Part shown: positions 1 through 64,000 of the stretch, piece after piece
Layout: every line of letters begins with the position of its first letter
Numbering within the stretch: the stretch's first letter is position 1
Assembly (NCBI GenBank): GCA_948470475.1
Contig: OX419335.1
Coordinates: 26,043,161-26,107,160 of the forward strand
Direction of reading: 5' to 3'
Origin: Galaxea fascicularis
Lineage: Eukaryota; Cnidaria; Anthozoa; Scleractinia; Euphylliidae
DNA: 64,000 bases
Notes under the pieces: model-generated
Databases searched by the model: none
What the model was told of the DNA's origin: nothing
The model's input: only the letters and a program-made list of their open reading frames with translations
Made by a program: the position numbers and the translations under genes

Positions 1-948
1 TGAGACGAGTTATATAATTACAGCAGTAATGTGACTGTTGTTCTCTGGCAGGCATTCGCTATATGGAAAACGGGGTGATGGGAGGGTGCCAAGATGATAG
101 GAAAATAAAGCTATGGGAGGTCGTTGGCAGAGAGTGCAGATCTCTGAAAAATGGACTTGTGTTAGGAATTGGAAACAAAATTGATATCATAGTAGCCTTC
201 ACAAGTTCAGTGGGTAGAAGTACTAACTTAAGTTACATGTATCGGCAACATACAGTGGGCTGATCACCTCAGGGTTTGAAATTCAGTAATTATGAATCTT
301 TTGTAGAGTGATAAATTTTCTTGCGGACTCTTTGGGGGTTTTAAAGAAAGATGGGAATTTGATTTTGTTAATTACTGTATTTTCTCTATTTAGCCCCAGT
401 TCCCCTTCTAATAAGCCCCCAGTCTCTCTTTATCCCCCCCCCCCGCCCCCACCTCTGACCCATAGACTGTAAATTACTGGAGTAGGAACAGTTTTGTGCA
501 AGCATATCAGTCATATAAGGTGTATGTTTGATTTTAAGGAGCTATAAATGTTTTTTGTTCACACTGATTAATTTAACTGAAACTTGTGATTAAAGATTAT
601 TTACCATTGATTTTCTAAAGGACATGAAAGTTTATTAAGCCTCATTCCCCCCCCCCCCCCCTCCCCAGTTCTAATCCACCCCCAGTCCAGAAGGAAATAG
701 AAAGAAATGGAGGGCTAAACAGAGGAAATACGATAGTTAATTCACATTATTTTGGGTATGCCTTCTAGTGTCAGAGTTGTTGCTAGGTCTTTCCTTCTCC
801 CAACTGGACAATAATTTCAGCCCTTTTCAATGACAGTCTGGAGGGCTTATTCCAACCAGAGGAGCTACACTTCTCTTCATGTGGTGGAGTGGTAAATTAT
901 ATCGGTCATAATGTCACAATTGCCATTGAACCACTCTGTTCATTGCAG
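1..948. other. Upstream or intron DNA of the CISD3-like gene
   Basis: No coding exon can be supported here. The first recognisable CISD3-like exon starts at 949 directly after an acceptor (cattgcag), so at least one 5' exon, expected to hold the mitochondrial targeting sequence, lies in this stretch or before the window. Two long C-runs (about 437-446 and 648-662) are the only low-complexity tracts. The short open frame at 63-263 resembles nothing I know. Confidence 0.5.
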
Positions 949-1987
949 TATGGACCCTACAATGTTGAATATTTAGAGCCTGGCAAGACCATGAAGTGGT
1001 GTACTTGTGGACTGAGTAAAAAACAGCCTTGGTGTGATGGTAGGTGAGGGTGTGGACCTTAGCACACCAAGATACAATGCAATTGTCATAAGTAGAAGGA
1101 GAATCTGAGAAATTAAATACCTTAACGTTGTTAGAATACCTGTTAATTAGCTCCAAAGCTGTTGTTTTCTACTGATATTGGCTAACGACAGAACCTGGCA
1201 TTGTGACTGAAGGCCATATAATGTTCATACTCACCATGCAACCCACCCGCCAGGAAACCCTTCCTGCTGTCACCCCCACCCCACTCCCCTTGCCATCTGA
1301 GTCTTCTGGCCTGCATTCATTCATAGTTATCGCATTTACACTATGCATGTAAATTAACTAATACACCAGAGACACCAAAAGACAGTAGCCATGATTACAG
1401 TCTTTCCCGTAAAACCGTGAACACCTGAAATATCTATGGAATGTTATTGTGTTTCAAGTAAAAAGCCAATCACACGTGAGAAAACTAAACTGCAAACAGT
1501 AATGGTAATTAGGTTGTGGTTTCATGTTGCTTCTAATTGGTCGCGAAACAATAAACATTCTACAAATTTTTTCTGGTGTTCACGGTTTTACGGGAAAGAC
1601 TGTAACAGCTTGAACATTTTACAATTTTCTCCAAATTCAAAAAACAAAATAATACAATGTTGCATAGGACAAGATATCTAATCTAGTCAAATCTGATCTA
1701 GTCTTTCATTGTACAATATGTAATGATGGTCTTAAATTATTTGCCTCTGTGTTTGTTTAGGAGCTCACAAGAAAACTGGTTTCAAATCACTTAAGTGGAA
1801 AGTCCCTGAAAAACCTCAAAGAATTTACTCAATATGTGCCTGCAAACACACAAAGAGTCCTCCACTCTGTGATGGCACTCACATTAATCTACCATCAGTG
1901 ACAGGGGAAAGACAAAAGAAGTGCACTAGTGTTCATGAGTCCAACATAAAACTATGTACTGGGTGTGGATGGATTCCAGAATGGTAA
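949..1987 (+). CDS. CISD3: CISD3-like CDGSH iron-sulfur protein, 3' two exons
   Basis: The two coding exons are 949-1039 and 1761-1987 (TAA at 1985-1987), joined in phase across a GT..AG intron. Exon one encodes a CTCGLSKKQPWCDG motif that is completed to CDGAH at the junction. Exon two encodes a second motif, CACKHTKSPPLCDGTH. Each follows the C-x-C-x9-C-D-G-x-H pattern (Cys3His ligands for a 2Fe-2S cluster). Two tandem CDGSH motifs in a short soluble protein mark the mitochondrial CISD3/MiNT type, rather than the membrane-anchored CISD1/2 type with one motif. After the second motif comes a tail of roughly 35 residues with three more cysteines, ending CTGCGWIPEW, which is longer than I would expect. 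The N-terminal exon is not identified, so the entry is partial. The intron carries a Tc1-like MITE. Confidence 0.88.
1398..1602. mobile_element. Tc1/mariner-type MITE in CISD3-like intron
   Basis: The element starts CAGTCTTTCCCGTAAAACCG and ends with its reverse complement. The terminal inverted repeats match over about 28 bases. It is flanked by TA on both sides (1396-1397 and 1603-1604), the target-site duplication expected of Tc1/mariner transposition. At 205 bp it has no room for a transposase, so it is a non-autonomous copy. Confidence 0.8.
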
Positions 1988-2359
1988 AATAATTATTGAA
2001 ATGCTTGGAGGCTACAAGTAAATTTAGACGTAGGTGGAAAATTGATCAAAGGTTAGGCCTGCCGTAGCTTGAGTTGGGACATTGACTGGTTATCACATAA
2101 CAAATTAATAAACTATAAGGGTTTTACGCAGTAAGGCTCTTATCAGTACTTTTGCCTCTAAATCCAAATAGTTTCCCTAGAATTAACTCTACTTTATCAG
2201 TACTTTCAATAGGACCTAGAACCCGCCGGAGCTACGGTGGGTATTCTGTTGAAAGTCAGCGGGTATTTTACCATGTTCAATTAAGTCGAAAATTCAGTTG
2301 AAATTCTCCCGGGCTTCTCTTATTACTCTGGCAAGGTGCTGTTCCAAGGTAACCACCTA

Positions 2360-2424
2360 CTTCAAATCTTATTTTTAAATAAGATTTGAAGGCTACAAAG
2401 AGGTGCTTTAAAAGCACCTCTTTA
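2360..2424. repeat. Two adjacent short palindromes
   Basis: The stretch 2360-2391 reads nearly the same on both strands (cttcaaatctta arms). It is followed at once by a second palindrome with aaagaggtgcttt arms. Side by side they would form two hairpins. They may be the remnant of a foldback element. Confidence 0.6.
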
Positions 2425-2639
2425 CCCTTTGCTGACTGGTTATGCTAAAAATGTAGTTCTCCAATATTACTTTGTGAATTGAAGGCCTACACTGAAGGCC
2501 TATTGTTGTTGAAAGTTTGGCCTACAATCTCGATTTCCCTAAAATTCACTCCCCTAGCTTTGACCTACAGACCATTGTATCAGAAACGTAGGTCAGCAGT
2601 TACCTTGCACAATGAAGACCTCAATTTCTAAAATTAGCA

Positions 2640-3130
2640 TACCAGTTTGGCCAGAAATGCACACAAAAAAAATCAACCATACATCAGATCCCTTTGTTTC
2701 TTTCTGTTTCTTGAGTTTTTGGCAAAAGTCATACACCAATTTATTGAATTCTAGCCTCACAAAAGACCGCAAATAATACAGACCTATGTTTCTGCAATGA
2801 TACCAGTTTGTAGGCCAAAGTAGAGCAAATTGTAGGGAGGTCAAGATTTTTAAGGCCTAATCATCACAAACATCCCTATTGTAACAAGCTCTTCTATTAG
2901 CATATGACTTAAGCCTTAGACTGAACTAACAGAGGCAATGAGTGAATTATTTTTTTGTTAGAAATGCACACAAAAGATAGCAATGATGCATCAAACCCTT
3001 TTTGTTCCTGATTCTTGCATTTTTAACAGAAGTCATAAGGTCATTCCTCAAAGGCTAGCCTTAAGGCTACAAAATAAAAAAACAGCCTAGTAAATTCCTC
3101 AGACAATAAGTTGTCAGTTTATCAAAGTAG
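2640..3130. repeat. Diverged tandem duplication, period about 305 bp
   Basis: The segment near 2655-2850 (agaaatgcacacaaa.., ..aaaagtcatac.., ..gtaggccaaagtagagcaaat) is repeated in diverged form near 2962-3140 (agaaatgcacacaaa.., ..agaagtcata.., ..tatcaaagtagcgcaaat). Order and spacing agree. No protein is encoded. Confidence 0.5.
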
Positions 3131-3492
3131 CGCAAATTTTTAAATTATTTTATAAATCAGCAAACCCTGAATTTAATTGTGAAGCTGATACAGACCAGAC
3201 TGAGAACCTCAATATCACAGTATACCTTTAACTTTCTGCTAGTATGAAATGACAAGCTTGAAAGCTGACCCAAACTGAAACTATCTCCATAACAGAGAGA
3301 AATTCATTTAATAATATTATTTTTAGATAAATTATTTTATTAATAACAAAAATAATGGTCATCAATTAATAAATAAATAAATAAACAAACTGGAAGTCTA
3401 GTTTAATTGCCTTTTATTACATAAATCAAAACAGGCAATTATGTACATCAGTTTCCTTATTTTCACACAATATTTGATGTTAAACTGGTAGT

Positions 3493-6400
3493 TTATGTCG
3501 TGTCACTGAAATTCCTTGGTTTCTTATTTTGTGGTTCACCAATTTGTTTGTCATCATCAGTTGCCAATGTGCTGTCAAAGTACTCTTTTAAAGCCTTAAG
3601 AGCTTTGCCTCTGTGAGAAATGGAGTTTTTGGTTTCAGAAGGCATTTCTGCATACCTAAAACAAACAAAATGGCATAACATGTCATTACAGATACACATA
3701 CTTTTGTAAGTTAGTACTCTCTGCATGTGCTTTAAAGGCTACACTGACCAAGGAGAATACATTCTTGTAATGTTAGTAATAGCTGGACATGTATGGTTCA
3801 TAGAGACTTGAGACCTTTTTTCAAGGACTTTTCAAAGACCAAATCACACTCATCCAGCAGTAGTATATTCAAAAACTTATTGATAATTCATGAACGAAAT
3901 CAAAAGAAATGAATGTTTAAAGGAGCAGTATCATGGAGGGTTTATTATGTGACATATGTCAGTACTGAGGTGTGGCAGATTTAGAAGCTAAATCCCTCAG
4001 TTTCTGCAAGATGTAATTTTTTACAAATGAAAAAAACTGAAAATGTGAGTTAAAATTTCAGTTTGATAAAATTTAATGAGTGATGAGAGGGTACAGGAAT
4101 GCACCAATAACTACTCACCAAGCACAGTAAGTCGTCAGCCTTAAAAGATCAGAGGAAATAACCACCGTCAAATCTACATGTGTAAAAGCCGAGACATTAC
4201 TCACGTCTGATCAAAGCCATCAGGTTGAAAACAGGGATCCCATCCAAAATTCCTGGGGCCTCTGGGTTCAACTATTTTTCCCTTTGGTAGGAAAGGAAAA
4301 AGGTAACCAAGATATAACATGTGTACATGCAATTTGCCTAAATTTTAGGCCTCTGAGAATGAAAACAGTAAATAGAATTTTCACACTATAACACTTGTAC
4401 ATGTACACAATACTAGTCTTTTATGGTGCAATTGCTTTGGGCTTTGTCTCTTTTTTTCTTGCATTGTCTATGATTGACTGGAACTGAATGCCACCAACTT
4501 CCACACAATAACTTATAATCATTCAGGTACTCATGATCGACACAACACTGACAAAGATTATCATTAAACAAAGTTCAATATAATATTGATCAATGTTCCA
4601 TCTGAGTGTCACTAAATAAAGTTGATGGTAGTCACCATAGTTTTTCCTCTGAATAACAGAACAGGATCCTGCAAATTTCCTGTTGAATATGCAAATGTAC
4701 AGAGAGCATATGCCGACTTGTCCTCCCAGCCTGTCAACAGCCTGTGTAGACCTGTTGAAAAAAAAAAAACAACAACAACACAGGGCTGTAACTAGCAATT
4801 TTACAGTGCACTGGGTTCTATCTACTGGAGCTTCTCCCCTTGTGGTGAATGTGGAAGTACAGTAGTCTTGTGGTATTAATATAATTGACCTACAACCAAT
4901 GTACATCTGTAATGGTACAATTCCAGCCTAGTTTCCTGTAATTGACCTACAGTGTATGTCTGTGATGGTACATGTATGACTCCAGCCCCATTCCCTGTCC
5001 TTATGGTTTTAAATAAAGAGGGATATTGCTCAATGTTGTCGACCAATTTTCTTTGCCCAAGCCTCAATCCTGGCAAACGATTAGCTGAGGGAATCCCTAA
5101 AACTCTTGCCGCATGTAAGTCTATGATGGTCTAGGTATGATTTGCCAGAAAGAAACTTAATTCTGTTGTGGGTTACCGCTATTGCAACTGTACATTAAGT
5201 CTCAAGGATATGTGCAAAGTGGTATTTGAAATAAACCTGAGAGTTTGTTTCTGCAAGAAGCTGATTCTACCTGAGATCTTGACTCATCACCCATATAATT
5301 TCATTCAGTAAGTAGATTGATTACCTTCAGGCCCTAACTTCTTCAAGAACCATTTCCTTAGATAAAGAAATGAAATGTTGAAACAATATAATTATGAAGT
5401 CAGCTAACTATTAAAGAGAACACAGGATACAGTAGCCACTGTTAAAGTGTGTCCAGTCTTAAAGTGAGCTGAAAATAATAAAAATGATTTACCAGTAATT
5501 AAAGCTAGCTTCAAGAAGACATTCTTTGGAATGTTAAAAAAATGATCTTTGGTCAGATGTCTTTGTAGGTTTGTTCTCAATGACAAGGAAATACAAGCTA
5601 TGTCTAATGCTGAGCTCCACACCCATCACAAACTTATGTGCTGCTTCATGCATGGGTACAATGAATGTTCAGTGACCGTCAAGATTACTGAATTAACCAT
5701 AACAAAGATCTTCAAAGGCATCCCTGGCTGTGCTCTAGCAGAGCTAACTTTTGCCTTTGGGTGACCAGGAACTATTGGTTTTTACACTAAACGTAAATGC
5801 TGGGTGCCCTGGATCTAAAGGAATTAGAGGTTATGTGCTCCCATCTAATTTTCTTAGAGAACGGCCATGAAGGGTGTAGCTACAGCAGGGGTCAAAGGTT
5901 ACAAGTACTCTCATTTGAGGTTTTCTTTGAGGCCAAGCATCACCCACACCCATTCACCCACCCAGCAGCATATAATTATACACTGTATGTGTATCACAAT
6001 ATACAGTAACTGTTAGTATAATTTGTATTAAAAATACCATTCACATAAATTTACATGTATCTCAGCTGATGAAACAAAGAGTTTTGGGGTAAATCTTCAA
6101 AGAAGACTATTCCTTACATCTCAGGTAACCACGGGTTTCATTAATTGAAGAAATAGAAGGGTATAGGATTCTTAACAGGTGGGTACCCCTAAGATTTCTT
6201 TGGCGTGGCCTTTTCAGTACCCTAACAACCAAGGCGGGTACTGTGTTCATAGTATACAGGCGCCGGTAACCAGGTCCCAGCTTCTAATAACCACCCTGGG
6301 TAACCAAATGCAGATCGTTTGTTAAAAACAAGTAACGGTGTGTAAGTAGAGCTGTGAGACACTCACACATATGGTCCAGGAAGGTCTCCCAGTGCAGAGA

Positions 6401-6556
6401 AACATAAGCATGTATCTTCGACTATCACAGGACCTTGTATCTGGGAGCAAAACATCATGTTCAACAAATGCAGTTATATGCAATTGCATAAAGAAGCCTG
6501 AAAAAAATTTAGGACTTCAATGGGGTTTGATCCCGTGACCTCACAATACCAGAGCA

Positions 6557-6595
<39 letters not shown>

Positions 6596-8078
6596 AAGCA
6601 GGTCAATTGTAGGTTCATATGTTCCCATGAGACTGAATAAATCATTATGCTTTAGATACGAAAAACATCTTGACAACTCCTAGTAATTGATGTACCTCAG
6701 GGTTAAACAATTCGTATGGTGCAGTTTCAGAAAATGTTCACCCCCTCCCCTTAACTATGGAAGCTAAATGCAAATTCCAAGGGGGTGACAAAAACAATAC
6801 TTTTGGATGGGGCAGGGGGGGGGGGGGGTGTATACCAAAAAAACTTCGGTGGGAGAGTATGGATTTTTTCTGGAACCACACATTAGTTGAGCTAACTTGC
6901 AATTTGCAGACTATGCCTGGACAAGATCAGATCCTCCTTACTACTTGTCCATTCAAAACACACGTAAAACAGTGTCGAACAGTGAAGCTTTGACCATCGA
7001 TGTTTACAGGTTGATAGGTTACTTCCAATAGTTGTGCATATTTTGTGCTTTCTCTTTCCAGGCAGGAATATCTACCAATCACCTGTGCAATGCTGAATTA
7101 GATACTGTAATTGTTTACCTATAAGCCAAGCTACTGTTTTCATAAATTTGGACTTAAAATTGCCAAAAAAATTTTCAAAGAAGGGGCTCCACATTATAAC
7201 TCAGTCCACCATGCTGCCTACTAGGGGGATGAGGGGGAGGAAGGGTCAATCCATCAGTCACAGCTATAAAAACCAAAATATATACTAAAAATATTACAAA
7301 ACATTCGATGTCCAGAACTACATTACTCTAAATTACTACAAATAAGCTTAATCAATCAAAACCTACTTTACATGAGTGCTTTACTGGTTTAGAGTCAGAA
7401 TTTTCAGATAACTCAGTATTAAAATATCAAGACTATATTTATTTTAATACAGACCTCTTTGGCAGCAACTTTACATTTTTCTTTCGATATTTCATCTGGC
7501 TCACCTTGAAATTCGGGTGCTGTTGACAAAGAAACAATTACGTGACATTACACTGATCACGCAATCAGCTGAATACATCAGCGACCGTGACCGAAGAGCG
7601 CTGTTCATTGTCTCAACAAATTATACTTACTGTCTATATTTCTCGACTCCACCTTCCAAGGAAATGTATCCCCTAAAATTGCCACAACCTAAAGACGATG
7701 AACCACATGTACATGTACAGTAAGGCACAAACCAAGCTCGAGTAAAACTACTGAAAACTAGAATCGAAGTTACGAAGCACGAACATTGGAGATCAAGCCA
7801 TAATTTTATTGTATACAACATCCGTACTGCACAACTATACTTAGTACTATTTGTTACAATCTGCTGGGTAACCACAACGTCATAAAAAGCTTTAAATCCA
7901 TTATTATAATGTTAATGCAATCTTAATTTTGGATCCAATTTTTGCGCGGGAACAGATGGCATAATTACATCGCTCCAGGCTGAAGGATGGGAATAAAAGC
8001 ATCGTCTAATTTTAAAGTAGTTACCTCTTTAAGCTTGTTTGGATTCCCGGTCACAAATACTAGCGATTTTCTGGACAT
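3493..8078 (-). CDS. ITPA: Inosine triphosphate pyrophosphatase (ITPA), complete
   Basis: Hydrolyses ITP, dITP and XTP to the monophosphate, removing deaminated purines from the nucleotide pool in the cytosol. Minus-strand coding exons in transcript order: 8025-8078, 7631-7688, 7455-7519, 6367-6440, 5325-5356, 4636-4751, 4205-4281, 3493-3655. All junctions are GT..AG and in phase; they total 639 bases, 212 residues plus stop. The ATG at 8078 is chosen because it opens [18 protein letters not shown], which matches the family N-terminus including the T-G-N-x-x-K-L substrate loop. Other hallmarks are [51 protein letters not shown] and the SHR box (NSISHR) near the C-terminus. A charged C-terminal tail of about 20 residues exceeds the usual family end. 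Exon five is only 32 bases. A SINE lies in the intron upstream of the 6367-6440 exon. Confidence 0.95.
6472..6636 (-). mobile_element. tRNA-derived SINE in ITPA intron
   Basis: On the minus strand a tRNA-like head (about 6513-6585) carries an A box (TAGCTCAGTTGGTTAGAG) and a B box (GGGATCAAACC). Conserved sequence flanks it on both sides: before it the gggaacatatgaac..aattgacctgc..ccaacgtcagt segment, after it a T-run and caggcttctttatgcaattg. The same arrangement recurs at 8749-9057 and 57296-57662. The weak anticodon stem and the conserved flanks argue for a SINE and against a functional tRNA gene. Confidence 0.8.
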
Positions 8079-8748
8079 ATTTGTTATTATAAATTTCGCT
8101 TTTCCGCTAAGGTTCAGTACAGCACATTCTGCTGACCAACAAAACCGAAGGCCCTACAACGTGGGTCAACCCTAAAAACCGGAACCAGGAAAATTTTACT
8201 GTGGAACATTGCAGTTCTTTCTTTAAATATAACGTCAATTATTTACCGGTAATGTTTTACTCCTTTCCCAGTAATTTTTGCGTTAAAAACCCTTCCCCAT
8301 CTGGAAACACAGAAATGTCCTCCTTTATATTGATGCCTGTGAAAGTAAGCTTGTAAGCTACTAATCTTGATATCACCAAATTGAACTCAGAAAAAACTGT
8401 GCCAGTTGACTGATACCGTAATCGTCTCCAGCTCTACTTGTCCGTCATCGAAGGTTAACGTCTTTTATTTTCCAGATCCGGTTTTCTTTTTAATTTAGTT
8501 GATACACAGGTTTGACTTTGGCAATGGCATACTAAACGGATAATCTGGGCCCGCGGAACAGTTTTTAAAGTGCGGGGGCCGCATCCGCCTCTTTAATTAA
8601 GGGGAGGGGGCTGAATCGAAAAATGGTTAAAGAAACAGTCATAAATTTCGATTTTTTCCCGCGCGGTCTGCCAGCTGTAGCCAACCACTTAAATTCCGTG
8701 AAAGTACTCTTTATTGTTTGTTGTTGTTGTTGTTGTTGTTGTTTTTTT
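8079..8748. other. ITPA upstream region
   Basis: This should hold the ITPA promoter and 5' untranslated region, but I see no convincing TATA box or initiator. A GC-rich segment at about 8530-8630 recurs at about 53228-53335, so it is a dispersed repeat. A (TTG)n microsatellite at about 8717-8741 abuts the SINE that follows. Confidence 0.45.
8530..8630. repeat. Dispersed GC-rich repeat, copy 1
   Basis: The segment with cccgcggaacagtttttaaagtgc and aggggagggggctgaatc matches the segment at about 53228-53335 (cccgtggaacaattttttaacgtgc .. gatgggaggagactgattc) in order and spacing. It looks like a diverged copy of one interspersed family. Termini are not defined. Confidence 0.5.
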
Positions 8749-9057
8749 CAGGCTTCTCTACGCAATTGTAAAAATTGCGATCACAACTGCGATGATCATT
8801 CTTCATTTGATTTCATATCCGCAGTTCACATATGGTTTCTTTTATATGCATCATTCACTTACATATCGTTCACGGGAACATATGAACCCAAAATTGACCA
8901 GCTCCCAACGTCAGTGACTTCGTAGCTCAGTTGGTGGAGCATCGCCCGGAATCGCGAGGTCACAGGTTCAAACCCCGTTTTATACATTTTTTTTCAGGCT
9001 TCTTTACACAATTGTAAAAATTGCGATCACAACTGCGACGATCATTCTTCATTTGAA
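8749..9057 (+). mobile_element. tRNA-derived SINE, body-head-body copy
   Basis: A body segment (caggcttctctacgcaattg .. aacccaaaattgacc) is followed by a tRNA-like head at about 8918-8980, with A box tagctcagttggtggagc and B box aggttcaaacc. A second, shorter body copy starts after a T-run at about 8996. Both body copies share the caattgtaaaaattgcgatcacaactgcga stretch. The order is the same as in the copy at 57296-57662. Confidence 0.8.
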
Positions 9058-9403
9058 AGTACTCTTTGCTAATCACCTCCGAGTTAACCAATTAAATATT
9101 TGAACGCGCGAAAAGCACTATTCACTTTATATACTAACACCGGATATTCCCCCAATTTGGGGGGAAGTGGGCATATTCAGGCACGTGATGCGTTTAGACC
9201 AATCGCGTGTGGGGGAGAATATTTGATGGATTATAACTAGCAATATACCTTGGTTTACTTTAATAATGCAGCGATTCCACTGGTGCTTGTTGGACTGAAA
9301 TCATATTATTACAGACAACTCGACACCACACGTGTCAGTTGCTGACCATCGATCAATATCTCCTATGCAACATATATTCGCGGCTTTTCACAAGAGTCGC
9401 AAT

Positions 9404-10861
9404 TCAACCACACGACGTTAACAAATTCGCATATAGCCGTAAACTGACAACTACAAGAGCTAAAATGTTTTTAACACTGTGAAACGAAGTAGATTTGCTA
9501 CAGGGATCTGTCAGTTGATTGTTACAGAAGTCAATGCTACAACACAATTTGCAGTAAGAGGTTTTCTGGTATTTTCCCAGTGTCCACTTAGTTGCGGACT
9601 CAGCACAATCTCTGTCACAGCCTCGTGTTACTTGCGCCGTTGTTCCATTGGGCGACACAACTCTGTACAGGGCGCAGTGATCATACCCTCGTGCACAAGA
9701 TGATTCCCATGTTCCGTGTATTGAGTCAATACTGCAGTTTCCTTCTTTAGAATTGCAAAAGTAGCAGATTATTCCTCCTATGAGAGAAAGTGAAAAAATT
9801 ATCCGAACGGAAATCTTAAGTTTTATTAATTTAAACAATTATGTATATAACTTTATTAATTTTATTATTAATATATTGTTAGGCATTTTAACCTCTACCT
9901 AGATACACGACTCTACAAGCAATCATGTTGTTTTAATCAATATCGTGATTAAACAAAATAAGTTGCTGTTGTCATTCTTTTGGCGGCATGCATTACACGT
10001 CCTTGAAATTCTTAGATTTATCAGGTGACTATTTAATTCAAACTTGGTACGACCCATGGCCATCAATGGCCGTTCCGAAATTCAAAAGGGAACTAGGGCG
10101 AGCTTCAAATTTTGAAGTAATTGATAAATTGACACCATCACATGAAAGATAACATTGAGATTGGCCGTTGGACCAAGTTTGATTCTTTTAGGTTGAACAG
10201 AGACCAAGTTATGAACCTTGAAACATAGCTCAAAATCCATACAAACGTCTCTAATTTTGCGACAGCGTCCCCCAAAACCATGGTTTCGGAGGACGCTGTC
10301 GCATTTCATGACATTTCAGGTCCTTTGTTCCACTAAGTGTTATGTTCTAGTAACTGTTAAATATAGGATAAACTTGTGGCATTATTCACTGTCTGGACCT
10401 ATACCTCATGAGGGTCTCCCGAAAAAGCAAAAAATATTTATTTTTATTTTCGACAAGGGACGTTTCTTTGTTTTTCATGTAAGGTATTTGTGACGGAAAA
10501 AGTCGTAAAAAGGCAATTTTTTAACCGGCGTCAGCCGTGAAAGCTACCCCCACCATTGAGACCCTCCGTCATGATGTCACTGACGAAAAGAAAAAGAGTT
10601 GAACAAGGTATACCCTGGAACATGATACATTTCCGTACCGAATGACATGTAATGGATCTTTTTTCTGTCCCATTGCTACGAAACCTGTCTCTTTAATGTT
10701 CATTAACTTCAGTGAGCTCCCGCCCTTGCGACACATTTGATAATTTGACCCTTCGCCGCCCCAACCAATACGAAACCAGTTCTTAACGTACCTTCTGTCA
10801 AAAGAATATGATCGAACAGCACAAGGCAAATTACAAAGCCATTCAGATATGAGGTGGTCAT
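9404..10861 (-). CDS. Ly6/uPAR-domain GPI-type protein A
   Basis: Two minus-strand exons: 10792-10861 (ATG at 10861) and 9404-9777, joined through a GTACGT donor and a CTCATAG acceptor in phase 1, giving 147 residues. Exon one encodes a signal peptide (MTTSYLNGFVICLVLFDHIL). Exon two begins GGIICYFCNS and holds ten cysteines in LU-domain spacing, ending CKLCCSIDFCNNQ, the CC-x4-5-CN signature of three-finger proteins. A hydrophobic C-terminal stretch (NILALVVVSLRLYANLL) follows DPCSKS, as expected for a GPI-attachment signal. It is paralogous to the gene at 15441-16559, with the same exon border, same phase and closely similar cysteine pattern. Known Ly6 proteins are surface ligands or modulators; the target here cannot be inferred. 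I chose the spliced start because the open frame upstream of 9777 lacks a good signal peptide and the splice phase fits. Confidence 0.85.
10259..10302. repeat. 44-base near-perfect palindrome in Ly6 A intron
   Basis: The arms gcgacagcgtcc and ggacgctgtcgc surround an inner sequence, ccaaaaccatggtttcgg, that is itself nearly self-complementary. The full structure would fold into one long hairpin. Confidence 0.7.
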
Positions 10862-13800
10862 AGGCAAAACTGAAATAGAAGTCACAAGCTTGGGTGGACT
10901 CCGTCTTCTATCACGGCGATGTAGAATTAAATGATAATTGCTCCTGTGATGTCTAGGTTGAAGAACCTGCAATTGCGAGGAAACAACAATTCACCAATGA
11001 GGCTAGCTTCCCTTCCAAAGGCACTATGAAAGTTATTTTATCAATACTGATCCTTTTGAACAAAGCGTCTCATTAGCTCACAATTGTCTTCCGATAATTT
11101 TCCACAATCTTTTGAAAACCAGGTGAAATCGCTTTTCCAATCACTCACAAAAACGGATCATGATCCCGACGACTTACGGGTTCTTCAACTCAAACAGTTT
11201 TTTATTACGCCACCTGACTAGGCGGAAGCTGTGTTTAGCCGACACCGAACAAACTCGTGGTATTTGTTTAGGTTATGAAGTTATTTTACAAAGGGAATGT
11301 CACGTTTCTGTAGAAAGAGTTAAAGGCTCCAGAAAGAAGAGAAAGACTTCGGTAGTAACCTCGCAACTCGTATTTCTGCAACGGCGGAGTTCTGGCATTC
11401 CCAAGCTTCCTCAAGTTCGCGTTTTGACTCGCTGGAATTAAACAATGAGAGATGCTCCCATTTCTGAATTTCTCAAAGAACGTTTTCCTACTAATTCAAC
11501 CCCGTACAGCCGGAATTACAAGATTGCGTTGGTTTCTTGTTTTTCGTACTATTGGTGAAATTTGCGGAGGAGATTCAATCGCGTTAAGTTGCTTAAGTTG
11601 CTTAAGTTGCTTAACACAAGGGCGTCGAAATGATAATAGGCACTGACTTAAAAGACAGATTGAATGAGGATAGGTTACGGAAAAGCTAGGACCTTTTCAG
11701 AAACGAAACACAATTTCCTAAAATAATGTTAAGTTCTTAAAGTCGCCCAAACGCTGGAAAATACCTTTGGCATAAGACAAGATTCATGAACGCAAAATCA
11801 AGCAAACAACCCAGATTTCCACATCATCCATTTACACCGCTTAGCAACTCCTTTAAGCCAAATGTCTTTATTTCTTTGAATTAGGTAAATGAATAACTTA
11901 CTGCGACTATCACTTGAAAAGGTTTTCTGATAAACTTGAAAGGAAACATCGAACAATATTTGAATAGGTCAGTCACGTTTCTCAAAGCTTTTTGTCATTT
12001 TTTACTTGTAACATGGTCGTACTGTTTTTGTCACACCTTTTTCCCCCAACTACGTTAAAATTTTGCCTTTAAATTATTTCGCCAACAAGATTCTTGTGAA
12101 TGTAAATAAAACTGAAATCCCTATCCTGAATTTAAATATGCAAATGAGTGATGAAGGTACAGCCGGCAGAACCAGACAAAATATAATTCAAGGCGAACAT
12201 GAAGCTTAATTAATCTACGAAGTGGAGATTATGATAGACAGTATTGAGCCCGACAAAGGTGCTCAATTCCATTTTGTAGTATTCCAAGAAATAACTTGTT
12301 CGAGCAAAAATGGAAATGTGCTCTAAGATAAAGAAAATCAGTTTAGAGCAAGATATCAACAGCACCTGTCTTCGGTGCATGAAACTAATATCCACTACCG
12401 ACTATGCTTACGCTAATTTCTAATGGAGAGTACTCACCGATTTGCTTGGGATTCCCTTTATTCTGAATGCAGGAAGCAGGGAATCCTACAGAAAACATAC
12501 AGGTACTACAGAAAAAGAAAAACAAATAATTTTGGTATACACGATATAGACTGAATTTTACATTTCGATTTTCTCGACAGCGGTCTGGTTGCTAGGTTTC
12601 ATGAAGAGCCATCTGTGATGTCACAGTCCACGCGCTCTTTCGGTGTCACAAGGTGATGATATCGAAACCGGAATGAAACCAGCATTGCCAAGTCCACCAT
12701 AAAAGACGTGTCATAGTGTTAATATCAGTTGAAAAACTGGGGTTAGCTGAAGGAGGAAGGACTAGTGATAACGGCTTGCTCGTGCATGTGGTAGTTTCTG
12801 ACACGGCCTTCAGTTGTTGTTTCCGCCTGCCAACAACTCCCAACACGCAGCCAAACGCAGCCAACATGTCGCGGCCAACAATGCTGATGATGTTGTTGTC
12901 CAACAGTGCCGCCAGCGTTTTGCACCTCAGTGGCTGGAGAAAGAACTTTTGCAAGTAAGCGAGGGGCTACAGTGGCCCACACTTCCGGACCTCAACTAAA
13001 TCCACAGCAAAAAGTTGTTAGAAGTATCTGCTTCTCCTCCTGGATTGCATGCTATTACATCTAAGGATTACGGCGTCAGCGATGTGTTGCTGGAACCAAT
13101 TTAAACCCGACATAAGAAATATATATAGTGTAGTAAAGTTTCCTTTCTCAGAACAAGAGAAGGTGCCCGGCCGCAAGAAACAAGACGGGATCGCTGTTTA
13201 AAAACGGCCCTCCGTCAAGAATGACACCCCCTCCCTCCTCACTGACAAGGGTGGACACACTCCATGCGTGGCACGCTTTTTCATGGGCCTGAGCGTAGCA
13301 AGCCTTCGAAAAGGAAAGCCAGGGGAAGAGGGGAATTAGGGCGTTTCCCGTTACCCTTACCCTTCGGACGCCTGCCGCGTAGGCTAGTTTAGAGATGTGT
13401 ACGAAGCAAAAATAACTTCCAAAATCCATTACGTGTTGATAACTTCAGTTTTCGAGATGAAGGACACTTCGGGTGCAGTTGCTGATAATTGGTTTCTGTT
13501 CTTCACTGACGTAACTAGTCGGGTTTTTAATGCGTCAAGTTTTGGAAGTTCCCGATTTTCACACTGGATTCGTACGTTTCGATGTGAACGAAACAGAAGT
13601 GCAATCAGCAACTAAAATGAGGGACGTGAACGACGGAGGGAAAAAGTTGTCGGGTATAAAGCCGGCTGTGATGCAGGAGGAGTCCCCATGAAATTGATGC
13701 TTTTTTATTTGCACTGTACGCAAAAGAGTAGAGAGTAACGAAACGACGTGTGGTACTTCAAAGGGTCATACAAGTAGACTGTAAACCGAAAGAGCGTCCG

Positions 13801-13933
13801 CTGAGTTCACGTTTTAGAAGGGTACGCAAAACCTGAGCACAGTCTTCAGGAAGAAATTGCATGCAAGGCAAGATTACGCTTGGCGTTGTTTGACCAGTCC
13901 TCCATTTATACCGTCAAAAATAACAGTAACATA
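10862..13933. other. Intergenic between Ly6 genes, first part
   Basis: No gene is supported. Noted items: a triplet of the 9-base unit ttgcttaag at about 11584-11612; a splice-like 48-base phase 1-1 segment on the minus strand at 12438-12485; and 12640-12990, where several overlapping frames are open and (caa)-rich words (gccaacaactcccaacacg, gccaacatg) recur, which looks like a repeat-derived segment. Confidence 0.4.
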
Positions 13934-14176
13934 CAGAGGCGGATCCAGGGGAGGGGTTAAGGGGGTTGCAACCCCCCCTTTGAGAATTTTGTTGTTGTTG
14001 TTATTTTGCTTGATTCTTCGTAAAATAATAATAGAATAAAATTGTTTTTACGAAGTTATTTCACTTTTACCATTCGACTGCTTGTCAAGTTACTCGCCTT
14101 CCACACCATTGGTGTTCAAGGCTACTTCGGTAGTGTACAACCCCCCCCCTTTCAGAAATTCCTGGATCCGCCCCTG
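13934..14176. mobile_element. hAT-like MITE
   Basis: The termini are CAGAGGCGGATCCAGG and CCTGGATCCGCCCCTG, inverted repeats close to the CAGGGGCGGATCCAGG end typical of hAT elements. Subterminal G-runs and C-runs are also inverted. A 5 bp direct repeat, acata, flanks it (13929-13933 and 14177-14181); this is shorter than the 8 bp expected for hAT, so the superfamily call rests on the ends. At 243 bp it is non-autonomous. Confidence 0.65.
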
Positions 14177-15440
14177 ACATAGGGCAGGATCCCATGGACC
14201 TTTGTATTTATAGAAGGTGGTGGCTTTTTTGTGAAAGGTTTAAGACTGGCGAAGTAAACGTAAGTTTGTGGACGAAAGGGTTAGGTATCGAACTATATAT
14301 ATTGACTTACACAATCTAGATGAAAGATGAAAAGGGAAAGGAAAGGACGAAAGGGTCAGGTATCGAACTTTATATATATATACCACCATTACAGTAAAAT
14401 ATATTAGTATCTGATGGTCTCTGAGTAAAGGTGGCGAGGAAGCGAACGATGGAAAAAGTGCTTCAACACTTAGTTGAGCAGGGATTACAAGAAAGAGGTG
14501 GAATATTCAAAATATAAATGGAACATTTTAAACGACGTTACTGAACTTATAGCATGACATTTGATGAGCGGGTAAATCGAAAATCAAGGGTTTCATTATG
14601 GTTTGAGGAGTCACAGAAGACTTCGTCAATTTGTTGACTTCATGGCTTTCTCGAGTTTAGAATCTTACAGATTGTTTCAGTCTATCACAATCTGAGTTTC
14701 AGAGTTCAAAACTTTCTGGGTTTCGTAATTTCTGTTAATACAAGGACTCGTCCGGCCCTTCCCGACTTCAACTTCAAATTACGTTTGACGAAAGTTCGGA
14801 ACACGTTTGGACACAAAAAGTGGCAGGTGGTGAAAGAACAGCGCAGCTTGAACAACAAAGGTTTGATTTGTTCGGTTCTTTTCTTTTTACGCCTGTGTCT
14901 ACTGACACTGTACTACACTGAGCTACACTGTCTGAATTCCCCACAAAGGAAGTAAATTAAAACACGTACAGTATAAGTACAAAATATTTAACATTTATTT
15001 ATTACAGAAAACAGACCTAAAGTTTTTAAAAATGGCAGTACGGTTCAGGTGTGAGGAAAACGCTTTTTGTAAATCACACAACTTTAATGAGGGCCGCCCT
15101 AACCCGCGAAAACCAGGAATAGAGATGCTTATAAACTTTCCGAAAAGTATGTAAAGGCTATCTACGAACACTTGACAAGATAACCTGTAACCTGACTTAC
15201 TGTCTCTGCCAGTTTGTCTTGAAATTAAATTAGTACTGGAGGGTATTTCCTTGGGGGTTGCTCTGCAAACAAATCAAACTGCACAAAACGCTTCAAGAAA
15301 CAAAGCAGAACCCCAAACGAGAGGGAGGACTTATTACCGGACGCTTGATTGTTGTTATTGGTAGAGAACTCTTGGGTGAACGTTCCAGGAAACAGCAACT
15401 CTTGTACCTGTTCGAATCAGCGCAGGCAACAGGAAGGTGT
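14177..15440. other. Intergenic between Ly6 genes, second part
   Basis: It holds a diverged local duplication near 14272-14380 (cgaaagggttaggtatcgaac .. / cgaaagggtcaggtatcgaac .., each followed by a TA-rich run). The region next to 15440 should contain the 3' untranslated region of the neighbouring Ly6 gene. I see nothing else recognisable. Confidence 0.45.
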
Positions 15441-16559
15441 TCAATAAATGACAGTTAAAATACCGAGCAATGCGAGCATGCGCATGTCATATTTTGAGCG
15501 CAGAGCAGTGGATGCTGGATTACAAGGGTCAAAGAGATCGTCATTACACAGCTCCCCTTTGCAGCATAGGATGCAATTTTTTGTCGTACGTCCTTCTGTA
15601 TAGTAGGTTGATTCCGCTTCGTTACACTCATCCGTGCAGTACCTTGCAAACTGATGTGTTGAACTGTTGGCCGATGGTTCTGTCTTAAAACTGGCACAAA
15701 AGTCGTTCCCTCTGGAGCATGCGCCCCGCGTGGCTCCGCTGAGTGAATCTGGAGTGCAGTTGCTGTTGGTCTTTGAGTTGCATTCATAACATATCGCACC
15801 ACCTGGAATTACATCGAAAAAAAATACGTGAAGTAACTACAAGTTTGTTTTGTAAAGATTAACTATTTTTTGTAAGACACGCATATATTCGCAAGAAAAT
15901 CCGATTGACGAGTCAAACTAAATCTGATTTGACAGGTTTAGCGTATACTTCATATAATTGTCTTTTTTTTTTCTGTGGTTTCACATGCGATATCTATGTC
16001 AGCTGACAAGTACTCACACCGCAGTCGTGCGCTTCTTTCAATTCACCCAGCTTTTACCCTTAATTTCCCCACCCGGCGTACCCCTTGTTTCACTGAAATA
16101 TTTTTTTTCTTTTCGCCAAAGTAATTCACAGTAAAGTAGGGAATGTTTCACTCTTGCGTTCCAGAGAAAACGCTCTCTTTGTGTGATGTCACTTACACTT
16201 CAAGGAGTATTCAGGGATTTTTGGTTCCAGTTGAAAGCTTTTATTGGCGGACGAATAACAAATCTGCGGGAAAGAGATTCCCACTGAACTTCTAAAAAGT
16301 ACCATATTTAAAGGCAGTAATTTATTGGCCTACAGGATCAATGATTCGGAGGATTCACACCAATAATTTATTATGTTCCAGAATATCCACCCCACAAGCA
16401 ATTGAACTTTCAAGCTAGCGAACAATCAAATTGAGTTAATGACTGTTCACAAAAGCAAGCAAGCAAGCAAGCAAGCATACCTTCACAACTTAAAGATAAG
16501 AAGGCTGCGGCCAGCAATACAGACAAGGTGATTGAAATGCATTTCCTGACTGTTGTCAT
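15441..16559 (-). CDS. Ly6/uPAR-domain GPI-type protein B
   Basis: Two minus-strand exons: 16481-16559 (ATG at 16559) and 15441-15802, with a GTATGC donor and an ATTCCAG acceptor in phase 1, giving 146 residues. Exon one is a signal peptide (hydrophobic core ISITLSVLLAAAFLSLSC). Exon two begins GGAICYECNS and carries ten cysteines in LU spacing, ending CILCCKGELCNDD, then a DPCNPAS linker and a C-terminal hydrophobic segment (MLALLGILTVIY) fitting a GPI signal. Candidate N-glycosylation sequons include NCT and NSS. It is a tandem paralogue of the 9404-10861 gene, about 4.6 kb away in the same orientation. An (AAGC)n tract sits immediately after the exon-one donor. Confidence 0.87.
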
Positions 16560-16654
16560 CTTGCGATCAGATTCTTCTTATCCAACGTCTGTCTACAGTA
16601 TCATGATCAGCAATACTTTTCATTCATTCATTCATTCATTCATTCATTCATTTT
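16454..16654. repeat. Microsatellites around Ly6 B exon 1
   Basis: A run of aagc units lies at about 16454-16477 in the intron beside the donor. A run of attc units lies at about 16618-16652, just upstream of the gene, where it could fall in the promoter or 5' untranslated region. Confidence 0.85.
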
Positions 16655-17514
16655 ATTACTTGAAAAAGAAAATACAATGACAATCCTGCGCAACCCGCAG
16701 ATAGCAGAGCTAATCGAGGCGGGTTGCGCTTTTAAATCAAACGTCATTATCAGTAAAAATGAAACAAAAGAAATAGAAAAGAAATACCCACATATTAATA
16801 TACATGTATAACGAGCTGGCCCGTAACGAGGGTAAAATAACTGGGGGACCTCAGCAAATTGGCAAGCGAAGCAAAGGAGGAACATCAAACCCATAGGTTT
16901 AATAAACAAAGCATAAACTCTGCACACAACACGTTTTGGCACATTTCTTCATAAATTAACGTTTCATGGAGGACATAAACAGAGTTTTCACAAAGCGCCG
17001 ACCACCGGCGATATCGCCGGCTACTTTCCTAGTTTTGCCGGCTACGATTCGCCGGTGAAAAGAGAAAATGTAGGGGGAAAAAATGGTGTTGTTACCCCCA
17101 GAGTGCCGTTTACCCGGCGTTTACTTTCCTAGATTCTCTTTCTACTTAAAATCTTTTTGACAACCCTGCATAAACACCCGCCGACAATTTTTCTTTTTCA
17201 TTGTTTTTAACTTGGGACCGTTCCTTCCTTCCTTCCGTTTGACTGCGGGAGAATTCGCCTACAATTTAGCGAGTTGGAAGAATCGCGATAAGTCTGAAAG
17301 GACGCGAATTCACTTTATGAGTGATGTTTTCGACACCGTCACCGTCGTGGTAAGTTTTGGTATTTTTAAAATTGTTTTTTAACTTCAAAGAATTCTTTGA
17401 GGGAGGGGGCTTGAGCCCCCTTGCCCCTCCCCTGCTACGGGCCTCACTAGAGCTGACTAATGTTTAGCAGCTTAATATAGCGACTGCTAAGAAATGTAAC
17501 ATCAGACACCATAA
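16655..17514. other. Intergenic with a MITE fragment
   Basis: The stretch about 17250-17345 (ttagcgagttggaagaatcgcgataagtctgaaa .. caccgtcaccgtcgtgg) matches the right half of the element at 26429-26778, so it is a truncated copy of that family. A G-rich then C-rich patch at about 17400-17440 resembles hAT-type subterminal sequence. No gene is supported. Confidence 0.45.
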
Positions 17515-18340
17515 AGGTCGGCACACACGATGGGACTAGTCCCTGCGCGGCTAGTCCCTTGAAGAGTTTACACGAAGGGACTCGGCTGGTCGCAGGGACT
17601 AGTCCAATCGTGCGTGCCGATGCGGGGACTAATTTGCACAGGAATATGGCCAAAAACTAGGGCAAAAACGTATTATTATTTCACCGCTTCAAAGTGAAAT
17701 TAACAATGTAGCATTGAAATAAACAGCGCATACAGTACAAACTGCGCTCAGATTGTTTCGCTAAATTGTTAAATTCAATGTTTGAATTTTTCCAATTGAG
17801 TCCGTTGTCAACAGAAACTAGTTCTCATATGCCGCAGACCTACCTGCGACATAGCCGCCGGTAATGCCTGGGATAAAATATTATTGTTCCGACATATGAA
17901 AACATACGCCGCCGGCATGAAGAACAATCAAGGTGTTTACCGCCGGCACGCCTGCGAAGTTGACTTGAGTCCAACTTCGCAGGCGTGCCGGCGGTAAAGA
18001 CCTTCGATGGTTTTTAATGCCGGCGGCGTATGTTCTCATATGTTGGAACAGTGTCCCAGGCATTACCGGCGGCTTTGTCGCAAGTAGGTCTGCGGCATAT
18101 GAGAACCAGGCTTAACGTTTTCTTACCGATCTGGATATACTCAAAACGAACAGTTCACACGCAGGGTTTTCAGGGACCAGTCGCCGGGACTTGTCCCACA
18201 AATTCAAACCAGTTTGAAATCGTGAGACTAGTCGCCGGGACCGTGACCAGATTTTTGGCTAGTTCACACGATGAGACTGGTCCCCGCGATTTGCTGCAGG
18301 GATTGGTCGCAGGGCCTAGTCCCATTGTGTGTGCCGACCC
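17515..18340. mobile_element. PIF/Harbinger-like foldback element with nested palindrome
   Basis: The left end reads AGGTCGGCACACACGATGGG and the right end is the inverted GGGTCGGCACACACAATGGG. TAA flanks both sides (17512-17514 and 18341-18343), matching the 3 bp TWA duplication of PIF/Harbinger transposons. Subterminal gactagtccc-type words recur in both arms. There is no transposase; the interior is occupied by a second palindrome (17821-18106). Non-autonomous, 826 bp. Confidence 0.78.
17821..18106. repeat. 286-bp palindrome nested in the larger element
   Basis: The left arm starts gttctcatatgccgcagacc and the right arm ends with its inverse. The arms are about 135 bases each and include inverted ccgccggtaatgcc and gccggcacgcctgcgaagtt words, with a centre near 17965. 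It probably is a separate foldback element inserted into the 17515-18340 element. No clear target duplication is visible. Confidence 0.75.
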
Positions 18341-18719
18341 TAACTCTTTGGCGACTACTTGACTTATGCATGTCGGCGCGTGACGTGACGCGACCGTCAA
18401 TTGGAGCGAATGCAAAATGCTAAGCATGGATTGATTCCGAACGTCCTGAGAAAACAAGCGACAAAACTAAATGTTCGCAGAGACGTAGCATGTTGAGTGC
18501 CTTAGCTCTTTGATATGCTTTGAACTTTTGCCCACCGTATAACAGTCTGATATATTTAAGATTCTTTCCTGAAAACCGACACGTTCAAACCATCATCAAC
18601 AACGATGGCGACGAACACTGAGTTGTTTACGCAGCATCTTGAGTTCGCTACTTCGTTGCCTTTCACTTACTTGGAGATTGCAAGATTTCTTGTGCGGCCC
18701 GCTATATGTCTTAAGAAAC

Positions 18720-19295
18720 CAGTGTTGAAGCCCGTTTGGAACGTACGACTGACTTTCACAACATTTTATCCATCCATAGAGATTTTCTTGATCCTGAGTG
18801 AGTCACGCTTCAGGCGTTGTGACCCTTGTGAGACATTATAATAATAATTGGTATTGTCTACGTCAGAATGAAAATAACCAGCTACAGTCACTATGGCAAC
18901 TCTCAGCGACGTCAACAGTGATTTTTCGTACTCAACAGTACCGTAATGGATCGTAGGGTGGTGATCGAGTAATGATGATGTTGTAGACGGCTCGGGACTG
19001 AGTGGTGAGCTTATGCCTGAGCTGCGTCAGAGTTTGGGTTCCCCGTGACTCATCTCGCACTGTTGTATATGTTAAAGCATATCATACAAAGCATATTCGT
19101 GCATGGGAAGGAGACACATTGAAAGTACATGCTCGAGTGAAAATCAAGCAATAGTTCAACGTTAAATTTCCTTCCACTATGAATACCCTCCAGTCTTCAA
19201 CCATTCCGTTAAACATTGACACTCTGAAGATCAAGAAAGCGTTTATAGGTGGATAAAATGTTGTTAAAGTCAGCCGTAAGTTCAAAACGGAACTG
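18720..19295. repeat. Diverged inverted pair with coding-like similarity
   Basis: The plus strand at about 18733-18795 and the minus strand at about 19285-19222 are similar (gactttcacaacattttatc against gactttaacaacattttatc). In one frame each gives related peptides (RLTFTTFYPSIEIFLIL and RLTLTTFYPPINAFLIF). This could be a foldback repeat or an inverted duplication of an exon. I do not recognise the peptide. Confidence 0.4.
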
Positions 19296-21908
19296 ACATC
19301 TTGGGCAAAATCAAGTGGCCTCATCCCAAAACAATTAACGTAATGGCACTGGATTGAAGTTCCGTACAAAGTAGCGATGTTAAGAGAAGTTTTGTCCCTA
19401 TTGCAGAATATCTAATGCAACGAGAAACAGATGAATGACAGCTCTTACATGGTCAATAATTCAGTTCTCAGAGATAGTGACCGTAATTTATGCAAATACA
19501 CACACGTCTCTTCTCAATTCAGACATCCACTGACTCTGTTGTGGTTTCCGCGATCATGTTTGAAACTTCTGTCATCCGTACCAGAAGGCTATTATTGAAC
19601 GTCCAATGCGAACACATCATATGCCGGCCCACTTACGACAAGCTGACGTAGTTTCCCCGCGGTTTGTTTTTGAAGTATTACTTACAAGCCGATACTGATA
19701 CAAACTTCCTTTTACTTGGCAATTGATCATCGGTCGCTCTCTAGTGCCCCGCGGCTTTGCTCGATTTGGAATTGTCATAGATCCACAAATTAAGGTCAGT
19801 TTTGGTTAAACGGTTCATACCTCTGAAACTATAATCTAAAGCCAGACAAACAAGCATGAACAGTTTCCGAGTAGTTGAATTGCCGGAGAATTGTCTCGTT
19901 TTGAGAGTTGTCTCGGCAATATACATGTGCCGAGGTTAGCTGACACCTGATTTCGATTCAAATTAAAAGCGTCTTTTCGCAGAAAAGCAAAAGTTTATAT
20001 ACAAGGTTTACAGCAACATCCTTAAGCTGACAAATGAAACGCGAATGCGAGATCCGCGACAAGTACTAAGTTTTTGTTCACTTCCTCGTCGAAGGCTGAT
20101 CTATGTTATATTACAGAACCAAACTACCAGAGAGCAGACATTGCGACCTCGAGAAATTTGAAATTGTCGGCTATAAACTACATAAAAAAAGAATCAAAGC
20201 TATAGACTGAATGGACACTAGTAAATCACAAAAAAATAGCGCGAGTGTGACAAACAGATGGTTGTGCAACGAGAACAATCTTCGGTTGTGTTGCATAATT
20301 GGACCGTTAATGATTGCTTGTTATTCACGTCGGGCAGACGGGTTCAGTTACGGGTTTACAAGTTTACCACTAGCAGCGAACTCGGGTAGCAAATATTGCC
20401 ACGGCAGTAGCTCGCTAAAAACATGCTCAAACCGCATGAAAAACACTCTACACAGCTTGTGGCAAAAGATTCCTTTTGTTGAGTGTTGAACCGGATACTC
20501 ATACATATTGCATATCGGAGACTTTGCATAAGAAAGTGTTCCTGTTGTTGCTTGATATGGGGATCCTTAACTGAGCAGGTGTGCCAATGATGAGCAGGAA
20601 AGTAACCACGAAACAAATTTAGTTGTCGCTACGAAGGGTGACATCTCAGAGAATAGTGGATTTCGTCAACCTGTTGAAAGGTATTTGGAAAAAAATAATA
20701 ACTGCCACGAGAATAAGATATCGCTGTTTTACTTTCTTGTTAGAATCTTACTCATGTCACTGATCTATTATGATACTTGCGTTTACAAACGGCAGAGACA
20801 AGATGATGAGGTTGGTGCTTTGACCAGTACAAAGGCTCGATCAAACAGATAACAGAACTTCGAAGTTTCAGCGAGGAAATCATTAATTAACTACTCTTAA
20901 CATTCATACGCATTCTTGTTCAGGGCATTTAAATTTTATGCATAGACGGCATATTTTTAAGCGATGTTAATAGACCCCAACAGAAAACGTATTGTGGTCT
21001 TAACTCATTTCTAGATGATATTTTGTTTTATTTTCGACAGTATTTTGTCGGGAGAGCTTTGACAGGGGACATTATCGAGATGCAAGGAACTCTTTGTGTA
21101 GCATATCGTCTGGTGGCGGTTTTGACACTTTGGAGCTGCAGTATGCAAAGTTAGTCTGTTACGTAATAAATAACCTCTCATTTTGCAGCAGTATTTATCT
21201 GCCCAAGCGCTGAAAAAGTAGGGAAACAGGACGTTAGCGAGGACAAAGGAAACGTAAACTAAAAAAGCATTTCTTATTGTCAAGTTTACTAATTACTCCG
21301 GTACAGAAACCAAGTTGGAACTATTTTAACCAGTTATTTCTTTCACAATAGTGCAGGAAACACTGCGTCGGATTTGCTTATGGCGTAAATAACAGTTGGA
21401 TGTTGGATTTTGGCCCGAGTATTTGGGTTTAATGACACCACCCAATAGTGAAATGAAAATAAACGCAGGTTTAATGCAAATTTGCATGTGTTTTCACAGA
21501 CAAACGCGTATTTTTTTTAAACAAGAATATCCTTGTCATGGTTCTATCGTATGTAATGGTTGTTTTTATGAAAAACGTGAACATATATCAAAGAACAAAC
21601 ATTCTTGCCTACACCAGGACATGATGTTGTGATGGTGTATACTGACACGAAAAAGGATTTGAAATTGTTAAGTAGCTTACACGAATCCCGAATCCCGAAT
21701 TGTCATAGTACCACTGTAAAGAGTATGGAAAAGAACAAAGTGTGGTATTGTGCTTGTTAGAGAGAAACTGTGTCATATTGTGATGATTAGTATCATTTTG
21801 GAAAGGTGCTGAATCATTGTATGTGTGGTCACGCTTTAGTTGTTAGAATATTTATAACTCATAACAATGGTGACGAGAGCCATGAGTCTGCACTTTTTTT
21901 TTTTGTTT

Positions 21909-22276
21909 GCTGTGGCTACATGGCCGGTAACCGGCCAAGGTGATAAAAACACTAAATGACGGGCCGTCCGATATTTTTCTAAAAATTGTCAAATCAAAGA
22001 ATCCTGGCTAATCCAAACCATCGTATGTCGATTAGGAAAAGTTAAGCGATCCTGAAATGACTTTGCTGGGCTTATTGGACGAACCCTAATTCGTGACACT
22101 TAGAATTCTTTTTTAGGTCGACTGCCGGCCAAGGTGTTAAAAACATGAAATAATCATTTTAGGATCGCTTGACTTTTCCTAATCGACATACGATGGTTTC
22201 GATTAGCCAGGATTCTTTGATTTGACAATTTTTAGAAAAATATCGGACTGCTGGTTACCGGCCATATAGTCACAGC
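21909..22276. mobile_element. Foldback MITE, 368 bp
   Basis: The ends gctgtggctacatggccggtaacc and ggttaccggccatatagtcacagc are inverted. Internal arms of over 100 bases are also inverted, including gatatttttctaaaaattgtc, caaagaatcctggcta and atcgtatgtcgattaggaaaa with their complements. The centre lies near 22090. No open frame is present. Superfamily not assigned. Confidence 0.75.
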
Positions 22277-23415
22277 GTTTTTTATTTTCGTTCTTTAGAA
22301 ATAGCATATGTTATTCGGCTATAATAGCACTACTTTATTGAAATACATATGCAATGATTTACGCCGTGACCTTATTTGAAAACGAGCTATGTTTTTCCAA
22401 ACATAGCTCTCCGGCTTATCGTGAGCAATTATGAACTTATTTATTTGGTGTATTTTGAAAATCTGTTGTAAACCCGATGAAGGTTTTCATTCAGTTCGGC
22501 GCCTTCAACAAGCAAAACCGTAAAACGGTCATTTTGTTAACTGAATGTAAGATCTCTAGCGCCTGAAAACTGACCAGAAACCGTCGCCATTTGCAAAAAG
22601 CTCCTCTAGGTTTAACAAATTAAAATAAATGTCATGAATCCGGCAGCACATTTATTATTGTGACGACAGATCTATGTACTTGAGTATTTTTCTCAACGGG
22701 TAAAGTATCGGAGTATTGCTGGTTTTGCGATCTCTATATTAACAAACGGAGTTAGGGCTACGAGGCAGTAAGTTCAGTCATTTCAACTCAGCAGCATCAT
22801 CGAAACTAACGAAACAAAAATCTTTGTCTTTTCCTATTGAGTCTCTGCTGAATGACATGTGGTGACGAAATGCAATATGTCCTCGGATCAGAGATGTTCC
22901 ACCTGTTTTTGCATCAGGTGGTTTTTCTAGGCTACAAACAAATACTACCGTCTTGTTTGAAACTGGTTGGTATTGCATTCTTACATTAAACATGGCTTTA
23001 GCATCGCAGAGCTATAGTCACTAAAATGAAATTAACGATCAGGATTGTACCAGTTTCCAAAATTCACGGAGATGATTAGTAAAACAAAAAGGAGCAATTT
23101 ATGACATTTATACGGATGTAAATCATTAAAAATGCTATCTCAAGGGCAGACTGGACAGTATGAAGTTGTTGTATGACACAGATTGAACGGCAAGCTGTGT
23201 CGCGTAAATTTAAGGGGCTATGTCATAGTGATTTTAATCGTTTTGAGATCATGATAGAACCGTCAAACACCATGCATAACCAAAATGTTCTTAAAACACC
23301 AAAACAAATATATCAAGCTATTTTCTCAAATGGACAGCAAACAACAGTCTGTATTTGGCTATTTTTCCAAAAGCCGTAGCGTCTAAATCGGTCTTAAAAC
23401 TGATAATTCTTGCAG

Positions 23416-25625
23416 GCACCCATTGTTGTCAAGGAAACCGCACTCTTTACTTCATTGACGACCACAGCATTAACTGTATGGAGATTAATTCACTTGATCA
23501 ACCGAATCCCACCGTAGTCAAGATAGTTACAAACATCCCAGAGGGTGCAGCGATCGACATAGACGTTCGAAACAAAATTGTGTACTGGAGTGATACCCAT
23601 GCGTGGACTATAAACAAGAAGAACTTGACGTCCGGGGAAGTTAAGGTCATTCTGAAGGAGAATATTGGAGAGGTTAACTCCATAGCGTTTGAATGGGAAA
23701 GCGGCCTCATCTACTGGGCTGATTTTCTGTACGAGAGAATAGAAGTAGCGAATGCAGATGGCAGTTCCAGAAAGACCTTGGTGACTAAAGACGTTAAATC
23801 TCCACTTGGGATTGCTGTTGATCCCGCCAGCGGGTAAGTCGACTGTCTTGACCTATTAATCTTGTTCTCGTCACATAACCTATTCGTTTTACCGCCCTCT
23901 CCTCTCCTCCTCGTCATCATCACTACCACACTCATTGCCTGCATTACCATTACCTTCAGCAACATCACCACCGCTACACCAGCCCCTCCTCCATCATTAT
24001 CTTTCCCTTCTCTTCCCTGTCCGTCACCATCACCATCACCGTCTTGATAGGTATCAGCATCCTCGTCAATGTAGTCAACATCGTCACCATTGCCATCACC
24101 ATCACCATTACCATCGCCAACAGCTAGCCAACGACATCACCTTCACCATCACCATCACCATCACCATCATCATTGTCGTTATCACAACAACTGTCAAATT
24201 TTGAACGTACGGTGATCAAAGCTTCAAGTTCTGATAGACTCTCAGGGGTCTTTCCAGAAATTTTAGTGCTTTCAGAAGTTGTGACTTGAAAGTTATCCGG
24301 CTAGGTGTGCTTGATTATGATGCATTTTTGTCCATCTTCAGATTTGGACACCCCGAATAACTCAAAGTATTGAAAAACATCACAAGATAGTTTTACCGCC
24401 CTTGTTCATTTTTCAATGATTATCGCTGCATTCTTGTCCCATTTTTCCCGCTAGATTAATTTTGTAGAGAAAGATCATTTTCAGCGTACTTGAAAATTAA
24501 AAGACAATTACAAAAAAAGGGGATGCTAGATCTTGGATTAATTTCACAATTGTCTGTTAACCTGTTATTCTCTCATTTCATTTTTTTAGATACATGGTTT
24601 GGGCAGACTACGATTACGCTCAACGGAAGATAATGCGTGCAGATCTAACGGGCGAAAATCAAATAGTGCTGGTCAACTCGTATTCATTGTTCGGACTTCC
24701 GTTGCATGTAGTCATCGACCACAGCACAAGCCGAGTTTACTGGACAGACATCCAATACGCATTCGCAGTCATTGGTTCCGTGAAACTCAATGGGCGTAAT
24801 TTTGCATACGAAAAATATCTTTCCATAAGATATTTTCCGTATGACTTAACTATCTTTCAAAATAATCTTTACTGGGCTGATGTGAACTTGAATGGAATTG
24901 CGTGGTTTCCTTTCAAAGATTCGTCGGTGAAACGTGTGCAAACAGTTGATGATCTTTCCCCACACTCTGTGGTCGGAGTCGTGGTGTCAGATCTTACAAG
25001 ACAACCTCTAGGTATGTTGAAATCAGTTTTTCGAGGCATGCAGAACCCTCGATATAAAAGACCTGATAAAACCCACATCCACTATGAGTGACAACTGGTT
25101 GCTAACACAATTGTTTAACGAGTAATATTTTTGTTGTCACTGGCGCTGATGTAGACGCCCCTAAATTTAAGTGCGCTAAAATTCCGTCGTAATCGGCATT
25201 AACTTACAATATTAATCAAAATTTAATAGAAATTTACTTTTGTACAGTTTATGACTCTGTAAATCAGTAAATTTGACGCGTTACACATTTTTCAGAGATA
25301 ATAGAACAACAAATATTCTGAAAAGCTTAAAAATATGCTACAATGTATAGGATTTTTGTTCCAAATTGAGGCATAATAATACGTGGTTACTCCCAAGTTT
25401 CTATTTGCATCCCAGCAGCCTTTACCAAGACCAGCTTTTCCCGTATATTTATAGACCGCGCAGAAATTACTTTGTTCAGGAAGAACGGTCCGTAGGAACA
25501 CCAAAATATCCCGAGTGATCTCGAGAAGTGCAAAACGAATGCGCAGTAAAAAACAGACTTTGTCCTTAATCAACCTCATCAAATATCCAATAGAATTACG
25601 GCTTAGAAAATTGGGTTGGACTTAT

Positions 25626-25677
<52 letters not shown>

Positions 25678-28600
25678 ATTAATCAGCCTTCCTCAAGGGG
25701 CTTTTCAAGACTAATTTACAATACTGTTTCGGGGACTTTTAACCAGACTGCATGGTGCAGTTTACAATCATTAGAGTAAATCATAGATGCCCTCAGCACT
25801 AGGGGCGGTCACAGCCAGGGTTCGTTACGTTCCTAGTGGTTCTTTAACGTCCCACGGAATTAATTGCGAAGAGTTGTGAGACGGGACCTCCGGTTTATCG
25901 TCCTTATCCGAGAAAACTAGAAAGTCTAACCATTTGCAGATGTCATTGCAAAGGAAGCACTTTCTCCTCAGTAATTTAAAGACCCTGAGTGTTGGTCCGA
26001 ACTGGGGCTTGAACCCACGACCTCCCGCACGGTAGTCCGGCACTCTACCAACTGAGCCAACCGGTATTGACAAAAGTAGACATTGGCCTTCTAAGCAGAA
26101 GAAAGCCACTGAAGCGGGGTATTGGAAGGTGGTGATCAAATGTGTGTGTGGTTTTTTATAGCGACTGGAAACCAACCGTGCTCAGTAAATAAGGGAAACT
26201 GTAGTGACTTATGCTTGTTAACTCCTGGACGTGGAAGGAAGTGCGCATGCCCACAAGGCATTAACTTGGATCCTGACGGCCTGACTTGTAATGGTAAAGA
26301 TCCACTTTTAGTTCATACACCATAAAAGAGAAAAATTTGAAAGCTTTGCTGGTACAACAGCTGGAAAATGAAATTGTCGACTCTTATGGGATATCCCCTC
26401 CATGAGCTAATTGATTGATTGATACATTTAGGATCTTAAGAAACGACGACGACGACGGCAACGAGAACGCCACAAAACAATGGGATTAATGAGCCAAAAC
26501 AATACTCTGCACGTGCGTTTTACATTTTGGTACATTTCTTTGCCGTCCTCTGCGAACAAATTTTAGGTTTTCTCGAGAACGTGAGCGCATGACAGCAAGT
26601 TTTTCTTTTGTTTTCTTTGCTTTAAAACCGTTCACAGTAATTTAGGCCCTGGACAGCTCGCCAGCATTTTTCACGTTAAACAAATTGGAATAATCGCGAA
26701 AGAGTTACAAAAACGAGAAGTTATATTTTGAAATGACGTTCTAGTTGCCGTCACCGTCGTCGTTGCTTAAGGTCCCTATTAATGTTGGACCGACAACATT
26801 CCTTATCAGACCGTAGATATTTGGAAGCAAACAAATTAATCAAGCTGCATGATGTAAACTAAATCATCCCCTTGAATTGCAGTTAACGTTGTATGTTTGC
26901 TTTATTTGGATAACACACACTGAACTTGAAAGATATAACTGTTACCAACGCGACACCAAAGTAACTTAGGACAGAACTGCTTAGTATCATACTTTTGGCA
27001 TAGACCCATTTCAATTGCATGGTGAAAGGGAATTCTGTACTAAATGTTTCGTTTTCATTACCACTCCTGTGCGCTGCCTGACATTACTTTATGACAAATT
27101 AAATTTTTGTCCACGAAACTACTCAGGGAAACTCCATGTTTTTCTTTTATTCAAAATGGAAGCAATAGTATATTACGTTTTTAAAATGCTTTAGGTTTTG
27201 TTTTTAAATTGAATGAGTGTTTGATGTAATGCCACACAATGAGCAGAGGTTTATTTTTCTTGTAGAATCCACATCTGCAACCCAGTCTCCACCGCTGCCA
27301 GGTGGGATAGTCAACTGTTCTCAGTTATTTACATTGATGCGAAATAACCCTTGTAATTTTGTAGTTAAGGTAGGGGTAACAAATAACACTCGTGGCTAAT
27401 CCAACCTCTCTGTTAATTCAGGCTTAAACAAGGTAAGCATGGGGCTTACTACTACAAGATTATAACAATTTACGTCTAGTTTAGCCAATATAAAGCTAGA
27501 TAAGTTTAGTATCAGGTCTCTGTAAAAAGGGTAGGACGGCAATTGCATATGCAACTGATAAAAGTACCTTGAAAAGTGTAAAGATTCCAATACGTTTTAC
27601 TTGCAGAATAAGTAACAACAAAACTTGGTTTGAAAGTGCACTTAACAGAATGTTTGCAAAGGGGAACTCGATTTTAATAGTTTAGCTGTTCAGTCACTGC
27701 CCCGGTGCATATATCCCTTAAGTCGTTGTATCTTGCATTGTATTTTATGTTAGTTCCAAGTTTGTATTACCTTTTATGTTCTTTTACTACCGTGATTTTT
27801 TATCGTAGTTAGTACACGACCGGACCCAACAAGTGTGTATTTGCTTTAACACTTATCGTGTCTAAACAAAGGATCTTGTCATGACTTGCTTTGAGAAATA
27901 TTACTAAGTTACTGATAGCTTACTTTTGGGGGTTAGTTGTCCGGGTTCGTCTGGTTGGCAGCTCATTGGATAATCAGGGACGGGTTGAAGTGCACTACAA
28001 CGGACAGTGGGGAACAATATGCGACGATTACTGGGGCCTAGCAGAGGCACACGTTGTTTGTCGGATGCTGAACTTTTCAGGCGCAGAGTTTGCACTTCGT
28101 AGAGCCTTCTTTGGCCCTGGACGACGGTCCTCTCCAATCTGGCTGGACAGCGTAAAGTGTCGAGGCGACGAGAGCACGATTGCTGCTTGTCGACACGATG
28201 GCTGGGGACAGAACGACTGCCGACACTCAGAGGATGCCGGTGTGGTTTGTTGGAGGGAGTCGGCACCTGCTAATCAAGGTACTGATTCCTTTTAGTTACC
28301 CACCCACTTAAGCTAAGTTCAATTATTTAATGAGGTTAACACCGGTTTCCTCGTTTACCTTTAAACATCTAAAGTACTATTGACATTATTTGTTACCACA
28401 GAAACAACATAAACCTGTTAGAAACAGGGCTAATTTCAGCTATAAGCAATGATAACTCAAGAACAAGCTCGTGGACCCTATTTTTAATGGGAAATAGTTA
28501 GCGTCAAGTTGCATATTTTAGAAAATCTAAGTTGGCTGTAAATATTCTCCTTGATTTTGTTTTTAAATTTTGCAAAATGTTGGACCTCGACAGGCTAATT

Positions 28601-31600
28601 ACTGTTGCTTGTTAAACTGTAGCTATGGTCATGTGCTATGTCAACAGAGTAGCCATAGTTTGTTCACCAATTATTGCATGGGCTTTTGATTCAAACCACT
28701 AGCGCGGTGCTAACTGATAAAGAGTGAAAGTATCAATCCATCAAAGTATACGTGTTAGAAAGTTGTGCCGGCCCCCCATAAGCAGCAAGGCAACGTAGAC
28801 GAAAATAAACGGATCGGTTTATTGACTTGGTTAGTTGTTGGGGAAAAAATTAACATGGTCTTAACTGTCTCTTTAGAACCGACTTTGGCTCCTGGACCAC
28901 ACCCAGGTATGCGTGTTTGCTTTGGAATAACGTAGAGAAGCACATAGGTAATAGCTGATAGTGTTAGTTTAATCGAATCTGTTTGTTTTGCCTTCGTACA
29001 GAGCTTAAGGTACGACTCCAAGGTGGAGATACCCAACATGAAGGTAGAGTTGAAATTTATCTTAATAACACCTGGGGAACAATATGCGACGACTCCTGGG
29101 GAATCGAAGAAGCCAATGTCATTTGTCGAATGCTAAACTTCACCGAAGGAGCCTTGAGCACGCAGTGCTGTGGTTTTTATAATACCTATGGTGTTGCCGA
29201 ACGCATATGGCTAGATGATGTTCACTGTACTGGAGATGAAGAGACCATTGCAGCATGTCGCCATCGTGGATGGGGAAGACACAATTGCAGACACACGGAA
29301 GATGTTGGAGTTGTCTGCAAGCATTCACTAGTATTAGCTCCAGGTATACGTAACTAACAAAATTTGATCATTATCTTTTTAATAATGAAAATTCCTGTTT
29401 TTCGTCTCATTGTTCAAGCTTCTTTCTTATCATTTTGTAAGAGGGGAAGCTCAGATGCCTTTTAGTACCTCTTCCTTCTTCCCCAAAAATTACTTTTCTA
29501 AATTATATTCTGTCGTCGTCTTAACCCAGTTTCTCAGCCAATGTCACATTAAACAGTTCTTCTCAGGACTACACTCACACGGACGATCGTACCTCACTTA
29601 GTTATGACATGACTCCTGGGTTCAAACCATTTACCATTTACGATCCTCAGTAACTGTAATCATGGCCAATTAGTGCAAAGGCTAAGGCTTAAACAACAGC
29701 TATTCCGATCTAACGTTGGCAACAGCTTATGCAATATTCTATGTTATGTTCTTTAGACCAAATTGTGAGACTGGTAGGCGGAGCGAGGGAAAGCGAGGGA
29801 AGAGTTGAAGTATTCCGGGATGGTCAGTGGGGAACAATTTGTGATGACAATTGGGATATCAAAGACGCAAACGTAGTATGCAGTATGCTTAATTATTCAC
29901 GAGCGTTGCGTTCTCCACACCACGCATTCTTTGGCACGGGAAACGGGAAAATCTGGTTGAGCAACCTTGACTGTGTTGGCAATGAAACGTCTATCCTGCA
30001 ATGTGAACACGAGGGAGGACAAGTCGACACTTGTGACCATCACGAAGATGCATCTGTGATTTGTGAACGGGATGCAGCAAACTTAGGTGAGATACCAGTA
30101 GTTAACTGAGCCCGAACCTTAGGGAGCATAGTGGAGCTAACGTGATTGAAATATGCAAAATGGGGAGCAAAACAAAGAACGGTAGCCATTTTTGGAGGAG
30201 TAAACCAGTCTTCTGGGAATTAAACTCTATTTTTGTGCCAAATCTCTCTTTTGTTTCAATAATTAAAAACCAATATGGCCGCTGGTCACTTGAGCGAACA
30301 CCCTCTACAGGGCCGTGTTACATTTTGAATGAATTCTAACCCTTCACGAGATTTAATTACCACCGTCAGCGTTTCTTTGGATCCCTATCTGATTACATCA
30401 GTTTCAATTTTCCAATCAAAATGCAAGAACCGGCATCAGAACCAAGTTATAAACTTTTCATCAAAAGAACCATAATTGAAAGAATTTCTTGTCCAGTCCC
30501 CCACTGGCAGAATGTAACATGTTAAGTTTTCAGTAGCATTTAATGTATTAGGTAATTAAGCTTTCGAGATACAATGATGATATTTTTAACTAAACGTATC
30601 TAGCTCTACCTGGTCTTTTTAAAAATTTACTACTTACTCGACAAAAGATGACGAAAGGCTACCAAAACTGATCTGAGATATCTCTACATGGTAAAGCTAC
30701 GAAATGCGCTTCTGCAAAACGTCATATTTAATGGAAAACAGATTTTCGTAGACCTCAACTTGAAAAATACACTGCCGTTCACAAAGAATTTATGTGTGCG
30801 CCATGTAACCAAAGTAGTCTATTCTTATTTTTAAGAATCAAAGAGCTTTATCCTGGCATGCGAGAGCGGGCGGAGTTTGATCTATCATTTACCACTGGAC
30901 GTCGGGTCATCTGAGAAAGGAGTACCTCTCGCTCTGGAGGCACACAGTCCTCAAGACATAACGTTTTACAGCAAGGAAAGGAAGGCTTACTGGACAGAGC
31001 AATCTGGATCGATTGTTCGTGCTCCGCTTAATGGAAGCTCAAGGGAGGTCATCATCAGTGGGTTGTTGTTTCCGACAGGTATTGCAGTAGACTCCATCGG
31101 CCAAAATTTGTTCTTCGCCGACAGAAATGGAATTAAGGTATCAAAACTTGATGGTTCTTTTCAGACACCTCTGATCAAAACAACGCCTGTTCATGGAATT
31201 ACTTTGGATAGCAAAGCTGGGTAAGGAAATCTTGCATGGTATTGACAAAAAGAAGATAATGTGTGTCTCGAAATGAAACGAGGAACGAGGGGCTATGACA
31301 CTGACAATGACAATGGAAATGACAGTGAATATGAAAATGACAACTACAGAGACAGCTAGTGGCAGTGGCAAGACAATGACAATGACATTGACATTGACAG
31401 TGACAATTATAGTGACAAAGGCAATGGCACTGACAATGAGAACGAGAATGGCAACTGCAGTGACAGTAACAGTGATAGGAACAGTGGCAATGACGATGAC
31501 AATGACAGTAAAAGCGGTAAAGTTGAGCTGGATTTTCTCGGTAGGGTTGTAGTTCAAAACCGGTCAAGCGCTGTTCATGTTGCTTTAGAAGGTTTTTCAA

Positions 31601-34600
31601 TTGAGTGTCGCAAAAGCCAAAACCAAAACAATTAATCCTACCAATCACAACAGACGAAGGCAACTCAATGAACCAATCAGAATTTGAAATAATTGCAAAT
31701 GAGCGCGTGCAACTCGCGAATGGCTTTTTGCTTCTCATTGGCTGAAAACGTGGCGAGAGTTTTGTCAACCAATCACAGAGCGAAGTCCCTTTGCTCTGCG
31801 ATTGGATACTTCGCTCACTTCACTCACGAAGTCACTTCGCCCGGTGATTGTCGAATTACTTTCGACACTCATTCCGCATAGAATCCACTCTATTTCCCTT
31901 TCAATTAACCCTCAATCCTAAAGGTTATGTATTCAAATTTCATTAAATGCAATGAAAAACAACAACAGTTCTTGATGCTTAGACACGATTTAAGGCTGCT
32001 CATTAGGTAATTAACATGCCCTTAAGATTGTAGGCTTGGCACGTTTTTCAACCAACGCCGCGGAACAATATGCAAATACAGAACGCGTTCAATATTAATT
32101 TACTGATTTCAATCAGACAAAAGTACACAAAATTGACATTCATTTTTTAATGAAGTTAATACATTGGAACTCCAATTATTCTCAGGTATATTTACTTTAC
32201 ATTAACTGGCATTACCCCACGGATAATGCGGGCTGACATGGATGGCCGAAATCAAGTAGTCTTGGCAAATTTGTCTTCCGTGAGAGGAACTACTCTTGAC
32301 ATAGAGTTGGACAAAGACAGGAAGGGCGTATATTTCTCAGACGAAACCAACAACCTGGTTAAGTATCTTAACCTCAGCAGTTTGCAGTTGTATTCTCTTC
32401 TGTCTGACCGCCCTCATCGACCGGTTGGACTCACCTTGTTTAATGGAACTCTGTATTGGACTGGCGGCAGTTCACAGACCTTTGGCGGCGCTATATACAA
32501 AGCAGACGCAAGCAATTTTAATGGCAGTGATGTGCATGAGATAGTGGATCTTCTCTCTTTTCCCAAAGGACTGCATGCTCACGATTCTGCCGACGAGGAT
32601 GATCAAGGTAAATACTATATTTTGTCTTTCTTCCTTTCCGGAATTCGAGAGATTTTTCCTTCAAGTGTTCCTAAAGATTGCACTTCCCTCAAAGGGTGGG
32701 TCGTCTTGGTACAGTACCAGACCGAACTGATTGGAATTTCTGGCTTATAGGCACCAAGAACCAACTCTTTCGAAAAAAAAAATACTGGTATTGTGTAAAA
32801 CAGCGTAGGGTAACCAGCTATTATTACTAATATTTAAATCAGGCCTTGATAAAAATTTGTATGCAGAAATGTAACAAATAGTCCTAAATGTCATTCGTGT
32901 TTGTTTTCGCCACTTTGTTAGAAATGAAGCGTTTTTAACTGCTGTGGAGTATCCACTGGTTTGCTGTAATTAATTTATTGACAATTGCACTATTAGTTGT
33001 ATCTACCATCCACTATCCACACCCCTTTGAGATCCTTTGTTCCTATCGAACTGGTGGGGTATTCCAACCACGGGAATGTTCCTGCCCAATCTAATAGACT
33101 GAATGAGGCAGGTCGTTCATGGAAGCCCATGATTACAGCACAGCCTTATATGACATGAAGCAACTCGGTTTAAAGAATCCAGCAAAGTTAAAACGACGTT
33201 TCTTCATTGCAAGCAAGAAACTGAGTACAACGAATACACCGCAATTAATTTACCCACTTTCTCACGGATAAACTCTCGTAGCCATTTTCGTAAGCGATAG
33301 CTTTTCTGAAAATACTCCTAAATTCAATTTACATTCGTTACCGCAAAGTTTACAAGGTGTGTGCTTATGCTTAATCACTTCGTTTCAGGCGACCATCCAT
33401 GTGCAAAACACAATGGCGGATGCTCTCACCTTTGCTTAATAAAACCTGGAGGTTATAGATGTGTTTGCCCAGGTGGGATCACTAAATCATGCCAGGCAAC
33501 TCCAACTTCAACGCTTCCTAAGGCGTCCATCCTGGTCTCAGTCACTCCAAGGGAAAGTCAAGGTTCAGCTGTTCTCTCGAGGACACCATCAGTAACCACG
33601 GCAGCTATGACCTCTCAAGTTATGTCCTCAATCTTTCCCAGCGTTGAGGCTTTCTCAACCTCTGCATTCTCCACGGCGTCCATCCTGGTCTCAGTCACAG
33701 CAAGGGAAAGTCAAGATTCAGCGGTTCTCTCGAGGACACCATCAGTAACCACGGCAGCTATGACGTCTCAAGTTATGTCCTCAATCTTTCCCAGCGTTGA
33801 GGCTTTCTCAACCTCTGCACTCTCCACACAATCATCGCAAGTGTCAACCACTGCTACTTCATTCATGTCTTCTTCCTCTTTCTATGCAACATCATCTGTT
33901 GCCGTCGTAACGTCTTCATCGCATTCCACTGTGAAATCATCTGCCTCGTCACTAAAGCCAACCAAACATTTCTCGAATTCCTTCCCGTCGTCCTCAATTT
34001 ATTCGATTCCAAATTACTGCAGCATGCACCAACCTTGTGAAAATGGAGGCAGCTGTCAAGCAGAGGGTTTGGGATACAAATGCGTCTGCACAAGATATTT
34101 CATCGGCCGGCACTGCTCAATAGACATAAGTAAGTTTCTGCTTTGATTTAATTCATAATAATTCATAATTCGTTCTAACACTACAAAAGCCTATTTTAGA
34201 TATCCGTTACGTTTTAATGCATGAATTATCCTTGTGAGTATCATTAGGTGCCAGGACGTAGGCAGGAGCCCATGACACAGCATAGTTTTTTAAAACTGTC
34301 GTTTAAGGATTTTACAGTCTAAAAGATCCATATGCTGATCCACAGCCGAAAAAGTGCGATTACCAAATGTCCTTTTAAGCTGTATAGTGCTTGGCGCTCG
34401 TCAGAGGAGTTCTTTGTTTGACCTTTGTTTAATTGTATGTGATGGCAATCATTTAATATTTTTCAGGAAGTGGAGTGGTTGCACTATTAATAAAGTTGCA
34501 AGAAAACCAGGTGAGCTTTGTGGTTCAAGATCAGGTGGACGTTCTTTTTATGCTAGTGTGACTGTTTCAGGTCGAATTGCAGTGGACACTATAGTTTGAT

Positions 34601-37398
34601 TCAATTTACTTTTTCTAATGCCACAGACCGAAACGTCGAACATTTACCCGAAGTGCAGCTGTGTCCCGCTCATAATTGTAGTTCAAACAACTGTTAATGA
34701 TATTTGCCTTTACTTTTCCTCAGTTTAACGAAACAGCACTGATACGCCTCATCGTCGACGGCTTGAACGTTCTCTGTGAGGATGAAAGTGAAAGATGCCC
34801 AATCCCTCTGTCAGAGTAAGAGAATAGTTAAAGCCCTCATTAAAAAATAAACAAAAAAAATTCCTGCAGGTGTATTCCATCTTGGCAGAGGGTTTTGATG
34901 CACAGGCCTATTCCGTTCCATTTTTCTAGACATCTCTAAACTTTGGTGAATCATGTTAGAAAACAGTTCTCATTTTCACGTGACTTCCTGTTTGATAAAA
35001 TACGTACTTACATTCAGTTAGCTCTATGCGATTGCCCACAGCTCTTACAGCTATGATAACCATTTCATCAGGTTACTCTTTCTAGTGATATGGGATTACA
35101 GATGCAATTTTAACATTTTTTCGGAGTCCAAGCAAAATCAATTAATCAATCAATTATTAGGCTCCAGTAAAGTTGCGAAAGAATGAATTTCTTGGTGATT
35201 TGTAAAACACTGCTGATTTGTTGAACTACTGGTGGTGCAGGAAGAGATTAGATGGTCGTTACAAGTAAAAAGTTGTGTCAACAGTTAGTGCCAACGCAAG
35301 CGGCGCAAGAACGCTTAGACAGTTTATGTTATGTTATGTCATGTCATGTTCTTTTATAGGTTGCATTCTGAATGACTCAATCTGTTTTGTTTTTGAACGA
35401 CGTCTCGTTTATTTTTCTATACAGCGCTTCAGTTATCAGTACAATACCACCGAAATGTTAACCAAATTATCTTTTATCACAGGGCCACGAGCAGAAGACG
35501 TCGTGCATTAAAAATACCTATTTTCAAACCCGAGGACGTCAAAGTTATGGAACTTAAACAGATCGGTGAAAACCTTCAAGTACAGCTGGCTACTATTAAG
35601 GCCATGCCAAGTGGTTTGCCTGCTGTTATATCCAGTGATCAGCTAAGCAATATCATCATGGAGTTAGCTTCAAATATCAGCCACATACTCGGTGGCAAGT
35701 TAATAAGTGTTATGCCCAAGTATCCGTTAACGACAACAAACACTGATTCCAGAATAACAACAGCGGTGACAACAACGTTCAGCAATATTATGCCAACATC
35801 AGCAGCACAAGCGGCATCGGCCATTTCAACGATCGCAACACGTATTGTAGCACCTGGTCCCTCTGGTCAGGGCAGAGCAGTGGCAAGCAAGACAGCAAAT
35901 ATCAGTGGAATTGTTGCAGGAGTGGTCGTTTCTGTTCTCGTTGTTGTCGTGGTTATTGGTATGGCCATCTGGTATTTCAGGTAACCTCGATTCACACCAA
36001 CTCTAGTAGCTCTCTGATGGCGTCCGTTTCAATAGCCCATCAAATGCAGGAACTTGGAGTCTTGGGGAGGGGTGAATAGCAGGGAGGCTGAGCGTCCCCT
36101 TTTCGACATAGAACTAGGGAATAAGCTTTCAAAAGATCTTACATTTTTATTGGCTGGGCGTAAAGGAGTGTATCGGGACGTTGTCAACTACAATGTGATG
36201 TATTGTAACCGGTGAAAAATCAATACCCAACTAAGAAACTCCAAACCTACTTCTAGGTTTTCAGTATGTATGTAACTGCAGAGTTATCCCTGAGAGCTGA
36301 CTTGCTTGCAATCTCTCACCACATTGTAATGGAAGTTTTCCAGTTGAATTGATCCAAGTAGAGACTCACGCATTTGCCTATGCGTCAAAGTTGAGTGGCT
36401 TGAGTGAAAAGCGGACAAATGGCAGCAGCCACGTACAATCATTGCTAAGTAACCTTTCATGTCATATAGAATGAAATCTGTATTTGGTTGGCGACAACAT
36501 TATGTCATGTTTTTGAAAACTTACTCACCTTTAGCTTCGTTTATTTTTCTCACAGACAAAGAGTGTTTAATCTGATATTTCCGTTAAAAATGGTTAAACA
36601 AGGAAATCTGAGACAGAGATGATCATTTGCTGATTTAGTTTTTATAAATTTATCTATTTGGAGATGTACTTATTTTTGTAACAGTGGGTTAAAAAGAAGA
36701 AAATTCAGCCCAGTAATTTTAGGCAAATTTGATTTCACAGCTTCTTCTGAACTTCTGGTATATTTTTCGGCTCTGAAGCCCCAGGCCTGCCTGGGAATTG
36801 GCGAAAAAAGGTCTTTTGTGTATAAATAACCTTGTTAGGGATTGATAGCTGAAAGGCTCTGCGTATCACTGAGCAAAAGCGCCCGAGTATTATCTGAAAA
36901 TGATCATACTTTTCTCTCTCCTCTTCTGACAGGGTGCGAGTTACCATTCCATATAAGCAAGACACAAATGAACCCAAGACACACACCACCGCGTTTGAGA
37001 ATCCAGGATACGACAGTGCTGCCCATTTTGGGGGAGTTGAGGATGGACTTTATGAAGATATACCACCAGTTGTTCTCTCTCCGTTTGAAGATTTGAATGA
37101 ATTTAGTGGTGTTAGTAACCCAGTTTATTCAGCCATGGCCTCCCGTGATGGTAACCGTGAGGGTTCTGATCGATTAAGCAGCTATAAAATTAACGACAAT
37201 TTGTTTGACAAGGGGGCAAAAAATACCAGCGGAGGCGGTGCCGTGTGCCTACCTAATGATAGCAGTCTAGCCATGAAGGTCAAGGGGGAAGGCATCGGAG
37301 ACCAAGGTCCTGCCGACCAAGAAGCTCTCTCTCGCAAGAAATTACCGGTACTTGTCTTGGAAGGTCACGAAGGGTTGAACAAAGATTCCGAAATGTAA
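23416..37398 (+). CDS. LRP-like receptor with YWTD, EGF and SRCR domains (5' end missing)
   Basis: Exons: 23416-23833, 24590-25011, 26162-26293, 27266-27301, 27937-28278, 28877-28906, 29002-29343, 29757-30086, 30836-31220, 32186-32607, 33389-34129, 34467-34510, 34724-34815, 35483-35980, 36933-37398 (TAA). All borders are GT..AG and in phase, giving 1,565 residues without the start. Order: YWTD propeller (IVYWSD, LIYWAD, VYWTDI, LYWADV); EGF (26162 exon); SRCR 1-3, each in one exon and each with the GRVEV..WGTICDD core; second propeller (AYWTEQ, LFFADR, VYFSDE, LYWTGG); EGF; Ser/Thr-rich stalk; EGF (CENGGSC); SRRRRA at a possible furin site; TM helix ([22 protein letters not shown]); tail with FENPGY and SNPVY. 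LDLR-family proteins use NPxY for clathrin endocytosis; SRCR domains bind diverse ligands. Role inferred: endocytic or scavenger receptor. No LDL-A repeats are visible. The first exon with signal peptide was not found. Confidence 0.88.
24015..24175. repeat. Imperfect CACCAT microsatellite in receptor intron
   Basis: The first intron of the visible gene contains a run of cacc, catc and accat words in several blocks, open in more than one frame without coding meaning. Confidence 0.7.
25627..25676. repeat. (AAT)n microsatellite
   Basis: Some sixteen uninterrupted aat units lie in the receptor intron between the 24590 and 26162 exons, about 150 bases from the end of the SINE at 25830-26075. Confidence 0.9.
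25830..26075 (-). mobile_element. tRNA-derived SINE, second family
   Basis: On the minus strand, reading from about 26070, there is a tRNA-like head with A box TTGGCTCAGTTGGTAGAG and B box GGGTTCAAGCC, followed by a unique body (aacactcagggtctttaaat .. gttagactttctagttttc .. ccgtgggacgttaaagaacc). Its body differs from the SINE family at 6472, 8749 and 57296. It ends less than 90 bases before the EGF exon at 26162. Confidence 0.8.
26429..26778. mobile_element. MITE with TAGG..CTTAAG termini in receptor intron
   Basis: The left end taggatcttaagaaacgacgac is inverted to the right end gtcgtcgttgcttaaggtcccta with a few mismatches. Inner cgacggcaacg and gttgccgtcaccg words are also inverted. A truncated relative is visible near 17250-17345. 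No open frame. The superfamily is uncertain; a target duplication is not clear. Confidence 0.65.
29530..29640 (+). repeat. Dispersed repeat tail, copy 1
   Basis: The sequence ttctcaggactacactcac .. ggacgatcgtac .. atgactcctgggttcaaacc occurs here in a receptor intron and again at about 37745-37840. It is a 3' portion of one interspersed family. This copy lacks the upstream part seen at 37560-37745. Confidence 0.75.
31285..31515. repeat. Imperfect GACAATG minisatellite in receptor intron
   Basis: Irregular 6-base-type units (gacaatg, gacagtg, gacattg, aatgac) run for about 230 bases right after the second propeller's first exon. Long open frames on both strands here are artefacts of the repeat. 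Confidence 0.75.
33523..33828 (+). repeat. 153-bp tandem duplication inside the Ser/Thr stalk
   Basis: Two in-frame copies of a 153-base unit (33523-33675 and 33676-33828), 51 codons each, differ at only a few bases. They encode the Ser/Thr-rich repeats that begin ASILVSVT and end SVEAFSTSA. The high identity indicates recent duplication or gene conversion; the unit adds length to a probably O-glycosylated stalk. Confidence 0.92.
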
Positions 37399-38982
37399 AA
37401 TTCATGGGTGCCATGAAAAGGGTTTTCGTGTAGTAGCACTGTTGTAAAATGAATTCAGTTTAGATTAGCTTTGTTATTGTATTTGCTATTCGGCGATACA
37501 AACGTTTGGAAAAGGGTACCAAAAAACGTTGTAAGGGGTAAAACGTTTTAACCGTACAAAAGTAACCAATCACTGTGTACAGTCTTCACAGCCAATGACA
37601 ACTAGGCTTAACTGACAGTCGACCAATAACATCACGACTTCGTTGACCAATCACATCAACGACCAGAGTATTTATACCATCTACTGACGTCACACAAATC
37701 ACTTCACTCTGATGATGACTTCCGCTCAGGTTGTCGAAACGTCAGTCAATGTCACCACAAACAGTCCTTCTCAGGACTACACTCACCCGGACGATCGTAC
37801 ACCACTTAATTATGATATGACTCCTGGGTTCAAACTTTTTTCGAAAAGTAACCAAGTTTAATACTGTTGATTTCCAAAGTTCAAAACACCAAAAAATTTA
37901 ATGCTGATAACCCATTACTGATTTCAGCCAGTTGGAGCAACAGATCACTAAACTGTCTAGCCGCACCGCGCTTAAAGGTATTGCAGACTGTATGCAGGAA
38001 CGAAAAAAATGTTCTTACCTATTTAATTTGACAACGCTGTATCTTTTTTAAAACAATTTTTACCGAAGGTAGGTGATTGAACCCACTTTGTAAATATTAT
38101 AGATAAAAAAGTGATTGGAAAAAAGGATGAAATGAGTGATGTAAACTTAGTGGTATACATGTCCTTCCGAAATATCCCTCCCTGCATTTTTATTTAGAAA
38201 AGATTGCAGAAATTCGATAAGGGAGCACGACTAAAGATTGAATAAAAGAAAATTGTAGTATTTTTGTAGCAAATTTAGGGTTGCTGTTTTTTATTTTAAC
38301 CCAATAATGTCCGCTTTTTTTTTTTTTTGCAGGGCCCGCGCAGTATGTTTTGGGGTTGAGGGGTGGGAGGGGGCTAACTTGGGAACTCCAGGAGCATGCT
38401 ACCCACCAAAAATTTTGATTTCAATTCCTCTGAAATGCCTAGAAATGCCTGGATATGCCTAAACTTATCAAACAGTAATGCTTAATTGCAAACTTCCATA
38501 ACTTAAAGAGCGATGCTTTAGCTGTAAAGACACTGACAAACGTTTACTACCCGATGTCCAATGTTTACGTTCTCTATATTAGATTGAAATATGCTCCACT
38601 GTAGATGGTACCGACCGGTTTTAAACTTTAATAAGCGAGCAAAAGGCAACGATTTTACCTCAACCGCATTCAACTCAGGAAAGTAAACAACGTATCAATC
38701 AAAATGGAATTAAACAAAGCAGTATAGCCATGAGGAAATAATAAAAGTGAGGCAGTGGAAGAATATTCGCAAGAACGTTACTAAGTGAGCAAGTTTTAAC
38801 TGAGCTTGATCCAAAACCGTGTTACTTGTGCAGCTTGTAAGAAAAAAATTAAATGCATCTGGGAGCTGCTATTTTGCAAATATAAAGAATACCGTTTTTT
38901 AGTTGTCTAAATTGAGGCGGAATCACCACAAACGTAAGCTTTTGGATGATGCCCTTCAATAAACCAAGTGTCAGCTGCTCAA
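37399..38982. other. Intergenic between receptor and GPCR
   Basis: It begins with the receptor 3' untranslated region. A dispersed repeat occupies about 37560-37840. A T-run with a GC-rich patch lies at about 38310-38380. The part next to 38982 is downstream of the GPCR stop codon. No further coding exon is supported. Confidence 0.5.
37560..37840 (+). repeat. Dispersed repeat with hammerhead-like core, copy 2
   Basis: CCAAT-type words (accaatcac, gaccaataacatcac, gaccaatcacatc) are followed by ctgacgtca, a ctgatga..gaaac core (37709-37740), gtcagtc, and the tail shared with 29530-29640. Inverted ctgacgt and acgtcag flank the core. The family resembles the terminal part of a Penelope-like or other retroelement; I cannot assign it. 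Confidence 0.55.
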
Positions 38983-40029
38983 CTAGCATTTGCTACTAAC
39001 AGTTGCTGCTCTGGTCGACTGAGTGCTAATTTGGCGCGATCGACGCCACTGTCTCACACCAAGCATTTGCAAGGCCATTGCTCTATATCGCCTGCTTCGT
39101 GCAAAGTAAATATAGGGATTTATAAACGAATTCCATAACGAAAACGTTTCAACCCATAGAAAACCTTCATGGAACCAACCCTTACTCATAGAAACGGCAA
39201 GTGTATAAACTATCAGGGGAATCCATGTGATTACAAATACACCAATCACAATTCCAAATGTTTTTACAGCTTTCCTTTCCTTGCTGGTCTTGATGGATTT
39301 CCTCTCCACTTGATCATTTGCCGTTTCATGATTGTGTTCTTCATCTCTATATCTCATGGACTGAATTCTTTTGCGCTGCTCATGTGCAATCTTTAAGATG
39401 TAAGAGTACATCAAAATGGTTGCTAACAGCAAAATCAAGCAGTAACTCGATAAAAAGGCATGGCTAGGTTTAAAAAAGGTATAAGAAGTGGCGATAGCTG
39501 CCGAAATCAACCAGGCAAAGGTTATAAACGTAAAGGCAAAGTTTTTGGTGATTAGCTTTGGATATCGCAAAGGCCAGCGAATCGCAATGAGTCTGTCGAT
39601 TGTGATTCCCACAATGTTGGCAATAGACGCCAGTAGAGCCAAATGACCTACAAAGCTCTTGGTTATCTTGAAGGTCGTACTGTGTGCCAATTCTTCGTGA
39701 CAGAGAACGTTGCCGATGAAAAGAGGCACATAAATTGCTGTTACTATTAAGTCCGCCAGCGACAGGCTGAAGATGAGGAAATCTGGGACAGATCGCAAAG
39801 TTGGGTTTCTTGTGATTGCAAGTAAAACGAGGCCATTTCCAAACACTCCCACGGCATGACAGAAAGTGTTGATTACAGTCAACGTCACAACTGTAGCTAG
39901 ACTCACATTCAAGACAACCACCAGGGGCACCTGTGAACTATTGGAGCAGTCTGTACAATTCAAGGAATTGGGAATGTGATTCGTGTTGTTCATCTCTGTA
40001 CTAACGATGGAAAAATGAACACAGGTCAT
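38983..40029 (-). CDS. Rhodopsin-family (class A) GPCR, intronless
   Basis: A single exon of 348 residues with seven hydrophobic segments. Hallmarks: GNGLVLL in TM1 (residues 64-70), LSLADLI in TM2 (89-95), Cys110 before TM3, DRLIA in place of DRY (145-149), TWIP in TM6 in place of CWxP (268-271), and NPYIY (NPxxY, 304-308) in TM7. The N-terminus holds sequons NNT, NCT and NSS. The third intracellular loop (about 217-255) is rich in Lys, Arg and Glu. ATG at 40029 gives the longest frame; Met13 (codon at 39993) is an alternative start just before the sequons. The second extracellular loop is very short, and Cys197 would have to partner Cys110. Intronless class A receptors of this type are commonly expanded in cnidarians; the ligand cannot be inferred. 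Confidence 0.92.
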   Translation of the reverse strand: MTCVHFSIVSTEMNNTNHIPNSLNCTDCSNSSQVPLVVVLNVSLATVVTLTVINTFCHAVGVFGNGLVLLAITRNPTLRSVPDFLIFSLSLADLIVTAIYVPLFIGNVLCHEELAHSTTFKITKSFVGHLALLASIANIVGITIDRLIAIRWPLRYPKLITKNFAFTFITFAWLISAAIATSYTFFKPSHAFLSSYCLILLLATILMYSYILKIAHEQRKRIQSMRYRDEEHNHETANDQVERKSIKTSKERKAVKTFGIVIGVFVITWIPLIVYTLAVSMSKGWFHEGFLWVETFSLWNSFINPYIYFARSRRYRAMALQMLGVRQWRRSRQISTQSTRAATVSSKC

Positions 40030-43000
40030 ACACTATTCAGTTTTTCCCTCGTCGAAACTTTAGCTTTTCTGTCCACCAATGATATCAATTATTCCGTTGG
40101 TAACGTGGAACCGGTTAATTATCCAGGCGCGTAGAACGGGAATCGCTAGCACGCCTGAAATATGAAAATAGTAAATAACAAAATTTGAGTGAAAGACTAT
40201 TCCAAACTCAGAATGAAGTTCGCTTTTTCTGACGCTTGGTAGTAGAAAGGTTACCACAGAACACGACGTTTTTTTGGCTATCCGTTTGTTGCTGCCAAAT
40301 GACTGAGAACCTTAGCTTTTCTTTCAACCCATTTTGTCCCAGAAACAGAACGAAAGGAATGACCGAGCCAGGGCCCATTACAGCGATTGTTGTAAAGCCT
40401 TCTAGGATAAAAACAGATGACGAAAAAAGGTTTTTCAATCCTGAATTGCTTCCAAAGGATTTGGTGCATCTAAATCTTTAAGTATTACACTATACACAAA
40501 TATCGTTAGAGGTCCGCAATAGATTGTTCCAATTTGGTGTTCCGTCAAGTTTGACTCTGATTTTATGACCTGGTGTCGGATTTACGAAATCCCACCTAAG
40601 ATGTGTCTTCAGATACAACTCAATAGGGGCTTAGGATGCTTTCGTGAATACTGCCCCATAATTGTCTTCGCTTATTACAGAACGAAGAGCGTACTTGCTG
40701 TCTATTGAATAAAAAGCACTTTTGGGTCTCAGATAACGTACAAGAACGGAGCTACGATGCTCTTATAGCTACTTCAAACATTTATTAATTACCTCTGTGA
40801 ATTAGAAATCAGTATTTACGTCTTATCAGTTAAGCAAGGCAATTTCAAACATCTGTAACTTTATTTTGGTAAACAACCGGCAGGTCTTGAGATCGAAAGC
40901 TGCCAGGTGAGAGACGGCCGACCACATAAAGGGAAACTCTCAAGTGCTAAAATCCTTACGTCAAGCGTTAGGTAACGAGACCAAGAAAATTCAACCTCGC
41001 CTATCAATGATAACCACGGTGACTCATGGCCCTGTAAATTAAGATGATCTAACCTGTTATGTACTAAACTAAACGGTGAAAGACGTTTGACAGAAGTTTT
41101 GACAAAATCTTAGATTAGTCCAGATATCATCTAAAGTCGTGGAACATCATGCTATGCGCAATAGGTGTGGATAAGGTTCAATCCTTACGCTGGAGTCAAT
41201 TGGTTAGTTAGTCTGTTTAGAAACAGGCTTTCGTTTTAAGGTTATTGTAGTATCGATGATGTAATCAAATAAGATCGAGCGGAATTATGGGTGATTAAAT
41301 CAGATTAAATTATTGGCGTTGACTGAAGTGGATCTGTGCGTGTTTTGAGTTGAATCCGAATGTTTCATGTTATTGTGAAACACTACAATGATCACGATCC
41401 CATCTTTGAATGAATTTTTCATATTTTGCTCACAACAAAACAAGCTACAAAGAAACGAGCGAACAAATTAACTATTTCCTCTAACGGGTACTGACTGAGA
41501 TGAAGCGATTGACCTAATCAATGTTTCAGTGGTTTCATGTGTTGTCTCTGGCTTTGTGCACAATAGTACCACGCTATCCTGTCTTAAACCAAACCTTTTT
41601 TCTGCTTCTCCACCGTTAAAATATAATTGTTGAAATGCACAATAAAGCGTCATCTGCGGACTAGGTATCAAACATTCAAAATAAAAGAAATAAGAACTGC
41701 AAAATACTTTATATGACACAAATAAAGAATGTGCAGATTAAGACATGCATTAATGAAATGGAACTACTTGGGACCTTTTAAACAGTAATCCTCCCCCGGG
41801 CAGTGTGAAGTGTAACTTCTTTAAAATTCAGTACACGTTTTGATGGAGGGATTTTTTTTTGTCATTAGGTGATTGCGCAATTCTGTTCTACAACATGTAC
41901 AGTTTGATTCTTATTTCTCATATTGGCTTATTGGAAACTGTGGCTTCAAAAGCGGAAAGATTTTGAAATAAGAGATGCCTTAATTAATAGTTGAAGTATA
42001 AGCATAGTGTTTTGCGTATTGCTGATGAGTTATTTGTGACTGTAGATTCAGGTAGGCTTATGAACTCTTCTGAACTGAGATCGTTGTAGACAACTATATC
42101 ATTGAAGTCCATATAACTGAAAAAGATCATGATCTTCTTTGACACTTGTAAGTGTTTGGCTTTGCTTTGCATTGACGTGCGTTAATTATAAGTTCTCATT
42201 GTCTCCAATGTCTTTTTAAAGAAGGGCTCACAATGGCTGAAAAATCAAATAGGAGCAGATGAAAGGTCCTGTATTCGTTTTATTTGCAGCTGAAATCAAA
42301 CTTCATTGACAAATCATACAATGCGTCTTTGCTGTGTCAAGATGAGAGAAATAACCAGCCAGAAATATGTCAAAGACAACGGATTGGGAAAACAGTCCTT
42401 CTTACGCCCTGTTCATTTAGCACGCCCACGCATTAGATAGGTTCTTTTCTGGGAGTATATGTTAACCAAAAGTAAACTGACCGAGGCCTACCCAAACTAT
42501 CTGTCAACTTTAAAAATAAGAAAAGGATTAAATTAATTCTGGCCTCTGTTCGCTTTAAAGCCGCTAATAATATATATCACTACCCTGCGGTTAAGTTAGT
42601 AAACTGTACTAATATAACAGGTCTTGTGTCAAAGCAAGAATCTAAAACCATGGCCCACTCATTCTAGGTATTTAGCACTTACCAAGTGATGTCTTTGATC
42701 AGACGCTGTACTTGTGCCCCATCCACTGTTTTCGTTTACAGAAAACATAAACAATTCAACAGTTTGTAAAGCCAATAGACGCAAACCTATTTGACTCTTC
42801 TCCAAAGAGCACAAAGAGCATAGCATTCACCACCAAATGTCTACTTGTCGTGTCTCTCACGGAGTAATTATCACGAATGTGAATTTACTGATCACTTTGA
42901 AAAGACTCACCCATCCGTAAAGCACGCCACAAGAAACACTTCAATGCAATAAAACAAAGAGAGGCAATGTCTATAAAAATATCCATAAGTGAACTGCTGA

Positions 43001-43607
43001 TAGTAATTGGAGTGTAAAATAATTTTCTAATTCAGGTTAGTTCGTTAAAGTTTTTCTATATGGATAGGATGGGATGACGTATGCGGCTAAGGCATGAAAA
43101 GATAGTTGGTTTCCTTTGAAAAGATAGTTGGTTTCCTTGAGAAAAAGGCACTTTAATTAATTAACCTAGATAACAAGGACGACAGCTGATATAAACAGTG
43201 ATGATACATATCTATTCATAGAAAGCACAGTTTCAAAAGAAGACTTGTTTACTTTCTACTTCAATAATTAACCGCTTAACGACTCCTACGGTGACCAGTT
43301 CAAATTAATAGTAATGGATTATCAGATGGTTGTCCTCTCGCCAAAAAAACACCTTTAGCTAAATTTTCTTCACAGAGAATTGGATAATAGCTATATGGTG
43401 AATTTGTATCACCCAATTAGTGGAGTAATGCAAATCCTGCATTTTGGTTGTCTACGCTACTAGAGGACTATTAGTAGTAGTCCTCGAGTGGCAATCGAGC
43501 GTGACGCTTTCTTTCGTTTTAGTTCCAAATACTGAAATATTTCTTCAAACTTGCATTTGCTAACTTTATTATTGCCTTTACTGTCCGACTTGTTGGGTGA
43601 TACTAAA
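40030..43607. other. Gene-poor stretch upstream of the GPCR
   Basis: The part adjacent to 40030 should hold the GPCR promoter and 5' untranslated region. The several short frames at 40208-40481 overlap on both strands and look non-coding. From 40.5 to 43.6 kb I see only AT-rich unique-looking sequence and a short local duplication near 43096-43136 (gaaaagatagttggtttcctt twice). No gene is supported. Confidence 0.45.
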
Positions 43608-43650
43608 ACAATTAGACCCGTTCGCCCTCAAGGGCCACGGGTCTAATTGT
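43608..43650. repeat. Perfect-arm hairpin
   Basis: The arms acaattagacccgt and acgggtctaattgt enclose a second short inverted pair (gccct..agggc). The stem would be at least 14 base pairs. It may be the terminus or core of a small foldback element. Confidence 0.7.
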
Positions 43651-43739
43651 TAAATAGAATAAATAGTGCCCGAATAAAAAGCTAGCTATGGCTCTCACAT
43701 GTGTTTGTGAAAAACTTAAGAGCTCTTAAGAAATTGACA

Positions 43740-44290
43740 CTTTTTTTTAAGTTTACAAGACATCTTTCGATCTACCATCGATCATCATCAGTTTTAAGTG
43801 TTCGTTACAAGTTTAACTTGAATTAGGTGACAGTGTCATCACAGCAGATGTGATCGTTACGGGTCAAATAGTGAGAACGCGTGTGCGTAACGTATACAAA
43901 AACGAAGCATAAAACCAAGATTCTAACTAAGAAGAAAACTACAAAAAGAAAATAAATGAAAATGAAATAAATCTAAAACATCAGTGTTAAGTCCTCGTCT
44001 TTCAACTACTTCTTTAAACTCGGGTTTTCCCACCGAATATTCCCGACTTCTTTTAACAATAACTGATAGCGATTGGACAGCTGATTGGATGCCGTATCCA
44101 ACACTGATTGGCCTAAGTGCTAGCTGGAAGACATGTCAGTTGTTCCTGCCCTTTTCCAAATGTTCGGGCACTCGTACTGAGAGGTGTCCTGATGTTTCTC
44201 CGATTTAAAAGGCATTGCAACCTGCACATGTAAAGAAACATGGTTGCTAAAGTCTTGTGAATTTTTTGTTAAATAAAAAATCAAACAAAA
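43740..44290 (-). mobile_element. Decayed Penelope-like element fragment
   Basis: On the minus strand, about 44260-43990 reads as broken protein: CNAF, then a stop, then IGETSGHLSVRVPEHLEK, and downstream KPEFKEVVERRGLNTDVLDL. The C-x2-CN-x-x-YIGET..L..R..EH pattern is that of the GIY-YIG endonuclease of Penelope-like elements, here with a stop where Tyr is expected. The adjoining 3' flank contains a ctgatga..gaaa sequence (43765-43791). No reverse-transcriptase part is visible, so the copy is truncated. Confidence 0.6.
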
Positions 44291-44639
44291 CGTTCTCACC
44301 GACTTTTATAATGCAGATCTTTCGATTCCGATCAAAAAAGAGCATTCAATTCTAACTCAGGATGGCAGGATGCTTTCTAATACCAGCATAGCCGGCTCGC
44401 GTTTTCTCGTGTATTCCACGCGTGTGCTGGTCAGGGCAACTGAAGTCACAGATCGTACGAAAGCTCTCTTAGAGTTTCACCCATTGTTATTACCGTTAAA
44501 ATTTAATTTTTGTGACCCGAAACTCACTTCCGGTGACAGTTAATAGTTAACAGGAATCGTTAGTGTCGTCTCCAGTTTCCAGACGCGCCTGAAGCAATTG
44601 TGTTTTGCAATCGAATTCGCGCTGATCCAGCTCTCTAAA

Positions 44640-45273
44640 ATGCCCAAAGTAAGACAGCACAGGCACATAGGTAAATCTTTTCTCTTTTAAAGCGCTCGGG
44701 TTCCCTGTGTTTTGAACAACTTACGAGTACGTTTTCCTTAAGTTAGCACATTTTCGGCATTTTATAAGTATTTCGATCAATTTCATAAGTAATTTGAAGT
44801 CAGTTTTAACACGTTTTCTTAAAGACTTTATGGAAAAGACCTCTCCTTGCGATCTCATTCTTTTATTCTGATCTGATTAGCTATCCTATCATGATAGATT
44901 CCAAATATGGATGTTCGGGAATGCTCGGCATTTTTCATAATAGATTACATTGTAGGTTTCTTGTGGTAATAGCGCTTATTCACGATGTCAGCCATCTATG
45001 CGGGCGCTTAGGTGTTGTCGGGAAAATATTAGGGTCACGTGGTCACTCAGGGGACAAACAGTTGAATTCGCGATAAATTCGCAGTTGGTTGTGATGTAAA
45101 CAATGCTTTGTTAAATCCGGTTTTCGCGAATTTTTAAAGATTTCTGAATGCTTATTTATACTTAACGATATTTAATGTATGTAGATACGACATTTTGTAT
45201 TAAAACATAGGAAAACGGGCCGGTGTGCCGCTTACGAATGCGACAACGATCGAAGATATCCGGACAGGCAATT
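44640..45273 (+). CDS. Two linked 5' exons of an unrecognised gene
   Basis: The ATG at 44640 (context ctctaaaATGcc) opens MPKVRQHRHIG. The exon 44640-44670 ends at a GTAAAT donor in phase 1. A candidate second exon, 45211-45273, lies between an aaaacatag acceptor and a GTAAGT donor, starts in the matching phase and continues KRAGVPLTNATTIEDIRTGN. The 5' flank holds an acttccggtgac word like an ETS-family promoter site. I do not recognise the protein, and no later exon can be followed because the next kilobases are repeat-rich. The evidence is splice logic only; chance cannot be excluded. Confidence 0.45.
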
Positions 45274-45369
45274 GTAAGTTCTCCTGCAATCTTTTTTCTT
45301 TTTTTTTTTTGTTGTCCCGTAAGTTGTTTTATTTAATGATAAGTTAAATTGTTTCAGCCCAACGTCTTT

Positions 45370-45860
45370 GTTTGCCATAGGATTCACTTCCAAGTCCAGA
45401 CTGAGTCCAGACTGCCATCGAAAAAGGTGCAGAGCTTCCGCCCGAAATATACTCCATTTGTTTTGTGATTGATATGTGGGATCTCTAGAAACACAGTGGA
45501 CTTGCTGGTTTTCAATCAACGTGGATTGTGTATTTCGTTAATGAAAGCTTGACCTTGGTCCAAGTTTTTCAGTTCTCTCCTCATTACTATTCGTTTGCAC
45601 ACGGCTCTTGTTTATCATGCTGTTTAGTTTGTAATTCTTTCAGCCCACTTTGTATCTCGGTTGAGGTTGAATTCAGTCCTTGATTAGGGTTGTTTTGTTA
45701 TCGATATGTGAAATCTCTAGAAACAAAATGGGCTTGCTGGTTTTCAAACAACATGGATTTTGTATTTCGTTGATAGAAGTTTGACCTTGGCTCAAGTTTT
45801 TCAGTTCTCTCCTCATTACTATTCATAGGGTTAGGGTTAGGGTTAGGGTTAGGGTTAGGG
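45370..45860. repeat. Diverged tandem duplication, period about 240 bp
   Basis: The segment at about 45460-45595 (gatatgtgggatctctagaaac .. ttgctggttttcaatcaac .. tttttcagttctctcctcattactattc) is repeated at about 45700-45825 with substitutions. The second copy ends exactly where the TTAGGG tract starts. Confidence 0.75.
45826..45860 (+). repeat. Interstitial telomeric repeat (TTAGGG)n
   Basis: Five complete TTAGGG units preceded by TAGGG, without mismatch, embedded in unique and repeat DNA. TTAGGG is the telomere repeat of cnidarians and most metazoans. Confidence 0.9.
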
Positions 45861-46569
45861 GCTTTACCAGAACGCCTGGTGGTTTTTTTGGAGGTTTTTT
45901 GTTTAGACAATCATGAAGGTTTGTGTGAACTGACAAGGAGGAAGATTTTCTACCAATGAAGAAGTTTTTGGATTGGTGGGTTTATTTAAGTCAAATGTGC
46001 GTGTTTAGTTAAAATTTGATAGATATCTTTGGGTATTCGTTTTTTTTCGGGTTTTATTCTTATTATCTCATATTAATTTTATCTTTGTTATATTATGAGA
46101 TCTGTTTTGGCTCTAATTTAAGAGACTATAGCTTTTTATGTTTATTTGTCTTTTGATTGACAATTGGTTTCCTACTCTTCTTGAGGGTAGTAAAGTTTTT
46201 TTCATTTGTTATGTGGTCTCCACGATGGAGATTATGTCGACCTTTTGAAAAAAAGCAAGTTTGATTGCTTTGTCTTTGAAATTCTTTTCATCAACAGTCT
46301 CAAACTCAATTTGAATGTACAAACGGATTCCATACGTGCTAAACCTTTTGTTTAGAGTTCATGTCGTTTATTTTTGTTACAAAAAAACCTGTTGTTCTTT
46401 TAGTATTTATAGGCCCTTTAGCCTTATCATTTTAGACTAGACAGTGACGTTACGTTAACGTCGAAACGTCGTCGAATTAGTGTTTTAGCTTTTTTTAGCA
46501 TTTTATCATGTTTTTAAGAAATATTTTATTGCAATTGTGTGTAGTCTAAAGAAAAATCTTTGGAAATAG

Positions 46570-48868
46570 ATGTATCATTCTTTCAGAAACGATTAGAGGA
46601 AAATAACTTAACTGACACCGTCAAAAAGGACATGCTAAAAGAAAACACTTCAGGTAGAAAAGATTCCTCAGGATCAAACGCGAGGAGCTGTTACAAGATC
46701 TAACGCTCGATTGTATAACAAGGGCGAGAAACTTTCCAAGTTTTGAAAAACGGCACTTCAATACAAAAACTATCAAAAAACTTCAGCTAGGAGATAATAG
46801 TATTATTAATACGGATAATAAGATATTAAGGGAAGCGAAATCCTTCTATGAAAAACTATATTCTACTTCCAAACCGCAAATTACTACTGATTATTATGAC
46901 ATTTTCTTCCCTATGAGTTTAATAAATTAGGCGCTTGATGGGCAGGCACAAGAATAATGTGAACCAGTGCAGAGTGTTTTGAAAGTCTAAAAGCAATGGT
47001 ACAAAATAAAAGCCCTGGAACTGACAGCCTCCCAGCTGAATTTTACAAAGTTTTCTGGAAAGACATCCAACAGTTCCTTTTAAGTGCTTTAAATCTGGCA
47101 TACGCAAAAGGCTGTCTTTCAATGACACAGAGAAGAGGATTGATTATTCTTTTTCCAAAAAAGAACAGACCTACCAATTAATTGAAGAACTGGGGGCTGA
47201 TCACTCTCCTAAACTCTGACCATAAAATTGCAGCGAAATCCATCGCTAATCGTATAAAGAAAATACTACCCATAGAAGATAATCAATAACGCTCGATAAA
47301 ACAGGCTTTCTAAAAAACAGATTTATGGGAGGAAATATCAGACTTGTACATAGTATTATTGACTTCACAAACATGAAACAAATCCCTGGCCTCCTGTTAT
47401 TCATTGATTTCGTTAGCATTGAGAAAACGCTAAAACAATTCAATTTTAAAGCGTCTTTAGTGTCCTGGAACTGTTCTACACAAATATAAGAAGCTGTATT
47501 CAAAACAACGGATAGTCTTCTGAATTTTTCAATATAAGCCGCGGTGTAAGGCAGGGATGCCCGCTCTCTCCCTGTCTTTTTATTTCATGCGCTGACGTCC
47601 CTGATAACGCAGTGACGAAAGACAAAGAAGTTGGTGATATTAAAATAGGTACCATGCTTATGACACTACAATGATTTTAGATCTGATGGCTCTGAACATT
47701 CCTTCTGCAGAACCCTTCTTTTACTTGACAATTTTGCATACATGTCTGGCTTGAAAGTTAACTATGAAAACACTGAAGTTCTCTGGATAGGTTAATGTAC
47801 GTAACGAAGTTATCCCTGCAAAGAAATCAATATCCCGGGAGGAGAGCAAAGTCTATGCCTTAGGTGTTTGGTTCGATTCTAAGAGACAATTACATTAATA
47901 TCAATTTTACTGTGAAAATTGAGAAGATTAAAAAGATTCTACTAGCTGGTCGGATAGAAAACTAGGTCTTCTTGGTAAATTTGCACCTAGCTGTCTCACA
48001 AATAGTTTATGCTTTATCCTGTCTTGTAATACCACTTTCTTTGGGACGGTAAAAACGATAACATAAAAAGAACGGAAATGATTAACAACCATAACAACAG
48101 GGGACTAAGAATGATTGACTTCCAAATTATAAATCAAGCGTTAAAAATGAAATGAGTACAAGGCTATCTAGAAGGCGATAATCAAGGAAAATGGACATTG
48201 TTTTTTTACTATCGATCTCGCAAAACATGGGGGCAAACTAGTTTTCTCAGGCAATTTAGGACGGAAAGATGTACCCTTGCTTAATCTTTCTGACCCATTC
48301 CTGGTTGAGATAATAGAATACTGGGGCACTTTAAATTACTGCAATTAGGGCTCACACTTTGGTTCTGCTCAAATTTGGCACAACTCCCTGATGAGGATTG
48401 ACGACTGTGAGGCCTCTCTTTTATAAATCGTGGTTTCAGGCAGGAGTGAAAGAGGTAAAGGACTTACTTGATGCAGATCAGAATTTCATGAGCTTCACTT
48501 CCTTTAAGGCTAAATACAAAATTCGAACTAATTATCTATAGTACAACAAAGTACTGTCAGTATTAAAACGTTTTGGGAAAAGATGTTCTTCTAACCTTAG
48601 TCACAACTCAAAAGATTTAATTGCAAGTCTTTAATCATCATCGAACGTTTTCCAAATGGTTTATAAATGCTTTATTGAAAAAAGCATCAATCCCAATGAA
48701 AATTCAAGAAAAATGGCAGTATTGGAAATGTGGAGGTAAATTGGGAAAGTACTTATCGTCTTCCCTTTCTTTGCCCAACTGAGACAAAACTGAGAGTTTG
48801 CGATTCCAGTTTAAGTTTCTCCATAGAAGAATAGCTACCAATGACTTTTTTTTGCAAAATAGGCAATC
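46570..48868 (+). mobile_element. Decayed L1/Tx1-like LINE, reverse-transcriptase part
   Basis: Broken frames on the plus strand follow the order of an L1-type ORF2. They include SNARLYNKGEKLSKF and FNTKTIKK near 46700-46790, NKSPGTDSLPAEFYKVFW (about 47002-47055), KIAAKSIANRIKKILP, GGNIRLVHSIIDF, SRGVRQGCPLSP (about 47530-47565), a degraded YADD region, SGLKVNYEKTEVLWIG (about 47745-47792), NNRGLRMIDFQIINQALK, and FKFLHRRIATNDFF at the end. Many stops and frameshifts occur, so the copy is dead. At the 3' side it runs into an inverted-repeat structure at 48869. No EN domain or 5' end is visible. Confidence 0.8.
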
Positions 48869-50067
48869 ACTAGTGTCTGCACTGACGGGTTAACAAAGGT
48901 CGTTGACATACGTGACTCCTTAGTCACGCATTCCCATAGGCCTTTCATGTTATGCGAACCAGAAGCGAATTCAAAATCGGAAAATCTGACCTAGAGTTAG
49001 AAAACGTTGACACTTGAGAAGTTGCCCGGTCTCTCTATATGATTATTATTTTCTGGTTAACTACCAACTAGGTCCAGGGAGAGCGAGTTCCAGTGAAGGT
49101 TCAACGAGACATTCTAGGGAACAGGAGTCTTCGTAACGGGGTGGGGTTTTCTTATAAGAATCGCTACAATACCTGTAAATCAGTTAAACAGGAACACTTC
49201 TAAATAAGAACTAAAGGTAGATCGTAGATAAAAAGAAGGGAAAGAAATTCGACGGGCGGAAAGATTACCCCACCAAAACCACAAGACACCTACATAGGTA
49301 TATTCGGCAGCCAAGGTGGACTCTCTTTGCTAAAAAAGCTAATTTACAAAAGAGGGACTTCAGGAACACGAATAGTTGCCACAATTGAACACTGCAGAGG
49401 GTGTTTCCCTGATAGGTGCCAAAATCAGACAAATGCTTACGGACAGATAATGTCCTTCACATAATCTATTAAGCAAGAATTAAGATAGTTTCACACAAGC
49501 CCCCGTTAATAGCAAACTTCATTTCAGTTGAGAAGGATGTAATAACAGGTATCCCAGGTCTGTGTCGGACTTTTGTAATGTAAACACCACCGCAATTATG
49601 AAATCATAACGCTTTGTATGGGGGAAAAAACAAACCAGATTTGAAGGGAAAATTAGAAACGATTTTCAATAAAAACTTCCCACCTTAACTCCTGCGTTGT
49701 ACTCTTGGTGTCCTCTGTGGTTTTTGGACCGCGATATGAAGGGATTTGGTGGAGTTCCAACGGTTTCTCTCTATATATATCTTTCCAAGGTTGGGTAGCC
49801 CCCTATAGCGGCCAAGCTTCAGTTAAAGCCGGGTGGGAGTGTTCCCCCTCCTCCACCCCTCCGAACTTTAAACATTGCTCCGCAGGAATTGCGATTGTTT
49901 CCATTACAAGAATTCACCAGTGTCAACGTTTCTAACTCTAGGCCAGATTTTCGTATTTTGAATTCGTCTCTGGTTCGCATAACATGAAAGGCCTATGGGA
50001 ATACGTGACTAAGGAGTCACGTATGTCAACGATCTTTGTTAACCCGTCAGTGCAGATACTAGTGATA
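48869..50067. mobile_element. Long inverted-repeat structure at the end of the LINE
   Basis: Arms of about 145 bases, 48869-49013 and 49920-50067, are inverted copies with few mismatches. Shared words include actagtgtctgcactgacgg, gttgacatacgtgactcct, cccataggcctttcatgtta and gcgaaccag. About 900 bases lie between them, with no convincing coding frame. The left arm reads on from the LINE protein (QSLVSALTG), so part of the arm may be LINE-derived and the right arm an inverted duplicate. Confidence 0.7.
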
Positions 50068-52439
50068 CTCGCATTCATACATGTATATGCTGCTAGAAAA
50101 GTTTATTCAAATGGCCTCAACGTTTGGGATTCAAGAGCCCAGCGGTGTAGCAGCGACGTAGATGATCAACTGGCGAGGAATTTTCATGTTGGCCTTTAAA
50201 GATGATGGATGTTCTATTATCCTTGGAAATGTATTATTCATTTTGATTTATAATACACGTGTTACCACTGCTCGCCCCGATTAGCCTTTGCTAACTGCGG
50301 ACAGTGCATCTTTCTGTAATAATATTTCATACTTGAAAAACAAACTGAACTGAACTGAATTGAATTGAATTGGATGTATCCTCTAATCGTATCGTTGGGA
50401 GGGCGGTTCTCTCAGATGTTTTTGCTTTTTCTCCCATTAATTGTGCCTCGGCCCTGAGTGTCTCGGCTTTGTTCAAAAAATAAGTAGGGGTTGGGGTGGA
50501 GGTGAAGCAGGCCACCCTGGGCCGCTCCCCTGGATCCACCACTGGTAAGAAAATGAATTGAACCAGTAGACGTAATGTTTAATAAAGAAAAAAAAAGAAA
50601 GAAGGCAAATAAACGCACTTGAATGGTAATAAAAATGATACAATGGTATTTGGTCACTACCATTTGGCGAGCCTAGCAGTTAAAAGGGTAAAATAAGTTG
50701 GGGAAGCCAAAAAGGTTTCAATTTATTTTGCAAAAAAAAATACTTCTTCGATGATAGGTTAAAAATTAATGTATTTTGATTGCACGTTGATCGTGGAACC
50801 ATAAATATAACCCCAAAAAATGGCACTTTCATTGGGGGCAGAGCATCAAGATCTTGACTGTGAATTGCATCACCTGACCAAGAAAGTCACCAAACACCTA
50901 ATAACAAATGAAACTAAATTATTTTAGCTGGTACATGAGCACCAACAAAATTATTTATTTTTAAGATTTAAAAACAATAATTACTATGGCAAGGCTGACA
51001 GAAAGTCGACATAGTAAGGGATATAGAAAATGTAATATATAAGATTACCTAATTTAAACACAAATTTATGAAGAAGTGTCAGAGAAAATTGGCAGCATCA
51101 TTATTAATTACAGACCAACAGAGCATGTTGTTACAAATCAGAGAATGCAAAATTAACAATAATCTGACTTATTGTTTTGCTGACTCTCCCACAAACAAGA
51201 TTTAACTGCTTCATCAATCAGCCTACGGTAGAATCTTAACATAATACACCCTCCATGCTTTAAACAAGCTGAGAGAACAAATTTAAAGGTTACTGTGTGG
51301 TCACACGTCCTTTTTCACATTGGGACTGACAGATAAGAATTATATGCACTTACAAAGCCTTACATGACAATAAATTGCTGTCTATGCAAGATTACGTGCT
51401 CCAAGACACCTTAGTAAGCTAGCTGAAAAAGCATGACAGTTGAAAACAGTTAGGTCAAACTTTGCTGGTTGAGGCCTCTTCAGTGATTTCTTTGATAATT
51501 ATCACAATTTGTGTTGGCTTGCTTAATAGCCAATGGAACAGGGTGGACTGTTGATGCCTTAGAGAAGTCCCCATTTTATTGTGAAGAAAAAACAAATAGA
51601 AGAAAGACAAGAGTGACTAATTGTCTTTATAGAAATAAGTGCAATGTTTAAATAAAATTTAAAATTTGCCAATTCTACTTTTAACTATTATAAAGCTTTC
51701 AGGGGAGACCTACACTTACAATATTTCAACAGGGTGAAATAATATTCCGTATGCCTTAAAACAGCGCAGGGCTTGCAAAAGCTAACTCATGACAGTCAAG
51801 GCACCAGTTTCTGATTCACAGAAGTGGCAACTCTTGTCAAACAAAGAAGCTTGGTTTTCAAAATTGTTGCCAAAACACCTTCCTACAGTTTTGACTAAAG
51901 CATATCAAGCCTGTAACAGGGGGAGGGGCGGGGGGGGAGGGGGGTGGGGCAGAATTTTTGGAAGTTAAAAAACAATTTTACCAAAAGATACCACAACCGT
52001 GAGGGTAGCGAAACTCATTATCTATAAAGTGAATTTGTGTTCTTTCAAACATCATAGTGATTCTCCCAACTCGCTAAATAGTAGGTGAATTCTCCTGCAG
52101 TCAAATTTAACGGACCCGTTCCACGATTAAAAAGAAAAAATAAGACTTTGTCATCATTTGTTTATTATGGAGAACAGTTGTACTAAAAATTGTTGCAGCA
52201 GTTGCTGTTTTGATGATTAAACCTATTGTTTTGATTTGTTATCACCCTTGCCGTTGCCATTGTGCCACCTTAAAACTGACCCTAATGTCTACGATGAAAG
52301 GGGGTGTTGTACTTCACTTTGCCAATTTGCTGAACCCCCCCCCCCTCCCAGTTATTTTAGCCTTTCTAAGGGCTTGTATGTTCTGCTTTTTGTAGCCTTT
52401 GGTGCTGATTGGTGGTTGAAGTCTCTCCACCATCAATTT
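50068..52439. other. AT-rich stretch, possible long 3' UTR on the minus strand
   Basis: No coding frame is supported. A hAT-type end (gccgctcccctggatccacc) appears near 50520-50540 without its partner. A G-rich run lies at about 51917-51948 and a C-run at about 52337-52347. If the candidate minus-strand terminal exon at 52440-52609 is real, its 3' untranslated region would extend into this stretch. Confidence 0.35.
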
Positions 52440-52609
52440 TTACTGGTTGTCGTAAGTCAAACCAGAGGCTGCAGCATTTAAGCTTACATCAAGTTCCTGG
52501 CCCAGCTGATCATCTGTGTCAACATTAAAACTAACAGTGTTGAGCTTCTCTGTCCAGTTACATGCTTTTTTAAACTTTACAAGAACAGACTCAGGATACC
52601 AAGAACAAG
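52440..52609 (-). CDS. Candidate terminal coding exon, unrecognised
   Basis: After a TTCTTAG acceptor on the minus strand, one frame runs 56 codons to a TAA (52440-52442). It starts CSWYPESVLVKFKKACNW and continues with TVSFNVDTDDQLGQELDVSL. Composition is protein-like rather than low-complexity. No upstream exon could be identified and I do not recognise the family. Confidence 0.3.
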
Positions 52610-53529
52610 CTAAGAACAAGCCCATGCAGGCGAATGTACATGTGAGTTGGGGAGTACCGTACCAAATTATACACTATAAAAAAGAAAAAACAATTTAAGA
52701 ACAGTTTGAGGCTAAGGCCGCTAAAACCTTGAGACCAACTGTGCCTCGTCCGAAATTTACTGGTTCTAATAAAAAAAGCGTGAGTTTCGACACCAATCTC
52801 TCCTTACCTAACTTTCACTTCTGCATGTCCTAGGACCGACGTTTTCTTCTGTCCGGCTGCCCTCTGACTGCCGGACATAAAGACACTTTGAAAAAATAAT
52901 CATAACAAAGAGAAAACCCTGGTTAATAAGCTTAACTGAGTTGTAGCAAACAGGACTAACTAAATTTCATCGATACCGGTCCATCACCTTGCTAACAACT
53001 AGGCAAACGTTCGAGCTTGAATTCACGTCTATTTAATCTATAAGAATACAGAATTGCTCCGTTTCAATAACTTTCGTTTGTTTTAAGTTTCTTACGTAAA
53101 TAGAAAAAAAAAGTCACAAAGTCACATAGTCACAAATCCGCTCCACAGAGCTGAAAAACGCCCTTGATCTAGGCGGAGAACTTTCTCCTGTATATCTTCA
53201 TATATGCCGTACTATAGTGAATGAACCGGGTGATGGACAAGTTCAGACCCGTGGAACAATTTTTTAACGTGCCGGCCGCTCCCATCCCTTAAATTGATGG
53301 GAGGAGACTGATTCTAAAAATGTTGAAAATGCATCTAGCTCAGTTTAATTTGTAACACTTTTCCCGTCAGGATTTGATGTTTTAGCAGACCATTATTATA
53401 ACGCGTAAGTACTCTTCAGTTTTGTAAATGTACCATATTTCACTAACATAAATTTATTACCTTTTTCCACAAAAATGGGGAGCCCTACCCTCCTTCTTTC
53501 CCCAAACCCCACCGGCGCCGGCCACTCAC
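52610..53529. other. Stretch without recognised gene
   Basis: It contains a second copy of the GC-rich dispersed repeat (about 53228-53335) and otherwise unremarkable sequence. Confidence 0.4.
53228..53335. repeat. Dispersed GC-rich repeat, copy 2
   Basis: Matches the segment at about 8530-8630 in order and spacing, with roughly one base in five or six differing by eye. Confidence 0.5.
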
Positions 53530-54392
53530 TTTAACAAAGTAACCAATGTCGGTCAATATGGGTCATTAGTGACCAATACTGGCCGATATCACCCAATGTT
53601 GACCATTATTGGCCAATATCGGCTAATATGTTAGTTCATTGGTCACCAATATCCGCGAATGGTGACCAGTATTCATCAATATGGGTCATTGGTAACCAAT
53701 ATTGGCCAACATGGGCCAATATTAGTCATAGGTCACCAACATTGGCTGATATTGGCCACTGGCAATTAATATTGGTCTAAAGTAACCAATGTCGGCAAAT
53801 ATGGGTCATTGGTCACCAATATTGGCCAATATCAGCCAATGGTGACCTTTGTTGGCCAATATGGGCCACAGGTCGCCAATATTGGCCAATATCGTCTAAT
53901 ATAGGTCATTGGTCACCAATATTGGCCAATGGTGACCAATATCGGCCAATGGTGACCAGTATTCGCCAATACCGGCCGATATTAGTCATAGGTCACCAAT
54001 ATCGGTTGATATTGGCCAATGGTGATTAATACCGGTCCAAAGTAACCAATGTCGGCCAATATGGGTCATTGGTCATAAATATTGGTCAGTATCAGCCAAT
54101 ATTACTCATGGGTCGCCAATATTGGCTGATATTGGCCAATGGTGATTAATGTCGGTCCAAAGTAACCAGTGTCGGTCAATATAGGTCATTGGTTACCAAT
54201 ATTGGCCGATATCAGCCAATGGTGACCATTGTTGGCCAATATCGGCTAATATAGGTCATTGGCCACCAACATTGGCCACTGGTGACCAATATAGGCCATT
54301 GGTAACCGATATTGGTCAATACAGGCCAATGGTCAGCAATATTGGTCGATATTAACCAATATTAACCGATATCGGCCCAGAGTAACCAATAT
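53530..54392. repeat. Degenerate minisatellite of CCAATATTGGCC words
   Basis: About 860 bases are built from variants of ggtcaccaatattggccaat and ggtcattggtgaccaatatc in both orientations. The core words ccaatattgg and ggccgatatc-like forms are themselves self-complementary, so the array is rich in short palindromes. Unit length is irregular. No coding frame. Confidence 0.9.
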
Positions 54393-55265
54393 TTGAGAGC
54401 AGGGTATATTAAAATTAAAGTTTAGAACAACTGAATGGGTCAACTTAAAATTGTCAAGCACACCTTCAAAGGAAACTTTTAGAGGAAAACTTGTTGATGT
54501 GCATCATGTTCTTGGCTATCCCATTACGTTTAACGCTCGAGGATTCTTGCAGACAATGAAGGAGACCTCACGCAGCCCAAGGGCTGCACGTTTTGACCAT
54601 GTTTAATTCGGAGAAAACCATCCTGCTTCCGCTCATACATTCCGAGATAACTGAAGATCGTAGCAAATCTATGTTGCTTCGGGCTGCTTGGCCCACTCAG
54701 TCAGTCCTGGCACGTTATTTCCGTTCATTGCTTGATCGGTTGAATGGCAATCAAGGGACTCTAATCAATGATGCCATGCTAAAGCTTCCGCGAAAACCAA
54801 GTCTGTTAGTTCGCTGCGTCCATCGGTGGTGGATTCACTAAACGGCTTTGCGAATCGCACATTGTCGTTCAAGCCTAAGATTTAAAATTAACCGTCATTG
54901 AGAATGAATAAAATATTATGCCAGAAACGGCTTTATTTGAATGTACAACATTCCAAAAAATCTTCTCGATTCGTGCATTTATGCGCGCCAAGCTAATTTC
55001 TTTTGTTGTTGAACAAATTATTCAACTTACCGTTAACTTGCGTGTTGCAATCTTTTTGAGAAAAAAATGTTTTCAGAATGTCCTGCATCAGTGAACCGTA
55101 GACTGAAAAAAAAGAAAAGAAACGAACAAAGGAAAAAATGATATGGGTGACATTGAAATTTAATTAAGGCACAGCATGGTACGGTACGATGCGGTACTAA
55201 TGCAAGCTTTCTTTTCGCGCTCTTTTCTCGCTGGCGCATAATTATTTAACGTTTGTTCCCAGAAC
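54393..55265. other. Stretch without recognised gene
   Basis: A frame at 54593-54841 (82 codons) has protein-like composition but matches nothing I know and has no splice or start context. An A-rich and T-rich patch follows at about 55100-55140. Confidence 0.35.
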
Positions 55266-55329
55266 TTGTTTGCTGGTTCTCTATTCTGCTCCGGGAGGTT
55301 TTTCGCCGGGTATTGCTGGTTTGCATGTG

Positions 55330-55790
55330 ACGGACTCTTATTCAAATTACTACAAATAAATGTTGGGGGCTGCTTTTATAATTTAATAAAGAGTTTGTAT
55401 TCAAGCTTTACATGTTCCATAAAAATCGGGAATAGCAAAACACGCCCTTTTCAATACACAGGAGGGGTACGCCAAAGCTGTATTCTAAGTCCGTTATTAT
55501 TTAACCTATTCATTAATAACATACCATTCTCTTTCGAAAATACTTTATCCGATCCATTCGTTCTACCAAACGGCACAAAATTGAGCGCACGTTTGTACGC
55601 GGATGATCTAGTAATATTATTGAGGTCCAAACGAGGATTCCAAAATTGTCTTGATATGTTATCTTCCTACTGCGATTCATGGATGTTAAGCATCAATCCT
55701 AAAACTTTGATCTTTCAAAAACGTGCTAAAAAATGCACTGAGTGGAATTTCCACATGGACAAGGAAACCATTGAAATTATTCAAAACTAA
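55330..55790 (+). mobile_element. Non-LTR reverse-transcriptase fragment
   Basis: An open frame contains LLQINVGGCFYNLIKSLYSS, GGVRQSCILSPLLFNLFINN, RLYADDLVILLRSKRGFQNC and SWMLSINPKT. These are the middle and YADD catalytic parts of a LINE reverse transcriptase. Gln-Gly is altered to Gln-Ser in the GVRQG motif. It lacks both ends of ORF2 and is a truncated, inactive piece. It differs from both the L1-like copy at 46570 and the minus-strand LINE at 58108. Confidence 0.85.
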
Positions 55791-57295
55791 TCTCCTCAAC
55801 AGATAATTTTTCTATGGCACTCGGCAAGTTGAAAGAGTAGGCTCTTCACGCTCTTTTCAGTCTTAGAAAGAACACAAATATCAGCAAACTACCACCACGT
55901 CTTGCAGCTGAGTGCCCTACGAAGTTTCCCATCATGCCTCTGTTTGTATTCTGTGTTTGCAAGTTTGGGGCATTCGATCACTGAGCAATGGGAAACACTC
56001 CCCTCTCCATCGTTATTTCTGTCATCTGTGTCATGGGTCATTTTAACAAGACGGAATTTAGTCACCATCGGGTGTTTGTACGTTTGTTTGTTTTTCAACT
56101 AAAAGTTATGTGAACGTGTATTACCGTATTATAGGAAAGTAACAATGCACGTGAACAATACGAAGAAAATTTACGTTGCACTAAATTAGCGCGAATTTTT
56201 CAAAACTTAGGTTTACATGAATTAAATTAACGCGAATTTTTCGATAAGCATCTTGCATCATAATTTTGCAAACTCGCATTTTACATTTCTGAATTAACAC
56301 CAAACTCCGTTTTGGCTTCCGTCAATCAGACCTTCCAAGATAAGTCCACGGATGTTTCTAAGTTTTTGTTACAGCCAAAAATTTGGTTTTGAAACCTTCT
56401 AGGGTTTAAAGGGTTGACGGTATGAAAACGGATACGTTACCTGTTAGCCCCTTGCGATGACCATGAACTTCCAGGGAAGACTCTCTAGCTAGGTGAAGAT
56501 CACTTGCAATGACCTCGCGCGGGTTCCACGAGAAAAAGCTGAAAAAAAAAGCTGTCGACCAAGGAGGTTTAGAGCAAACATTTTTGGTTCTGTACTGTAG
56601 CGGGACAAACGCTCATTTTCAATAAAAGTCGGGAGTTTTAAACAACTAAGCATTTGATGGTAACAACGGTTCATTTCAACCATTCTAAGAATGATTTGGG
56701 GAAGTTTCCAATTCGTAAAGCACAAGTGGTGCTTCTACACGATATATTGGCCACTGCGCTCTAAAGGATTAATCTTAATTCACTGCGAGGGAAAATAAAC
56801 TCTAAGGTACATCTTGAAGTAAAAAAAAAACGTCACTTGTGTGTGAGGCGTCAAGTCAGAAACATTTACTTCGATTTCAAGTATCGATAAATGTACTTGA
56901 CTTGAAATATTCCTAAGTTTACTTTTTCAGTGATGTAAAGGCTACCAATTACTTTGCGCTCAAGGACGAAGTTTGTATTGGAAACAAAACTGCGCATTTT
57001 TTGGTGTTATCCGAGGGCGCGCGTTCGAAGCAAAAACTTTTCGTTTGGTAGCAGAACAAACGGTCATTTTCAGTGTTGAGAATCGAGTGCTTTGCATGCT
57101 GAATTGATTGATTGGGTGCTAAAGTTAAGTTCGAACAACACACTAAGCATTTGACAGTAACAGCGCGGTTCATTTCAACTTTCACTGAAATTCTTCAAGC
57201 AGTAACGGTGCCGCATCATTACAGTATATGGGTCCCTGGCGACCCGGCAGCCATTGCAGTGGAGTCTCATCAAGTCGAAGTTGAAGTTCTGAATT
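55791..57295. other. Repeat-rich stretch, no gene
   Basis: Holds a possible diverged duplication (56570-56690 and 57028-57185) and a patch with repeated gcgaatttttc words at 56187-56245. No coding exon is supported. Confidence 0.45.
56570..57185. repeat. Diverged duplication, period about 450 bp
   Basis: The segment at 56573-56683 (agcaaacatttttggttctg .. acaaacgctcattttcaat .. actaagcatttgatggtaac .. ggttcatttcaac) recurs at 57030-57182 (agcaaaaacttttcgtttgg .. acaaacggtcattttcagt .. actaagcatttgacagtaac .. ggttcatttcaac). The second copy has an internal insertion. Confidence 0.65.
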
Positions 57296-57662
57296 TTTTT
57301 CTGGCTTCTCTACGCAATTGTAAAAATTGCGATCACAACTGCGACGATCCTACTTCATTTGATTTCACATCCGCAGTTCACATATGATTTCTTTCATATG
57401 CATCATTCACTTTCATATCTTTCACGGGAACATATGAACCCAAAATTGACCTGCTCCCAACGTCAGTGACTTCATAGCTCAGTTGGTAGAGCATCGCACC
57501 GGAATCACGAGGTCACGGGTTCAAGCCCCGTTGAAGTCCTGAGTTTTTTTTTTCAGGCTTCTTTACGCAATTGTAAAAATTGCGATCATAACTGCGACGA
57601 TCCTTCTTCATTTGATTTCACATCCGCAGTTCACATATGATTTCTTTCATATGCATCATTTG
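57296..57662 (+). mobile_element. tRNA-derived SINE, body-head-body copy
   Basis: A body segment (about 57300-57460) is followed by a tRNA-like head (about 57467-57540; A box tagctcagttggtagagc, B box gggttcaagcc), a T-run, and a second body copy to about 57660. Acceptor-like ends gacttca and tgaagtc of the head are complementary. It is the best preserved of the three copies in the window. Confidence 0.85.
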
Positions 57663-57689
57663 CACAGCCCTTTATTGCTGGTTCTGAGT

Positions 57690-58105
57690 TTTCAGAGCAA
57701 AGTGTTCAGGCGTTATCGCAGGGTTGGGCAATGCGATCTTCGAAGAAGGCTGTTCGTTTCAGTGTTATGTAGAAGGCCTACCCAGACGAGAAATTTAAAA
57801 TGGGAGAACAGACAGGGTTCAAAGCAGACTCGGCACAGGTGGCTAAAGATATGAGGCATGCAAAACATGAAGATGGGAACCGCAGATTGACTGTAGAAGA
57901 ATTCCTAGCGCCACAGCAAATATATTAACATCTTATTTCTCAAGAATGACAGCGAAACTGCGGCAAGGAAGTCATGGAGTTGCAGATGAGTGGGACACTC
58001 AAGCTGTTGCAGAACAGGATACGTATTCCTCCACCCGTGCCCACATTCTTGAAGAGTGTCAGCTGGTCCACCCGATCACTTATGATACATACAACTGTAC
58101 GCAAG
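57690..58105 (+). pseudogene. Broken coding-like fragment cut by the LINE
   Basis: The plus strand reads AYPDEKFKMGEQTGFKADSA, then VAKDMRHAKHEDGNRRLTVE and EFLAPQQIY, then a stop, and after a frame change MTAKLRQGSHGVADEWDTQA and THILEECQL-like text (RAHILEECQLVHPITYDTYN). It stops where the LINE's (AAT)n tail begins. It looks like a protein-coding repeat, for example a DNA-transposon or host-gene remnant, inactivated by mutation and insertion. I do not recognise the family. Confidence 0.5.
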
Positions 58106-58392
58106 AAATAATAATAATAATAATAATAATCTTTATTATGCTTTAGTCAAAGTACACATTTTGCCATTACAATCATGTAAATTTACAATTTATACTTAAT
58201 TATATATAGTAGAATGATGGGCAAGCCAGGAAGCTAAGTGAACCAGTTAGGTTTTCTTGTTAGCTCCCTGAGCAATTAAAGTTCTGAGAGGCAGGCAAGT
58301 AAGTGTGAAGAAAAATAAAAATAGATAAATAAATGCAAAGAAGGAAGAACTAATTTACATGAAGTATGTTGCTATATCAGTAATATGAATGT

Positions 58393-61262
58393 TTATTTAG
58401 TTTGTTGTTCAGAGAGTAGATAACGTTTGATTTTTTTAGGAAAGGTGTACACACTTAAGTTTTTTAAATAAGTTGGGAGGTCTTTCCAAATGTTTGTAGC
58501 CATAAAGGAGATTGATTGTTTACCTATGTTAGTTCGTACGCACGGCTTATAAAGATTTTTCTTAGCTGTATATCTCGTGTTGTAGTGATGTACATTACTA
58601 GCATATTGAAACATATTGTCAAATAGTTCAGGCAGAGAGCCTTTATGCCAGGAATGCACGAATTTCGAGACTTGTAGTCGATAAATATTACTGACTGTTA
58701 ACAGACCTAGTAGGTTCAGCAGAGGTTTAGCGTTCTCTGTTTCACTACCAAATGCTGTGGCAAAAAATATTAATCTTACAATTTGGTTTTGTTTTACGTG
58801 AATTTTACTTATATGTGTTTTGTATATACTTCCCCAAGCTATTATGCCATAAGAAATATAAGGATAGATTAAGTTATAGTATATTTGTGTAAGTTGCTTA
58901 ACTGAGAGGTAATACCTTAACTTCGATATTATTCCAGTGTTTCGAGATATACGAGAACAGACAAATGAGATGTGATATTTCCAGCTCAGGGATTCGTCGA
59001 TCATAACACCTAAATATTTTATACAAAGCTTTCGTTCTAGTGAATAAATGGACCCATCACTGCTTATTATGTTTAAACTAATTGGAATATCCTTTTTTCT
59101 TACTGATTTAACAATCATGAAGTTTGTTTTACCCATATTAATAGATAGCTTGTTAATATCACACCATCGTTTCACTTTGGCTAATTCAGAGTTCATCAAG
59201 TGTTCAAGTGTTTTAAGATCCTTTGCAGATGCAAATACATTGGTATCGTCCGCAAAAATTTTAAAACTTAAATGTTCTAAGCAATTTGGTAGATCGTTGA
59301 TGTAAATAAGAAATAGGAGAGGTCCGAGTGTGTTCCCTTGCGGAACTCCACATAACATTGTCTGATTTGGGGACTTAACTCCATCCAACTCCACATATTG
59401 TTTTCTATTAGAGAGATAACTTTGAAACCATTTCAAAGGTATCCCCCTTATTCCATAAGCGTCTAATTTACTCAACAAGATCATGTGGTTCACAGTATCG
59501 AAAGCTTTTTAAAAATCTAGGAAGACACCACAGGTGTATAAGTTATTATCAATAGCTTTCCTTAACGTATTTGTAATATCAGTTATAGCTTCGGCGGTTG
59601 AGTGTCCTTTTCTAAAGCCAAATTGGAATTGGAAGTGGATTTTTTGCTTGTCAATATAATTGACAAGCTGCTTATGTATAAGTTTTTCAAATATTTGAGT
59701 AAACGTTGATAAAGTTGAGATAGGGCGATAGTTGGTAGGATCTGTAGTTTCTCCTCCTTTATCAATTGGTGTAACCCTTGAAATTTTCAGGATATCCGGA
59801 ACGACACCCTGTTGTAAGGATTGGTTAAAAATAAAGGTTAAGGATTCACAAATATGACTTGAAGCAAGTTTTATAATCTTTCGAGGTACACCAATGGTTG
59901 CCTTGTTAAGGTTTGTTCCTAGTAATAGATCGTAAACTTCATGAACAAGAATACTGCGGAAGGCAAAACTATCTCGAAAAGAACGTTTGATATACTGGTT
60001 AGGGCTATCATCATAATTTTTCGGAGGGAGGCCGTCAGCAAGTTCAAGGCCAATATTAATAAAATGCGTGTTTAGTTTATGTGCGATAGTAGCTTTATCG
60101 GTGTAGCATCTATTTTTGTAAGTCAGTTTGGTAATTGGCGGTTTCCCACAACCTTTTGTCCCGTTTATTATCGTACCGATTAGTTTCCATGTCGTTTTTA
60201 GGTTTTCACTGTTAAGTCTAAATTGTGCTTGAAAATATGCTTTTTTCGCTGCATTTTTAATTCTATTTAATTTGTTGTTATACGATTTATAAAAGGTTAC
60301 TTTATCAGAATTGTTACTAAGGAAATTACTTTTAAAAAGTTTTTGTCTTCGTTTTATTGATTTCAGAATGGCGTTAGATATCCATGGTTTAGCTGACTGT
60401 GTTCTTTTATTGTTCGATAATTTTCGTGCAGGTGCATGCTTATCAGATAGGGACTTAAGTACATTGATTACATTATTCATACTTTGGTTAACATCTTCAT
60501 TAACAAGGTTGTTAAAGTCAATGGCTTCGAGGTCATTTAAAAATAAATCTTTATTAAAATGGGAAAAATCTCTAAAATGTTTTGTTTCTTGGGATAAAGG
60601 AAGCCGGTTAGCTGCTGCACAGAAAACTGGTAAGTGATCTATTATATCGGCTAAACATATTCCTGCTTTTGTTATTTTTTTTTTTGTGGGACGTTAGTGT
60701 AGATGTGATCAATCAGCGTTGCGGTGTGGTCTGTTATTCGTGTGGCCTTGGTGATAAGTGGCATGTAGCCTAAGCCTAATAACATGTCAAGATAATCAGA
60801 TGTTTGGATATCCCTATTGTAATTTAGGAAGTTTATGTTTATGTCACCTAAAACAAAGACCTCCTTACCTTTATTGTTTAGCTTACATAACTGATCTTTA
60901 AGTATAGCATGTAAATTAGTACAGTCTTTGGATAGGTGCCTATAGACGCAACCGACAACTACATTCTTTTGTTTTATACGCATAATTTCGATCCAGCACG
61001 ATTCTATTCCATCATCAGATTGTTCCAAGTCCCGCCGTCTAATGAAGCTTAATTCTTTAGAAACATAAAGGCCGACACCTCCTGCGCTTGTTGATGAATT
61101 AGTATTCAGAAAAAAATAACCGGGTATGTTAATATTATAAATGTTTTTTTCCTGTAGTTTTGTTTCAGATATTGCTATAATTTCCGGACTCTCTTTTACT
61201 GTACAAATAATATCTTCCAGGGATGTTGGATTTTTTGGTAGGCTACGCATATTGAAATGCAT
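58393..61262 (-). pseudogene. LINE ORF2: AP endonuclease and reverse transcriptase, two lesions
   Basis: From 61262 the frame gives an endonuclease domain: HFNMRSLPKN, ISETKL, GGVGLYVSKEL, GDININFL, LIDHIYTN. At about 60673-60685 a run of A on the minus strand breaks the frame; the text resumes in another frame with DIIDHLPVF. The RT domain follows: TNYRPISTLS, FQFGFRKGHSTAEAI, then an in-frame TAA at 59506-59508 between FLDF and KAFDT, then GVPQGNTLGPLLFLIYINDL, FADDTNVF (the catalytic FADD) and KTNFMIVKS, ending at 58393. Apart from these two breaks the protein reads through. Present-tense activity is unlikely from this copy. Confidence 0.85.
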
Positions 61263-61672
61263 TAAAGAAAATCCATGGTGTTTTTTCGCCTCAAAAAAGA
61301 ATATTCCAGATTGTTTGACAGTGAAAGAGCCGGATTGAATTGAATTGTTGTATGGAGATTCTTGAAGCTCATTTTCTGTTTCCGGACTGGTTATAATATC
61401 TGCGAATAGATCTTTAGACTCGATAACAGATTAAAACGACTGGTGTACCCATCCTCCAGTAGTCTTAAGGAATTCTTGGGGATCTAAAGTGAAGAATGGT
61501 AGTTCAGAGAGCACATTGTGGTTTAGTTCAGGGTGATTAAAATAGATTCATAACAAGATAACAAAATGTTAAGATAAATGTTAGAACAGTAAGAGTAATT
61601 ACTTGAACAAAATGGCCACAATGTGCTCTACTTTGTGAACTTTTATGTACTGTTCGTAATCTAGTGTTACGT

Positions 61673-62336
61673 TTAAGTATGAGTTGGATGATCAGATTTA
61701 AATTTAACCAAATCTTCTTCGCAGTTAAACGAGAAGGATGGTTTATTCTCGTCCTGCCTAAGAAAGATCCTACCATTATAAGTCCAGATATACTTCCACT
61801 TTAGTTTCTTCTTCACTTTGTTAACATCACCGAAGAGCTTTTTCTTGAATGGTGTGAGCGACTCGGAGATGAATACATCGGCCTGGGATGACAGGTTGTG
61901 GTTTGGTAAATCTTTAGCTTTCTTCTTCGCCAATTTTCGTCTGTTAGAATAAAATCTGTCTCTGACACAGCGGCGGGTAAACTTCACAATGAGTTTAGGC
62001 GGCGCGTCTTCCCTATCGGTGGAAATTGGGTGAGCAACCGAGATGTCTTTCTCCTGTAGTGGTACACCTATGAGGTTGCCAACTGACCAAATTAAATGTA
62101 ACGAATATTCTCCTTTTTTTTTAATTTTAAAATTGTTTCGAGATATGAACGCCTGCAAGGTGTGTGGGCTGTTGTCCGCCTGTCACGCAATCTTTACTGT
62201 TGAACATTTCGAGAACAGCAGAGGAAGTTAACGGCAGCGGCTTGTGAAGCGAATACACAATCCATGTTTGATTCGAAATAGTAACGATTTTTTGCCCCCA
62301 AAGTGGCGTTTTGTCTTTTCCACGAATGCGTGACAA
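61673..62336 (-). pseudogene. LINE ORF1-like protein, frameshifted
   Basis: The main frame (62158-61673) holds PPKLIVKFTRRCVRDRFY, ISESLTPFKKKLFG and KLKWKYIWTYNGRIFLRQDE. This resembles the RNA-binding ORF1p type (Transposase_22-like) found with many animal LINEs. An upstream frame (62336-62127) ends HISKQF at a point where the next frame reads NNFKIKKKGEYSL, suggesting a frameshift near 62120-62140 at a run of A. The linker to ORF2 (61672-61263) is not clearly coding. Confidence 0.6.
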
Positions 62337-62528
62337 GGAATGGCGTGTTTTTCTGTTTGGCGTCCTAAAATTTCGTAGTTTGAATAGCCCAAAAATTTTA
62401 CTTCAGTTGTCTGAAGAAGAAACGTTGTTCTATCGCTGGACTAACTTGATGTAACCCCATGCCATGTACCAAGGTGCGATTTTACCCTCTCAATTTTGCC
62501 ATTTTTTGAGCGCCGAAATGAGTGTAAT

Positions 62529-63189
62529 GGCCGTTTTTATGCTAGAGACGTTAAAGTCGTCTGAGACGTCAAAGTCGTCTCCAGACGACTTTAACGTCTA
62601 GTATAAAAACGATAAATAAGACAGACGCATTTAACGTCTGACGACTTTAACGTCTTGTTTTAAGTGCGTCGTTAAGACGCACTTAACAGACGACTTTAAC
62701 GTCTGAGACGTTAAATGCGTCTAGTATAAAAACGGGACGCCCCAACTGGGACGCATTTAGCCCTGAATTCTTTGTTCATCTGCACTTCGCTACTTCCTTG
62801 CTATCTTGGGCGACAAGCCAAACAAGCCATGTGCCGAGGCTACATCTAGTTCCTCGTCCATCGCCAGAACATGCTCATGCCTAGACTGATTTTCGTCATA
62901 AAAATAATTGAATCTGTCCTTGCAGACGACGTCGAGACATAAATTTGAGAAGCTGCAATTCCGCCACGTTTATTTGTTCATATATTCGTGTGTTAACGTT
63001 TATTTGGAGCCGAGTTTGCTCGTGCCCAGTGTCTTCCGAGAATAGAACCTAGCCCTTTTTTAGAAAAATATTGTTTTTGTCCGTTAGCTTGTCTACTTTT
63101 ATGCGTCCCGTTTTTATACCAGACGGCTTTAACGTCTTGGACGTCAAATGCGTCTTGACGACTTTAACGTCTCTAGCATAAAAACGGCC
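62529..63189. mobile_element. TIR element with GACGTTAAAGTCGTC-rich arms
   Basis: Starts ggccgtttttatgctagaga and ends with its exact inverse. Direct AAT repeats flank it (62526-62528 and 63190-63192). The arms contain many inverted and direct copies of gacgactttaacgtc and gacgcatttaacgtc. An inner inverted pair (ataaaaacgggacg near 62727 and cgtcccgttttta near 63104) bounds an unrelated core of about 350 bases. No transposase is encoded. Confidence 0.8.
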
Positions 63190-63192
63190 AAT

Positions 63193-64000
63193 ATTGAAGA
63201 AAACCAAAAATCGCCCAAAAATTTACTTCGTCATGGAATCGGACAAATAACATATCAGACTGTTCGTAAATACGTGTTCTTTTCATTGAGATAATCAATG
63301 GTCATATTTACTGTTTTGTTTATTTTTAAGTAACATTCAAATAATTGCTTGTCTGAACCTGGTGAAGCTGACGTGAGAGCCACCAAACCGATTTTGCCAC
63401 CGTTCGCGTAAAATAAACATCTAATGGAACTCAAAGTATTTTTTCTGGGAATAGTTTATCCAGACCTAGATTATGGTAAAGTTTGGGGATTTTCGATTTT
63501 TTCATTTTGCACACCTCCAGGCGAAATTTCGGAATTGCCTCTCTTAAGAAAGCCATAATCAAAAAGTAGTTTTATGTTTAATCTGCCCTACAGAATTTTT
63601 TTAAACTGAAATATTTTGAAGATCATTCCTTGTAACATATAACATAGAAGTTTGAGAATATTTTTACCGACCTGTTTTTGAAATGAGATTTCGATTTTAG
63701 GGGCTCAACTGAATGCGTCAGTCATGGTAACACGTTTTCTGAAAATAGATACAGCTTCCGAAATAATGTCATGTAATGAATCTATGATGTTTCTTTTATT
63801 TTTGTTCCAAATTTCATAGTGATACGATGAACCAAACATAATTTTGAAAATAATTTGTAGAACCTGTCTCGGTAAAATGAAAACTATTTCGAACCACCTT
63901 AAAGCAGGCCGAACAGTCGGGAGAAATGCTGGCGGTGAGTTCAGGACAAACGCCGTCCGGTCTTGAGCTTTTTGAAGTGTGTTTTTTCTGTTGCGATCTC
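63193..64000. other. Window end, no feature seen
   Basis: AT-rich sequence without a supported exon, repeat terminus or RNA gene. Confidence 0.5.

Follow-up and report, generated by a model that had tools for sequence, protein, structure and literature searches.

The question raised by this locus is whether a single gene of the anthozoan Galaxea fascicularis places a block of SRCR domains between two LDL receptor-type YWTD propellers in a membrane protein with an NPxY tail, and what such a protein might do. The window analysed is a stretch of 64,000 nucleotides (C1:26043161-26107160 of a 416.6-Mb genome), in which the initial annotation had read one phase-consistent exon chain over 23416-37398. 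Locating splice sites around each ORF gave a 16-exon gene on the + strand (21882-37398) with 15 GT-AG introns, matching phase at every junction and an encoded frame of 1585 amino acids whose single stop is terminal, which bears out the chain. Its core exons stood, and what had been missed were the candidate exon 21882-21939, the micro-exon 28877-28906 and the exons 34467-34510 and 34724-34815. The encoded order is signal peptide, YWTD propeller, EGF, three SRCR domains, propeller, EGF, Ser/Thr stalk, EGF, SEA-like domain, transmembrane (TM) helix and tail (Table 1); Pfam, motifs and alignment place all the modules first described in the order and on the strand given for them. The signal peptide, stalk, RRRR, TM helix and tail motifs were read from the sequence.

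Relatives were found by a protein search with a joined model of 23416-34129, of which residues 1-1000 were scored, among the best 120 of 1170 matches. P0004 (1516 aa, on a 4868-nt contig) covers 100% of the query at 71% identity, P0009 (1526 aa, longest contig 5093 nt) covers 99% at 63%; in full alignments the identities are 64.3% of 1490 positions for P0004, 56.2% of 1492 for P0009 and 43.8% of 1396 for P0053 of Oculina patagonica. P0004 and P0009 align colinearly with the window gene and have the same module order, while P0053, otherwise of this order, adds one more propeller-EGF unit behind the second and is missing its N-terminus and the start of propeller 1. By tblastn, P0004 is colinear with window positions 23346-37395, including the micro-exon, whose EPTLAPGPHP linker is identical in P0004 and P0009; no separate match was found for the 44-nt exon 34467-34510 or the N-terminal signal exon. 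Contigs of 4868 and 5093 nt leave no room for the introns of a gene that spans 15.5 kb, from which we infer that they are spliced transcripts. Searching with the P0004 C-terminus recovered two proteins, P0004 and P0009, among 4916 candidates, and the Oculina C-terminus recovered eight of 6349, namely P0053 and seven others covering 9-11% (EGF-like). These searches require shared 5-residue words, and the P0004 query missed P0053, so that the range of the family in corals and anemones is a minimum.

Table 1. Positions of the receptor gene's features in the window, with the evidence for each.
Feature	Position	Strand	Evidence or remark
Full exon list, first half	21882-21939, 23416-23833, 24590-25011, 26162-26293, 27266-27301, 27937-28278, 28877-28906, 29002-29343	+	
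Full exon list, second half	29757-30086, 30836-31220, 32186-32607, 33389-34129, 34467-34510, 34724-34815, 35483-35980, 36933-37398	+	
Candidate exon 1: ATG and signal peptide MSLHFFFLFAVATWPVTGQ, phase 1 out	21882-21939	+	Weak donor AAG/GTGATA (slash marks the splice point)
Propeller 1, exons 23416-23833 and 24590-25011	23416-25011	+	65% and 59% to P0004 per exon; LRP6 propeller 1, 145 bits
EGF 1 (LRP type)	26162-26293	+	FXa_inhibition match; 74% to P0004
36-nt linker exon, phase 1-1	27266-27301	+	Weak tblastn support (83%, E 3.4)
SRCR 1, a single exon (phase 1-1) with 6 core Cys	27937-28278	+	Pfam; 80% to P0004
30-nt micro-exon, EPTLAPGPHP linker between SRCR1 and SRCR2	28877-28906	+	tblastn match 28876-28917; alignment
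SRCR 2, with the residues for both exposed cation sites; 8 Cys including vicinal CC	29002-29343	+	Pfam, alignment
SRCR 3, 6 Cys in core	29757-30086	+	Pfam, alignment
Propeller 2, exons 30836-31220 and 32186-32607	30836-32607	+	LRP6 propeller 1, 126 bits; LRP4, 116 bits
One exon: EGF 2, Ser/Thr stalk, EGF 3	33389-34129	+	Pfam, sequence reading
SEA-like juxtamembrane domain, exons 34467-34510, 34724-34815 and start of 35483-35980	34467-35720	+	AF2 model of P0004 stretch; structure matches
RRRR convertase-type site, loop of SEA-like domain	35493-35504	+	Motif location on model
Transmembrane helix	35901-35978	+	Read from sequence
Cytoplasmic tail and stop, intron 35981-36932	35979-37398	+	Gene model
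FENPGY (FxNPxY motif)	36994-37011	+	FENPGY in 3/4 family sequences, FENPGF in P0053
SNPVY, second NPxY	37114-37128	+	SNPxY in 4/4 family sequences

Pfam searches of the 1585-residue model matched SRCR (7.9e-92, three stretches), Ldl_recept_b (2.6e-24, two stretches) and the EGF-type FXa_inhibition (4.8e-14, two stretches), with the C-terminal EGF under the curated cut-off (E 0.0024); a shorter earlier model gives the same domains. LDL-A repeats, which had been said to be lacking, gave no Pfam match in the full model (E up to 1) and none in P0004, P0009 or P0053 (E up to 0.01). The idea that LDL-A exons lie further 5' is unsupported: in P0004 and P0009, propeller 1 comes right after a hydrophobic N-terminus. 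A 5' exon had been noted as missing. For it, a filter of ATG, hydrophobic core and phase-1 donor left two separate places in 3001-23410, of which the candidate is one (three rows of output from this looser filter, two of them nested). Its position agrees with the N-termini of P0004 and P0009 in alignment, but its donor is weak and a stricter donor filter returned no candidate in 8001-23416.

Because the phases match, the frame is open and homologues show the same order on contigs too small to be unspliced, the chain, as judged from sequence, is one gene and not a chance run of neighbouring genes, and from exon 2 onward we regard its structure as almost certainly correct. Judged by the relatives' transcript-like contigs, it also passes the test against separate genes that the initial annotation had set. 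A misreading of several adjacent genes (two or three), or of a pseudogene, as one is extremely improbable: the exon chain is a prediction from DNA and related units follow in tandem downstream, but 16 exons run without an in-frame stop with all junctions in phase, and on this ground, with the same-order homologues, we reject two or three fused neighbours.

On the ligand side, six strand motifs were listed by hand for each propeller; LIYHL, which opens the set for propeller 2, is not YWTD-like, and propeller 2 is the weaker of the two. Against PDB chains that had a single matched stretch, propeller 1 gave 145 bits to LRP6 propeller 1 and 126 to LRP4, and propeller 2 gave 126 and 116 bits respectively; the P0004 copy of propeller 2 gave 125 bits to LRP4 and 124 to LRP6 in PDB. 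For the SRCR domains, the passages of PMC7043408 on DMBT1 SRCR8 place exposed cations at site 2 (D1019, D1020, E1086) and site 3 (D1020, D1058, D1059, N1081), and report that the ligands tested no longer bound once D1019 or D1020 had been changed. By motif mapping in the four family proteins, where 11 of 12 SRCRs were scored and the twelfth was unmatched by the expression used, site 2 is complete in 10 of the 11 (the exception being Oculina SRCR1) and site 3 is complete in all four SRCR2 domains and in none of the seven others. SRCR2 is the best candidate for cation-bridged binding, because both sites are complete there. In each of the four family proteins it also carries an additional pair of neighbouring cysteines (T[QH]CCG), possibly joined as a vicinal disulfide.

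Phase is 1-1 for every SRCR exon as well as for the first EGF and the linker exons, and both propellers begin and end at phase-1 junctions; an SRCR block could therefore be inserted between two LRP units without a break of frame, and the exon structure fits an origin of the block by in-frame exon shuffling. Beyond the second propeller, the stalk (33493-33999) has 44% S+T over 169 residues. Within its exon a 153-bp unit is present in direct tandem duplication (33522-33827, 96% matches), a lengthening of the stalk that is not present in P0004 or P0009 in alignment.

The model has one RRRR, one FxNPxY and two NPxY motifs. A polybasic site before the TM helix had been described, and RRRR is indeed there, but inside a SEA-like domain and not in a bare linker. 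An AF2 model of the orthologous region in P0004 (pLDDT 80.1, pTM 0.74), together with structure matches, predicts a ferredoxin-like fold of SEA type adjoining the TM helix, with the loop aligned to RRRR disordered in that model; RRRR is also present in P0004 and P0009, P0053 having only KR. No Pfam SEA model matched in the 1585-residue protein (E up to 1) and no PDB sequence matched the SEA-like region, while sub-threshold Pfam matches to Amnionless and KIAA1549 in the relatives overlap the TM helix. Both the predicted fold and its membrane-adjacent place are like those of receptors with juxtamembrane SEA or SEA-like domains (PCDH15, IA-2, CELSR1), and Notch HD may be a further counterpart. 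An unannotated SEA-like hinge, in a domain that Pfam misses, is in this way documented for an LRP-like protein. The cytoplasmic tail has 154 residues with FENPGY and SNPVY, and past NPxY the segment PPVVLSP is kept in three of four family sequences.

Beyond the window, further SRCR triplets at C1:26150212-26152221, 26166168-26168748 and 26179387-26182135 adjoin propeller and EGF exons, and the window gene is the first of at least four gene-like units in a tandem cluster of about 131 kb, all on the + strand, units three and four being covered in part only. The fourth unit ends with a SEA-TM-tail part, and a search of the genome's searchable sequence with the C-terminal part gave six matches, divided equally between the window gene and the fourth unit. 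The second unit (C1:26147077-26159464) holds propeller, EGF, three SRCRs, two more propellers and EGF, with no SEA-TM-tail match; the third unit's first propeller exon lies about 200 bases past it in compatible phase, and the second unit is either a truncated copy or part of one very long gene with six SRCRs. Genome-wide, 4 of 78 PF00058 matches and 12 of 150 PF00530 matches (150 of 287 candidates scored) lie within the cluster, so the great majority of the genome's propellers and SRCRs are in other genes. Of those 150 SRCR matches, about 65 fall in a very large cluster at C10:19.95-20.37 Mb, separate from the window gene's family.

The rest of the window holds other elements on the - strand. 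Just downstream of the receptor gene is a single-exon rhodopsin-family GPCR (38983-40032; 7tm_1, 1.7e-32). Two similar cysteine-rich Ly6/uPAR-like ORFs lie at 9404-9838, with no Pfam match (E up to 0.01), and at 15441-15836, where QVR/u-PAR-like models matched below cut-off. A non-LTR-like retroelement remnant occupies 58393-61430, with one RVT_1 ORF (1.7e-19) and other ORFs adjoining.

In common with the LDL receptor/LRP family (LRP4, LRP5/6, LRP1/2, LDLR), the receptor has YWTD propellers followed by EGFs, in two units, a single TM helix called from sequence and an FxNPxY tail (FxNPxF in P0053); it differs by the inserted SRCR block, by a SEA-like domain with a polybasic site and by having no LDL-A repeats. 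On this last ground it should not be filed as a member of that family, although its frame works like one. Its three SRCR domains, with 6, 8 and 6 core cysteines, agree with the SRCR superfamily (domains of about 110 residues with 6-8 cysteines). Tandem SRCRs with cation-site residues are shared with CD163/SR-I and DMBT1, from which the receptor differs in having only three, framed by propellers and accompanied by EGF, stalk and SEA-like parts. The SR-I class, as defined in the relevant passage of PMC5119243, has no other identifiable extracellular domains besides SRCR repeats, and the propellers and EGFs place the receptor outside it.

Proteins of four molluscs, Nucella (P0102), Haliotis (P0064), Mytilus (P0059) and Solemya (P0001), likewise have SRCRs and then a YWTD propeller, the domains of P0059 and P0001 being precomputed only. 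P0064 and P0102 have an EGF after the propeller, as here, and P0102 and P0059 appear by eye to end in a TM helix and NPxY tail; P0064 and P0102 differ in having 10 and 9 SRCR stretches before one propeller, and Sushi and HYR domains. To P0064 and P0102, window propeller 1 scored 86 and 82 bits, window propeller 2 scored 86 and 69, P0004 propeller 2 scored 82 and 81 and the third Oculina propeller 66 and 81; the Solemya fragment gave 17-35 bits. Because these fall below the LRP6 scores (69-86 against 145 and 126 bits for the window propellers), a common origin is unsupported and the mollusc proteins are probably an independent fusion, as judged from these scores; against this, the second Oculina propeller gave 115 bits to P0102, with 71 to P0064.

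The order propeller, SRCR block, propeller in an LRP had been thought uncharacterised, and we found no description of it in the open-licence papers searched. Published passages do combine the parts. SRCR and YWTD co-occur at domain level in the sponge Stylissa carteri, in the portion of PMC4772301 concerned, and Exaiptasia Aipgene595 is described as a DMBT1 homologue with 'additional domains', YWTD being named in a figure legend (PMC6626399), so that this homologue may carry YWTD. SRCR partners given in a section of PMC5119243 are CUB, MAM, fibronectin, U-box, Ig and trypsin, with LDL and EGF named in a legend; an extract of PMC11797021 has a ctenophore 'LDL receptor domain' with SRCR, its type unstated there; and the part of PMC10855680 on SRCR partners includes LDL-A, and FXa_inhibition in sponge, without naming class B repeats. 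The combination, called unusual at the outset, is undescribed in its order but not unique, since P0004 and P0009 share it, Oculina P0053 has it with one more propeller, and molluscs and a sponge combine SRCR with YWTD. Propeller, SRCR block, propeller, SEA hinge and NPxY make an undescribed variant from known parts, not a new category.

As to function, where an innate or nutrient-uptake receptor had first been put forward as a possibility, we lean towards a scavenger receptor that a convertase would cleave, whose parts would stay together noncovalently and which would be taken up by way of FxNPxY adaptors. The protein would be a single-pass anthozoan cell-surface receptor with three SRCRs in frame between two LRP-type propeller-EGF units. 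SRCRs and propellers would form a polyvalent, cation-dependent scavenger face for anionic glycans and microbial surfaces, which the mucin-like stalk would raise off the membrane. A proprotein convertase may cut the juxtamembrane SEA-like domain at RRRR, giving a noncovalent heterodimer whose ectodomain could be held or shed, and the FxNPxY and NPxY tail would bring in PTB-domain adaptors and lead to clathrin uptake.

The main rival to the scavenger reading is a signalling or adhesion receptor whose SEA-like domain would be a Notch-like proteolytic switch, freeing tail or ectodomain upon ligand, with NPxY for phosphotyrosine or adaptor docking. The predicted SEA-like fold with a convertase-type site beside the membrane fits such a switch, as several SEA-like domains act in this way according to a passage of PMC6586460, and so does the conservation of the tail beyond NPxY. 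We take this possibility seriously while thinking it unlikely. Another rival is a co-receptor of the LRP5/6 or LRP4 type (Wnt/agrin type) in which the SRCR domains would be decorative. In its favour, both propellers match LRP6 propeller 1 best (145 and 126 bits), with LRP4 next (126 and 116), among PDB chains with one matched stretch; but there are only two propellers and no LDL-A match, and the tail has NPxY instead of the PPPSPxS repeat, an LRP5/6-type tail motif, and such a co-receptor is quite improbable. Returning to the scavenger receptor, its most extended form is a doubtful, tentative proposal: a tandem-duplicated family of anthozoan receptors that unites the endocytic frame of an LRP with microbe-binding SRCRs and a SEA hinge cut by a convertase. 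One such protein would either take in a bound microbe, symbiont or glycan by way of FxNPxY or set its scavenger ectodomain free to act as a soluble opsonin.

The gene offers a case fitting in-frame exon shuffling, with phase 1-1 SRCR exons between LRP units. It is also a candidate uptake receptor that would join microbe recognition to clathrin endocytosis in anthozoans, and as such it may bear on how these animals recognise and take up symbionts and particles.
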